Program-made: the position numbers and the translations under genes
Part shown: positions 1 to 64,000 of the stretch, in pieces
Layout: each line of letters starts with the position of its first letter
Position numbering within the stretch: position 1 is the first letter of the stretch
NCBI GenBank assembly: GCA_902728285.1
Contig: CACVBU010000865.1
Location: 3,045,204 to 3,109,203 of the forward strand
Source: Clytia hemisphaerica
Taxonomy: Eukaryota; Cnidaria; Hydrozoa; Leptothecata; Clytiidae
Direction: 5' to 3'
DNA length: 64,000 bases
Notes under the pieces: model-generated
What the model was told of the DNA's origin: nothing
Database searches by the model: none
The model's input: the letters and a program-made list of their open reading frames with translations, nothing else

Positions 1-519
1 TGTTTGCGTCACCCAACAAACTCACCTTCAAAACATAAATCCCGAGTCGGAAAAATGTCGGTATAATTTTTCATAGCCAAGCACCTCTTTGAATCATCAT
101 TCGCTATAAGTTTTTGTTTACTGAACCCACATTGAGTCCCGTTCAAGATTTTTATTTACCCTTATTGAAATTTTTAAGTCGAAATTCAGCGACGCAATGG
201 GGCCGATACCCTGAGGGCTGAAAATAAGGTCCGCTTTTAAGGTAAACATGTGCGCGCACATTTCAAAAATGGCTGCAAAAGATTTTGTTGATTGCCGACA
301 TAATATTTAGAGATTTACGAAATGTTAAAACCCAACGAAATATACTACCGACCAACCGACTGGATACTCTGGGGGCTCAATGTGGGTACCTGAAAAGTGG
401 GCTGAAACCATGAACGTGTTATTAAAAAAATCAGAATCGGTTAAACAAGCTTCTCAGATCATTTGCCACATTTCTTTAGAATTTTGGTAAATTGATTAAA
501 ATGTTGGTGCATGTTTACA

Positions 520-1157
520 CAGGGCTGCAAATAAGCGTAGGTCATCGGTGGTCCGACTGAAAAAGCCATTTGACCGACTGAAAATCATTTGTGTCGGTCA
601 TGATGTGTTGTCCGAATGAAAAAAAAACATTCATTTGAGTTGAAAACAAATCTTTCACACCCCTGTCTCTTTGTCTATTACTACATTTTTACTTTCTTTT
701 AGCTTTCAAGAGTGTTTCTAAAGTTTACTTTGATTTCATGCGTTTTTATTTTACTTTTTATCGACTTGCTATCTTTGTAACTTTCATCAGTGTTTCTAAG
801 TTCACTTTTTGACTTGCTATTTTTGTAAACTTTCAAGGGTGTTTATAAGTTCACTTTTTATCGACTTGCTTTCTTCGTAACTTATAAGAGTGTCTCTAAG
901 CTCACTTTCATCAACTCGTTATCTTTGTAACTTTCAAGGGTCTTTCTAAGTTCACTTTTATCGCATCGCTTTCTTTGTAACTTTAGGTGAAAGTGACCTT
1001 CTTTTACCTACTCTCTTTCTCCATAACTTTCAAGACTGTATAATTTAAAAAAACTTATGGACTGAATGACCGACAGGATTTAAAGTTTGACCGACAGAAT
1101 TTCATCTCAGTCCCGACATGATGTCCGATTGACTAAAAATATTTATTTGCAGCCCTG
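520..1157. mobile_element. hAT-like non-autonomous element (MITE) with 15-bp TIRs
   Basis: The left end CAGGGCTGCAAATAA (520-534) is matched by its exact reverse complement at 1143-1157. TTTACA stands directly outside both ends (514-519 and 1158-1163), which reads as a 6-bp target duplication. A terminal CAGGG is typical of hAT ends; hAT elements usually duplicate 8 bp, so the 6-bp match may be a shortened or variant site. No transposase frame lies inside. Subterminal sequence carries several GACCGAC/GTCGGTC-type motifs on both sides (GTCCGACTGA near 571, GACCGACAG near 1068 and 1090), possible transposase binding sites. The centre is a minisatellite. Confidence 0.75.
701..1000. repeat. Degenerate minisatellite inside the hAT-like element
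   Basis: Five to six diverged copies of a unit of about 48-75 bp, each containing a form of AACTTTCAAGAGTGTTTCTAAG followed by TTCACTTTTTATCGACTTGCT and CTTTGTAAC in shortened form. Copies begin near 703, 779, 826, 879 and 928. The unit length drifts, so it is an old array. It makes up most of the core of the surrounding MITE. Confidence 0.7.
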
Positions 1158-1304
1158 TTTACAGTCTTTAATGCAGCCTTGAAGAATGAATTTCTTAGAA
1201 ATTAATATAACAACATCAAATAGAAATAGTTATCAGAAATATAAAATGTCACCGTTAGTGTTGATTCATATTTTATCTTCCAATTTATTCCTGATTTCTT
1301 TTAG

Positions 1305-4006
1305 GCTTAACAAATGGATCTGAAATGGAAGATGAAAGCATGACATTTGAAATCCCCAGTGATGCAAATGGCGGCTCAAATTATGAAAGTGTCAGTTCCA
1401 ACAATGAAAATGACAGTTCAATTGATGGAAGCGAAGACTCTTCCAGTGAGGTAGGAAAAACAAGTTATTTGTCAAACTTTCTAACCTTAAGCTAGAAAAA
1501 TTTTCTCATTTAAGCTTTCTTAGATATTATGTTTCAATTGTGTTGAAACTGAAAATTTTTAAAATTCCTACTTGCTAACTTATTGAACAGTAGTCATGGC
1601 TAGGGTAAACAATTATCTTCAGTCTGGTAAAGTTTTTATAGCATGGTAAAAAAGGCATATGTCAGCATATTGTTTTAGTAATTAAGAGATTTCTTGCCAA
1701 AATTTCATTGTTGTGAAGAACAAAGTTTTTATCTTAATATTTTCAGGAAGAAGAAACGTTTGCTATCAGACAGCGACAGAAAGTCAAAGAATTGTCACCA
1801 CTTCAAAAGTGCCTGTCGGTTGTGTTGCGGATTGTCTTCTTATTTCAAGTTCACACTTTCATTTCAAATGCATCAATTCTATTGTTATTGGGTGCTTTGC
1901 GATCAATTTTCCTTTTCATCATTTCAATGTTTGGTTTACTAATGCTTCAAAGATTCGTAGATGTTTTTCCAACAACTTTATACTCAGCCTATAAAATGGC
2001 TGGCATATCGGTTGATGACTTTGAAAAGTGGGTTGTCTGTCCAAAGTGTAACTCTCTTTACAAATTTGAAAAGTGTTTTGTAGAAAGAGATAAGATAAAA
2101 GTATCAAAAAACTGTTCTTCTAAAGTGTCGCTCAAAAAGGATCAACTCTGTAATACAAGACTGTTGAATTCAAAGACTGGTACAAATGGTACCAAAATCT
2201 TGTATCCTCGAAAGGAATGCTGTTCTCGTAAAATCAGCACAACAGTTAAAAAATTTCTTGAAAGGCCAGGTTTCGAAAAGCTGTTACTTCAGAAACGAAT
2301 TGTTTCTGACTCGTAAATTTAGGCTTAATTGCTGTATACTTAGAATCTTTTTCCTTTAGGATGTAGCAAGTGTTTCAAGAGATTTCCAAGAGGAAGATTT
2401 CCTAACAACAAACCAGACTACTCGGGGTTTAATTTCAAGAAGTGGATTCCACGCACTGGGAACATTCACAAAGCATCCGCACTATTGGTTGAAAAACAGG
2501 CTTCCAACAAATGTAAATTGGAGAAGAAATACAGTGCAAGATATTCAAAGCTCTTTGACTTACCATATTTTGATCCAATCACCATGCATGTAATCGATCC
2601 AATGCATAACCTCTTGTTAGGTAAGATTTTAATCTTTCTTAATTTCAATCTGAATATAATTCAGTAAAGATAAGAAGAAGAAGAGGAAGAAGAACAAACA
2701 TTAAAAAAACGAAGCCCTTGTATTGTATCCTTTCATATTTTAAGCAGATCAAGATTTTGTTTAAGATTTTAAAAACAAATTTTCCTGCAAGCCAAATTTG
2801 TTTCACCGCTTGTTTCAATCTTTATGAATATTTTTATTTCCACTACTTAGGAACAGGGAAACTCCTCATCAAAATTTGGTTAAAAACAGGGACAATTACT
2901 GAAGAACAGCTCTACAGAATTGACAATCTACAGCAACACATTCAAGTTCCACATGGTCAAACGAAACTCCCAAGGAAAATTTCGAAATACTACAGAAGGT
3001 TGAAGGCAGAGGAATGTAAAGCCTTTGTGCTTGTATACTCCCTCTATTGCTGCAAAAGGTTGCTTGGTAGAAGAAAGTATCAAAACCTTTACAAATATGT
3101 TCGTGCGTGTAAGATACTTTGTCAAAAATCCATAACAATCAATCAAGCTACACAAGCCCACAATCTCCTCAAACTCTTCTTAAATGATTTTGTTAATCTT
3201 TACGGGGCTGAACATTGTACCCCCAACATGCACCTCCACCTACACCTTAAAGAATGTATTGAAAATTTTGGGCCTGTTTACTAATTTTGGTGTTTTTCCT
3301 TTGAGCGCTTCAATGGCACACTTGGCAGCTACCACACCAATAATTATAACATCGTCAGCACTTACATGAAGAAGGTTGTCTTCCATCATTGTGTTAAGTC
3401 CTTGAATCACAGCTCGTATTTCGCCTTTCTCAAGTCAAAACCCGACGATATTGTTACTCTTGATAAAAAAAAATTAACAAAGAAAGATATCATTTTTCAA
3501 ATGACGATCATGCATTCTTGACTAGCTTGTTTCCAGAGGGGACAAAAGTGTCAAGATTTGCAACGTACCTCAAATTAATGAATTTTAATGGTTGTAGGTA
3601 CACATCAGTTGAACAGCGAGGAGGAAATTCGCCTGATCGTTTTATTATTGCCCCAGCTGTGAATTCATCAACTGGAGCTGAAGAATTTCGCCCAGCTGAA
3701 ATTGTCAAACTTTTTAAGGTGGAACTGCTAAGACAAGACGGTAGAAAAGAAGTTGACCATATTGCTGAATGTCGCTGGTTTGCCCGCCATCCCTACCGAG
3801 AAGAATTTGGTTATGGTTGTCCGATGAAAGTTTGGAACACCATATATGAGCATTGGGATTTCAACGTTTTCATAAAATTGATCAGTGTTCGTTCAAAGTT
3901 CATCGCCGTTCAGAAAAAAAGATGTAGATTTTTCAAAAATCATCCCATGTACAAGAAAAGAAGACGCACCGAATCAGATATTGTAAACTTTGTCCTCCCT
4001 GTGTAA
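1305..4006 (+). pseudogene. En/Spm (CACTA, tnp2-type) transposase gene, decayed
   Basis: Several exons belong to one tnp2 transposase. An acidic Ser/Asn-rich exon (1305-1450) leads to an exon from 1747 with a cysteine motif VVCPKCNSLYKF near 2028. An exon at 2360-2620 carries GCSKCFKRFPRGRF and the family signature VIDPMHNLLLG. The exon from 2851 carries CTPNMHLHLHLKECI, and after it FSFERFNGTLGS. A later frame (3518-4006) resembles the C-terminal region, with WFARHPYREEFGYG. The copy is broken in three ways. An in-frame TAA (3282-3284) sits between GPVY and FWCFSFERFNG. The C-terminal part is in another frame. The part between RPGFE (about 2275) and GCSKC (2360), about 150 residues in related proteins and holding part of the catalytic core, is absent. 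The family call is from motifs recalled from animal tnp2 proteins. I did not find CACTA ends. Confidence 0.75.
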
Positions 4007-5286
4007 AGAAAACATATATTCCACTTTGCTGATTTTTCAATATTACAATTTTGTCACTTATATAGACCATAAGTCATGGTATGAATTTTTAAATCATTTG
4101 ATGACAGGTTTCAGCTTTTGGATGAGTTATGCTACACTGAAAAAAAAACTTTCAATCACTCGGAATTTCCTTTAAATCTAAGAAAAGTTTGAAAATCTCT
4201 CATGGATCAAAACACTACCCTCAACATAATCTCAGCAAAAGCTGAAACATCATCACACCCCAATTGCTCGACCGACAATACCAACAAATATGATACAAAA
4301 CAACAAAACATTCAAACAAACAATTATACAAAGAAAAAGAAAATGGCAAGATGAAGACAAAGCCTAGAGTCAGGTGTGGTACCAAGAGTAAGCAGAGTAA
4401 GCACTCACTGGCGCCCGCGAGCCACCCGTCATCTTTACCAAAGAAGAAATAGTGTTGATCAGACACTATTTCGTACATAAAAAAACAGAGAAGAGGGATT
4501 AAAATAAAACAAATTGTAAACAAAAAAGTTTAAAATTTCTGACCATACAGTGAAGTACAGCAGAAAGAAAGAGAAAAAGTTGAAAGGTTGACCGAGAAAA
4601 ATTCAATAAACTATGATATTGCCCAATTTTGTTAAGTTTTGATATAGCCAGTTAAATTTGACGTAGTTTTTTAATTAAAATCTGCACTAAAACGTTACAA
4701 ATAATCCTACACTTATGTACCATTCTTATTAGGAAGATTTTGTTTTTGGTTTAATGTCCAATTCTGATCATTTTTATGCACCTTGTGTGGTGTGGTGTTT
4801 TATCAGCAATGTTCAGTATTGAAACAAGTAATATTTATCACTCTTTGTGATCAATAGAAATAACGTCAATAGACAGTTGCTTTTCCCTAACTCCCTCTCT
4901 CCCTTTGTCACTGCCTACCTACTATTTGGAAGGCCCTAACTTTTTGCTATATTGAAAACTTTGATTATGATTTATTTTCTTTATTTTGATTTTAATTTGT
5001 CACTTTGTGGAAATTATATTTTAAAAATTCAAAACGGTGATAACAAACCACCTCTAGCTTGTGTCTTACTTGGACAGGAACTACCTTAAGGGAACTAATT
5101 TTCGCGGTAGCTAATTTTTGCAGAACTAATTTTCCAGCTAGTGGTTGAAAATTCCAACAAGTGTAATTAAAACTGTTTGAATCATTTCGATATGCCTTGA
5201 AGGATGGTGTTTTTAGTGTAAATCATTAACAAATAATATTAATTTCCTATTATAGCAATAATAAAAAAGCAATAATAAAAAAGAAA
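4007..5286. other. No recognisable gene
   Basis: AT-rich sequence. A minus-strand open frame at 4221-4523 is hydrophobic but has no recognisable motif, so I do not call it. CTAATTTTCGCGGTAGCTAATTTTTG near 5096 (shown here only as a short landmark: TAATTTTCGCGG) is similar to the TTCGCGA/TTAA-rich small elements seen again at 36.5 kb. Confidence 0.4.
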
Positions 5287-6874
5287 ATGAATCGTGATAA
5301 ACTGGTTACTGAACTTTTGGAAATGCTGCCTAGAGGTAATTGCAAGAAAGATAAAAAAAAGTCAGTAGAAGAAGAAAAAGACTTGCTGCTTCCTTGGAGG
5401 TTTGAAAAATTGTCTGATCATTACATTCAATATTTTTTAAAGTATACTTTTCACAATTTTTTTCTAATTTTTAATGATAATGATACCACAATATCATAGC
5501 TTATATTATGCATTTTCTTTTCTACAGAAAGATATAGACCAATTACTGAAAAGTGAATCGATTGAAACCATTCGTGCTAAATTATGGAGCCAGATCTACC
5601 AGAAGTATCGACTCAATAAGCAGATAGCAATACCCGAAATAATCGCAGAGGGTTTACAAAGTAGCGAGAAATTGGTAAGTAACTTGCCTGTTTAAAGTCA
5701 CGGTTTTGACTGAGCCTGACTGAGCCGTTTTTATGTTTTCAGCATTAAGCCTGAAATTGTTCTGTTCTAATTTTCAAGGTAAATTCTAGGGTTTTTCTTG
5801 CCCCTACATGTTTTATCCCCTTACACCCTTGATTTGCTCATAGATCAGCTATTTCAGGCTGTTTTGGAATTGTTCTTATTTTTTGTGATTTTTGAGCCTC
5901 GTCATTTGTCTTTGTAAAATTATTCTCATTCCACCTTAGTCATGTCAAAAAAATAATGTTCAAACTCAATTTTTTTGTGTGAAACCTAAATAAAACTTAT
6001 TGTTATATTTTCTTCATTCCAAATTTAGGTTGATGATCCTGATCTCACAAGTTAATCGTTTCGAGTTGCAAATCTATGAGAAAATTGCTGACCTCATTCA
6101 CAAGGAAAAACTGCATTCCAAACTTGGCGTTAATCTCTCAGCCCGCTCAGCTCAGTTGGGAGCTGCTGCAATATGTTGTGGGATAACTGGTTTTGTTAAT
6201 GAAGAATTGTTTCGGAAAATCGATATAGAGATCATTAACTGTAATGATATTACCGGAATATCATTTGTGAAAGATATAAACATATTTACCATTTTTGATG
6301 GATTCTTTGGGCAGAATTATGTGACAGTTAAAGAGATAGCTGATTCTTCCATCATACAAAATTCAAGTCACTCTATTGGTCCACATCAAAATTTGATCAA
6401 ACCGTATGGACTCACAGAATTACATGGTACTGCTGGACTTGTGTTGGATGGTGATTACAGATTTGGTTTCAATCGTTATTTCCGAGCACACAGTCCTTTT
6501 GGAATCTTAACCGTTGGAGCCCTGTTTCGTGACATAGCTTCATCTTGAAGTTTGATTTTGCTAAAGAACGGTACTATGCTATACTATATGATTTTTCGTG
6601 CTGTTGCTTTATATCAGATGTTAAAACTCTAACACCTACTTTACAGGAGAGATTTAAAGCAACAAATCATCTCCCAAATGAAGTTTTGAAAGGCAAACAG
6701 AAACCATCACTTAACTGTGATATCTACAGTGTTGGTGTTATGATGTCACACTTTTCAAATAGATTAATTACTATGGAAGAACAATCAATTATTGACCAAG
6801 CTGCAATCAAACTCTTGAACAATACAACCCAATATTTTAATAATTGTCTTTATGATTTTTTCAAGTTTGTTTAA
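5287..6874 (+). CDS. Weak multi-exon gene, possible kinase-like remnant
   Basis: A start exon at 5287 encodes MNRDKLVTELLEMLPRGN plus a lysine-rich stretch. A second exon begins after TTCTACAG (about 5527) and ends at a GTAAGT donor near 5675. A long frame covers about 6030-6548, and another exon starts after TTTACAG (about 6649). The last one reads HLPNEVLKG then LNCDIYSVGVMM, which resembles the APE and D-x-Y-S-x-G segment of a protein-kinase C-lobe. No glycine-rich loop, HRD or DFG motif is convincing. The second and third coding stretches do not join in frame by the obvious splice sites: the exon beginning at the TTTAG near 6028 meets a stop after eight codons if phase is kept. It may be a decayed gene. 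I cannot name it. Confidence 0.35.
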
Positions 6875-7309
6875 GGTGATACACCATATTTCTTATACTC
6901 TTATAACTGTGTTAACTGTTCATCTGCTCAGATCAAGTCTTGAAAATCTTCTCTTCTTTTTAATCCTTTTTTCAAGATAACCCTCGTTTAACCCTGATTG
7001 ACTGAGTCTTGGTTTAAGAACCTCTGACTTTTTTTTGAAAATTGCACCTGGTGAATTTTTTAGGCTTAATTACTAAGTACTTGATGTCATTCATGTATGG
7101 TCTAGTATTTATTTTTATTTTGGGACTTTGTGCTGTTTTCATTGATTTATTTATCATGTGGCTATTCATTATTGAGCAAAAGTATATGAATCTGAATTTT
7201 CAGAGCCTCTCGTTATTGATTTCAAATAGATTTGTGTCCGTCTTTTAGAGAATTCTTTAAGAAAAATCTTACACTTTAGAACTAAAACATGAAAACTGAA
7301 TTCCATGAA

Positions 7310-7450
7310 TAGTTTACCAAAAACTTAGTTCATTTATGATATTGAAACGCATTTTTAAAGCACTTGAAAAAGCTTCAGAGGGTGACTTTCGGGTTGACTC
7401 CAAGGTGATTTTCTTGTGTAGTTTACCAAAAACTTAGTTCATTTATGATA
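7310..7450. repeat. 32-bp direct repeat, 109 bp apart
   Basis: TAGTTTACCAAAAACTTAGT and the following TCATTTATGATA occur identically at 7310-7341 and 7419-7450, with unrelated sequence between them. It looks like a local duplication or the remains of a tandem repeat. Confidence 0.7.
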
Positions 7451-7679
7451 AGTTTGGTTTTAGCGACTTTTGACTCAAACCTTTGACTAAAAGAAAGCCT
7501 TGCAAATCTTTGAAAAATCTTTTACTGACCATTAAAAATTGAAAAATACAAAATGTGCTTACACCAATTTTAAGCTTGAAAATTTTTAAGAGAATTTGGG
7601 CCTGGATTTTGAACAAAATCTTTAGCAACTCCAGACCTGACTCGAAAGATTGAGTTTCTTATAAAAATGTCCCCTACGA

Positions 7680-8165
7680 ATGTGAATTGCATTTGAATTG
7701 TACAATTCAAATGTATTTCAAAGAAGGTTCAGTTACAATTCAAATAATAATTCATATACATTTCGCAGTTAATTCAAAAGCAGTTCATGAACTGCTTTTG
7801 GATTGTATAGTTTGGATTGTATTTGAATTATGAATTTCTAAGAATATAGTTAGCAATTCAAATACATTTCATAATGACATTTCAAAAGCAATCCATGAAC
7901 TGCTTTTGGATTGTGTAATTTGAATTGCATTTGAATTGTGAATATCCAAGAAAATAGTTAGCAATTCAAATGCATTTCAAAAACGCATTTCAAAAGCAAT
8001 CTGTGAAATGTTTTTGAATTATCTAATTTGAATTGTATTTGAAATATGTTTTTGAAAATCACTTTTTATGTTTCAAAATTATAATTCAAACACATTTCAA
8101 ATTGAATTGCATTTGAAACATAGAAGTCATTCCATTGCACGCATTTCACATTTCAAATGCAATCT
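7680..8165. repeat. Palindrome-rich AATTCAAAT/ATTTGAATT repeat
   Basis: This stretch is dominated by short forms of AATTCAAATGCATTTC and its complement in both orientations. At 7775-7800 there is a perfect 26-bp palindrome, centred on AGTTCATGAACT and flanked by CAAAAGC/GCTTTTG. A near copy lies at about 7881-7911 and a more diverged one at about 7990-8020. The spacing of about 105 bp makes it an old array of hairpin units. No coding sense. Confidence 0.7.
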
Positions 8166-8335
8166 AAATCATGCATCCCACAATGCAATTAAAATTGGAC
8201 AAGATGGCAGAATTTGAAAACACCAGAAAATTCAGAAAATTGGCTGAGTTTATTATTAAAATAAATTTTATTATCGAGAAAAAAATTCTTTATATATACT
8301 CCCGTATACTCACATGAAATTTAACGAAACTGCTA

Positions 8336-8638
8336 CTCTTAGGTGCCAAATAAACGGGGGGGTTCGAATAAATGGGGGGGTTGGAAAAAATTTTGAAATT
8401 AAATAAACGGGGGGGACCTAATTACCGGGGGGGCTTGAAAATGGACCTTTAAAAACCCTAAAAAGGGTCAAAATAGACTAAATTCAGGCTTTTTAGAGTA
8501 AAACAAGGAATTTTCCTTTTTGAAGCTAGGAATTTTTTCAATAATTAATAAACGGGGGGTCCTAATAAGGTCCGGGGGGGTTGGAAAAAAATCGAAAAAT
8601 TAACAAGCGGGGGGGACCGTTTATTTGGCACCTAAGAG
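8336..8638. mobile_element. 303-bp TIR element (TA target, G-run family)
   Basis: CTCTTAGGTGCCAAATAAAC (8336-8355) is repeated as its reverse complement at the other end (GGCACCTAAGAG at 8627-8638), and TA flanks both ends (8334-8335 and 8639-8640). This fits a Tc1/mariner-type TA target duplication. The inside is built of repeated runs of 6-8 G (AAACGGGGGGG, GTCCGGGGGGG) separated by TTAATAA-like spacers. No transposase. A related G-run fragment lies near 26105. Confidence 0.75.
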
Positions 8639-8640
8639 TA

Positions 8641-9379
8641 CCTCCTTTTAATTCAAAACATTCAAGCATTTTTTAAAAAAGAATGAGGTTGTTTAGTGGA
8701 AATTCAACCAGGACTTCCAGAACAATGACTCCTACAAAACGTAAGGTTTTATCTCGAAAGTATACTATGAAGAGCATCTCTGATCTCTGTTTATAGATCG
8801 CAAATGGCTAAAAACTTTGACTCGTCCTTGCTATCTTTCCCTTTAAAACCAAATAAATCAGTGTAAATTATCTAACAGGCACAAAATTCATAACAAATCA
8901 ACAACTTACATACATTATTGCCAGGACGGGAACTATGTGAAAATATATACTGTAATAACCATTTTTCAAAAAAGCCACAATCAACAACCTCATAATAATT
9001 AAGATCTGGAGCATTTCAAATCAAAAAAATAATTTTAAAGCTTTCAGTCTTTCAAGTGAACCTTCCTTGACTCTGAAAGTCTTAAAATGTTTTGTTTTGA
9101 TTTTGAAATTCGAATTTCTGACAAGTCTGGGCATGCTCAGTATTGGATTGTATTTGAATTTTCGAATGTTGCTATTTTTAGTTTTTGTAGATACTTCAAA
9201 TATCATCCATTCTGAATTGTATTTGAACTGCTTTCAGAAAAGATGTTTGAAACAATCCAAAAATATTTCATTGTTCAAAGAACTTGGATTGTCTTTGAAA
9301 TACTTTTAGACTTTTAGGGAAAAAAGTTTAAACAATCCAAACACAGTTCATTTTTTCTTCAACGGTTAGTGTAAAACGC
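8641..9379. other. No gene seen; AT-rich
   Basis: Short open frames on both strands around 9021-9309 overlap each other and are made of TTTGAAAT/ATTTCAAA-type repeats, so they are probably chance frames in repeat sequence similar to 7680-8165. Confidence 0.4.
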
Positions 9380-9420
9380 AGGTCACAGGTCACAGGTCGC
9401 AGGTCACAGGTCACAGGTCA
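9380..9420 (+). repeat. Six AGGTCA units spaced by 1 bp
   Basis: AGGTCA begins at 9380, 9387, 9394, 9401, 9408 and 9415, each followed by a single C, except that the third unit is AGGTCG. It is a 7-bp microsatellite. It is also literally an array of nuclear-receptor half sites in DR1 spacing; whether that matters is unknown. Confidence 0.85.
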
Positions 9421-10920
9421 GTGATGACAGGTTAACTCTAAACAATGTCATTGCAGAGGAAAATGTTTGGAAAACACAAAGAATTATCAAAAACATAATT
9501 CTCAAGCAATTTCATCCATATAAAACCATTTCAAACATCAAAATTTCACCATGTGCTTTTATCGATCTTTCGCAGTTTGCGCCGTGTATAAGGCAGACCA
9601 GAAAACATTTGAAACTATATTATACGTATAACAGGTATATTACATATTGTAATGTTTGTAATGTTATATGATGGTTACATATAATAAAACAAATCGCTCT
9701 AAAACTAACTTCTCAGAGAACTCACGAGCTTCTGATTGGTGTAATTTTATATCCAGCCATATTGTTATCATCACATTCGGCATGCTGAATATTTTTGGTG
9801 TTTTTCTCTTGTAAGACATGATATTTTGTAATTCTGTCAATATTTTTGTCAAAAATTGTCATTAAATTAAGCGGCAGGTACAAAATGATAAAACATAAAG
9901 CATATTGCATAATGCATAATTCATAATATTTGAAAAATGTCAATTTTAGTGGCCATAATAAGGAGAATTTGAAAGATAATACTTTCAACAAAACAAATAT
10001 ACCATTTTCTACCACAAAATAAAGGGTAGAAAGCTGTAAATTTGAATTTTGGATGATGAAGAAAATCCATGATCCACTGAAAATGATTGTCGCCATTTTG
10101 ATTTTCATAGTTGTATTTTACAGAACGTAGTATAGTGTAGAAAAGCACACGAAAATATCTCCTCCGTATATTACTTTTCTAAGTTCCCAGAGATCTTTTC
10201 GAACATTTGCATCGGGTTTTCCATCTTACAAAGCATTAACCATGGGAATGCATTTTGTTAGATAAGCCAATATATCCAGCCAATATAAATTAAAGAGTTT
10301 TATGCAAAAGCTAGATCAAAGAAAATAGACTTCGAATCTTTTTACATTCGAATGTTTATGGTTTTTTTGAGAAAGAAGAAGGGGGAAACCTTTCTGATCT
10401 GTTGCATCTTCTTATTATTTATGCTGACGGAAAACCCCAACCTCGTCCCCGTGTATCCCAGGCTTTATTTACGTTACTGATTGACGCCAGAGAATACCCT
10501 GGTGTTGGCTGATGCGAGTTCCCCCTCTCAGAGGGGGAACTTCTCAAAACAATACGTCATGAAATATTCTGACGTTACAAAGTTACACTGCAATGCAACG
10601 ACCTCAAAAAACAGGCACGACGGAAGCTTTTTATATCTGGTACGGCGAATGTCAATTTAAGCGATTTTACAGAAGCATCCGGCGACGACCTTTTTTTGAA
10701 TATCTGCTGTTCGACCATAGTTGACCTAGTTTTTTGGATCTGTTGTTCAAATTTTTTGAAATCCCTGCTCCTAGAAATATCTATGTGCTGTTCTCTTAAA
10801 ATGCCAAGATAACATTAGAACCCCTTCTCCTAGAAATTTGGATCTGTTGTTCAGCTAAAATCTACTTCCTCTCTTCCTAGAAAAATTGTTTTCGATCTGC
10901 AGTTCTCACTTCTCCTCCGC
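9421..10920. other. No gene seen
   Basis: AT-rich sequence without exons I can support. A self-complementary spot lies at about 10526-10548 (TTCCCCCTCTCAGAGGGGGAA). From about 10690, sequence with ATCTGTTGTTC and CTCCTAGAAAT motifs looks like older copies of the minisatellite that follows. Confidence 0.4.
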
Positions 10921-10921
10921 G

Positions 10922-11085
10922 CTTCTCATCTGCTGTTCCAAATTTTTATCCGCCCTTCTCATCTGCTGTTCTACATTTTTATCCGCCCTTCTCATCTGCT
11001 GTCCCACTTTTACCCGCCCTTCTCATCTGTTGTTCCACTTTTAACTTTTATCCCCGCCCGTCTCATCTGCTGTTCTACAATATCC
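10922..11085. repeat. C/T-rich minisatellite, ~33-bp unit
   Basis: CTTCTCATCTGCTGTT-type units begin at 10922, 10955, 10988 and 11019, with a longer last unit near 11070. Each is followed by a variant of CCACTTTTATCCGCC. The strand is strongly pyrimidine-biased. Confidence 0.75.
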
Positions 11086-13449
11086 CTCTACTTTTATCTA
11101 TATCTGTTCCGCCCACCGTTCAGCCAGCGAGAAGAATAGAAAGAATACAACTAAGCTATTTGAAACGCGTTTAATACGCGTTTAACCCGCGCACAATGAA
11201 AATATATTTTCGGGGGGTAAAGTTGAATCTTTCATGAAAAATTTTAGTAGAAAATAACCATTATTTTGTTCTTCAATCACTTATTTTTGGTTGATAATAA
11301 TAACAATATTAGTTTTTGGTTACTGTTTATGTCTTTTTGTTGTTTAAGAGATAAAAAATTTCCATATCAACAACTTATATTTTATCTCGAACCCCCTGAT
11401 TTCACTGCGATAGCTTTTGTGACAAAGAAAAAAAAATTGAGCGCACATTTTAACCACGAGGAGTGAAAACAAGATGGTCGATGATATCACTTCATACTTT
11501 AGTCTTCAATATTTATTTTGAAAAAGTATTTTGTCGTATACAGTTTGTTTGATATGGTACGATATGGGAAACTCTGGTAGCTATACTTTTTTGGAATATT
11601 CAGAAAGGGGTGTCTATAGTTTTTTATTTTTTTAGCTACTGTATAGAATCTGAGAATGTCCTGGTGCATCCATGGACCATGTCCCACCACCACCCAGCCA
11701 AAACTTTGGGCAGCCCTGGTCTGGGGACTTTAAAAATTGTTTGATTTGGCTGAAATCTGGCACACTTGTTCCTTGGGTGAATGAATATCTGTATCTGGGG
11801 GTGTTTATTAACTTTCAAAAATTTGGACTTTTGGGACCTGGATAAGTTTTTTGCCAAAACAAAGATTTTAGGGGCTGTTTATTTGGCCTGTTTTTTAGGT
11901 TTCATGCAAGTTCTATCACGCTATTATTTTAGCATCTACAATCAGGCCTTATAGTTACATAGTTAGTTGGAAAAATACTGAAGTTGCCTGTGTGGAAACG
12001 ATGTAGTCCACGTCGCCAAATTGTTATTTATTTAAGCTGAGATCTAAGCAAAAATCCCATGCCTAAAAAAAAGTAGCTCAAAATAAGCTTTACATGCTAT
12101 TCACACTCTACGTCGTTGTATGATGGTCAAGGTAGAGGCGAAGAGACAGAGTAGCTGGAACCTCGATATTCCAGGATTAGAAAAAGCTATACCTGTTATC
12201 TTTTTTCTTTAAAGAATCAACAAGCCATCAACATCAATAAATTACACACATTTACTCAGAGAAACTTTTAAAATTATCTGCCATTATGACTTTCTTGAAG
12301 CCGTTCTGAAATGAACCAATCGGGTTATGAATCGGAATTCCTATGGGAGTTCTTTTCCGAAATTTGTAAAATAGCTAAGTCGGCAAAAAAACTTTTCCCG
12401 GGGGTTTGAGGGAAAAACAGAACTGCTGTCATTTGTTTTTTATTTAACCAGATATTTAAATTTGGGCTCAAAAATATTTAAATAAATAAGTTAATAGTAT
12501 TCAATATACTATTTGTATCTGATCAGAAAATAAAACACTTACAGAACGACATCGTTTATCATTTGGAATACCCCCGTATTTGGACCATTCTATGGTGGTC
12601 GCGAAATAGGGCGGAAACTAAGTAGCACCCTCAGTGCAAGATTGCCGCCTCATCTTTATTCGCCCGCGCGAGAATGCGAGCTAATCATTTTTTTCTCGCG
12701 CGCTCAAGGGGAAAAGGAAAGTGATCGATATTCTTTGAAGGAAAAACGTCAGAAACAAACCCAAAGACCAAAAGATGTATTTTGTTGTTGACAATCGATC
12801 CTGTGAAGATGAAAAAATTTCTGCTTTGCGTTTTTTTCGGAACGCTGAAAAACTCTAATTTCGATCATCCTTTAAGATAAAGAGGTTGTGAGATTTGGGT
12901 TAGCGAGGCAAAAATCGCTAAAAAGCTGGTAAAATCGTAATCCTCAAAAATCGATGTTCCAGCCTCACTGAGAGAGAGGTTATGCGCTTAAACCTGGCGT
13001 AATGAAATCCGATGTTAGAATGATGGTGTCTAGTTGAAAAACTTTGACTTATGCCCATATCTTACTTTCCACTTTTTACGCCAATACGCCAAAAGTTTTT
13101 TTTTTTTTTTTTCAATATAATGAAGGGAATTTTACAAATTCAAAAGATTCTATGTACAGTATATACACTAAATTTTGGCTTATATAGTATGAATGTTGAC
13201 TTGAGTGTGCCCTACCTAGGAAGGGTCACTACAGTAAGACAACAAAATAGAAAAATCTCTCTTAGGGTATCTTTTTGGTGAATTTGGATGAACAGTGGAA
13301 AATAATGGGAATACTTTTGAATTTCAGCCAAACGACTATTGAAGCAGTATCTTGTTTTAAAATTTTATTTGTGTGCATATTATTTCCTTTAAAACCATCG
13401 TTTCTCTGTCAACATGGATTCTCTCTCAGACCACAACAAACATACTCTC
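11086..13449. other. No gene seen; one CpG-bearing patch
   Basis: No exon chain can be supported. A GC-richer patch at about 12590-12720 contains CGCCCGCGCGAG and CTCGCGCGCTC, unusual against the AT-rich background. It could be a promoter or a small element, but nothing coding starts beside it. ACGCGTTTAA occurs as a short repeat near 11166-11185. Confidence 0.3.
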
Positions 13450-15130
13450 AAGATTTAGTTCCTAAACTCAAAAATTTTCCAACATGATTCTTTTTGAAAG
13501 TAAATTTTTTGCATTTCTTTTTTCCAAAAAGTTCACATTCAACACAAATTGACAATAGGGGCAGAATCTTTACGGTATTTTTGCAGAATATCATTCTAAT
13601 TGTGTTTCCTGAAACAAGAGGGGTGGGAAAGATCTGCTTACAAAAATTAAATCGTCTCAGTTATTAGAGGCAGTGTTTAAGTACGTTTGCAGTATCTATT
13701 TTTCTTTCAAAAACGTGTTTTCAAAAGTTGCGCTTACAAAAATTGAATCGTCTCTGTTATCGGAGGCAGTGTTCAAGTACGTTTGCAGCATCTATTTAAT
13801 TATTGCTTTAAAAAAGTGACTCCTTAGAATGATTTATTAAAATGACTCAGCCCACTTTTATGTAATATTCCTTATTGCAAGACAATGATAAAAATCATTT
13901 TTAAACTAACAGACTCATGATTTACTTCCTAAACTATAAAATTTTCCAACATGTTTTTTTTCAAAGTCAATTTTTTGCATTTCTTTTTTCAAAAAAGTTC
14001 ACATTCAACACAAATTGACAATGGGGGCAGAATCTTTTTCGTTATTTTTGCAGAATATCATTCTAATTGTGTTTTCTAAGACAAGGGGGGTGGGAAAGAT
14101 CTGCTTACAAAAATTAAATCGTCTCAGTTATTAGAGGCAGTGTTTAAGTACGTTTGCAGTATCTATTTTTCTTTCAAAAACTTGTTTTCAAAAGTTGCGC
14201 TTACAAAAATTGAATCGTCTCTGTTATCGGAGGCAGTGTTCAAGTACGTTTGCAGCATCTATTTAATTATTGCTTTAAAAAGTGACTCCTTAGAATGATT
14301 TATTAAAAATAACTCAGCCCACTGTTATGTAATATACACTATTGCAAGATAATGATAAAACAAAGTCAATTTTTTGCATTTCTTTTTTCCAAAAAGTTCA
14401 CATTCAACACAAATTGACAATGGGGGCAGAATCTTTTTCGTTATTTTTGCAGAATATCATTCTAATTGTGTTTTCTAAGACAAGGGGGGTGGGAAAGATC
14501 TGCTTACAAAAATTAAATCGTCTCAGTTATTAGAGGCAGTGTTTAAGTACGTTTGCAGTATCTATTTTTCTTTCAAAAACTTGTTTTCAAAAGTTGCGCT
14601 TACAAAAATTGAATCGTCTCTGTTATCGGAGGCAGTGTTCAAGTACGTTTGCAGCATCTATTTAATTATTGCTTTAAAAAGTGACTCCTTAGAATATGAT
14701 TTATTAAAAATAACTCAGCCCACTGTTATGTAATATACACTATTGCAAGATAATGATAAAACAAAGTCAATTTTTTGCATTTCTTTTTTCCAAAAAGTTC
14801 ACATTCAACACAAATTGACAATGGGGGCAGAATCTTTTTCGTTATTTTTGCAGAATATCATTCTAATTGTGTTTTCTAAGACAAGGGGGGTGGGAAAGAT
14901 CTGCTTACAAAAATTAAATCGTCTCAGTTATTAGAGGCAGTGTTTAAGTACGTTTGCAGTATCTATTTTTCTTTCAAAAACTTGTTTTCAAAAGTTGCGC
15001 TTACAAAAATTGAATTGTCTCTGTTATCGGAGGCAGTGTTCAAGTACGTTTGCAGCATCTATTTAATTATTGCTTTAAAAAGTGACTCCTTAGAATGATT
15101 TATTAAAAATAATTCAGCCCACTTTTATGT
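13450..15130. repeat. Tandem array: four copies of a ~400-466-bp unit
   Basis: TTTTTTGCAT marks the same point in each copy at 13505, 13971, 14370 and 14771, giving periods of 466, 399 and 401 bp. The last three copies differ at only a few positions. The first copy is longer because it carries an extra ~65-80-bp segment (CTAAACT...TTTTCCAACATG). Each unit also holds an internal duplication: GCTTACAAAAATTRAATCGT, then GAGGCAGTGTTYAAGTACGT, occurs twice about 100 bp apart. A diverged half-unit follows at about 15160-15240. Identical 63-aa open frames in two copies are a by-product of the repeat and not genes. Confidence 0.9.
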
Positions 15131-15415
15131 AATATTCATATTCAAAAAATTGGTTTCAGGAATTTTGTTTTACAAAAATAAAATTTTCTCAATCAACTGA
15201 GTCAAGAGTTTAAAGTATTTTTACAGGCTATGTTTTATTTTATGTCACCTTAAAAAGGCCTGTTGACTTAAATAACATCTCCACTGCACTGTTGTTGAAG
15301 ACAAAGTTTACAGTGTACATTTTAAAAATCAAAATTATTTCTGTTCCCCAAAAACTTTTCGTATTTCAGGTTATTTATTTTTCTTATAAAATTAATTTTT
15401 TTTCTTTAGATAAAA

Positions 15416-18400
15416 ATGGATACTACTTCAATAGAAAATTGGTTTCAGAATTTTGTGATAGTTCGAAATGATAAAGAATCAGTTCCACTGTTTGTTTTGG
15501 TTAAAAGTTTCAATGAATCCAATGTTGACAAGGCAATGGAGTATAATGAAAATGACTTTTTAAATTTTTGAAGGAATTTTTGCTTAGGAAAAATATACCA
15601 ATCAATTATACAAAGCGCTCTGTTAGAGGAAAAAAACGAATTTCAATAACAGGAATAGGGTTAAAACAATCAATTAAAGTTTCAGTCATTACTTCTCATG
15701 CTGATTCACCTGTATTCAATGTAAACCGAAATGAGGAATCTTTTTATGAGAGAACTGCTGGAGATCAAGATATTGTGCCTTTTTTGGTTGAGGATTCTAT
15801 TATTGACAGTTCTCACAGTATGTCTGAGTCTGGAGTATAAAAAATACTGTAAAGCAAAATAATGTCAAGAGGTCAAGTCCAACTCTCAATTTACATCCTT
15901 GTGTTACGTTATGGTCCAGCCAACCATGAATCTGACATGAATCATTCTTGCCTAATGTGTTCTGAAATTAAAGACGGTGACATCACTGATACCCTTTCTT
16001 GCTCAAATCTTGATCCCATTAATTCAACTTCGTGTAATAATCACCTATTGTGTCCAGGTGTTGAATCTGGTAATGTTGTAAAGTGTGGTTCTGGGATTGA
16101 TAATTCTTTTGGAAAGTCTTTCATTGACTCCAATCTTGATTATTCTACAAACATTCCTTCTGACAATGTCAATGATTTGAAATCTTTTCCTAATGAATCT
16201 GATGGAAGTTTTGATTGGGATGATAATAGCGAGCATTCACTCATTTTATCTGATATTTCCAAAAATGTTGAATCAAATTGTGATCGATCTAAATGTAAAC
16301 CTGACTCAGTTGAGATTGTTGATCATCCTTCACATGACTCAAAGATCTTTGATAAAGATAAGTCAAAAAAAAGTTCTAATTTTCATTATTTCTCTAAAGG
16401 GAACCTCAATTCTGAAAGAGAAAAGTCACCAAGAATTGTTTATGTAGAAAAACAATTTCCATTTAGAAATCAATCAAAAGAATCTTCCCACTATGATAAT
16501 TTAACCTTTTCCAGATTCTACCAAAACTTTAAAACCATAACTCCATCCCAGTTACAGTCCTGTAATTTTGACAATTTTGAGGATTTTTTAAATACAAATT
16601 TTCCAACACAGGAGTCCAAGAGTGAAGTTCTGAGGGATGCAATTCTCAAAGCAAAGTCTACCACAAATATTCTCAAGACTAGAATGAATGCTTTTCTTTG
16701 TGGCTCATTTCCTCCCATATGTACAGGGAATGTAGCAAGTAATGCGTTGGATGACTTAGAAGCCTCATTGTTGATTCCACAATTTACTGCACAAAGTTAC
16801 TCACCAAATTTGATTTTTAAATGCCAGGTTTGTGAGGTTTATAGGAAATTTTTGAAACAGTGTGGAAGGTTGTGTAAGATGGGTCCAGGTATTTTTGAAG
16901 GCTGTAAGCAGCTCTACCAACACTCTCTTACAGATCACCACAAAAGCGCAATTGACTTTTTGAAAAGGCATTCTAGCACTTTACCAAATCCGTCCGAAAA
17001 AATTAAACGAAAAGAGCATGTTTCCACTTATTTCAAAGATGAGTCCACGGGAAAAGGAAAGAATGTGTCTTGCATGTTTCTCTGGGATCTTGATATTGTC
17101 AAGGAATTTAGACATGATCAAAACATAAGAAGAAAAAATCCTAAAAGCATTTTTGCAGATAGAAAAGAATGGAAGAAATGTGAAAGCGAATTAGGTCATG
17201 AAAGATGTAAAGAGTATGATGAATGGAAGAAAAAGCATCAGAGAGATTTTAAGGCTCTTTGTGAAGAGAGTAAGTTTAGCTCCTCTAGGTCTGTGTTCAT
17301 CCCTGCGAACGAGCAGAAAATATTAGTTAGTGGGCAAACAGTCATCCTTTCTGGTGGAATTAAGTCACTGGACCCTCCTTGCCTTGGTAGCGCATTTACT
17401 ACTGGTCCTCATCCATTTACATCTGTAAATTGTCACAAGCAAAGAAAAGCGCTTAAAAACCTGCAGGCTTTTCGTAACAAAAAAGCATCACTTCCTAAGA
17501 CAGAGTCTCGACTTGGCAAAAAAGGAATGCGTGCAGACTATGCATCTAAGGGTGAAAAAGAACAACTCTTTCTTGAAACAGTTGAAAAAAATGAGGCTCT
17601 TGTCAAGTGCAATAAGGCATACAAAAAACTGGTTATGAGCAAAACAAATTGGGAAAAGTCGTTGTTGGAAAGTTGTCAGACAGACGAAGTGAGGAAACTT
17701 GTTCTTGATTTAGTTATGCTCATGGAAAGTAAAGATACCACCCTAGAAATCAAGAAAGACATCATAAAAAATTTATTGGGAAAGTTGAGATCTGGTGTTA
17801 ATCACAAATTTTTGCCCATCATCAAAGATGTGGCGGCATACTATCATAACTCTCTAGGTCCAGATAAATATAGCTTGCTTCAAAATCTCTTTGGGCTTCC
17901 AGGAAAGACTTGCGCAAAGCAGCATGGTCTACAAACTAAACTTCAGCTTGGGATGAATGAAGAGGTTTTTGAGAGAGGTGTAACCTTGTACAATGGTTAC
18001 CCTGTGATTGATGCCACTGACGAGGCTAGAACTTTAAGGATGTTGTCTGGAGTTGTAGGTAAAGAAGGAAATGTTGAAATTATTGGTCAATGTTGGGAAC
18101 CTGATTTGGATGATTGGGAAGGATCGAGGAAGTTTCTTGGTGAAGTTGTTAAGGATAATAGTGTACCAGATGAATTTAATGCCTTAAAGAAAGTCGCTGA
18201 TAAGATCATAGCAAAAAATCAACTTGCCAAAGACACTGCTATTCACAACTTGGTATCAGCTTCTGGAATTAAAACAAAGCCTCTCATTTACTTGATATGG
18301 CCTACCCCAAATAAAGGTTATCGATCTTTTCACCTCATGAAAATATGGGACCTTGTCAGGTCTAATTGTTTTCTTTTACCATCAGGAGAATTGAGGAGTG

Positions 18401-19824
18401 ACCCAATCAACCTAGTTGGGCATGCCTCTGACTCAGCTGGATTCCAATTAGCAGCTGCAGTGGCGTTAATGACACCTCAGCCTCAAGCATTTAAAGTTGG
18501 GGTGAAATATTTGACTCTTGATGCTGGAGACAGTCAGTTTGCTTCCCCATACCTAGGTCCATTGCCATCTATTGCATACTTAGATTATGACCACAATCTT
18601 CGTCTTTTTCTAAAGTGTCTGAAGTATGAGACCCTTGATCTTGATTTCTTTCCATCTAAAACTAGCACTCACATTGCTTCAATTAATCATCTACGCGAAT
18701 TAAAGGATATTTTGGATAGTAGTGGTAATTCTCATCTTTGTTCATTTTCCAATAACGATCTGCTTTTTGCTCGCTTTTTAGACCAGAATGTTGATGCAGC
18801 TCTAAAAATCTTTACTTCCAGAGTTGCACAACTTCTCCATGAACATGTTCCGGGCTCTGCAGGCACATCCCTGTACATTGAAGGTGTTGTTGCATTGTTT
18901 AAACCTTTCCTCAATCCAAATTGTAACCCAATTGCCAGTCAGGAAAGTATAAGCGAAGGGATTACTGTTTTCCGAATTTGGAAGCAAATTTTGAAGAAGA
19001 AGAAAAAAAGGTTGAATGCAGTAAAAAATGCAGCAAAAGATCCCTCTAAACGTGGAAAGTTCATCACTTATGGATGTGCTAAGACATCAGAAATTCTATT
19101 TGCAGCTGGTACTTGCCATATGTTGGCCATGTTTGCACACTTTAAAGAACTCGGTACAGCTATGCTACCTCTCTCCAATTGCGGTACGAAAACAACAGAA
19201 AGAATCATAAGTGAGATTCAGGGTAAAACAAATCAAATACAGTCTTTGGATGCACAGCCAACACTTGCCGAAATTATGCAAAAAATAAGTAAAGTGCAAA
19301 CAAATCACACTGCTGAGGATAATATCCTTGCAGCAGGTGGTAAGAAACTTAGTACTACCAATCGAAGAAGGTTGTCCCAGAAGCTTAAGGTTACTGAAAA
19401 TTCAGATTATGTTTATCCAGCTTCTTTTGACGATTTCAAGCTGCAACAGCAAAGTGCTTTTAAAAGTGGTGTTGAGAAAGGTATCTCTCTATTTCGAAAA
19501 TATTGCTCGGAAGGAATTGAATTCTTGGAAAAAAATGGTGGTCTTGGTTTTTTAAAATCTTTCAAAAATGGTGTGCCCGAAAAGAATAAATTTGAAGGTT
19601 GTGTAAGCGAAGAATATGCATTAGAAAAGTTGAATTTGAAATCTGCTGAACTCCTTTCAAAAGGTGCTGATGTAGAAGAAAATTTAATTACTAATTACTT
19701 GAACCCAGAAGATCAGACCACTGACATTAACAAGGAAAATGAAAAAGATGACATCAAGGAACTGATCTCTGAAGAAGTTCTTACAGATCCAAGCAGATCT
19801 AGAATCAGGAGATGTGAAAGATGA
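15416..19824 (+). CDS. Large unclassified protein, probably transposon-borne; N-terminal frameshifts
   Basis: The main open frame runs from ATG 15862 to 19824 (1,320 aa) without introns. Coding sense also extends upstream: MDTTSIENWFQNFV from ATG 15416, after a TTTCTTTAG acceptor, stops near 15571, then continues in another frame (KEFLLRKNIP, to 15840). So the true start is probably 15416, with two or more frameshifts. Visible regions: a Ser/Asp/Asn-rich N-terminal third, a Cys cluster CQVCEVYRKFLKQCGRLC (about residues 324-341), a Lys-rich charged middle, then a conserved-looking part with LIYLIWPTPNKGYRSFHLMK, LVGHASDSAGF and PSIAYLDYDHNLRLFLK (about residues 810-920). Near the C-terminus are TKTTERIISEIQGK and SLDAQPTLAEI. 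The last part has a general likeness to transposase C-termini. I recall similar proteins repeated in cnidarian genomes but cannot place it in a named superfamily. The C-terminus may also be frameshifted: another frame ends in an acidic tail at the TAA inside the TIR at 19843. Confidence 0.6.
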
Positions 19825-19842
19825 AGAGTTAGAAGCTTCTGA

Positions 19843-19870
19843 ACTCGGGTAAATTAATGCGTGTCCAAAA
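19843..19870 (+). repeat. Left 28-bp terminal inverted repeat
   Basis: It begins ACTCGGGTAAATTAATGCGT and ends GTCCAAAA. It follows the coding frame of the 1,320-aa protein within 20 bases, and its GGGTAA supplies a stop codon in one frame of that gene. Confidence 0.85.
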
Positions 19871-20955
19871 TTTCCCGTAATTTTCCGGAGGCACTTCCAC
19901 CCCGTTAAACATATAACATTATACATCAAAAGAAGCACATTTTGGAATAGAATTTGAAAATCACTGTTACTTAAATTTATTTATCAAATATCACCAAATT
20001 ATATTACTTTTTCTAATTTTCCGGGGGTTTGCATCGATACAAATTTCGACGATTTATTTAAGTATAAGGCCAAAACATTTAAGTAACAGTGCTTTCCAAA
20101 TGCGTTACGTTGGTACAAATTCATCCAGAAACTTTTTTCCCCAAAAATCGGGTGGTTAATGGGTCCGCCTCGCGATTTGCGGTTTATGACGTAATGTTTC
20201 TATATTTGGATGCCGAAACGCGCTTTCCCGTACTTTTACACTTACCCCCGTATTTCAAGACTACTTCGTCTGCCGTGTGATTAAGATGCGATGAAAGGCG
20301 CCAATACGAGAAAATTTGTGTTTTGAGATTGAAATGGAAGGTGATTGAAATGTCCAAACTGGCTGACTGAGCTCCAGCTATCATAAAGTTCTCAACAGAG
20401 ATGTATTGGTTCAGATATTTGATAAAAGTGTTTGTGATATTGTGATTGTTGTAAGAATTTACTTTAAAACAGATAGATAAACCCAGACACCACCACCCAA
20501 AGGCTAAATAAAATAAGAAGGGGGGGTGGGGGCGGTGGGGAGGAACGAGGGGAGGGTCAGATCAGACTAAATATATCAACCCTAGAGAGACTATTTTTGA
20601 CCATTTAATTTTTGATAACCTTTACAAAAAATACGCAAAGCGAGGTAACGTTAACGAGAGATTCAAAAACTGTTTTTGCCTGTGTTTCTTTTTTTATAAT
20701 AGAGGATGTTTTTTTAAGCTTTTCTTAAGGCCCGGGAGAGTTATTCTTATAATTATTGATATATCCACTGAAACACTGTTTGCGTCTTGCTGCGATGACG
20801 TAACTCGCGCAGCAATTAACTCACTGTCTATTGGATGACCATTTTGAGCGTTTTGGCGGCGTTACCGCCCATTCAATTAATCCAATTATGTAATAGACAG
20901 TTCTAATTGGGCATATTTTGACGAACAATTTATTTTAGATGAAGATATAGATAAC
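19871..20955. other. Gene-free leader before gene A
   Basis: Subterminal sequence with TTTTCCGGAGGC and TTTTCCGGGGG motifs (about 19880 and 20018), a G-rich run at 20519-20555, and a GC-richer patch at about 20790-20870 (ACTCGCGCAGC, GGCGGCGTTACCGCC) that could hold a promoter. A TTTATTTTAG acceptor ends at 20938, eighteen bases before the ATG at 20956, so a non-coding first exon is likely further up. Confidence 0.35.
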
Positions 20956-23900
20956 ATGGCTACTGTTTTTCATTGCAAATATCTGAAAGCAACTCTCTTC
21001 AGAATCAGCCAAAAATACCATGCCCAAGAAAAACTAAAAAAGTACAATGAATTCTCATCGCAGTTTGCGCATATCACCATGGACTATCAAAAATTTATCA
21101 CATATTACAATCGATTTGTATTAGATACTAATAAAAAGAAACTACAAAAAGGAGTAAGAGAAGCATGGATTGATATGTTCTCTTTGGAGAAATGGAATGC
21201 TTTGGATGATGGCCATAAACGTTTACACACTGTCCGTGAATGTCAGCCATGTAAATTTATCATCTTTGATCCTTCGCCCAGACTTCCTGTGCCTTCAATT
21301 TCTTTGGATTCAACATGCTCAACACCATCTCAGTCATTTCATTCTTCACCTTCAACACCTCATCCCACACCTTCCTCAAATCTACAAATGCCAAAGACGC
21401 CAACAACACCATTTTCGTCATTAAAGATTGATATCCCCATTCATTCTACTCCTTCTGTAAAACATCAAAAACAAGCTGCGTCGACTGTTTTGACCAAACT
21501 GAATGAAGAATTCCATTGTTTATATGGGAAAAAATTTACTGATGTTGTTTGTAAAGTTCCAGAGGCAAAACTGCAAGCAAAACCAACAGAGGCTGAGAGG
21601 AAAAAAAGGGATAGAAAGATCCGAAGAGATGTTAGAGATGAGCTTCAGAATGTTTTATATTCGCGAGATTCTCAAGTTCTCTTTGGAACACGTCAAACAG
21701 CATCTCAATATGAATCTCAAAGAAAGGCAATGTTTATGGAATCTCCTGCAGATGCTAAAGCACGAACAGAGAAGCGTAATCTAGTTTTCATTTCTGTGAA
21801 CCTTGTGTTTTTCTAAGGCTAAACTAACATGTATAATTATTGGAAAAACTCCATAGTTTTAAAAATTACAACATGATTAGGAAAATAATGCAATTTTTTA
21901 ATTTTAGCGAGAGCTTATGTTAGCAAAATGACAAATTTTTCAAAATACTAAATATAACCCCAATTTTTGTCTAGAACAAAAAAAGAACCAATTCGTATTT
22001 TGAAAAATTTGCCAATATTGCTTCCATTAAGGTATGACATATAATATGACTTGTGTATTATAAGCAATAAAATAAATAGTAAACTTTCTATTCTAATTCC
22101 TAGGTAAACTAGACGAAGAATCAGGAAAATGCAAGAAAAAGAGAAGCTCAAAAAACCTTGATCAACTTGACTTTGATAAAGCTGGCTTGTTGAATCATGT
22201 CAACAGTTTACCAAAAGGATCAAAGGTTTGAAACAGAGGCTTGATAATTTAAATTGAGTACATTTCTTCATGTGAATGTCTGATATCACAATTAGCTTTA
22301 ATTAATCAACATTTCCATTCAGGAGCTTGTACAAATACCCAAAATGATGTTACTAGACCGGCTGTATGAAATCAAGTATCAAATAATGCATTTAATTAAT
22401 TAAAATGAATACTGTTTGTGGTTTCTTCCTAAAAGGATTTTCATTTAAAATCAATTTAGTCTTAGAAGTAACTGCTTCACGTTTTATGTGTTTATACTCA
22501 ATAAACAACAGAAACCTGTCTTGAAATTCAACATATTCTTCAGGTTATAATGTTACCGGCCACCGATTTCACTACCAGTGAGTGAAACAGCCCTGAAGCG
22601 GAAAGGGTAGTGGGGTTAAATAGTTATAACACCTGGCTATTCCACTAAAGGTAACAACCACAATAGTTCATCATATTGTTAAAATATACTTTTGATATGA
22701 TGACTATTGTTTAATAAACATCAATAGTTAGATGGACAAAATTTTGAGAGCTTCTATTATAGCTCTTTTATAGTCCACTTTCTAACAGTTTAAACTATTT
22801 CCAATGAATTTCAATGTTTCAGTGAATTTTTTTTGAAACTTTCATGTTTTCTTTTTCCTTGTAAATGACACAAACGTGAATTTTATTGACTGAAATATAC
22901 AGTGATTCCTGATTTGTTAGAGTTTGTTATTTTATTAGTTTTATAGCTTTGCTTATCAACAGTTGGAAAACCTTTTGGTATCCCAGAGAGTCCTCAGGCT
23001 AACATGGTTGTCAGAGAGTTTTTAGAGGCAGAGAAAGTCGATATTAGTTTATTTAAAAACAACTATATAAATAAAGACAGAGTGAGAAGGTGTAAATTGA
23101 AAAAGCAAGGTGAGTTTTTTGATATACCATTTTCAATCAGGATTCAATTTAGACAATTGCCCAGAATTATTGACTTATATAGTGTTTATTACAAAATTTA
23201 GAAAAATAATTAAGTGGTTGGACCTTTTTTATAGTTTTTGTGGATAGAAAAGTTGGTGTCTCTATTAATAACAATAATAACTTACCCCCCTAAGTTTTCA
23301 ATACTGATGAGAATTTCATGGGTAAAAAATGTTATGTTTTGTCTTGTTTTTATAGGTGTGTCTCTGCCGATGCCAAGACCATATAAGTATTTAAAGGAAG
23401 AACTTCTGAAGAAAATCAACAGGGGAGAAATTCTAATCGGTGAATTGATTGAACCAAAATGTTACATCAGGATCAAGTTTAAAAAGGGGAAAATTATTAA
23501 GGAAAAGGTTGAAATTCGTGGACGCAAACTTCCACTGGAGGAAATTCGAAGGAGAATGTTTGAGGAACACAAATCTATGGGTAAATAGTTAACCCCTCTC
23601 TTTAGTCAGGTCAACATACATATTCTTGTTAAGCGCACTTACAATGTGTAGAGGCTGCTGATTCATTTTTTGTCACGAAATAGCCTTAAGCTTTATGATT
23701 GACTTTAAGCATTTTCGGTTGAGATTGAAGGTAAAAAATAATTATTTTCCATAGCTATATATACGGAATTTACAACTTCGTTATTGTTCAGGCATCTTGA
23801 GACCAATGGCTGAATATGATCGTTTTCTTCTAACGTGGGGTGACCACACTTCGATGTTGAGTTCCGGTTATTTCCTGTATACCGTCAAGGTCATATATTC

Positions 23901-25261
23901 AGATGATATTTTTTACACTGACAAGGAGATGCGTGAACTGTTTGGAAAGTCCATTAATGTGCAAAGTAAAGTGGAACAACTCGAAATTTTCATCGTTGGC
24001 CAATGCAAAGAAAAGTTGACTTATGTTAAGTCACGTTTGGATGGTATGGAGGAAATGGCTGAGCCTTTCAAAGTCGGAGATGCTTTAGTGAAAGACGTTA
24101 TGAGGTTTTTTATTGGTAAAGAAATTTAATAGGTCTTATAATAGTATCAAAAAAAGCTGCGGCTGGAATGATAACATCTGAATTTATGTCGTATTTGATG
24201 ACTATGCTGTAAACATTCCAGCCGCGGCTTTCTTATACTAAGGTCTTGATAATTCCTCTGAACTTCTCTACTCTTGGATACCTGATCCACTGTGCCTATA
24301 TAATGAAATCTGGTTTTCTCTAGCCTTGTCCATCTAGAATTTATTTTAAACATTAGAGGTTTTATCAAACGTTATTGTCATTCAATATTTCGACTTTGTC
24401 TAATGGTTGTAAATTATTATATTTAAGGTGACCATCCCGAACTCCAATTTGAATCTGGAAACTCGCAAGGTGGCAATTATCCGTGTGTGTGTGGCTGTCA
24501 TTCGGGCAAGTTCGGAAACACCGCGTATGCTTTCAAAAACAACTTTGTAAAATCCCTTGATGAAAGAAGAACAAAAGTAAGTTTTTTTCCCGTCATGCTG
24601 TGTAGTATCTTTGTGCCCTCCCCCCCCCACTGTAGAAGAAATAATAACAAACAATTAACAGTCAGTAAATCAAAGTCCATTTGTTTGTTTAACAATAACA
24701 TTCTCTATTTTGTAGCTCATAGAAGGTCCTGCTGGTAGGCAAAAAAATGCTATCAATCCATATGGGAAGTTGAAAGTGAAAGAATTGGAAAAAGAAATTT
24801 TCGCGCGGGATCTTGTCAAAAAAGTCAAAGGTATGAAAGATAAGTTTAATTTTTGAAGCCTAGAAATTTTGACACTTGGTTCTTGGATTCATAGTCTTTT
24901 TTGCTACCCCTTGACAATAAATCGTCCATACCCTCTCCTTCGTAAATTTTTTCTGAGAGCCCATTTTAACACGGAAGACTTCAATATTATCTTTTTTTTT
25001 TTACTATAGGTAAATGGTTGAAAGATGAGCTAGATGATGTGCTGAAAATGGATTTGGCTGGTTTGTGCCGTATCCCTGCTGTTTGCTTCCTCAATCCATC
25101 GCTTTCCCTAGAACGTATCAATCTCAAACACTATGAAATTTCTCTAATCGAGCCTTAGCACGATATTAAGGGACACATAAAGAACATGTGAGAACTTCTA
25201 CCAAAGCATCTCAGTAAAGATATGGAAATCTTTTTTCAAAATGACCTTATATCCATTCTAG
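20956..25261 (+). pseudogene. Gene A: multi-exon cnidarian-type gene of unknown function, late stops
   Basis: Exons supported by splice sites and reading phase: 20956-about 21775, 22104-22225, 22963-23109, 23356-23580, 23792-24115, 24428-24576, 24716-24830 and 25020-25261. From 22963 on all phases agree; the junction 22225/22963 is one nucleotide out of phase, so an exon is missing or lost there. The first exon has a Ser/Thr/Pro-rich linker (about residues 110-170). Later exons read WGDHTSMLSSGYFLYT, GDHPELQFESGNSQGG with a CVCGC cysteine group, and a SAP-like Lys/Leu-rich helix region followed by RIPAVCFLNPSL. In the last exon TAG (25156) and TGA (about 25183) interrupt a frame that keeps its sense (HDIKGHIKNM after the first). 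A further remnant, EKDTYRGSDYRLSALF, follows an acceptor near 25449. I recall this domain order from repeated genes of corals and anemones. Function unknown. Confidence 0.6.
24153..24231. repeat. Foldback hairpin in an intron of gene A
   Basis: AAAGCTGCGGCTGGAATG (24153-24170) pairs with CATTCCAGCCGCGGCTTT (24214-24231) over 18 bp with one mismatch, leaving a loop of 43 bases. It lies between the exons ending at 24115 and starting at 24428. It could be a tiny MITE or a structured intron element. Confidence 0.7.
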
Positions 25262-25597
25262 GTAAAAATAATTTTTTATTTACTTTTCAACTTCCTCTTC
25301 GTGCTTCAATGCTCGAGAATATCATAAATATTCGAATGATTTGCTTTTTTTGTAAAATGATTTTGTTATTGATTTTGGAATTGCTAAGTTCCGTTTTTCT
25401 GAGTTTAAATAATGTCTAATTTAAAACGACTTTTTGCACTTCCATCTAGGTGAAAAAGACACATATCGAGGCAGTGACTACAGACTGTCCGCTCTCTTCA
25501 TGTGCTCTTGGACATTTTCTTCCCCGTGCGTTTAAAATGGACAGCTTGAATGGTTCTCCATAACCTAGCACATGAAAGTTGATATGATAAGCCCCTC

Positions 25598-26003
25598 GGA
25601 TTCCGATTTTAAGCGCAAGTTAAGTCAACTCGGGCTTAGCACTTCGAATTCCGAAGATAAGCCCATGCTCACTCTCCTCAATTCTTTACTGTCACCCAAT
25701 AATTGGTCATTACTCCCAATGAAAGGTGCGAACTAGGTCAAATTCGTTTTTCCAAAATTAAATGAAGATAAGCCCCTCGGATTCCCATTTTAAGCGCAAG
25801 TTAAGTTTTCGGGCGTTGAGTTTTCGGGTTTTTCTTATTTGGAACATTTTAATATTTTAATATTTTGAATCAATGTATTTAAGGGGGATGGGATTCCGAT
25901 TTTAAGCGCAAGAGTATGCTTTTCGAGAAATTGCGTTTGTTTAGAGCATGATTTTTTGAATCAATGTATTTAAGGGGGATGGGATTCCGATTTTAAGCGC
26001 AAG
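25598..26003. repeat. Repeats of GGATTCCGATTTTAAGCGCA
   Basis: GGATTCCGATTTTAAGCGCA-type units occur at 25598, about 25779 (one base changed), 25890 and 25981. The last two lie in a 91-bp direct duplication that also includes AATCAATGTATTTAAGGGGG. They lie just downstream of the broken end of gene A. Confidence 0.75.
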
Positions 26004-26099
26004 AGCAGATTTTCTGGGATATTGAGCGATGAGTTATGCATAAAAAAACAAACGCATATGCTCATTCAGGGAGAAAGACGGGTGTACTTTTTGGTAACT

Positions 26100-26510
26100 A
26101 ATAGCCGGGGGGGGTTGAAAAAATCTCAAACTTAATAAGCGCGGCTGGTTTGGAATAAGGTCCTGGGTGGGTAAAAAGATGAGAGAGCATGTTTCAATTT
26201 TTGTTTCATGTTTCTTTCAAAGAAAGATATGCTGTTCTCTTTTTACAACCCTGTCTCAGTGCTTTAAATCAGCAAGATTTGCTGCTATCGATGCGCTTTT
26301 AAAAGTGGAGGCATTTAAGCGCAAAGCAAATCCCTTATCATCTCGAAAGTTAGTTCTTTTTTTTCAAAAAGTAAAAATTTGTTGTGTTTACTACGCTCAA
26401 GTGAACCACAATATGCCTCATTTATCCAGAAAAGTCGATCTCCCAAACAGTTATTCGAAGAAAATTCTTATCCATCCCCCTTGCAACTTCGAATAACCGG
26501 GATTCTACTG
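26100..26510. mobile_element. pogo/Tigger-like element, right end recognisable
   Basis: Read on the minus strand, the block starts at 26510 with CAGTAGAATCCCGGTTATTC, a typical pogo/Tigger terminus, next to TATA outside. The inner sequence has no transposase. The left end is not clear; a G-run stretch at about 26105 resembles the inside of the MITE at 8336-8638. The limits given are approximate. Confidence 0.4.
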
Positions 26511-29053
26511 TATATCAAAGACGTTGACTTCATGATAAGCCTATTGACATTAGGATTAGAGATGAACGCGAAGAGAAATTGTAAGTATAGCAGAGAATTT
26601 ATTACATACTTAGCAAACTTACTTAAAAATAACAATACAATATTTAAAACTTATTAAAAACTCATAATGAGAGTGTCCTTCGTACTGATGATGTTGCGTC
26701 GGGATGAAGATGAATGTTGGTGTATGAAAGTTGGTTGGTGAAGCAACATGGTTTCTAAAAATCAAAATTAGACTAAAAATAGATTTTCCCGTACATGTTT
26801 TTTTTTTATACCCTTGGTCAGGCTCGTGTATGCTTAAGTTCTCAAAGCATCCAGACATAGTTTATGCTTATTATATGTTTAAGAATTATGTTTATGATTC
26901 ACCCTGAGGCAAGTTTTTTAATGAAATTTTGTAAAAAATTTGTTCAGATTTTGGGAGCAGTGGAATGTAGCTAGCCGTGGAATGTGTTATTTTTTACTTG
27001 ACCTCTACCAAACCAGATAAAAATGAAACAAAAACAGATAAAAATGACCACTTGAAAAAAATTTTAGGCTCATGTATAGGCATCATATATGCTCATGTTA
27101 TGCTTAGGAATTCTGCAAATCTGAGCCTTAATATGCTTATAAGCGTTATGCTTATAAAAAAACAACATGTATGTTTATAAACAAGAGTATATCAATCAAA
27201 TGCAATGATAAATGTGCGAAGCTATTTGCCTAGATTTAGTTTATTTAGAGCATTATTCAAATTGTACTTCAAACTTACCATTTATACATCAAACGTCAAT
27301 TGTAAGAGAGATCTTTCTACAGTTTCTCGAGATACTCTGTTCGTAACTTCGATCATTTTTATATTAACCTGTGAGAAAAAGTAAATGTAAAACATAACTT
27401 ATGCATGCCATGAACAGCACTTTCTCAAATTAATTTTTTTACTGATTCGATCAAAATCTCGAGAACTGATTTATGAAAAGTTTATCTTAATACACGTTTT
27501 TCTTATAAGAATATCTTCTATAAGAATATCAGGGTGAAAGTTATGGCCAAATCGTAAGAATGTATCCTAAGAATACCCTCCAGGGTGAATTTCAAAGAAT
27601 TTGATAAGAATACAGTTATTTGTATTTTGTTAACAGAAATAACTGCTTCCTTTGTTAGAGATAAATTGAAGCTTTGAGGAAGAAATGTAATTTTAACCCA
27701 AATGTTCACACAAAAGTCCAAAACTATCAAATCTAAAGTACACTATTCTTATAAAAAAAAGCGTGTATTAAATTGCAACCATCACGTTTTTCAAAGAAAC
27801 CTAAAATTACGCAATTTTTTAAAATACTTACATCAGGTACAAGGCAAATTGCAATCACGTTTGCAAGTTCCGATTCTGGAAAAAATTCTTTAACAACACG
27901 TTGCAAATTCCCATCGTTCAATATGAGTTGCGCGACGAACGTGACCGCATGCTGCCGCTGGGAACAGAATAATTTTTTTATCAAATCTGCCCACTTTTGT
28001 CAAAAAGTAGGCCAAATTTAAACCGGGGGTACCAAAGGTTAGAGGTTTTATTTTAATATAACAACCTGTACTAATTATTTTGACATTTAGCCCGAAAAAG
28101 ATATTTTACTTACCTAACCTGTGGCGCCCCCAGTTTAAAATGTAACCTACTTCTTTTTGTTAAAAGTGGACAGAAAAGATGAATCATACCAGTATAAATA
28201 TTCTTGATGAAACATTTCATATTTATACTGATTAACATGACATTTATGACATTTATCAAGGGGTGAAAGTTGGGTTATGAATTAGTGCAATTATGAGAAT
28301 TAAAATTAATTCAAGAAAACTGTTCTTAATTTGCAATTAAAGGATGGTAAAAAAAAAACTTACTGATTCTTTTAACATCATACAAGTAAAAAATTTGTTT
28401 ACATCTAAGGGTAGGGAACCAATAGAAACGGATCGTCTTGTTTTCATATTACCTTGGCAAATATCCTCGATAAAGCTCTGAATTAAAAAATATATGTAAG
28501 CAATAGAATCTATCTCCTTTTTAATGTTCATGTTTCATCTGGTTCATCTGTAATTGAAACCCAAACTTAAGACTCTTTTTCTCTTTTAAATTAAATAACT
28601 CATACATCCATTTTTTTATTAAATAAGAAAAACATTTATTGATGCTTCCAATAAAAAACACACTCCTTGTCACACTTAGCATGAAATTGAAAAGGAAGTC
28701 AAGATACCCTTGCAATATGAGCTGATTTTTCGGTATTTCGTTCAAATCTTTTGACGTCAAGAATGTCATTTTTGATTCTAAAATAAAATTTAAAAAACTT
28801 AGATTCCTTGAATTTCAAATATAATTCTGAGCAGAAATTCAAAGCTCCCAAGCAAAATATCTTTTTCTCTAGATTGATTTTTAGTTTTCAGAATTTTGCA
28901 TGAAAACTAGAAATGTTCACCCTGTATTTATCCCGAAACAAAGCTGCTCTAGTTTGACGTCACTTTTTCTAACATCGGCAAAGTGAAAAGATTCCCTTGT
29001 TGATAACTGTGAATTACGGGATTTACAAAATACGGTGTAAGCCGATTTTCTTC
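26511..29053. other. No gene seen between the convergent genes A and B
   Basis: AT-rich spacer. Minus-strand frames at 27733-27984 and 28521-28769 have neither motifs nor good splice context. One of them could be a last exon of gene B, whose exon ending at 29054 has a possible GGTACTT donor after GWLKER, but I see no support. Confidence 0.35.
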
Positions 29054-32000
29054 TCAGAATATAAAAATGAAAAATAGCTGGCTATTTATTATATTAGCTA
29101 AATTAACTGATAAGTACCTTTCTTTTAACCATCCAATTTTCCCACACCCACATTCATCCTCGTCCCCGACACATGTGATGTGGTATCTCAAGCCACATTG
29201 ACCACAAGTCATCTGGTTTGATGATGGCGAGGAAATACAAAATGGTTTTTCTCCGCAAACATCTATAGAAAAATCCTCAGTTTTCACAAGAGAACAGAAC
29301 TCCTCGTTGATGACACCAACACGAAGAGGGGTCCTATCTGCCAAATATGGTCCTAACTTGATCCAATCATTTTCTCGATGCCATTCAATAACAAGGTCAC
29401 ATTCGATAGCAATGCCAATCAGTTTACTGATTTCTAAAGGCAATTAAAAGAAATTTATTTACTCTCAATAAGTGCAATTAACTTGGCTTTATAAGATTTA
29501 GGTTTCGATTCACCTATCAGGTTGAATCAATTTTAACTACATAAAACAGAACTACAAAAAGCAAGACTGGGGCGTTGAAACAGGTTGAAAAGCAAAAATC
29601 TTATTTTATGACAAATAAGTAAAAGTACCGGTCATTAACGAAGGATCAGCCAGGACAGCAGCAGCAAATTTATCTGGCTCCTCCTCTATGGGTGGGATCA
29701 TATCATCTCCCCTGTGGTTCATCTTAAAGATAATCAAAAACGATATCTCATTAATTATGATACAGAAATATAAGAAAAGCATATCGTGTCCTAGACTATC
29801 AACCCTTTGAAAAATCACATGTAATATCCCAGGGTCTTAAAAGAAAAGGTTAATGCCAGAGTGTCCCAGAAACAAGTGTCAATTTTACTCAGTTAAAACA
29901 TAATTCTATAAAATTTGACTAAGAGCTGCTAATCATCTTATTTCATAAATTCAATAATAGCAAAAACTTACAGTCAATAATTGATGATAGTTTTTGACAC
30001 AAGATGCCAGTCCAAAACGTTCAAAAAAGTCGTCATATTTTTTACTTTGAAGAACAGAGAATGACAAGCATTGCGTGATCCTCTCAAAGCACACAGGCTG
30101 ACTTTCCACATTTTCCACATTCAGCACTTCTCTATACCTGAAAATTGAACAAAAATATTCAATGAATTAGATTAGATTAGACAAAATTCGTATTAGTTGA
30201 TATTTTTGATAAAGTGATTAAAAATAAAAATTTTCAGTTTGATTTATATTGCTTGGAAAAGGCATCTACCTAGTATACCAAGTCAGTACAGCTAAGTTTC
30301 TATTTATAATGTAACTTACTTTAGTGTGACAAGAGCTTTATCAACTAGAGAAGAAGGCTCTGTCCACTTCTTCAACCAGCTTTTGACAAGTTTTGCTTCT
30401 AACAAAAACGATGCTGACCAAGCCAGTAGTTTGTCAAAGGATCTGGTATCAGGCAAATCGTATTCTGCTAAGCAATCCTAAAGTAAAAAAGGAATATTAA
30501 TTTTTTGTACATTTAAAAATCATAATAATTTTCCAAATAAAAATTTTTATTTTCCAAGTTAATCCTCTTAGTTAATAAAAGTTATTTCTTTTAATTTAAT
30601 TTCTAAAAGAAATGAAAAAAACAAACATAACCAAAACAGATACCATAAAATGAGTAATGTTGGATTTGATTGACGTTTTAATGATCTTGTCCAGTGGTTC
30701 AACACACATATTCTTTGGCTGTTTGAAAGGAATATCACTTGGCCACCAATCTGGTCTTGATTCTTTCTTCCATGAGATTCTCTGGGCCTCTGGACGACCT
30801 GGCAAAATGGTATACAAAATGAAATTGTTTCAAGTTCTTCCATCAATTTTAGAAAAGCTCTCTAGAAAAATTAGGTAGAAAAATTTCGTAGGTAAAAAAT
30901 GAGTAAAATTGTGAAATTTAGAAATAAAGGATCAAAAATCAAAGAACCACTAAACCTATTGTCTAAAAGATATTCTCACTTATCTTTGAAGTTTGAAATT
31001 GAAAACAAAAGTTATTAAAGTGTAATTATGTGTAGTTAATTCAAGAGTTAACAGAGATCACAGAAAGTACACTGACAAGCTTAAAAGAATAAAACATTTT
31101 TTTACCACAATCCCATGCAACGAGGTCACGAACTAAATCTCTCTTATCATGGGCGTCAAATTTTTCCCAATCTCCAGGAACAGCAAAGTCTCCATTTTCA
31201 TCAATAAAGGAAGATCGTTTTCTTTTACCTGTGCAGGAAAAACAAAACCTAAATACAATAATTTATCAAAAAGTCTTGAAAATGTTTAAAACACTGGTTC
31301 ATTAAAAAAAGACATAATTTTCATTTCAATAACTGTTGAACAGAGACTAAGGGATACCTCCAGCCAAAAGTAACACACTTGAAAATCTAAATGTTTTATA
31401 AAAATCTAAAAAGAGTTTTACCTATATCTAAATTTTCAGAACAGCCAATCACTTTCAGCTCAGGCGTCAAATCTTTCTTTGCCTCATTCAGAAATTTTGT
31501 TTGTATGGTCTTGTCCAAAATGAACTCGCCCAGGCCTTTTGTTGACCCTAAAACAATTACAGGAAAAATCTCTCATTTCAAAGACTAACTCATTTATGAC
31601 AAAATTGTGTATACAGAGGTATATAAGTCTATCCTTCCCCACACTCGTCCATTTCGGGAAAGGGAGAATCCTTCACATTATGAGAGTACAATTTAATCAC
31701 CCTGCAATATAGCATATAAAAAATCAGAGAAGGAAGCAATTATTGAATTGGAAAAACAAAAATAAAAAACTAAACAAACAAACCTGCAATATAAATTTGA
31801 CCATCTGATTTCATGGCAAGCACAGCAACTGGCATATTTGTTAAGACAGCAGTTTCTTGGATCTATAATCCACATAGGTAAAAATTTTAACTAAGTAAAA
31901 TGAAATTACAAATCTTAAAACGAGATAAAGCCAATATCACTTAAGTTATCCAAGACAGGCGGTTTGTGTAAATTTGTCTGTTAATGCACTTTGAATTGAA

Positions 32001-32425
32001 AACAGACTTCTTATGCTCTTATAATTTAAAGATTTAGCTCAGAGCTCATTAAAAGTCACCATTCATTTACAAATTGTCTATTTCTTTAGTTTCATACACA
32101 TTAACTTTTAACAAAATATCAGGCTCAAAAGATATGTGTCATTGACCTTAATAAAAATTGGGTTTATTCATTTGCAAAAACTTTTCAGTTAACTTACAAT
32201 AGAAGTCAAACTCTTTCATCTTCCGTGCATTTGGATTTTGAATGAATTTTACCTGTAATGTAGATTTATCAAAAAAATAATAACACAATAATTGTATGAG
32301 AAAAAAAAAGTATTTCGATAGAGCAAAGTATACCAGGGTATACTAAAAAATTCAATCATCTAGATTCTTACATTTTTCTTGAACTTTCCGTTTGGTCCAA
32401 CACGTTTGTTAATTTCTTTTGACAT
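29054..32425 (-). CDS. Gene B: ten-exon gene with PHD-like finger, function unknown
   Basis: Minus-strand exons, top to bottom: 32425-32372 (MSKEINKRVGPNGKFKKN), 32252-32198, 31862-31784, 31547-31422, 31228-31106, 30798-30644, 30477-30320, 30137-29972, 29722-29629 and 29433-29054. All carry AG/GT borders, and phases agree from the third exon to the end. The second exon does not join the third in phase, so the 5' part is uncertain or damaged. Landmarks: VPGDWEKFDAHDKRDLV, then ISWKKESRPDWWPSDIPF, then a C-terminal cysteine/histidine group CGQCGLRYHITCVGDEDECG like one half of a PHD zinc finger (chromatin-reader type). The end is either the stop at 29054 or an unseen further exon. It converges on gene A inside the same inverted repeats, which suggests an accessory gene of the element, but a host gene cannot be excluded. 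Confidence 0.55.
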
Positions 32426-32564
32426 TTTCTATTTTATTATTTCAGTTCTAAAAAGATAAATGGAACCAAAGTTTTTAATTATTCAAGCATAACATCCTGA
32501 TTAGGAAAAGGTCTCTAGAATGTGAATGCTGAGACTTTCTAGCTTAAACCTAGTCTGGATGTAC

Positions 32565-32622
32565 AGACCGTAAACTATTTTATCGTCTAGTTTTTAATAA
32601 TCTTCTCTCTGGTTTACGGTCT
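32565..32622. repeat. Short inverted repeat AGACCGTAAAC/GTTTACGGTCT
   Basis: AGACCGTAAAC near 32566 is complementary to GTTTACGGTCT near 32612, with about 35 bases between them. It stands directly before the tetranucleotide array at 32626, so the two may be one small element. Confidence 0.65.
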
Positions 32623-32625
32623 ATT

Positions 32626-32703
32626 CCGAACGACCGATTGACCGACCGACCGATTGACCGATTGACCAACCGACCGATTGACCGACCGATTGACCGACCG
32701 ACC
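32626..32703. repeat. Tetranucleotide microsatellite (GACC/GATT mix)
   Basis: Units of CCGA and TTGA alternate in 4-bp phase over about 78 bp (CCGATTGACCGACCGACCGA and similar). The open frame it makes on the minus strand (RSVNRSVGQS repeats) is an artefact. Confidence 0.9.
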
Positions 32704-33630
32704 AAATATATTATAGACATATTCATTAGGCCAGGGGGAAGTCCCCAAAACCATCCCCCCTGATATCCAGAAAAAATAGAAAGTGGAGTGTTCAGAGGGG
32801 AAACAATAGTCCTTCAGCTGATCACTACAGTCTATTTCATAACTAATTACTACAGCCAGCATAGAAATCATGATGTAGTAGTTTGTTATTCAATAGACTA
32901 TCGTGTTCACCCAGTTCCAGCAAGCAGCCAGTGTAAATCAATGTGGAAATTTTTTTCTTTTTCATATCAGACAAAAATCATCTTCATCTCAAACCAGCTC
33001 AAAAAATCTAGGATAGGGATTATTACTTTTCCACAAAAGAAAACACAAAGAAAACCAAAGAGGAATAGAGGGAGGAGGCTGTCAGTTTCATTTGTATTTT
33101 AGCTTCGAGAAAAAAAAAAGTAAGACAATTTTAAGAGAAATAAATACCTGAGGAATATATCTTTCATATAGAACAAAATGTATCAAAGTTAGGCTCTTTT
33201 AAATTGACACAGAACCCATTGCAATGACAATTCTACAAAAATAATATGGCAGTCCTACCTGGTCCTACCTGTTCTGACCTTCGACATCTCCTTTCTTTTC
33301 TTCTTTACTCAATGCCGGCTTCCGTGACTTTTACTGCTAAAAATAGAGTCCCGCGTCAAAAACGCGTCTAAATTAGAAAACGCGGGAGATTTTTACAAAA
33401 ACAACAACAAAAATTTGCACAGGCCGTAACTTCGCCGAGAAAATTTTACAGCCCAGATTCCCATGAACGATTGATATGAGAGGTCATCCATGTAGAACGT
33501 ACGCAAGAATTTCCCAAATATTTGACACCCCCTCCCCCCTTGTACACAGAAAACAACAGAAATGACGCCATTCAAACAAAAGGCGTACGCTTTTGCTAAC
33601 CCCCTCCCCCTTCAGCCTCACTGTGTACAT

Positions 33631-33839
33631 ACTATTTCTATTTCTATTTGGTTGAGTTGCAGGAGGCTTTAGAGGCCTATTCTTGCAACTATAGACGCTT
33701 ACTAATGAGCGTCCCGTCAGCACCTTGAACTGACTACCCAATTCCCCTCACATGGCATGGGTTGACCCGGGCGAAGGAACGTTCACTTGCCACTTCCCTG
33801 CACAGAAGCCAAGGTTGACTACCACTATACCACGGCACC
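33631..33839 (-). mobile_element. tRNA-derived SINE, full-length looking
   Basis: On the minus strand it starts at 33839 with GGTGCCGTGGTATAGTGGTA. TGGTATAGTGG fits the pol III A box (TRGYNNARNNG), and CGGGTCAACCC near 33765 fits a B box. A ~100-bp tRNA-unrelated body follows, ending in a simple-repeat tail AAATAGAAATAGAAATAGT (33631-33650), typical of SINE tails. Length is about 209 bp. I do not see a clear target duplication. It is not a tRNA gene: the acceptor stem does not close at the right distance. Confidence 0.75.
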
Positions 33840-34224
33840 TCAACACTATGATGGACGGCCATAAAAAATAAAGATTGGCAGCTGGATTTTTTCTGTGTAA
33901 CTTAATAAGTTATTTAAAAGACCAGAAAAAAATTCAAACATACATATATTTTAGATTGATAAACATCCTTAAATATGAATAAGTTATTGTTTATTACTTA
34001 ATTACTTGCATGATCATGACGAATATAAATTGTAATTATAAAATTGGTCAAACCCATAGATATCACAAACTCAGGATTAACTGACAGAGAAAATCATTTT
34101 CAGAACTAGTATAACCTTTAAGATTTTAAAAAATTTTAAAAAAGACATCTGATATTAGGACCATTTATTCACCAGTCAAGCAAAGCCAAGGAACACCCAG
34201 AAGGGATTCAGGAACACCACTTAC

Positions 34225-34238
34225 CAGCTCGCCGCCAT
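34225..34238 (-). other. Possible first exon of a minus-strand gene
   Basis: Reads AAAATGGCGGCGAGCTG and then the perfect donor GTAAGT (ATG at 34238), in a small GC-rich patch 150 bp inside the right inverted repeat. It would suit the 5' exon of gene B, but spliced to the leader acceptor upstream of 32425 the frame meets a stop after four codons. So it would be a short upstream frame, or it belongs to a transcript I cannot follow. Confidence 0.3.
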
Positions 34239-34381
34239 TTTGTTTGTCCTGTCTTACTATTTTCGGCCTTCCGGCTGCAAATCCATTCCAATAACTTGGC
34301 GGTAATTGTTTAACCAATCAGATCGCTTATCGCGTATACACGCGGGTAAGACTTGTTGAAAACCGCGGGATCCTATTTTTT

Positions 34382-34409
34382 TTTTGGACACGCATTAATT
34401 TACCCGAGT
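34382..34409 (-). repeat. Right 28-bp terminal inverted repeat
   Basis: Perfect reverse complement of 19843-19870. Just inside it are a run of T and a GC-richer stretch (ACACGCGGG, ACCGCGGGATCC). Confidence 0.85.
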
Positions 34410-34870
34410 ATTCAAACGGTATTGTATTGAATTGAAAAATTTGTATTATTTTCATGACATGAAAATTGTATATAAAAGCTGTGAAAATGTATTTTTTCTC
34501 AATGTAATACAGAACGTATTTCTTTTAAGCAAAAGAGTGTATTAAAAATGTATTGTATTTAATTGTATTCAGAAAGCAAGAAAAGTATTAAAAAGGGTGA
34601 AATAAATGTATTTCAAGAAATTGAATTATTTTTTCAATACAACTTCTGTATTTTCTTTTAGTCATGAAGTGTATTAAAACGGTATTGTATTGAATTGAAA
34701 AATTTGTATTATTTTCATGACACCAAAATTGTATTAAAAGCTGTGAAAATGTATTTTTTCTCAATTACGCGATGTATTTCTTTTAAGCAAAAAAGTGTAT
34801 CAAAAAATGTATTAAATTTTTTCCCATTGCAAGATCTGTATTTCTTTTAAGCAAAAATGTATATTTGAAA
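34410..34870. repeat. Duplicated ~150-bp AT-rich segment
   Basis: AACGGTATTGTATTGAATTG and the 130 bp after it, up to AAGCAAAARAGTGTAT, occur at about 34416-34560 and again at 34679-34805, 263 bp apart and with small differences. Between them are other GTATTTCTTTTAAG/GTATTAAAA forms, so this is a diverged tandem array directly outside the right inverted repeat. Confidence 0.7.
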
Positions 34871-35045
34871 TGCCATGTCCTGTTACACAATTCTGCACGA
34901 GCTCATGTTTTCATTTTTGGCTAGACCCCCCTTAGGTACATAGTTTACTGTTTTTTCATTGATAAGGTATCACCTCTCGCTTTTCTTTTTCCTCTTGATA
35001 TCTTTTTCTCTCTGTTTTTACACCCCTCCTTTTGTTATGCCTATA

Positions 35046-35183
35046 AGAAACAAGAAAGGTAAGAAACAACGTAACATAAAAAATTCCTGTGGAACTTTTA
35101 GTAACCCTGTAGCAAAAAATCATAATGCTGTATGGTGTGACCTTTGCAGCCTTTGGATTCACATCAAATGCAACAATAAATAG
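35046..35183 (+). pseudogene. PHD-like fragment of a non-LTR retrotransposon ORF (possible)
   Basis: The reading AKNHNAVWCDLCSLWIHIKC, starting from a Lys-rich stretch, resembles the N-terminal PHD-like finger found in ORFs of CR1/L2-type retrotransposons of invertebrates. The upstream cysteine pair has lost a residue (SCGTFS), and a stop follows directly. No reverse transcriptase is near. The likeness is from memory of family motifs, and the piece is short. Confidence 0.35.
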
Positions 35184-35942
35184 TCACAAAAAACAGGCAT
35201 TAACATAGTGGGCATCTATGTGAAACTTTCGAAGTCTCTGAATTATTGATATCACATCAAAACGACATTTGTAATTTATAGATGTTTTCCTGTTTGCAAG
35301 TCCTGGCACAAACTGGTACCTCAAGGTTGTCCCTGAAGGGATTGGTACATTCTTGTCTGTAAGGCGATCTTTTACTTGAAATAATTAAAACTAGCCGGTA
35401 CCCGGCGTCGCACACTGGTTTAGCTCTTTGCTAAACGCATTTAAAGTCCTTTAGATGTTTGTAAGGTGGCTTAAACACGATGAAATCAAAATTAAAGGGA
35501 AGAATTCTCTTCAAAGTTTGACTCTATCCCTCCTGGGTGACGTATTTTTAACCATATTTTGAAAAAGATTTTTGTGGCAAAAATGATCAGAAAGCAGAAA
35601 GGGCGTCATTCCCAAATTATACCATACCAGCGACCAGTCATAACTTCGATAACTTTTCAAATTCAACAATGACTTAGATTTACAGCAAAATAATTAAAGG
35701 CCCCTTTTTACGAAGAAAGAACTCAAGTTTTTACTGCCTTTTGAATGTATTTTTAATGTTGCTGTTGTTCTAACAAACTTGTCTTGTGATTCTTATGTTT
35801 TATTATATATTTGTTCTTTTCTTTAACAGATTCTGTTTAAAAGATTTTCTTTTGTTTTGAAAATAATTCGAATGTCTCAAATCAAATAAGGTCGTTAATT
35901 ACATTCGGAAACATAAAACAAAAGAAAAGAAAAAGTCTACTG

Positions 35943-36510
35943 TGGAACCTCTGATTAGCGGACACCATCGGGGAAAGGGTTAGTGTCCGCTAATTAGAAG
36001 TGTCCGCCTTTTAGAAATTTTTGATCTCGGAGCTCCAATTTTGAAATTAGGCCATCCCAGGGTGTCGAAAATACAAAATTGGGGTCTAAAGTACTTATCT
36101 GCAGACCTAGGCTATAGAAGAGCTCGAGTGACTGGCAAGAGGTTAAATCGAGGTGGTAGGTACGGACTTGAAGTACCAGTGATTTATGATTTCTTTGGCC
36201 CACCTAAATTCGTTGAATGGGTCAAGGAAAAACTGGAAATTTGTAGAAATAATTTGAATAATAAGACTAATAAGTGCTGGAAATAAAAATATCTAAAAAC
36301 ATTTTTTTCGATTTTGGGCGTCTCTGACCCGTTTGATATTCAATGTCCGCTGATTGGAGAGCTAAAATAGGGGTTTTGGCCATTCCGTGCGAAAAGATTT
36401 GTCCGCTAATCAGAGGGTCCGTCCGTTCGCCTTTTAGAAACTTTTTTATGAGGATTTGACTAGGAAACGGCCGGGGAAAATGAAATTGTCCGCTAATCAG
36501 AGGTGTCCCC
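35943..36510. mobile_element. Tigger-like MITE remnant with TCTGATTAGCGGACA ends
   Basis: CTGTGGAACCTCTGATTAGC with GGACAC after it (from 35940) is matched in reverse by TGTCCGCTAATCAGA (36488-36502). More copies of GTCCGCTAATnAGA lie at 35983 and 36400. The ends recall pogo/Tigger termini. The right border is unclear because another element starts at 36534. Confidence 0.5.
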
Positions 36511-36533
36511 CTTTTAGAGTGTTCGCTTTAATC

Positions 36534-36859
36534 GGATTAATTTTCGCGAGATTAAATTTCAAGATTTCGCGAATTTTTGCCATTTTCGCGAAATTAAAAC
36601 TCGCGAAAATGCGTGAGATTCCTGACTCGCGAAATTAAATCCAACACAAAACTTTAAAATCGTATTTTCGGCGGAGAAACTAGTTCCAAGTCTCCATTTA
36701 TGGCAAAAAATCGCTATTTTTCAGCTGTTTTCTGGCTTCTGGCTTTCTCGCGAAATTAAATCCACGCGAAATTTTTCAAAACTCTGACTCGCGAAATTAA
36801 ATCCAGAAAATTTCGCGATTTTTTTAGCTCGCGAAATTTAATCTCGCGAAATTTAATCC
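36534..36859. mobile_element. 326-bp TIR element of TTCGCGA/TTAAAT repeats
   Basis: GGATTAATTTTCGCGAGATT (36534 on) is answered at the right end by GCGAAATTTAATCC (to 36859); about 27-30 bp pair with few mismatches. CGCGAAATTAAATCC also recurs inside in both directions (about 36634, 36751, 36790). No transposase. It probably inserted next to or into the Tigger-like remnant. Confidence 0.65.
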
Positions 36860-37404
36860 GTGATCTATCAATCAAAACAAAGTCTTTATAAAACAGCGCG
36901 AATCTGATTTAACACATTTGTGGAGCAAGAAGCAAAAGTCATCTTTTAAAAGAACAGAAACATTGCGTGCGAAAACGAAAGTAGCACAGACAGAAAGACA
37001 GACACACAGACTACCACTATTAATGTATAGATGTGTTTATGAAAAAAATCCCCCTGAATAGGAGATTAAACATAGTGTCAGCCCCCAACATAAAAAAATA
37101 ATCCAAGAAATATTGGGAAGGCTGGGGGCTAGCTACTTCTGTATCTATATTCTTGCCATATTCTCAACCGAACCTTTTAAGTACAACTTCCTGTATTGGA
37201 ATTTATCCCGCATCAGTAAGTTTCTAGCGATTTCATTGGTCAAAAGACATCACGTGGAGGTAGGGTATATACCGTATCTGTCTTCCTTGCATTCGATTGA
37301 GAAAAAAAGAAGACATTGCATATTGGCGAATGCGCTTTCGAATGTTTTGTTCAAGATTCGAATGTTTTATTTTGATCCCAAACTTTTATTGTTCTCGAAG
37401 AAAA

Positions 37405-38754
37405 ATGAAGACATTCCATAGCTTCCATACGTCAATCGCAGCACTGAAATCAATAAAAACATTCGATTCGCAAATGAAGTCTCAGAATATCTTTGAATTT
37501 TTGGAAGCAAAATACAGTAGAAGCAACAAAATGACAAGCAGATTTGGATGTGCTACTGAAGCTGAAATCACAGAAAAAAAGACCAACATCAATGCTAAAA
37601 GCACTCTTAAATCTAATAAGAAAGCTGCCAAACAACTGCGAGATTATTTAATGGAGAAAAACATGGACGTAAGGTTCGAGAATATGACAAATAAGCACTT
37701 GAACGATATTTTGGTCCACTTTTATATCAACACTCGAAGAACCAATGGAGAAAAATATAAAGCTGCAAGCATGGAAAACTATAGACATTCTTTAAATAGA
37801 TACCTTCAGACTCCACCAATAGAAAGAAAGATCGACATAATCAAAGATCCTGCGTTTCGTGAAGCCAATATCTCCTACAAAGCAGCCAATAAGGAGCTCA
37901 AGCAAGAAGGGAAAGGATATGTGAAACATTATCCCATCATCTCTGACTCTGACTTGCAGAAAATGTACCAATCCATGTACTTCGATATCAGCACCCCTTG
38001 TGGTTTGCAAAACAAAGTGCAGTTGGACATCAGGCTATATTTTTGCAGAAGAGGAGCCGAAAACATGCACTCAATGAATAAGGACACTTTTGTTGTCCAA
38101 ACAGGAGCAGATGGGACTCGATACGTCTGTCAGGCTGTTGACGAACTCACCAAGAATCATAGAGAGAATGACAAAGAAGCGACGAGTGGATTTATGCCAG
38201 AAATTCCGAATAGCAACCTTTGCCCAGTTAAGCCTTTTGTTTCTTACACTTCAAAGCTAAATTCTTCAAACAATAAACTCTGGCAAAAACTCAAGGACAG
38301 TTTTTGTAGCGAAGAAAATGTTTGGTTTTGTAACATTGCTGTTGGACAGAGATCGTTGTCAAATTTTATGACCAAAATGAGTGCAAGATGTGAACTTTCC
38401 ACTAAGTACACAAACCATAGTGTAAGAGCAACTGGCGCCACTCTGCTTTCAAGATCCATGTTCAACCTAGCCCAGATCATGGCAGTCACTGGGCATAAAT
38501 CTGTTTCATCACTGGCCGTTTACCAGAGAGTTAGTAGTTCTGAAAAAGTCGCCATGGGACAAGCCATCTCACGTTGTATCGACAAGTCTACTTCAGTTCC
38601 TGTTCATCAAAGCCAATCATCGGTCACCACCACAGAGAATGACTCTGATGATGAACTTTTTCGTAACATTGATTTAAGAAATCTTACTTCCAGCAGTGAG
38701 ATCTCTGGTCGCCTGCTTCCGACATTATATCAAAACTGTCAAAAAACAACTTGA
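37405..38754 (+). CDS. Crypton-type tyrosine recombinase
   Basis: An intact single-exon frame of 449 aa from ATG 37405; the frame stays open upstream to an ATG at 37330, so the start could be there. The C-terminal half has the tyrosine-recombinase residues: Arg in LDIRLYFCRRGAENM (about residues 207-221), the HxxR box NHSVRATGATLL (about 336), a second His in VTGHKS and the nucleophile Tyr in SLAVYQRVS (about 373). The N-terminal half looks like the helical core-binding domain (LRDYLMEKNM, ASMENYRHSLNRYL). This is the DUF3504/Crypton group, whose domesticated animal relatives are KIAA1958 and ZMYM-type proteins. The enzyme would move a circular DNA copy by site-specific recombination. Cryptons have no TIRs, so limits cannot be drawn. 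It may still be functional, as I see no break. Confidence 0.85.
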   Translation: MKTFHSFHTSIAALKSIKTFDSQMKSQNIFEFLEAKYSRSNKMTSRFGCATEAEITEKKTNINAKSTLKSNKKAAKQLRDYLMEKNMDVRFENMTNKHLNDILVHFYINTRRTNGEKYKAASMENYRHSLNRYLQTPPIERKIDIIKDPAFREANISYKAANKELKQEGKGYVKHYPIISDSDLQKMYQSMYFDISTPCGLQNKVQLDIRLYFCRRGAENMHSMNKDTFVVQTGADGTRYVCQAVDELTKNHRENDKEATSGFMPEIPNSNLCPVKPFVSYTSKLNSSNNKLWQKLKDSFCSEENVWFCNIAVGQRSLSNFMTKMSARCELSTKYTNHSVRATGATLLSRSMFNLAQIMAVTGHKSVSSLAVYQRVSSSEKVAMGQAISRCIDKSTSVPVHQSQSSVTTTENDSDDELFRNIDLRNLTSSSEISGRLLPTLYQNCQKTT

Positions 38755-39372
38755 CCATAAACATTACTAACAAAAATTAATATTTTATATACAATATTTG
38801 ATGAAATTTGTTTTGTTATAAACTTTATTTATTTGTTTGGATGCTAAATTGAAATTGTTTGAATTTATTTATTGAATTAAATTAATTTGAATTTTGATGT
38901 TTGACTGAGGCATTGTTGTTTTTATGGTCTTTCTGATCGACTTCAGCTGTCTGCTTTGTACTGTACGTTAAATACTTATTAATGCTTTTTAATTTTGTCA
39001 TGCAATACAAGACAATTTCTTAAAAATTAACTTACTATGGATCGGTTGATTATCAATTGTTTACTTGTATTATGTTGAATGAAATTTTGTTCATATTTAA
39101 TTTGTTCTTTTTTCAAAAATTATCAGTGCAAAAGTTAATATATACCATGATCATGATTTTACACTGTTATACTCAGTAACTTTCTAAAAACTATTGCAAT
39201 CTTTTTAGCTAATTTTTTTCCCTTTTCCTTTTTCAATTTTAGAACTTGTCATATCGAAAGTTCGTTACTGCATTTGGACCTATCACTTAAAAAAAACTAA
39301 TCGAATGCGAATCCCGATTGAATGAAAATGTCTAATAAGAACTTCTGCAGGATAAATCCGTTGCACGATCGC
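38755..39372. other. AT-rich 3' flank of the Crypton, no gene seen
   Basis: Nothing coding can be supported. AATAAA-like signals such as TTATTGAATTAAATTAA are common by composition, so no polyadenylation site is called. Confidence 0.4.
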
Positions 39373-39486
39373 CTCGAGATGGGATACGGGATATACAGCG
39401 ATCAGTAAAAACCGTATTGCGACTCGGCAAGCCTCGTCACCAATACGGTTTTTACTGACCCTGTATATCCCGTATCCCACCTCGAG
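39373..39486. repeat. 114-bp near-perfect hairpin (foldback)
   Basis: CTCGAGATGGGATACGGGAT (39373 on) through CAGTAAAAACCGTATTG pairs with CAATACGGTTTTTACTG through ATCCCGTATCCCACCTCGAG (to 39486). The stem is about 46 bp with only three or four mismatches, and the loop is 22 bases, CGACTCGGCAAGCCTCGTCA-like, itself partly symmetrical. It may be a minimal MITE or a transcribed hairpin. Confidence 0.85.
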
Positions 39487-39584
39487 AAGACCGTGTAACT
39501 AATAGAATTACGCTATGACTTTTGCTTGGAAATCTTTACATGAACCTGGTATGCCCTTAAGTTATTTAGAACTTTGGGAATGTT

Positions 39585-39896
39585 TTAATAAACAAAACAT
39601 TTAATAAATAAAAGTAGATGAACCAAAAAATGATGACGCACAGAGAAAGCGAGTGGTAGATGTGCTGCTGAAGTTTGCCGTCTCTCCTCAGCTGCTTTCC
39701 CGTATTCTTCTAACAACTTGTCCAATTCATTGTAGAATTCCTCAAAGTTTCCCTCTGGTCGCCCCTCATTATGCTTTCTTTGGTCGTAAATATAGCTTAT
39801 TTCTTCCTCTTCATCAAATTGCATTGTTGTGTAGAGTTCAAATACATTGTCAATTTCAGCGTTTCCCATAAAAGAAAATTTAACATAATTCAACAT
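39585..39896 (-). pseudogene. Gene fragment of unknown family
   Basis: The first 80 residues (acidic MQFDEEEEISYIYD, then EEFYNELDKLLEEYGKAAEE and SAAHLPLAFSVRH) look like a real helical protein exon. I faintly recall a similar stretch from repeated cnidarian genes. After VRH the frame runs into hydrophobic non-coding sequence, so it is an isolated exon or a truncated copy. Confidence 0.35.
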
Positions 39897-39899
39897 TGT

Positions 39900-40678
39900 A
39901 CGTAAGTATTCCTGTTTCTTAAGAGTGTAGTCATGTCATGTCATTTCATTCCATTGTAAAAAGGTAGTAGTCAAGGTCTCCAGAGTGATTATTTTTGTTT
40001 TATGTAAGTATTTCTTTCCGTGTGTTGTCCTGTTGAATTAAATTCTGCTGTATACTTTGGAGTTTTTTATAAACAATTTTTGTAACCATTTTGCAAAGGC
40101 AAATTCACTTTGCTTTTTTATAATAGAGAAATCTCTGTACTCTGTATTGCTAAACAGGGCGTGGGAGAAAGAAAGCAATAAAGGGGGCAAAAGTGTCCCC
40201 CCCGCCGATGAGTGCGAAAAGTAGTAATCACTGATAACTTTCGATTATTATCGACCATTATTGATTACATCGATCACAATCGAACGTTCAATTATTACCG
40301 TCTGGATTATGTACAGAAAATGAACCCTGACGGGGGACCTTTTGGTATCAAATATGTAGATCCAAAGATAGCTCTATGTTTAGTCACTGAGTATAGGTAC
40401 AAGTCCAACACTGAACCTAATTTTTAAAAGGTGTAAAGAAGAGATCTATGAAATAAAACTTGCGCTTTTGTGACTTTTGGAGATCCGATATGAACAAACT
40501 AACCCGCAAGGAACGATCAATTTCAATGGTTTCCCCTGAAAAAAAATTCATTTAAATTCATCATTTAATATCGCCCTCTTCCTCTCGGTCCCTGAGGAGG
40601 AGGGCCCTTAGATGTTGACATTGAATCCTTCAGTAACTGTTTGGTCTTCGATTTAGTCTTTTGGGTTTTCACCACCTG
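39900..40678. other. No gene seen
   Basis: A 71-aa frame at 40212-40427 has no motif and no splice context. ATCGATCACAATCGA and TCGATTATTATCGACC near 40230-40285 are short self-complementary stretches. Confidence 0.35.
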
Positions 40679-41365
40679 CTCGGGTAACTTAATGCATGTC
40701 CCACAATTGCATTAATTTTTCGCCCCCAGTTCCAGTTCATAAACCATAACAAATTATATATTTTTGGGAGCGTAATTGGATGTACAATATCGGATTCGGT
40801 GTTACTTAATTTTTTTCCCAGTATAATTAGAGATATTTAAAGAAAACCTGCTTATGACGTCATAATTGATGACGTCTAAAAACAAAAAACTGAATATCTC
40901 AAGAAATATAAATCAAAACTTTATGAAATTTGGACCAGTGATAGAGCACATTGAGATGATGTATTTCTCAAAATTGATGACGTCAGCAGAAATTGCAGAA
41001 ATTCAAATGTTTGCAATAAAATGCTTACATTTTAATTAATCTTTAATTTAATCATCTAATTTTCTTTTAAAAAAAACATTTATCCTCCTCTTGATGAGTT
41101 CTATCATTGGTCCAAATTTTATAACGTTTCGAGCATTAGTTCTTGAGATATTCGACTTTTTTAAATTATAACGTCATAAATAATAATAATTGGGTTTTCT
41201 TAAAATAACTCTAAATATGCTGAGAAAAAAAATTAAGTAACACCAAATCCAACATTCTATATCCAAATACGCTTCAAAAATTTGTTATGGTTTAAGGGCT
41301 GGAGTTGGGGGCGAAAACGAAAAGTAGATTTTGAATAATTTGCGACATGCATTAAGTTACCCGAG
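40679..41365. mobile_element. 687-bp foldback element with CTCGGGTAA ends
   Basis: CTCGGGTAACTTAATGCATG (40679 on) is matched by CATGCATTAAGTTACCCGAG at 41346-41365. The complementarity continues imperfectly through both halves (CATAACAAA, GGTGTTACTTAATTTTTTT, TTAAGAAAACC and AATATCTCAAGAA against their complements), so the whole element folds on itself with arms of about 300 bp. No coding. Its termini share CTCGGGTAAnTTAATGCnTG with the inverted repeats at 19843 and 34409. Confidence 0.8.
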
Positions 41366-43072
41366 TTCTCTTCAAACGTTGACCCAAAGAGATAACATTC
41401 ATCGTTTATAAATAGATCTTTCCAATATTTGAGCAGCAGCCTCGTCATTTTTTTTCGACTATCGCTTTCTTTATGCAGTTTACCATCCTCATATCATTTG
41501 GCCCTATTAAAATTTGGTACCCATATCATTTTGCTTTGCAACTTGTTTTATTGTGACATCAGCCAAAACATCACATAACCTTCTCAAATAGCATGCGTTA
41601 CATGTTTTTCTAAGTTGAAGTTCTGGTATGGAGTAGAGAGCTCCACACTCTTTACAAGTGTACATCTTAAAAGAAAATTAATAATATACATCAAAAGTTA
41701 ACTGGAAACTATTAATGACAGGCATAACTATAAGAATTATTTATTATTAACTTTTAATAAGACTTTTGATAAAGAAAAGATAAATAGTTAGCAAATTACA
41801 AATGAGCTTTGGAGGTAAGTTTTAAACTGCTGTTATGGTTCAAAAATGATGGTCCAAATGTTTTTTTGACCATATTTGTCTCTTTATGAAAGGACAAGGC
41901 TTGGTAGAAAAGATTATTATTTTTGTAAAATAAAAGAAAAAACTAGAAGAAGAAAAATTCTAACAGAAAAATATTTCTAGATCGCATGGTTTGATGGTCA
42001 AAGAAACACTTGGACCATTAAACGCTAAATGATGTCACAGAGAAGAAAAAAGCTCACATAGAAATTGCACTATGAACATCCCATCCCTAAATTTTGTTTT
42101 TGTGTTAACGCTTTCCTTTAAGCATTTGTTTTCTTACTTTCTCGAATCACACTAAACAAGGCCTAGTGAGAAAGAAGATTATTTTGTATCGAATTGAACA
42201 ATATTTCTGGATCGCATGGTTTGATGGTCAAGAAACATTTTGACTATCAAACACTACACAATATTGCAGAGAAAAAAAGTTCTTACTAAAATACGACGCA
42301 CTATAAGTATTCCAACCCTAAATTCTTTTAATGTATAGCTAATAAAATTGATTGAGAAGGGAAAATTAAAAACACTTTACAATCATACAATTGACTCTCC
42401 ATGTAAAACATGTCAAAAGTTATAAGCAAACATCATTTTTAAAGTGTCGCGTCAAAAAAAAAGAGTTTTGACTAGCTAGGGAATCAAAACCGCTTGTACG
42501 TTCCATTTCAAACTTTTAACACTATTAGATAGATATCATAATTTTAGGAGAATTTCAAATTTTTTAGGAGGATTTTAGGAAAATTTAAGAAATAAATTTC
42601 TAAAATCGACCTAAAAAATCACCCACAGGAAGACTGAAATAATGTAACAAAAATAAAATTACTTTACGTATTGAAAAACTATTACTCGTTCTAAAAGAAA
42701 TTCTCTAAATATGGCTAAATCACCAGTCTATACTTAATGCTAACTTAGAAGATAAAAAATATTAACAAAAGGCATCTTAAATTAGAAAAACCGGGGACAA
42801 ATTTGAAATGTAAGCTGAGTAATATTGACTGATTTTATTCAATGCAACAAAAAAGGATATCGCTACTGTTTTAACAAAAGTCTAGCTACCAAAAAACTCA
42901 TCTTGAGTCCAAAGATTGAATGGATAAAAATAGACGACAGGCTTGGAGACTAATAAATACTAAGCAAATTAAGCCATCCTAAGACACAAACAAAATAAAA
43001 CTAGTCCTAATAGTTGAGCCTCAAAAGCAAACTAAAACGTAATATTAACTTCATATAAATGATATATCTTAA
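41366..43072. other. No gene; one duplicated ~200-bp segment
   Basis: A segment with GATCGCATGGTTTGATGGTC occurs at about 41890-42095 and again, diverged, at about 42155-42330; both also share CAAGGC and the ending ATnCCAnCCCTAAATT. The rest is AT-rich without exons. Confidence 0.45.
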
Positions 43073-43482
43073 TTATTTGTTTCTTAATTGAGCTTGTTCA
43101 GACTTAAGTAAGTCAATCTCTTTTTCAAGTGTTTGTTTTCGTTCTAAACCCATTGCAATCAATGACTGAGCTTGTTGAATCTTTTCTCGTAAGATTTTAG
43201 GTTTTGATAGTTCGTGTTCGAGGTTTTGATTACCTTCAATAATGCTTTCTTCAGCTGTAAACAATCCACTTTCTTTAAATTTATTTGTCGATTTATCAAC
43301 TCAATTTTTTCTTTGATTGTTTCCATTTCTTGTTTTCGTAAATTTTCTGCCCTTGACGCTTCTTCAATCTTTCTCTTTGCAGCAAGATCACATTGATAAC
43401 GTTGTGTTGCCGATTTAACTGACGATAATAACTCTTTAGTGATGGGCACTTTCAAAACTCCACCAACAATACGAAACATAAT
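43073..43482 (-). pseudogene. 3' part of hAT-like transposase pseudogene
   Basis: Minus-strand reading RIVGGVLKVPITKELL then a long charged coiled coil (ENLRKQEMETIKEKIELI), and after a frameshift near 43260 a second coiled-coil piece (KILREKIQQAQSLIAMGLER) ending at the stop near 43073. Together with 51842-53033 it is one gene split by the BEL insertion: the duplicated bases ATAAT lie at the junction (43478-43482). Coiled-coil tails after the hAT dimerisation region are seen in related repeated genes of cnidarians as I recall them. Confidence 0.6.
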
Positions 43483-43989
43483 TGTTAAGTGGACTTCGTC
43501 CTAGGAGGTCAGTGAATTATGGACAATATCAATAGCTATGTTTATTGTATAATATCTTCTCTATGTAGTCGATAAATTAGTAACAATTCATAATCTCATA
43601 GATGAATATAATCGGTAGTAAAGTATCTCTGTAAAGTAACTCTGTAAAGTATCTCTGTAAAATATCAATGAATTCGGTTTGTAGTAAAACTCAGTGAAGT
43701 ATCAGTCAAAGTATTTACTTTGTATAATGTGACATCTCATAAGTCAGCCTTTTCCTTTACATACATGTCCTCTCTCTATTGATGTAAATCATAACTCATC
43801 CTGACGAGCAGAATGATCTCTAAAAAATCTACGAATATATAGCAAATGATATTCTCTAGGGTCATTATGTATAAAACTGCGTAACAATAGAAAAGCTACA
43901 CTTATAATTTCACGGGAATTACGTCATTCCCCAAGTGGATCAACGAAATCGACCAATTAAGAATTTATTGGGAGCTAAGTTGCGTAACA
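43483..43989 (-). repeat. BEL 3' LTR
   Basis: 507 bp. On the + strand it reads TGTTAAGTGGACTTC...GTTGCGTAACA. It contains an internal short repeat of AAAGTATCTCTGTAAAGTAA. Next to its inner edge lies the polypurine tract. Confidence 0.95.
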
Positions 43990-44126
43990 GTCCCCTCCTT
44001 GAAAGGACATGTCTTTCAACATTATGGCATCCAATCAAGCAACATCGGCCAAACAATCCATGTTTAGAATGTCAGTTCTACATTAACACAAGGTTCACCA
44101 TCACTCTCATGGTGTATAAACGTTTA

Positions 44127-44963
44127 TCAATCGGAGGAGAGTTCCAACGGAGCCAGCTTTCGTATTGGCCGAACATACGTCCCGTCCTTGGTGCGAATCT
44201 CGACCGTTCTGGTTCTACCGTCGTCGCTCGTCACAAGTCGTTCGATCCTCGCTAACTGCCACGTTCCTCTCGTCATTTGTTGTTCGTCGGAATAGAGCAC
44301 GAGCTGCCCCATCTTGAGCTCATCATGTACGTCCGTAGTCCATTTGTTCCTCGTCGTAAGTGTTGGTAGGTACTCCCTCTGCCAACGTCCCCAGAATTGG
44401 TTTGTGATCGCTTGTACTTGTCTCCAACGTTTTCTGAATGTCATCTCATTTTCGTAAATGACGCAAGGTTGAAGGTTGTTGCTCGCTCGTCCAATCAGAA
44501 AATGGCTTGGTGTAAGAGGTTCAAGATCGTTAACATCGTCACTAAGGTGTGTAAGAGGACGACTGTTAACAAGTGCTTCGACTTCGGTGAATACAGTAAT
44601 CAGAGTAAAATCGCTTACCGATTGGTCCGCAAGTATCACTTTAAGGCTCGTCTTCACACTCCGAACTAATCTTTCCCACGCTCCACCCATGTGGGGTGCG
44701 TTTGGAGGATTGAACTTCCAGGTGATTGACCTCCTCCTCATTGACTGATCAATCTTCATTTGATCCATTCGCTCAAGCTCTCGTTTGAGTTCGTTGGTGG
44801 CGCCTTGGAAATTTGTCCCGCAATCGGAACGAATGACATCTGGGTTGCCTCTACGATTTATGAACCTTTCAAGTACATTGATGAAATCGTCCGTGCTCAA
44901 TGAAGGTGCGACTTCAAGGTGAACTGCCCTTGTCGTCAGGCATCTTGACTTCAATTGGACCAA
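44127..44963 (-). pseudogene. BEL integrase core and C-terminal part, out of frame
   Basis: It starts in sense at CLTTRAVHLEV (about 44940), which in BEL proteins follows a few strands after GVDFFGP. It includes the second catalytic Asp in VIRSDCGTNFQGA and the catalytic Glu in GGAWERLVRSVK, then the DUF5641-like tail (RWRQVQAITNQFWGRWQREY, then GQLVLYSDEQQ and RPIRKLAPLEL). The join with the upstream frame is damaged: about a dozen residues between PIEVK and CLTTRAVH are missing and the frame changes, so no continuous integrase can be made from this copy. The stop is at 44127. Confidence 0.85.
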
Positions 44964-47900
44964 AAAAGTCGACCCCCGTCTGGAAAAATGGTGGCGTTGA
45001 CGTCTTGATCCTATCGATTGGTAGATCAGCCATCTTAACTTCCATTGGTGATGACTTGTGCCGTTGACAAGTAACGCACTGACGAGTCACAGAATTGACG
45101 ATTGATTTTCCTCTAGTTATCCAGAATTCCTGCCTCAAGAGGGACAGGAGGTGTTGTTTCCCTGGGTGATGATTGATTTCGTGATAGTGACGCACGAGAA
45201 GCTTTACAGCTGGATGTATCCCAGGAAGGATGATTTGATGTTTTGGTGCGAATGGGAGTGTGCTATTCTTCAATCTTCCACCGACCCTGAGAATACTTTC
45301 ATTGTCTAGGAAAGGGTCGAGCCTCATAAGTGGACCCCTTTTCTTCTTTGCAAGGTGGCTTGTTTTTGTTACGGATGCTTCTTGGAGTGCATCCTTCGTC
45401 TTTGTTGGTGTTAGGGAAGCTGCATGACAGCCTTCCTTGATTGCTTCCTTCATCTCTGCTGTTGTTGGTGAGGCTGGGTGGCAGACTTCGTCGGGCACGT
45501 CCTTCGACTCTGTTGTTGTTGTGGTTGAAGAAGCTTGCTTGTAGTTTTCTTGAAATACCTCCTGCTGGATTAGTTTCAGAACTTCGTTCCGTCCTTGTCT
45601 CTCTTCGTATGTTGTTAAGCTTCTCTCTTGCTGGGGTTTCTTATCCAGCTCCTTTGCTGGGGTCAATGTGTCTTGGGATGCTTTTCCTTGTGCTTTCTTC
45701 TTGAGTTGAAGTCGAATTATCCAGGCAATTGTCCTGGTCAACCTCGCCCACTTTGAAAATCGTGTGTAGTCGATCATCGGTCTCTCAGTTTTGATGTTTA
45801 GATTCATTGTCTCCTTTTTAATTTCCTCATCATCTGGGTCGATATCAGGGATAGTTGTCTCTCCCCAAGATTCTTCTGGCCTGTAGAGGATTTCTGGTCC
45901 CTTGAACCAGATGGGATCTGATGTCAGCCGGTGAATATTTGTTTCTCTTGTTCCCAAGTCAGATGGGTTTTGCTTCCCTGGGATGTGGTGCCACTGATCG
46001 GGTTCTGACTTCTCTCTTATTTCGAAGACCCTGTTGCTTACGAAAACTTTGAATCTCTTGCTGTCATTTGAAATATACTGGAGGTTAAGGGTGGAATCCG
46101 TCCAGAAGTGGATGGCACTGAAAGTCATCTCCGCTTCATCGACGATTGTTTGATGCAAACGTACAGCCATCACTGCACCTTGGAGCTCGAGCCTTGGCAA
46201 GGTAATCTTCTTAAGTGGGGCAACACGAGACTTCGCCATCAGTAAGTGACACGTCACTCCTCCTCCTCGATTGACTCTCACGTAGCTACAAGCCGAGAAG
46301 GCTTTTTCGGAACCATCACAGAAAGTGTGGAGTTGAAGCTCGTAACCATTGATGTCGAGAGAGCGAGGTACCTCGATAGTACCGATCTGGCGCAGTTCCT
46401 CGAGCCATCGATTCCACTCCTTTGCGAGATTATCATCGATTGAATCATCCCAGGAGTACTTTGCTCTCCAGAGTTCCTGTAGTATCAATCTTGCCTTCAA
46501 GGTGAATGGCGTTAGTAGGCCCAAAGGATCGTAGACGGTCGAGGTTGTCTTTAGTATCCCTCTTTTGGTGTTATTAGCAGAAGGTTCGACCGAATGGAAG
46601 TAGAAACAATCTTTGGTCAGGTTCCAGCGGACGCCAAGAGCACGTGAAACCGCTGGTTTATCGTCGATCTTAAGAGAGGTGATGTTTTCCTTTGCCCTTC
46701 TTTCTTCAGGGATATTTTTCAGGAACTCGGCCGAGTTGCTATTGAACTTCGTAACTCTGAAGCCTCTATTGTCTAGAAGCCGGATCAGGGGGAGGAATGT
46801 TTCGTTTGCCTCTTCTGTTGTTTGTACTGACTTCAATAGATCGTCGACGTAAAACGATTTAAGCACCGTCTTTATCACTCTATCTGAGAAATCTTGTTGT
46901 TGATCGAGAGCGGCTCTTCTCAAGGCATAGGCGGAGCAGCAGGTGGAATCGGTTGCTCCAAAGATATGAACCAACATCTTGTAGTGTTCGGGTGGCGATT
47001 TTGAGTTGGGATCATCTCTCCAAAGGAAGCGAACAGCGTCTGTATCTCCCTCGTTTAAGTGGACTCTGTGGAACATGGCTTCGATGTCAGCCGTAACAGC
47101 GACCTTATATCTTCGGAATCGCAAAAGAATGCCAATCAAGCTGTTTAGGAGGTCAGGACCTGTGAACAGACTCTTATTGAGGCTGGTACCCGCAACTTCT
47201 GCCGCAGCATCAAAGACGGTTCGTATCTTTCCCGGTTTATGAGGTTCTATAACGCCATGATGTGGGAGATACCATGTTCTGTCCGTGCGTTCCTCTACTT
47301 CAGAAACCTCGAGTCTTCGGGCATAGCCTTTCTCTAGGTAACTTGAGATGTTGTTCTGGTACATTCTGAAGAAATCAGAGTCATTCCTCAGGCGTTTGGA
47401 CAAACTATTGAGGCGTCGTTCAGCTTGTGCATAGTTGTTCGGAAGTTTGACTGATCCTTTCCATAACATTGGAACTACGTAATGACCATCCTTTACAACA
47501 GTCTCTTCATCTAATCTCTCTATGGCTTGACGGTCTTGGATCGACAATGGTCTAGTTTCTTGTATCTTGGTGCCAAACGATTCTGTTTCCCAGAAGTCTC
47601 TCACAAGTCTGTCGAGTGAATCTTCCTCATCCATTCGAAGATGTGCTGTCAAAACCTTTTTGGTTTTGGCTCCTCCCTTGTCGTAGCTTCCTATCAAGGA
47701 CCATCCGAATGGTGTCTTTGAAGCATGTGGCAAACCGTGACCTCCAAACTTCACTTCAGATGATATTAGAGCCTTTGGAACATCAGCTCCGATCAACATC
47801 TCCACTTGGCCTGACGTCACATTTGCTATGTTCAGTCCTTTGATATACTGCCATTCTCTGCTCTCTGCTATGTCATTTGGTATTGCTTGGCTTGGCATGC

Positions 47901-49797
47901 GGAACTTCGAATCTTCGATGGAATGGACGCTCTCCACCTCTGCTCTGAACCCTTTGTCCGCCGAAGATATTGATATATTCAGAGTCTTGACCCTGATGTC
48001 TTCGTGATCCTTTATAGTGCTGATCTTGATCGTCTCCATACGTCCCCTGAGCCCCAACTTGTTACAAAGACTCTTCTTGATCAGCGTACACTGGCTGCCA
48101 CTATCTAAGAGAGCATATGTGTTGACCCATTGCCGATGCTTGTTCAGTATCATCACAGGGACGATCTGGAGAAAAACGTGCTGCCCGATTCCAGTCGCCG
48201 ATATTAGTTTCCCCTCTGAATGAGAGTCCGGAGGCTGTCCTCGCTCTCTGACTTCTTCCTTTGAAGCTTGGTCTGGGTCTGTGTGAACCTGAGGCTGCTT
48301 TTGTTCTCCATTCCCTCTCTTCAGAACTTGGTCTGAGTTCTTGGACAAGGCTTTGTGGAGCCAAGTGTGTGATGTCTTCTGTTGCAATCGGGGTGCAGAA
48401 CAATTCCTTCTTACCATGCAATCTCTAACACCATGTCCTTTCTGGAGACAGTTGAAGCATAAGAGTTTCGACTTGACTGTCTCGAGTTTCCCTTGCGACG
48501 ATTTCCTTTTGAATTCCTCACATTGGTATATCTTGTGGTTCTCGCCGCAGTGCGAGCAGACAATTTTCCTCTCATCATCTCTATCGTTCCCTCCAACATG
48601 GCCATTGAACTTTGACTTCTTAGGTGAAGGCAAGTATGGGTCTTTGGCTGCCATGATTCTGTCTTGTAGCCATCTTTCGACGTGACATAAATTTGGCTCC
48701 TCCTTCTTTCTTATCCTGAAAGAATGCTCCGCCCATTTGTGCAAGTAACGATCAGGGAGGCGCCGGAGCGTTTGACGTAACACCGAAGTACTGTGGATGT
48801 CTGCAATGTAGTTCATCTTCTTCAGTGTATTGACACATTCTGACAGCGAGTAGTAAAAGTCGGTCATAGTCTCTGCGTCATCAGATAGTTGGGAACCGTT
48901 TGTCACCTTCTTGATGGTTGCTTGTGCGACTATGGAGGGATTGCCAAACATATATTTGAGTCTTTGGAGTGAGTCGATGTACCCTTGTGAATCGTTAGGG
49001 TAACCTCCTACCGCCCTGAGAGGTTCTCCAGTGAGATGTTGCACAAGGTAAGTTCTCTTCTGAAAGCTGTCAAGGTAGGGTTGACGATGCACCATGTCGT
49101 AGAAACTCGAGATGAAGGTCACCCACCGGTCTGCACTGCCATCAAACTGTGGTATGATCTGAGTAGGCAGTCTTTGTTGTATTAACATTTGCATCTGGAT
49201 ATCACAACTTTGGGACAATGGTTGGACGTTCAAGTTCTCGAGGTTCAGCTCATCTATCCATGAATCGATGGATCTCTCCCCTTCTTGGGTGACTGATTGT
49301 CGAACTGATCCCCTATTATCATTCGTCTGACAACGCTCGTCTCGATGTCTTTCGTTGGTTTGGTTGACCCGAGATCGATTGTACTTATTGATTGTGGCTG
49401 GGAAAGGAGTAGCATCTGGGTTGAGTCTATCCTTGGGAGGGTACTTATCAATAATATATGTACTTTGTAGGCAACGATTAGGAAGGGGGTCCCTCCATTC
49501 CTGAGGGCTCCTTTTGAACTTTACTTCTCTTGATGTTGACTCAAGGTGATGGGTTTGCCCCCTCGTCCCATCATATGTTTGATATCTTGTTCCTTCGGAC
49601 ACGTCTGCTGCTTCGGACACGATTAGTCTTTTGGACGTATCGTCCGGGGTTCTTACTTCGTGTTCTCCGGATACATGAGGTTTAGTTTCGGTATTTTGGA
49701 GTCGTGTTAGGTTCGCTTCAAGTAAAATTCCCTTTTCCAGGTTCCGGGGACCGGTTTTCGGGGTCATTCCTTCTGGGTGAGTTGCTTCCGTATTCAT
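44914..49797 (-). CDS. pol: BEL gag-pol polyprotein (zinc knuckle, protease, RT, RNase H, integrase N-part)
   Basis: 1,627 aa. Order by approximate residue: a gag core in which CDIQMQMLIQQRLPTQIIPQ starts near 198, two zinc knuckles CSHCGENHKIYQC and CFNCLQKGHGVRDC (about 408-455), a retropepsin-like aspartic protease LLDSGSQCTLI (about 564), reverse transcriptase with the conserved BEL start VFDAAAEVAGTSLN (about 860) and catalytic YVDD (about 982), RNase H with TFCDGSEKAFSACSY (about 1162), and the integrase HHCC zinc domain from HYHEINHHPGKQHLL to CVTCQRH (about 1539-1580). The protein ends soon after the first catalytic Asp (GVDFFGPIEV, about 1610). A TCA/CCT-type run just before the stop at 44914 marks the damaged join with the integrase core. 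All polymerase motifs are intact. Confidence 0.9.
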   Translation of the reverse strand: MNTEATHPEGMTPKTGPRNLEKGILLEANLTRLQNTETKPHVSGEHEVRTPDDTSKRLIVSEAADVSEGTRYQTYDGTRGQTHHLESTSREVKFKRSPQEWRDPLPNRCLQSTYIIDKYPPKDRLNPDATPFPATINKYNRSRVNQTNERHRDERCQTNDNRGSVRQSVTQEGERSIDSWIDELNLENLNVQPLSQSCDIQMQMLIQQRLPTQIIPQFDGSADRWVTFISSFYDMVHRQPYLDSFQKRTYLVQHLTGEPLRAVGGYPNDSQGYIDSLQRLKYMFGNPSIVAQATIKKVTNGSQLSDDAETMTDFYYSLSECVNTLKKMNYIADIHSTSVLRQTLRRLPDRYLHKWAEHSFRIRKKEEPNLCHVERWLQDRIMAAKDPYLPSPKKSKFNGHVGGNDRDDERKIVCSHCGENHKIYQCEEFKRKSSQGKLETVKSKLLCFNCLQKGHGVRDCMVRRNCSAPRLQQKTSHTWLHKALSKNSDQVLKRGNGEQKQPQVHTDPDQASKEEVRERGQPPDSHSEGKLISATGIGQHVFLQIVPVMILNKHRQWVNTYALLDSGSQCTLIKKSLCNKLGLRGRMETIKISTIKDHEDIRVKTLNISISSADKGFRAEVESVHSIEDSKFRMPSQAIPNDIAESREWQYIKGLNIANVTSGQVEMLIGADVPKALISSEVKFGGHGLPHASKTPFGWSLIGSYDKGGAKTKKVLTAHLRMDEEDSLDRLVRDFWETESFGTKIQETRPLSIQDRQAIERLDEETVVKDGHYVVPMLWKGSVKLPNNYAQAERRLNSLSKRLRNDSDFFRMYQNNISSYLEKGYARRLEVSEVEERTDRTWYLPHHGVIEPHKPGKIRTVFDAAAEVAGTSLNKSLFTGPDLLNSLIGILLRFRRYKVAVTADIEAMFHRVHLNEGDTDAVRFLWRDDPNSKSPPEHYKMLVHIFGATDSTCCSAYALRRAALDQQQDFSDRVIKTVLKSFYVDDLLKSVQTTEEANETFLPLIRLLDNRGFRVTKFNSNSAEFLKNIPEERRAKENITSLKIDDKPAVSRALGVRWNLTKDCFYFHSVEPSANNTKRGILKTTSTVYDPLGLLTPFTLKARLILQELWRAKYSWDDSIDDNLAKEWNRWLEELRQIGTIEVPRSLDINGYELQLHTFCDGSEKAFSACSYVRVNRGGGVTCHLLMAKSRVAPLKKITLPRLELQGAVMAVRLHQTIVDEAEMTFSAIHFWTDSTLNLQYISNDSKRFKVFVSNRVFEIREKSEPDQWHHIPGKQNPSDLGTRETNIHRLTSDPIWFKGPEILYRPEESWGETTIPDIDPDDEEIKKETMNLNIKTERPMIDYTRFSKWARLTRTIAWIIRLQLKKKAQGKASQDTLTPAKELDKKPQQERSLTTYEERQGRNEVLKLIQQEVFQENYKQASSTTTTTESKDVPDEVCHPASPTTAEMKEAIKEGCHAASLTPTKTKDALQEASVTKTSHLAKKKRGPLMRLDPFLDNESILRVGGRLKNSTLPFAPKHQIILPGIHPAVKLLVRHYHEINHHPGKQHLLSLLRQEFWITRGKSIVNSVTRQCVTCQRHKSSPMEVKMADLPIDRIKTSTPPFFQTGVDFFGPIEVKMPDDKGSSP

Positions 49798-50371
49798 TCA
49801 TGGCCTGCGTATCCCGGACTTCCGCATTCTCAGGATCTCTGTTTCCTGTTGTCTGGGTCATAGTGTTGTTGGAGTGGGCCGGCTCAATATATAACTTCGA
49901 GAATGCTTCAATGACGCTATTGTTGTCTGCTTCAGATCCTTCGAGCTTTTCTGCTTCAGATCCTTCGAGCTTTTCTGCATCCTCGAAAAATTGGATACTT
50001 TGTCTCCAGGATTCGATTCTCGCCTTTTGAGTTTCAGCAGAACATAGTGATGAAGGAGTATCATTTTCTCTGTCGACGAAGTATTGCTCAATGTTCGCCA
50101 AACAGTCGTTCACCCTTATGGATAGGTCATCTATCCATCGGTCATTGAATTCCGGATGTCCGTCGGTCAAGAGTAGCATGAAGTCCTCATGTCTTTCTAT
50201 AGCGGCCAGTTTCTCTTGCTGCAAGGTATCTTTCAGAAATCGCAGCTTCGTTCGACTTCCCCGCGACGCGACATGGGTTTCTATTTCTTGAATCATTTTC
50301 CCGATAGAATATTTTTTCCCGTTTCTCTTGCGCTTCGCTTGGGAGATTTGACGCTCGATACTAGAGGCCAT
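49718..50371 (-). CDS. gag: BEL first ORF, gag-like N-terminal part
   Basis: 217 aa starting MASSIERQISQAKRKRNGKK: basic N-terminus, then helical (EIETHVASRG, LKDTLQQEKLAAIERHEDFM) with a duplicated AEKLEGSE motif (near residue 132), then a Pro/Asn-rich tail. It ends at 49718, while the pol frame opens at 49797, so the two overlap by 80 bp in different frames. A ribosomal frameshift or separate initiation could make the fused product; no canonical slippery heptamer is obvious at the overlap. The DUF1759-like gag region continues in the next frame. Confidence 0.75.
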   Translation of the reverse strand: MASSIERQISQAKRKRNGKKYSIGKMIQEIETHVASRGSRTKLRFLKDTLQQEKLAAIERHEDFMLLLTDGHPEFNDRWIDDLSIRVNDCLANIEQYFVDRENDTPSSLCSAETQKARIESWRQSIQFFEDAEKLEGSEAEKLEGSEADNNSVIEAFSKLYIEPAHSNNTMTQTTGNRDPENAEVRDTQAMNEYGSNSPRRNDPENRSPEPGKGNFT

Positions 50372-50677
50372 AATAGTGGATATGGGGATATTCTTGACGA
50401 TATTCTAATGTCTCGGTAACGATTCGGATTGGTTCAGTATGATTTGTATGGGCTCTGTGCGATCCTTGCGTATGTTGGATAGGTGAACGTTGTATCAAGT
50501 TATGGTGTGATCTGCGATCAGGTTGATTTTTAGTGTGTCGATGTTTGTTAAAGCCCCTGGGCGGTGATGCGCGCGCGGGGGTGTAAGCTGGTGGCGGGTG
50601 ACGATAGTTGCAGTGTTTGCGGAATAGGCGGAGCGGTTGGGAATGAGGACGGTGTTTGTAGCGGGCGGGAGGGTGGT

Positions 50678-51062
50678 TTAAGACAGTTATTCAAACTGAT
50701 CAGAGGTAGAAACCAGGCCCAATAGTGGTCGGATAGCTCCGTCCGGCTCAGGTCAAACGGTTCAAACGGTCAGACGTTAGGACGTTATTCAAACTGGTCA
50801 GAAGCAGAAACCAGGCCAAATGGCGATCAGATAACTCCGTCCGGCTCAGGTCAAACGGTTCAAACGGTCAGACGTTAAGACGTTATTCAAACGGTCAGAA
50901 GCAGAAACCAGGCCAAATGGCGATCGGATAACTCCGTGCGGGTCAGGTCAGACAGTTCAAACGGTCAGACGTTAGGACGTTACTCAAACTGGTCAGAAGC
51001 GGAAACCAGGCCAGATAAAGGTCGGATAGCTCCGTCCGGATCAGGTCAAACGGTTCAAATGG
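50678..51062. repeat. Four ~97-bp tandem repeats in the BEL leader
   Basis: CAGACGTTAGGACGTTATTC marks unit starts at 50771, 50869 and 50966 (periods 98 and 97), with a partial unit before at about 50678 and an end at 51062. Each holds CAGAAACCAGGCC and CTCCGTCCGGCTCAGGTCAA. The copies are 90% alike or better by eye. They lie between the 5' LTR and the gag start, in the untranslated leader. Confidence 0.85.
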
Positions 51063-51329
51063 CCAGACGTTAATAAGAGCCAGACAGGACAGAGACTGAA
51101 ACGGTTTATCAACAGACAGGTCAAACAGAAACCAGGTCCCAGTATTCAATGAGCCACACCAGAGTTTCCCGTGCCACAAGAACACTTCTGTGTCGCCCTT
51201 CTTGATGTCCTCTCTTGAGTTCTTGACAGGAAAACGCCACAACTATAAAAGTAACCACAACCATAAATTAAAACAAACAATTTCTTCTTCTTCAAATTCT
51301 TCTTCTTTAAAATGCTTCTGATGAGTTAT

Positions 51330-51836
51330 TGTTAAGTGGACTTCGTCCTAGGAGGTCAGTGAATTATGGACAATATCAATAGCTATGTTTATTGTATAAT
51401 ATCTTCTCTATGTAGTCGATAAATTAGTAACAATTCATAATCTCATAGATGAATATAATCGGTAGTAAAGTATCTCTGTAAAGTAACTCTGTAAAGTATC
51501 TCTGTAAAATATCAATGAATTCGGTTTGTAGTAAAACTCAGTGAAGTATCAGTCAAAGTATTTACTTTGTATAATGTGACATCTCATAAGTCAGCCTTTT
51601 CCTTTACATACATGTCCTCTCTCTATTGATGTAAATCATAACTCATCCTGACGAGCAGAATGATCTCTAAAAAATCTACGAATATATAGCAAATGATATT
51701 CTCTAGGGTCATTATGTATAAAACTGCGTAACAATAGAAAAGCTACACTTATAATTTCACGGGAATTACGTCATTCCCCAAGTGGATCAACGAAATCGAC
51801 CAATTAAGAATTTATTGGGAGCTAAGTTGCGTAACA
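51330..51836 (-). repeat. BEL 5' LTR
   Basis: Same 507 bp as 43483-43989; I found no difference on reading. As the 5' LTR it would hold the promoter for minus-strand transcription. The leader adjoining it at 51329 reads AATAACTCATCAGAAGCATT on the minus strand, where the primer-binding site should be; I could not match it to a specific tRNA end. Confidence 0.95.
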
Positions 51837-51841
51837 ATAAT

Positions 51842-53033
51842 CTTTGACAATCCTTAAAGCTGTGAGTTTCGTTTTTTATCATGCTTCCGTGAATCTTCAG
51901 TATTTACTTTATTAATCGAAAATCCTCGCTCTGGAGAGCTATTCCCATGACTAATGGTTAAAACACAATCACTAAAGCAAATCATTGAGGACATTTTGGT
52001 TTTCCCGAGTCATCTTCAAGAGAGCCTTCTTTGGCCCAGTAAGTATCAATTCGTTGTTGCTTTGGTAAATGGGTAGGGACCTTAAGACCAAAAGCTTCAT
52101 GCGCATTTCTCCAGTAGCTTTCTCTTTCTACTTTCACTTTTGGATTATCAGGAACTGATTCTAATCGAAGATTTTCCTCCGATTCACACTGATAAAGCCT
52201 CCATTGGCTTCTCACTTTGTCACAAAAGTCCTTTTCTGTATCACCTTTATTAAGGGAGCAAGCATGGGTAAGAGCAGTTCCAAGACAACGACCAACTTTT
52301 AAAGCAAGATTAGATTTCGCATTTGTCGCTTTTACATCACGTCTGTGCTTAGGGTTTAAATATTGGGCATGTTGAATAAAAGTGTTTTTCAAAAGGAAGA
52401 TTTCAATAAGATAATCAGCTGTGTTTGCGTAAAATCTCAAACAATCTTTTTTGAATTTCTCTCTTTTCTCTGATGGAATTTCTTTCAGCAGGGTTGTTGC
52501 GTTTGTTCCGACATCGATTTTCTTAAATGGCATTTTGTTAATACTTAGAGAGACGTCAATCTTGAGAAGTTCTTCAATGTAGTGAAATTGTCATCGACTT
52601 TGTTATACATTTTATCTTTCGCAACAAATTTTGTCATGGTGTTGAAAAGTAAATCTTTCAATTTTGGATACAACAAATGGATCAATGGATCATCGCTTTG
52701 GAATTGCACTTAAAAGGCTTTAAAGTCCTGTGCAGCGAAAGCAATAAATGAAAGGCCCTACCTTGGTTAAACTTTTCTTTTATTCTTTGATATCTGTAAT
52801 TTTCTGAAAGCCCATTTTTGTGTTTGAAACCAGGGCTGTTTTGGTAGAAACTCTAAAAAATGTTCAATAAGATTGCCCCACTGCTTCAGAATACTGTAAC
52901 TTTCTTCAAGGCGACCCAACGAGTAGACGAATGCTTTAAAGCAAAATGTGGCGGGAGCTCCGTTATTTCCTCTAGTTTCGCATAATCTTCCCTTCGATCA
53001 GATGATAGTTTGAAAAATGAATTTATGTCAACA
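51842..53033 (-). pseudogene. 5' part of hAT-like transposase pseudogene
   Basis: Minus-strand coding pieces in several frames: FFKLSSDRREDYAKLEEI and SSTRWVALKKVTVF (53030-52890), then VQFQSDDPLIHLLYPKLKDL (about 52710), then an open 183-aa frame 52533-51982 (MPFKKIDVGTNATTLLKEI to YWAKEGSLEDD), then LTISHGNSSPERGFSIN (about 51960-51910) and ALRIVKDYV at the BEL junction. S-H-G-N-x-x-x-E-R-G-F-S is the hAT C-terminal dimerisation signature (usual form has NADCERxFS). Several frameshifts and stops (for example a TGA after KKVTVF) show decay. Coding continues beyond the retrotransposon at 43482-43073. Confidence 0.65.
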
Positions 53034-53040
53034 ATAAAGG

Positions 53041-54410
53041 CAATTGATAGAGTGCACCGGGTCTACGGACGAGGAGGATGGTGAAATTGAAACAGGTAAA
53101 CTTTCTGCTTTCAGACGTATGGACTGTAGAAGTGCTCATTACTTTTTTTAATTTTGACCAAATTAAAAGGAAGAGGGAGTCAAAAGTAAGGGTATAGGTT
53201 TAATACTATCAGAACTAAAAACTATTTCAAACTATCTTCTTCTATCTTTAAAGGCTACCATGTTCAAACGTTCAGTCCATTGACGCCAATGACACCGTTG
53301 ACGCCGATCCCAAGAACACCAGATTCCTTATGGGATGGTAAGACTACTTTTACGTCCTATCTGAAGTCTCTATCATTTGATTCTATGATGATCTTTTTTC
53401 TAGCTTGTATATGTATTATGTCAAGACGTACTTTATCATTCTATTGCATCTTATTTTACATTTCAGATGATGAGTACTACTCTTGTGATGAGAACAGAGA
53501 CTCCAGGCTTGGAAATGGCGAGGAAAATGACAGTGACGGTAAGATTGTTTTCAATTTGCTTTATTTCTTGGCTATTTAATCTGACAAGGTGCACCATTCT
53601 ATGTCATTTTCCAATATGACAGTCTCAACTTGAAAACTCATTTTCTTATTATTCCTTTGCTAATTTTTATGTTTTATTTTCAGATTCTGAAATCCGTTTT
53701 GTGAAGTCGAATCGGACCAATCACGTTTATATTTCAAGTGACGACGAAGAACCCGTCAATCCAACTATAGATATGTTTGTTTTACTTTTGATGGATTAAC
53801 CTTCCCATCGTCCTAGGATGTTTTGATGAAAATAAAATGGGAATTTTCTTTTGTTTTAGTTGAATCCAAGAGTGACATTCAATACATCGAATCGATTCTA
53901 CCGTTAGACATATCAACGTTGGACTTATCTGACGTCATTAATTTTTCTGGTGAGAATACTATGAAATCCTATAGCATATATTGCATAAGGTTTAAAAAGC
54001 GTTTTCAATGATAAATTTTCTTTTAGATTTGGTGTACACTTGACATTAACTCGTAACTTTTCGTTGTTTTCCTACACTTATTTCCCATTATTTTCCCAAT
54101 TTTACAGGTGTTTTGTATGCTTTGGAAACGATGATTTATTTCCTTTTCTGCTTCACTTTTTTAGAAACTGAAAATCGAAAACGGCCAATGGAAGCGACGA
54201 TTGATGAGATTGCAACTCCAAAAGTAAAAAGAATTGCAACTTTGGACTTTTTGACAGAATTTGGTAAGCAATTTACTCCCTGATAAAAACTATTCAGAAT
54301 TTGTTTATGTATGATTGCAGTGACCTGATGGTTATTTACTTGGCTTTTAGTTTTAAAGCATTTTATTATTACATTTTATTACAGATCTGTCACCACGTCG
54401 GTAACAAATC
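53041..54410 (+). CDS. Small multi-exon gene with TP repeats and acidic exons, unknown
   Basis: A chain of short exons with AG/GT borders and agreeing phase: about 53041-53094 (ECTGSTDEEDGEIET), 53256-53339 (PLTPMTPLTPIPRTPDSLWD), 53467-53539 (DDEYYSCDENRDS), 53685-53770 (IRFVKSNRTNHVYISSDDEE), 53862-53949, 54169-54262 (ENRKRPMEATIDEIATPKVK) and about 54386-54404, ending DLSPRR and TAA. Features: repeated Thr-Pro sites, acidic stretches and a KRP-type basic motif, all typical of nuclear regulatory proteins but not specific. A possible extra exon follows at about 54606. The start exon is unsure because the first piece has no ATG and begins at the very edge of the hAT remnant. I do not recognise the family. 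Confidence 0.45.
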
Positions 54411-54429
54411 AAAACAGAGCAATCTTTCA

Positions 54430-55615
54430 GCTGGTAACACCTGGTAAGTGTTTTTTTTCTTTTCTTTTGTGCTTATCTTACTTTAACAATTTCAGTTGAC
54501 TGGATTCGTCCATTTTGCCATCAAACTACTTGTGGTGATATGGTATGTTGTCATCGTGACGTAGTTACTGACATCTTTTTAAATTTGGCTATTTTTCAAT
54601 TTCAGTAAAGACGTCTTCACCAGTCCTTCCCTTGAGAGTAATTAACCCAGGCACGCCCTTGCTCCATTTATCCACGCTGGGTTAGTCTGCCATTCATGAA
54701 ATCAAGTTTTTGTTCAATTTTCTTATCAAACAAGTCAACAACATTGCAATGAATTTGACTAGCCAGGAAACACAGGCTAAAATATTCCACTGATAGATGA
54801 AATAGTAACCAGGTTCAATTGATGAATTTTCAGACTGTCACTTTTTTTAACACTTCAATCATTTTGAAAAAGAGAGGCAGAAATTAATTAGCATAATTGA
54901 AGATGGTAGAAAAAAGAAAAATGGCCAATTTTGGGGTAAACAAACATGGCTTAAGTTAAACTGTATCATGAAGAACCTTTAAACAAGCTTACTAAAGCTT
55001 TCTTTTTGATGCTTTTTATGAAGTTTTGAAAGGTGTATAAACTATTCTCTTAAAGCTAAACCATTTCGTAAACAACACACATCGAACAAGAACACTTTCG
55101 CATAAAAATAATAACTTTGAGTGTCAAAAACAATGTTTATAAGAGGAAAATAACCAGCTGAATAGCTAAGGTTTCCTTCCCGTCTCTTGCCATCTTGTAA
55201 AATCCACCTTCCCTTCCACTTTCGTTTCGAAATAATGTTTACGTACCCTGGTTGTTTCATCTCTATAATAAATCAGTTCTAAAATACATTTCGTGAACTA
55301 TATGTTGTTTGACCAAGGTAACTTATTTTAGAATGGAACTCTTTCGTTTAAACTGATAATCTGGAATGAATATGGATTTAACCACAAAATTGATGAATGA
55401 ATTAGATACAGATGAATGTTTTTGTATTATTCTATTCAATTAAAAAGTTTTAAAAACTATTCCATAAAACGTTTCAAAAATCGCTCCTGAAAAAAAGTAT
55501 TTTTTCATCTTTGCTAAAATGACGTCTTTTTCGCGGGAACCTTTTATGAACCACTTTCGTTTTTTCCCCATGCTTTCATGAACATAAACATCAAAACCAC
55601 TAATCTCATGATGTC
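54430..55615. other. No gene that can be supported
   Basis: Contains a possible alternative 3' exon of the preceding gene (about 54606-54682), otherwise AT-rich. The minus frame 55042-55260 has no motif. TTTTTCGCGGGAACC near 55530 is the only GC-richer spot and could belong to the promoter of the next gene. Confidence 0.35.
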
Positions 55616-58398
55616 ATGGCTTCAAATTACCAATACATAGAACGACCCGACAAAAATAGTAACTATTGTAGACTCTGTGACAAAAAATATAAAGTATACC
55701 AGAATGAAAAAAGGTCAACTCACGAATCGAGGACAAAGATTTTTAAGCCAAATAACAATAAGCTGTCTATAAGTCAGAGGCTCTCAAGTGTCAATCTGGT
55801 GATCGAAAATGACCCAGGATTGTCGAATACTATATGCAAGGGTTGTGAGTCCAAAATAAAAAAACTAGAAGAAGCCAAAGAAATTAAAGACTCGTGGTCT
55901 GGAGTTAAAGGAAAGATCGAAAATACAGAATGGGAAGAAGATATTGAAGATAAATCAAACGTGAAAAAAAGAAAAACAGATGATAACAGAAAGGTAAAAT
56001 CATTTTTTATTTAATTAGTTACTCTTCCAAAAATAAAATTATATAAGTTATATTTGTATTTGCGGTGCTATAAAAGGGAGACTGGTAAAGAATTTGCCAG
56101 ATCAAAGTGGGTTCTTGTCAATCGAGAAAGTTTGTGCCTATTTCTGATTCTGCGCATTTTTTCATTAGAAATTATCAGTCGCGCTAGACGATCTTGATGA
56201 TATCTCAAAAGCATGCTACGATGAGCTTGCGAACGTCCCCGAACTCCAGACAGTTGGTATGGAATCAGTGGTAAACTTTGATGACGTCGAAGAATGCAAG
56301 AAAGTCGATTCGCTTTGTCCTGTTTTGTCTAACGCGTTGAAAGGTGCAATTGGTGGGAAACATCGACAAGCTGATGGAAAATCACATTCGGATCACGCTG
56401 TTCGCACGTTATGTCACGGTGCAATTCTCAAAGCAAGGTAGGTGCTTGTTGGAACCCTTACTATCCACCAAACTGTAACATGACATCTAAGAAACGACTT
56501 ATTGACCTTATCGAAATAATGCTTTTTACAGCAATCGGTATTCTCTTGGATAGCTTTAATTTTTTTCCTTATTCTTTTCTTGAAAAGACATCCAAAGAAA
56601 TCGAACACCGTTGCATCACGAAACGACCATCTGTTGATTTCAGCTGGGGCCAGCAAACGATCTTTCGGATGGTTTAATAAAATGGGGATCACGAATGGTT
56701 ACACCACAGCACTTACTAGAAATGGAGAGTTTGGAAAAGAATTTGATTTGGAGGTATTACCTTGGAAGCGAGAGATTGAAAAGGATTACAGCGACATAAA
56801 GAAGATTCAAAATGAGTCCATTTGTACTTTTAAAGAGGCATCTGATATACGAAGATTAACAAATCCATTACCCTTTCTTTATAAGGTTTGTGTTTAATCT
56901 TGATTAACTGACTTAACTAAACACAGATTCAACTAGCCACAAAGCAAACAAGAACAAAGTTACAATGTAGTCATAATATATGATTATTTTCCTTATTTAT
57001 TACATCAGATTATCGGTGACAACCTCGACATTGAAAAGACAGCCAGGCACCAGGGAATCAAAGAAAGAATAGCAGCCTTCACTGGTTCCATTATATGGCA
57101 GTTTTACACAGGCTTCACACGTCGCAAGGTATTAATTTGCAATCTAAAGGACAGTTATGTTTACTATTTTTTTAGTCTCTAGAAAATTGGTATTTAATTT
57201 TTAAAAAAATTCTGAAATATGGATTGTTTTTTAGCATACAGGACACTTGAAGAATACGAGAACATGCCACTCTTCCCGAACGCTGAAACATTGAATGTTT
57301 TATCACGGACGTACAAAATATTGATAGCGCGAAGCATCGTGACATACCTACCAGCCTTCAAATTCCTAAGAAAAAATGTCTGCTGGCACATACCACATCC
57401 TTTATATTGATGCATGTTGTTCAAAATGGTTTTAAGCCTGAATACTGATCATTTTTGTTTGGATTTTTAGGTTCACTGTATCTTACGATGTCAACATGGC
57501 AGCTAATAAAGAAGGTTCAGAACTAATTATATAGCTATTATACTAGCTTTTTCATTTAAGAGTTTCAGAACCATGTTGTGTGCAATTAGGCCTATTTTTG
57601 ATCGATGTGAAATAATTATATCTCCTGCCTTAGACAAGCAATAATTATACCTTTTGTATGAGTGTTTTTTCACTTCGTGTTTGTTTCTTCCAGTGGCAGT
57701 CTTGTAAGGCTTTTTGTACTTTTTCTCGATTGGACACTTGCTACAAAAATAAAATCTGAGCTTTTTGATTTCATCATCAAGTTCTGTATCAAGTAAAAGA
57801 CTAAAAAAACTAATAAAACTTAAATATAATAAAAAACATTTTTATCTACTTCAGGTGAGATGCTGAACCTATGGAATCTGAGGTGATTGAAGAAGAGCCC
57901 ACCAATTACAGACTTCATTACCAAAAGGCTTTGTTTTCATTTAACCTACTACTTCGTTCAATAAATGATGCAATAAGAGAAGGAGATGGTGAACGATTAT
58001 TTGATTTGTTTCGGGTAGCATTTCTATATTTCAAGTGTTACGGGAGAACAAAGTATTCATATACAGTAATTATATCACTATTTCGCATTCAAATGGAACC
58101 AACCGCAGCATTCTCTATGATTTGGGAACGATTCATAAATACACGTGGCATCAAAGGTCATAACATAAGTATGGATCTGCACCTAGAACATTTGAACCAT
58201 TTTTTGAAAGAACTGTTACGAGATTTAAGGAGCAATTTAACTGAAGCAAATGCAGATCGGATTCCAAAGGCAGTGAAAAATTTGAACACAATTGTCCAGA
58301 ACTTTGAAAGAAAAATGGAAATTAAAAAGCAACAGTCGTCACAACATAAAGCGAAAATAGCAGAAGACGTTAGGAATCTAAGCGCTAAATTTTTTTGA
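55616..58398 (+). pseudogene. DUF6589-like gene with zinc-finger N-terminus, central part lost
   Basis: Exons: 55616-55992 (MASNYQYIERPDK, with CRLCDKKY and CKGCESKIKKLEE, a ZAD-like C-x2-C pair on each side), 56169-56438, about 56588-56885 (NDHLLISAGASKRSFGWFNK), 57009-57128 (GDNLDIEKTARHQGIKERIA), 57231-57410 (ILIARSIVTYLP to CWHIPHPLY, stop) and 57871-58398 (AIREGDGERLFDLFRVAFLY, MDLHLEHLNHFLKELLRDLR). D-N-x-D...R-H and the E-H-L-N-x-F-x-K block are recalled from DUF6589 proteins, which are common in repeated genes of cnidarians and fungi. Between HIP and the last exon such proteins have a conserved stretch of roughly 150-200 residues that is absent here. The last exon also does not join in phase. 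Probably a defective element gene. It converges on the helicase at 58.7 kb. Confidence 0.55.
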
Positions 58399-58745
58399 AC
58401 AAAATATATTTGCAGAGGATCCAACAAAACAGAACAGTTACGACTCTTTTCCGAAGTTCAACGAACAGACACTGTTCAACATTAGATATTGACAAACTAT
58501 TAAAATGGGCGAAAGAGAAAAAAGCAGAATGTAAATGTATATATAAATAGGCACATTTATAAAGGAAGAAATGTATATAAAAACTTATCTTGTCCAGAAA
58601 ACCATAAAGTTAAAACAAGCAAGGTCTATTGTTCTCAAATATAAACTCTGAAAAATTCAGCAGTTTAATATAAAAATTCTAGTGTAAATTGTAATGATTT
58701 GTAAAAAAACATTAAAAGCTTGAAGGTAAAAGAAATTATGAAAAG

Positions 58746-60681
58746 TTATAAGTTATCCAGGTCTATGTCAATATCTGACAATTCTTCACAATCCGAGAAT
58801 ATATATTTCTTAGCATTATTGCCAGCATCTTTAGACGAGACAGTCTCGACATCCATATCAATAACATAATCATCGTTCACTTTTTCTTTTAAGTAAAAAT
58901 TTGTGATAATTTGAAAAACATTTTCAGCCAAATTCAAATCAAGAATGCAGAGGTTATCCATTAAGTATTTGGGAGAATCAATAAATTCAATTTCACCATT
59001 AATACTTGAAACAATTGACTCAGTCAATCCACTGACTGATGAGGATGGCAACTTTAATTCATCCGAAACACATTCCTGATGGTACGATAATAGCAACAAT
59101 TTTATTGTCTCACGGTCTTCAGACAATACTTCTCAGACAACAACTTTAGGTGAAGGTCTAAAAAAATCACATTCTTTTTCAAAAGGAAAAAGTGTTTCAT
59201 GATCTTTTCCACAGTTACAAAACTTGGTACAAAGCGAACAACATTGATGGTCAACAGCATCTTCAACAGATATTTTGAGAGAAGGAGAATTTTTGAGAGA
59301 AGGAACATGATTTTCTGAAAACGGAGTGAACAATTATGTGCGCAGACAACCACCCTCAAAATCAGTGTAATCTTTCATCCTGGGTTTTATCTTTCTGGCA
59401 GAGTTCGGGTAAGTATATAAAATAGCTTGACAGTCTGGTTCATTATTTCTACCAGCACGACCAATTTGTTGGCAATATTCAACAAATGAGTGAGCAGGAC
59501 CAAAGTGACACACGTACTGGAGGGATTTGATATTTATGCCACAGCCAATCGTGCTTGTTGCAATAATTACTCTCGGTAGTGGCACTTCTGGTTGAGTGAG
59601 CGATTGAAGACATCTGTTTTTCACAAACTCAGGAGACTCACAGTGGAACATATTCACAAGAAGATTTTTTGGGCTTGTTGTTGTTATCAAGAAATATAGC
59701 ATCATCTAAGACAGACTCAAACTGATCAAACAGCCACGAAACAAGTGTTTGCGATTTACAATATATTAACACTATTGGACATGCATTTTTCAAGGTGACT
59801 AGCCATTTCAACAACCAATGGAAGCAAGACACTGATTTTGATTTGAACGATACAAGGGATAACCGGATATTTTGACGATCACCACAATCATTGATAAGCT
59901 TGACGTTTTTCGATAGTGCGCAACAGGCTTTGACGATGACCGAATAATCATTATCCATGGTTGCACTGAGTGCCAGCAGTGGAACCTTTTCAGCACAAAA
60001 AGATCTTATTTCGCCAATGCGTCCACAGGCTTCCCTGAAGGTTTCTTCTGTTGATGGGTCAGCAACACCCCTATAAAATTGAAAAATAAAAATAAGAGGT
60101 TGGGATGGTATGGGGAGCCCTTCTTTTAGTGAGACTATTTTCAATTTTATAGTGATTTATGCAGTGCAATGCAATGCACATACCCAGCACCCATTTTTGC
60201 GGAAGTGTATATAAGATACAATTATATTTCCCACTTATAAGGTTTCTTGAAAAAAAAATACCTACAGGTTATTGGGATGCCAAAAATTATGTTGAATCCT
60301 CCCTGTTTGATAGATTCGACTAGAGCAGTCTTCCAACTTACAGGCTTTGATTTGGAAGTAACTTTCGACTTCTTTCACTTCATCGATTTGATTCCGTATC
60401 AACGATTTTAAGGGGGAGACAACAAGGACGATTGGATTGGTAAAGGTTTTCATCTCTTTGAAAAGAGGTGGCAACATCTGGAAAATGATACTCTTTCTAT
60501 AGCCAGTTTTGAGAATTGCTAGTGTGTCTTTCCCATTTGTAATATTCTTGATGCATATAAACTGTTTTGGCTTTACACTGTATGTTGTGTTTACTCGACG
60601 AATAATGTTATTTGCAAGATTTTCTAGGCTTGATTTTGTCTCTTCTTTTTGCTTTCATAAGTCAACTGCAGCAGCAGCCAT
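58746..60681 (-). pseudogene. RecQ-type DNA helicase gene, damaged
   Basis: The minus-strand start MAAAAVDL at 60681 is followed by an in-frame TGA; sense continues with GKDTLAILKTGYRKSIIFQM, the Walker A region in which the usual GxGKS reads GYRKS. Then VVSPLKSLIRNQIDEV (motif Ia). After a frameshift comes an intron at about 60262 and an exon from about 60073 with LLALSATMDNDY (motif III) and IVLIYCKSQ (IV). Another frame has VIIATSTIGCGINIKSLQYV (V) and YCQQIGRAGRN (VI). A Cys-rich CCSLCTKFCNCGKDH and an acidic tail to 58746 follow, separated by one in-frame TGA at about 59130. The DEAH (motif II) exon is missing. Helicases like this unwind DNA in an ATP-dependent way; this copy cannot be active. 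Such RecQ genes are often repeated in cnidarian genomes, to my memory. Confidence 0.7.
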
Positions 60682-61855
60682 TTTGTTTGTGAATGTTGTT
60701 GTTGAAAACGCGCATATTTTTTAAATAATTATTTTCATCCAAGGTCACACTTACCAAAAACAAATAAAAGTGTCGAAACCAAAAACAAATAAAAGCATCG
60801 AAAAGAGTATCTCCGATGATCCTAATCTAGGCGAGTAAATCCGCGGGCTTTTGCGAGCGAGAATCGTCTTGTTCAAAACTACCCGTCCTTCTCCTTAAAA
60901 TGAACTTAGTGAATAGCATGGAAATTTCAGGACGGGTTTCCGGTCTATGAATTTGACATACTGAATTTTTTTCGGTGAACTTGGAGAAATTTATAACAGT
61001 GTACGGTGAAGGGAATATAGTAATATTTCTTTTTAGTTGCGTTTTGAATGCATTTCACTTTGAATATTCCTTCACTTTGAATATTCCTTCTACTATAATA
61101 TATTTGAGTTTTGTAGATGGCGTAGAATTTTAGTTTTAATTTATCATGTCAATACTTTGTTTCTATTTATCGATTATATCGATTAACTAACTAAAAGCCT
61201 GTGGGAAAGTAATGTATGTGGATGGAAATTTGCAATATGACGTCGTGTTGTGTTCACCAAAACAACTAGCAAACAAGCCCAATTAAAGGTTAAACAAAAT
61301 AATTCTGATAGGTACCTGGTTTTATGCCAATAACTTCCAAATGGAAACTTCCAACCCCCCCCCCCATTTTCATTTTATTAGATGTGTATATTGACACCCC
61401 CTTTTTAATGAAATTCATCAAAATCACCAGCAGAGTATTTATCATTAAGACAATAAGACCCCCACTTTATGGTTTATCGTCCGGTACCAAACCCCCTGCT
61501 TATTCCATCTCCCTCTACAATCAAGCACAAAATAGTAATCAGGTTTAAAGAAATGGGCGATGGTCAGATCCAGATGGGGGGGTGGTGTTTCTTCCTAAAC
61601 ATCTAGACATAATAGAGTCAGATTAGTCAGAGCAGATACTACCTAGGAGATATACCTTACCACGGCTTTCAAAATGATCAACCAGACCATCATGCTACAG
61701 AATAATACACAAATCAAATCATTTTCCATTTTTTGCCAATCTTGAATGAGTAATAGTCAGATAGTTGTCCCTTTCAGTCATGCTCCTCCTTTCAGCCATG
61801 CCATAACTATACTGTACATGCTAATGCTGTCCATGCGACGCGTGAAAAAATAAAA
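60682..61855. other. No gene seen
   Basis: Upstream side of the helicase gene, with GAAAACGCGC near 60705 as a possible promoter patch. CACTTTGAATATTCCTT is tandemly repeated twice at about 61056-61090. A C-run (CCCCCCCCCC near 61356) and other poly-C tracts follow. Short frames here have no motif. Confidence 0.35.
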
Positions 61856-62240
61856 ACATAAAAACGAGAAGTAAAAAAATGAAAAGTAAAAAAAAAAAAC
61901 GAGAAGTAAAAAAAAAAAAAAGAGAAGTAAAAAAAAAAACGAGAAGTAAAATAAAAAGCGAGTAGTAAAATAAAAAGTCAGTACGATGGCCCTGAAGTTT
62001 CTTCTCTTCTCAGAAAAGTTCGAAAGTTTCTAGAAGAGAAGTAAAAAATCTAAAAAGAGAAGTAAAAAAACTAAGAAGAGAAGTAAAAAATCTAAAAAGA
62101 GAAGTAAAAAAATTAAGAAGAGAAGTAAAAAATCTAAAAGGAGAAGTAAAAAAATTAAGAAGAGAAGTAAAAAAACTAAGAAGAGAAGTAAAAAATCTAA
62201 AAAGAGAAGTAAAAAAATTAAGAAGAGAAGTAAAAATTTG
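61856..62240. repeat. Purine-rich array of GAGAAGTAAAAAA units
   Basis: Two phases: 61860-61980 with ACGAGAAGTAAAAAA (about 19 bp), and 62033-62236 with GAGAAGTAAAAAATCTAAAA / AAGAGAAGTAAAAAAATTAAG (about 19-20 bp). Nearly all bases of the + strand are purines except a regular T. The minus-strand frame FFTSLLNFFTSLFRFF at 62010-62294 is only this repeat translated. Confidence 0.85.
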
Positions 62241-62369
62241 GTTATTTACTTCACTTCCACATTTTCTTACTTTTCTTTGGAAACATTGAAACAAGTAGAA
62301 CAGTACTTAGTCTGTTTGTTATTATTTTAGAGACATGTGTCTTTGAGTTTGTTGGAAGCCAAAATCAAA

Positions 62370-63521
62370 ATGGCCATACCTGTCGAGTTACAACAAGTGG
62401 CTTTAGAATATTTTTGTGATGGCTTTAATTATCTTGAGATTACTGAAATGTTAAGAGTGAGACATAATTGTAATATCAAACTTTCAGAGTTTAAAGCATG
62501 GCTAAAACGTTATTCGATCTATAAGCGACCATTGAGAAGCCGCAGAGACCGTAATGAAGTTGTTGTACGAGCAATCTTAGAAGAGTTGCATGGGAGTGGG
62601 TCTACAATGGGATACAGAAGAATGCATAAAAGTTTACAAAACAAAGGTATCTGTTGCCGAAGAGAAGACGTAAGATTGATTATGAGAGATCTAGACCCTG
62701 AAGGTGTAGACATTCGTAGAAGACGACGTTTGAGAAGAAGAAGGTATCACAGCTTAGGACCAAATTATGTCTGGCACATTGACGGCCATGACAAATTGAA
62801 GCCTTTTGGCTTTTGCATACATGGTGCCATAGATGGGTATTCAAGAAAATTGATCTGGCTCGAAGTTGGAAGCTCAAACAAAATGCCCGAAGTAATTGCA
62901 AAATACTACTTTGGAGCTGTCAAAGAGTTTGGTCTCCCACTAAAAGTTAAAGCTGATGATGGGACTGAACACGCATTGGTAGAACCAATTCACACTTACT
63001 TGAGAGTTGTTGATGGTCGTGAAGATGCTTTCAACTCTTTTAGCGTAACAACCTCTCCACAGAATCAAAGAATTGAAGCCTACTGGTCCATTTTGCAGCG
63101 TGATAAAGTGGGTTGGTGGAGAAAGTTTTTCAACCATCTGGTCGATTTAAACTTATTTTCATCTGATGATCCTGCTCAAGTTGATTGCATCAAGTTTTGC
63201 TTCATGAATTTTATTCGTAAGGATCTACACTCCATACTCGGGGATTGGAATGCACATAGAAGTCGAAATGGTGCAGTCACAGGGAGGCCTGACTCTCTTT
63301 ATTACCTACCACATCTGAGAAATAGATTAGATTATTCTGCCAGGCCTGACATTGAGGAAATTGAAGAATTTGATTATTTAACTTATCTACCAAGAGACTT
63401 TTCTCAAGAATTCGAGGACTTTGCAGCGATTGCAGTCGAAGAAGATAGGTTAAATCCCGTTACTGTAGTAGAAGCTTTAGATTTGTACCTTACTTTATTA
63501 AATTTGATCCGTCAATTTTGA
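62370..63521 (+). CDS. IS3-like DDE integrase/transposase (IS3EU type)
   Basis: Intact 383-aa frame from ATG 62370; a TATTATTTTAG acceptor at 62330 suggests a 5' exon, so the real N-terminus may be longer. An N-terminal helix-turn-helix-like part (YFCDGFNYLEITEMLRVRH, then LKRYSIYKRPLRSRR) is followed by a G-x-x-x-GYRRMHKSL region as in IS3 OrfB. The catalytic core has Asp in YVWHIDGHDKLKPFG (about residue 137), Asp in VKADDGTEHALVEP (about 195) and Glu in PQNQRIEAYWSILQRD (about 235), a complete DDE triad in rve-type spacing. A highly basic run RRRRRLRRRRY (about 115-125) precedes the core. It would cut and join transposon ends in the nucleus. TIRs were not found; the purine-rich array and an unknown length beyond 63521 flank it. 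It may be functional or a domesticated gene. Confidence 0.8.
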   Translation: MAIPVELQQVALEYFCDGFNYLEITEMLRVRHNCNIKLSEFKAWLKRYSIYKRPLRSRRDRNEVVVRAILEELHGSGSTMGYRRMHKSLQNKGICCRREDVRLIMRDLDPEGVDIRRRRRLRRRRYHSLGPNYVWHIDGHDKLKPFGFCIHGAIDGYSRKLIWLEVGSSNKMPEVIAKYYFGAVKEFGLPLKVKADDGTEHALVEPIHTYLRVVDGREDAFNSFSVTTSPQNQRIEAYWSILQRDKVGWWRKFFNHLVDLNLFSSDDPAQVDCIKFCFMNFIRKDLHSILGDWNAHRSRNGAVTGRPDSLYYLPHLRNRLDYSARPDIEEIEEFDYLTYLPRDFSQEFEDFAAIAVEEDRLNPVTVVEALDLYLTLLNLIRQF

Positions 63522-64000
63522 AAAAAAAGTATGGTCTTTACTAGAAAAAAGCTTTTCAAAGTTTTAATTTGTGATTTAGTGTAGGGGCTTTTGCAAGTTT
63601 TTGATCCACAATATATACGTTTTGTTTTTTTACTAGGACACCTAAAATATGGCTGAGCCTGGATGTGCTTATTTTTTCAGCAATTTTCAACCTAAAATGT
63701 TCTTAAATGCGTTCTTAATTTTTCAGACCCCAAAAACTGTTACAGTAAACGTCTTTTGTTTTTAAAGGTGTTATCTTAGGGTTATCTTAGTTCTGCCAAG
63801 CAGTTTTCCCCAGGTTTCATGACTATTCATTTTGAAAATTAGAACCTTTCTATGGTCATTCTGTGAGGGTTTATAACATAGGAGTTCAAGTCTCGAAGTC
63901 TTGATGGTTTGTTTATTTTAGTTCTAGTTTTTGTATTTTCAACTTTTCGATATTTCATTACTGATTGATATTTTATATTGAGTGTTAAAGAAACCGAGGT
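63522..64000. other. 3' flank, no gene seen
   Basis: AT-rich. GGTGTTATCTTAGGGTTATCTTAG near 63768 includes a 9-bp direct repeat (GTTATCTTAG). No inverted repeat pairing with the region before 62330 could be seen. Confidence 0.35.

What the first reader, a model, noticed from the sequence alone, without database searches (positions are those of the whole stretch)
19843..34409. A 14.6-kb interval bounded by a perfect 28-bp inverted repeat, with two convergent intron-rich genes
The 28-bp ends are exact complements, and the same end motif is used by a separate foldback element in this window, so it acts like a transposon terminus. Gene A runs in from the left end and gene B, with a PHD-like finger, runs in from the right end. 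Neither encodes a transposase of a superfamily I know. If the pairing is real, this is a large and perhaps undescribed class of element with spliced genes. Against it: no target duplication is visible.
Basis: partly seen in the sequence, partly recalled or inferred. Interest (0 to 1): 0.75.

Follow-up and report, generated by a model that had tools for sequence, protein, structure and literature searches.

The report
Jellyfish transposon with RAG1-fold transposase
This stretch of a jellyfish genome is a recently mobile 15-20 kb cut-and-paste transposon whose cutting enzyme is predicted to have the same fold as RAG1, the enzyme that shuffles our antibody genes, and which carries a second, convergent gene of unknown role with a zinc finger.

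Summary
The 27-bp terminus occurs 10 times exactly in the 417-Mb genome, inferred to be Clytia hemisphaerica. Four large copies have both ends: window 14.6 kb, C180 15.2, C355 19.7, C250 7.3. C355 holds both genes nearly complete; the others miss parts. They differ from the window by 0.8-1.0% substitutions. Related ends occur at 716 places; 32 of 33 pairs among the 100 listed are about 0.6-1.2 kb long. Of 15 short elements tested, 13 have exact 2-bp target duplications, as do 3 of the 4 large copies. The window copy has none; its flanks appear to come from different sites.
Gene A's family has no Pfam model beyond SAP and about 100 loci here. Its AlphaFold model matches RAG1 and Transib (Foldseek E 5e-8). 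It keeps DDE and H(4)H residues of the CACTA-Mirage-Chapaev-Transib (CMCT) clade. Its ends, CTC..GAG, fit no lineage in the passages I read. Gene B has a PHD-like finger, no kelch found, function unknown. Verdict: new variant of a known kind; Repbase and Dfam unchecked.

The parts
19844..34408 (.). whole transposon copy (14,565 bp)
   Evidence: homology boundaries against C180, C355, C250
19844..19870 (+). left terminal inverted repeat, CTCGGGTAAATTAATGCGTGTCCAAAA
34382..34408 (-). right terminal inverted repeat, exact complement of the left
19952..20101. subterminal inverted repeat (arms 19952-19981 and 20072-20101); a GTTACTTAAATTTA block in it also lies in the foldback element printed; possible transposase binding sites (inferred)
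20956..25523 (+). gene A (DDE transposase), first part only; exons about 20956-21780, 22103-22228, 22966-23110, 23356-23580, 23793-24114, 24430-24577, 24716-24830, 25010-25272, 25446-25523; broken in this copy
23793..24114 (+). exon with the putative first catalytic D (WGDHTSM), start of the RNase H core
24430..24577 (+). exon with the putative second catalytic D (DHPE) and the CVCGC motif
25506..25648 (.). place where about 3.7 kb present in C180 and C355 (3' exons of gene A, with H(4)H and the putative catalytic E) is missing
25586..26009 (.). imperfect direct repeats; more copies in C355 and C180
27285..32425 (-). gene B; exons 31862-31784, 31547-31422, 31228-31106, 30798-30644, 30477-30320, 30137-29972, 29722-29629, 29433-29118, 28777-28708, 28477-28360; about 27957-27823 and about 27362-27285 by protein match only (splice sites not resolved); tentative first exon 32425-32372
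29118..29433 (-). gene B exon with the PHD-like finger, C(5)C(10)C(2)C(4)H(2)C(6)C(1)C
30644..31228 (-). gene B exons with a WWP stretch weakly similar to Nrf1
40679..41365 (.). separate foldback (non-autonomous) element with related ends

Best explanation
The interval is a copy of a large autonomous-type cut-and-paste DNA transposon of a hydrozoan. Gene A encodes a DDE transposase of RAG1/Transib architecture. It is inferred to bind the CTCGGGTAA ends and the subterminal repeats, cut the element out and join it to target DNA with a 2-bp stagger, giving 2-bp duplications. Gene B, transcribed towards gene A from the other end, is inferred to be an accessory DNA- or chromatin-binding partner, with an Nrf1-like WWP stretch and a PHD-like finger. 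Short foldback elements and a 6.3-kb copy with two left ends are non-autonomous derivatives that the same transposase could move. The window copy itself is disabled (gene A truncated and interrupted) and its two flanks appear to come from different sites. Shown: multi-copy ends, shared contents, 2-bp duplications, low divergence, predicted fold and conserved residues. Inferred: catalysis, end binding, and any role of gene B.
Confidence: 0.85

Rival explanations
1. It is an ordinary, already catalogued EnSpm/CACTA- or Chapaev-type family (for example a Repbase or Dfam entry) with unusual ends.
For: CMCT residues; 2-bp duplications are within the 2-5 bp range given for CMCT (PMC12730594).
Against: Ends are CTC..GAG, not CA..TG; no Pfam transposase match for the 10 of 13 A2 members scanned at E up to 10 or for the rest at E up to 0.1; nothing seen in the listings and passages names it. 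Repbase and Dfam were not searched.
Confidence: 0.3
2. It is a RAG-like (ProtoRAG/TransibSU) transposon: gene A is RAG1L and gene B is RAG2L.
For: RAG1 fold; two convergent genes; PHD-like finger in gene B.
Against: 2-bp, not 5-bp, duplications; no CAC ends; no kelch profile match in gene B at E up to 10; no RAG1 chain matched by the A2 profile at E up to 1.
Confidence: 0.04
3. The ends belong to a non-autonomous element and the two genes are captured host genes (transduplicated cargo).
For: Short elements share these ends; diverged gene B exons lie on seven contigs with no gene A match listed closer than about 81 kb.
Against: Parts of both genes lie between the ends in window, C180, C355 and C250; gene A has the RAG1 fold and catalytic residues and about 100 loci.
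Confidence: 0.06
4. Chance inverted repeat around two host genes.
For: No target duplication at this copy.
Against: Copies at C180, C355, C250 with both ends.
Confidence: 0.01

Closest known systems
CMCT clade of DNA transposons (EnSpm/CACTA, Mirage, Chapaev, Transib, Plavaka, ESTA, Lanisha), as defined in PMC12730594
   Same: DDE triad, H(4)H, C-rich motif after the second D, LH (a Chapaev motif in PMC4079192), predicted RAG1-like fold, 2-bp duplications within the 2-5 bp range
   Different: CTC..GAG ends instead of CA..TG; C-x-C in the window and four relatives; SAP domain in some relatives; no sequence-profile match
RAG-like transposons (ProtoRAG, TransibSU), passages of PMC7204232 and PMC4411706
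   Same: RAG1 fold; convergent second gene with a PHD-like finger
   Different: 2-bp instead of 5-bp duplications; no CAC ends; no kelch domain found in gene B
PlavakaA (fungi), passage of PMC12730594
   Same: CMCT transposase with 2-bp duplications and non-CA ends
   Different: TGT..ACA ends; fungal; relation by sequence not tested
Nuwa (two-gene Harbinger relatives), passage of PMC12730594
   Same: transposase plus a separate DNA-binding protein
   Different: different transposase superfamily and 3-bp duplications

Membership tests
CMCT clade | DDE catalytic triad | tested here: met
   first D 9 of 10, second D 11 of 11, E 12 of 13 rows with a letter; assigned by alignment and predicted fold, not by assay
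CMCT clade | H(3-4)H before the last E | tested here: met
   13 of 13 rows, HxxxxH
CMCT clade | C(2)C after the second D | tested here: inconclusive
   7 of 11 rows that cover it read CxxC; P0014, P0002, P0026, P0027 and the window read C-x-C
CMCT clade | 5'-CA..TG-3' ends (most cases) | tested here: not met
   ends are CTC..GAG
CMCT clade | 2-5 bp target duplication | tested here: met
   2 bp in 13 of 15 short elements (two of the 15 share identical flanks) and 3 of 4 large copies
CMCT clade | RAG1/Transib-like fold of the transposase | tested here: met
   model of the Hydractinia relative P0014, not of the Clytia protein
Transib / RAG-like transposons | 5-bp target duplication | tested here: not met
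   0 of 15 short elements match at 5 bp
Transib / RAG-like transposons | CAC ends | tested here: not met
RAG-like transposons | RAG2L partner with kelch and PHD | tested here: inconclusive
   only a weak PHD match, no kelch match at E up to 10; AlphaFold of gene B unusable, pLDDT 34
Chapaev | 3-4 bp duplication and CAC..GTG ends (PMC4079192 passage) | tested here: not met
ESTA | TA target duplication | tested here: not met
   duplications CC, TA, TT, GA, GT, AA, GC seen
EnSpm/CACTA, Mirage, Chapaev, RAG1 by sequence | match to their Pfam profiles | tested here: inconclusive
   no match; genome searches with PF12940, PF02992 and PF06918 did not complete

The most novel reading that the evidence does not exclude
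A superfamily-level lineage of RAG1-fold transposons, present in hydrozoans and a coral and probably wider, with its own end rule (CTC..GAG, 2-bp duplication), in which one branch acquired a convergent PHD-finger protein that works with the transposase as RAG2 works with RAG1: a second, independent RAG1/RAG2-type pairing, or a relic of a pre-kelch partner.
Probability: 0.15. Interest if true: 0.85.

Novelty: new variant of a known kind. Interest (0 to 1): 0.56.

Why it matters
It adds to cnidarians a RAG1-fold transposase family with no Pfam model for its core and about 100 loci in one genome. If the two proteins act together, it offers an independent case of the two-gene arrangement from which V(D)J recombination arose, in a jellyfish that can be grown in the laboratory (the last from recall).

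Tried and rejected
Rejected: chance repeat; RAG2 identity of gene B as unlikely (no kelch match). No sign of a viral relative: no BFVD fold match with E<=0.001. Led nowhere: IMG/VR scan for gene A (27 pattern matches, none a relative); AlphaFold of gene B alone (pLDDT 34); profile search of solved structures with A2 (best E 0.025, SAP-type chain); boundaries of two diverged gene A relatives, L070 and L071; splice sites of the last two gene B exons (one search failed there); papers on Clytia transposons. Diverged gene B exons (L066-L069, 4 of 7 such contigs) had no gene A match within their 3-kb loci. A family missing from the VIA rows is not excluded.

Full report
Check. The 27-mer is exact at 19844-19870 and 34382-34408. 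In the whole genome (417,433,876 bases, 951 contigs; inferred Clytia hemisphaerica from the name of P0001) it occurs at 10 places, the window's two included, with none for the reversed control. Pairs: window 14.6 kb, C180 15.2 kb, C355 19.7 kb, and C260 6.3 kb, which has two left-type ends. C250 has a right end and a left end with one mismatch, 7.3 kb apart. The C291 place belongs to a 662-bp foldback element. Outside the ends the flanks differ; inside, copies align mostly at 97-98% with gaps and 0.7-1.4% substitutions.

Target duplication. With up to 2 mismatches a degenerate terminus occurs 339+377 times, 0 in controls; 100 were listed, in which 33 pairs lie within 30 kb, 32 of them 0.6-1.2 kb long. 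Of 30 loci fetched I read 17; 15 held both ends of a short element. 13 of 15 have a 2-bp duplication, 0 a 3-bp one; two of the 15 share identical flanks. Of 4 large left-right copies, C180, C355 and C250 have one (TT, TG, AT on the strand read); the window has AA/TA; C260 has none. Of 172 exact 23-mers 100 were listed: 26 pairs, 23 under 1 kb, 48 places unpaired.

Window copy. Its left flank is a dispersed repeat: 7 matches cover all 401 bases, the window included. In 4 of 4 paralogs fetched (of the 6 others) the sequence runs on past the insertion point without an element, and the window's right flank is unrelated to it. That right flank has a single match, itself, in a search that skips very common words. 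So the two flanks of this copy appear to come from different sites, through recombination between copies or an adjacent deletion (inferred).

Contents. C355 holds both genes nearly complete. The window lacks gene A's 3' exons; C180 lacks the stretch that holds gene B's PHD exon and the exons just after it; C250 keeps pieces of both genes.

Gene A. No Pfam match in the composite at E up to 1 or in P0014; SAP in 6 of 13 relatives, E 3.3e-7 at best. Homologues: 13, then 30 proteins; those with a species name are Clytia, Hydractinia and Oculina. The model of P0014 with 13 sequences has mean pLDDT 68.8 and pTM 0.64. Foldseek gives RAG1 and HzTransib alone at E<=0.001; VIA puts the same proteins first. 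Residues fit the clade called CMCT in PMC12730594 (section 3.1.6 read, other passages seen); LH and H(4)H fit the Chapaev motifs of PMC4079192 (passages). The RAG1 residue numbers in my notes are recalled. A 222-aa piece finds 144 matches here, 26-97% identical, in 102-106 loci.

Gene B. Exon joins from 31862 to 29118 are consistent. P0037, a database protein named TCONS_00041697 and so probably transcript-derived (inferred), agrees with them over the part it covers (66% of the query) and extends the gene to about 27285. Similarity is weak: PHD E 0.06 for one exon but 3.3 in P0037, Nrf1 E 0.1. Near-identical pieces lie at C355, C594 (window), C180, in part C250 and C411; diverged exons on seven further contigs. 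Its role is unknown; an accessory role is my inference.

Constraint. Window against C355: gene A synonymous 7 of 425 sites, non-synonymous 3 of 1615; gene B 4 of 293 and 4 of 1111; gene B introns 8 of 2098. The first contrast favours selection on gene A; for gene B the introns are as low as the non-synonymous sites, so nothing is shown. Codons with stops were left out, gene A exon borders are approximate, and gene B was compared over 10 exons only.

Literature. Searches gave listings and none; passages were read in PMC4411706, PMC7204232, PMC12220107, PMC12730594, PMC4079192, PMC3985635, and the outline of PMC9587614. None of what I saw names this element.

Noticed in passing
window 15862-19824 (+): Intronless 1320-aa open frame of no known family (only TFIIE_beta, E 0.16), ending about 20 bp before the element; its end is part of a dispersed repeat, 12 places with the window.
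   Followed up: partly
window 43481-43780 and 51328-51627: Identical 300-bp direct repeats 7.8 kb apart around a G+C-richer stretch, probably an LTR retrotransposon.
   Followed up: no
C260:8406-14704 (L014) and C291 (L015, L016): Elements with two left-type ends in inverted orientation (6.3 kb and 662 bp), a possible route to foldback elements.
   Followed up: partly
L066-L069: Diverged gene-B-like PHD exons without gene A in the 3-kb locus; L067 also has an integrase-like open frame (naming from memory).
   Followed up: no
L070, L071: Diverged gene A relatives with open frames of 731 and 668 codons and 70% DNA identity over 1.3 kb; active or domesticated is open.
   Followed up: partly
window 13429-15160 and 61838-62278: Repeats of about 400-470 bp and of 21 bp spacing.
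   Followed up: no
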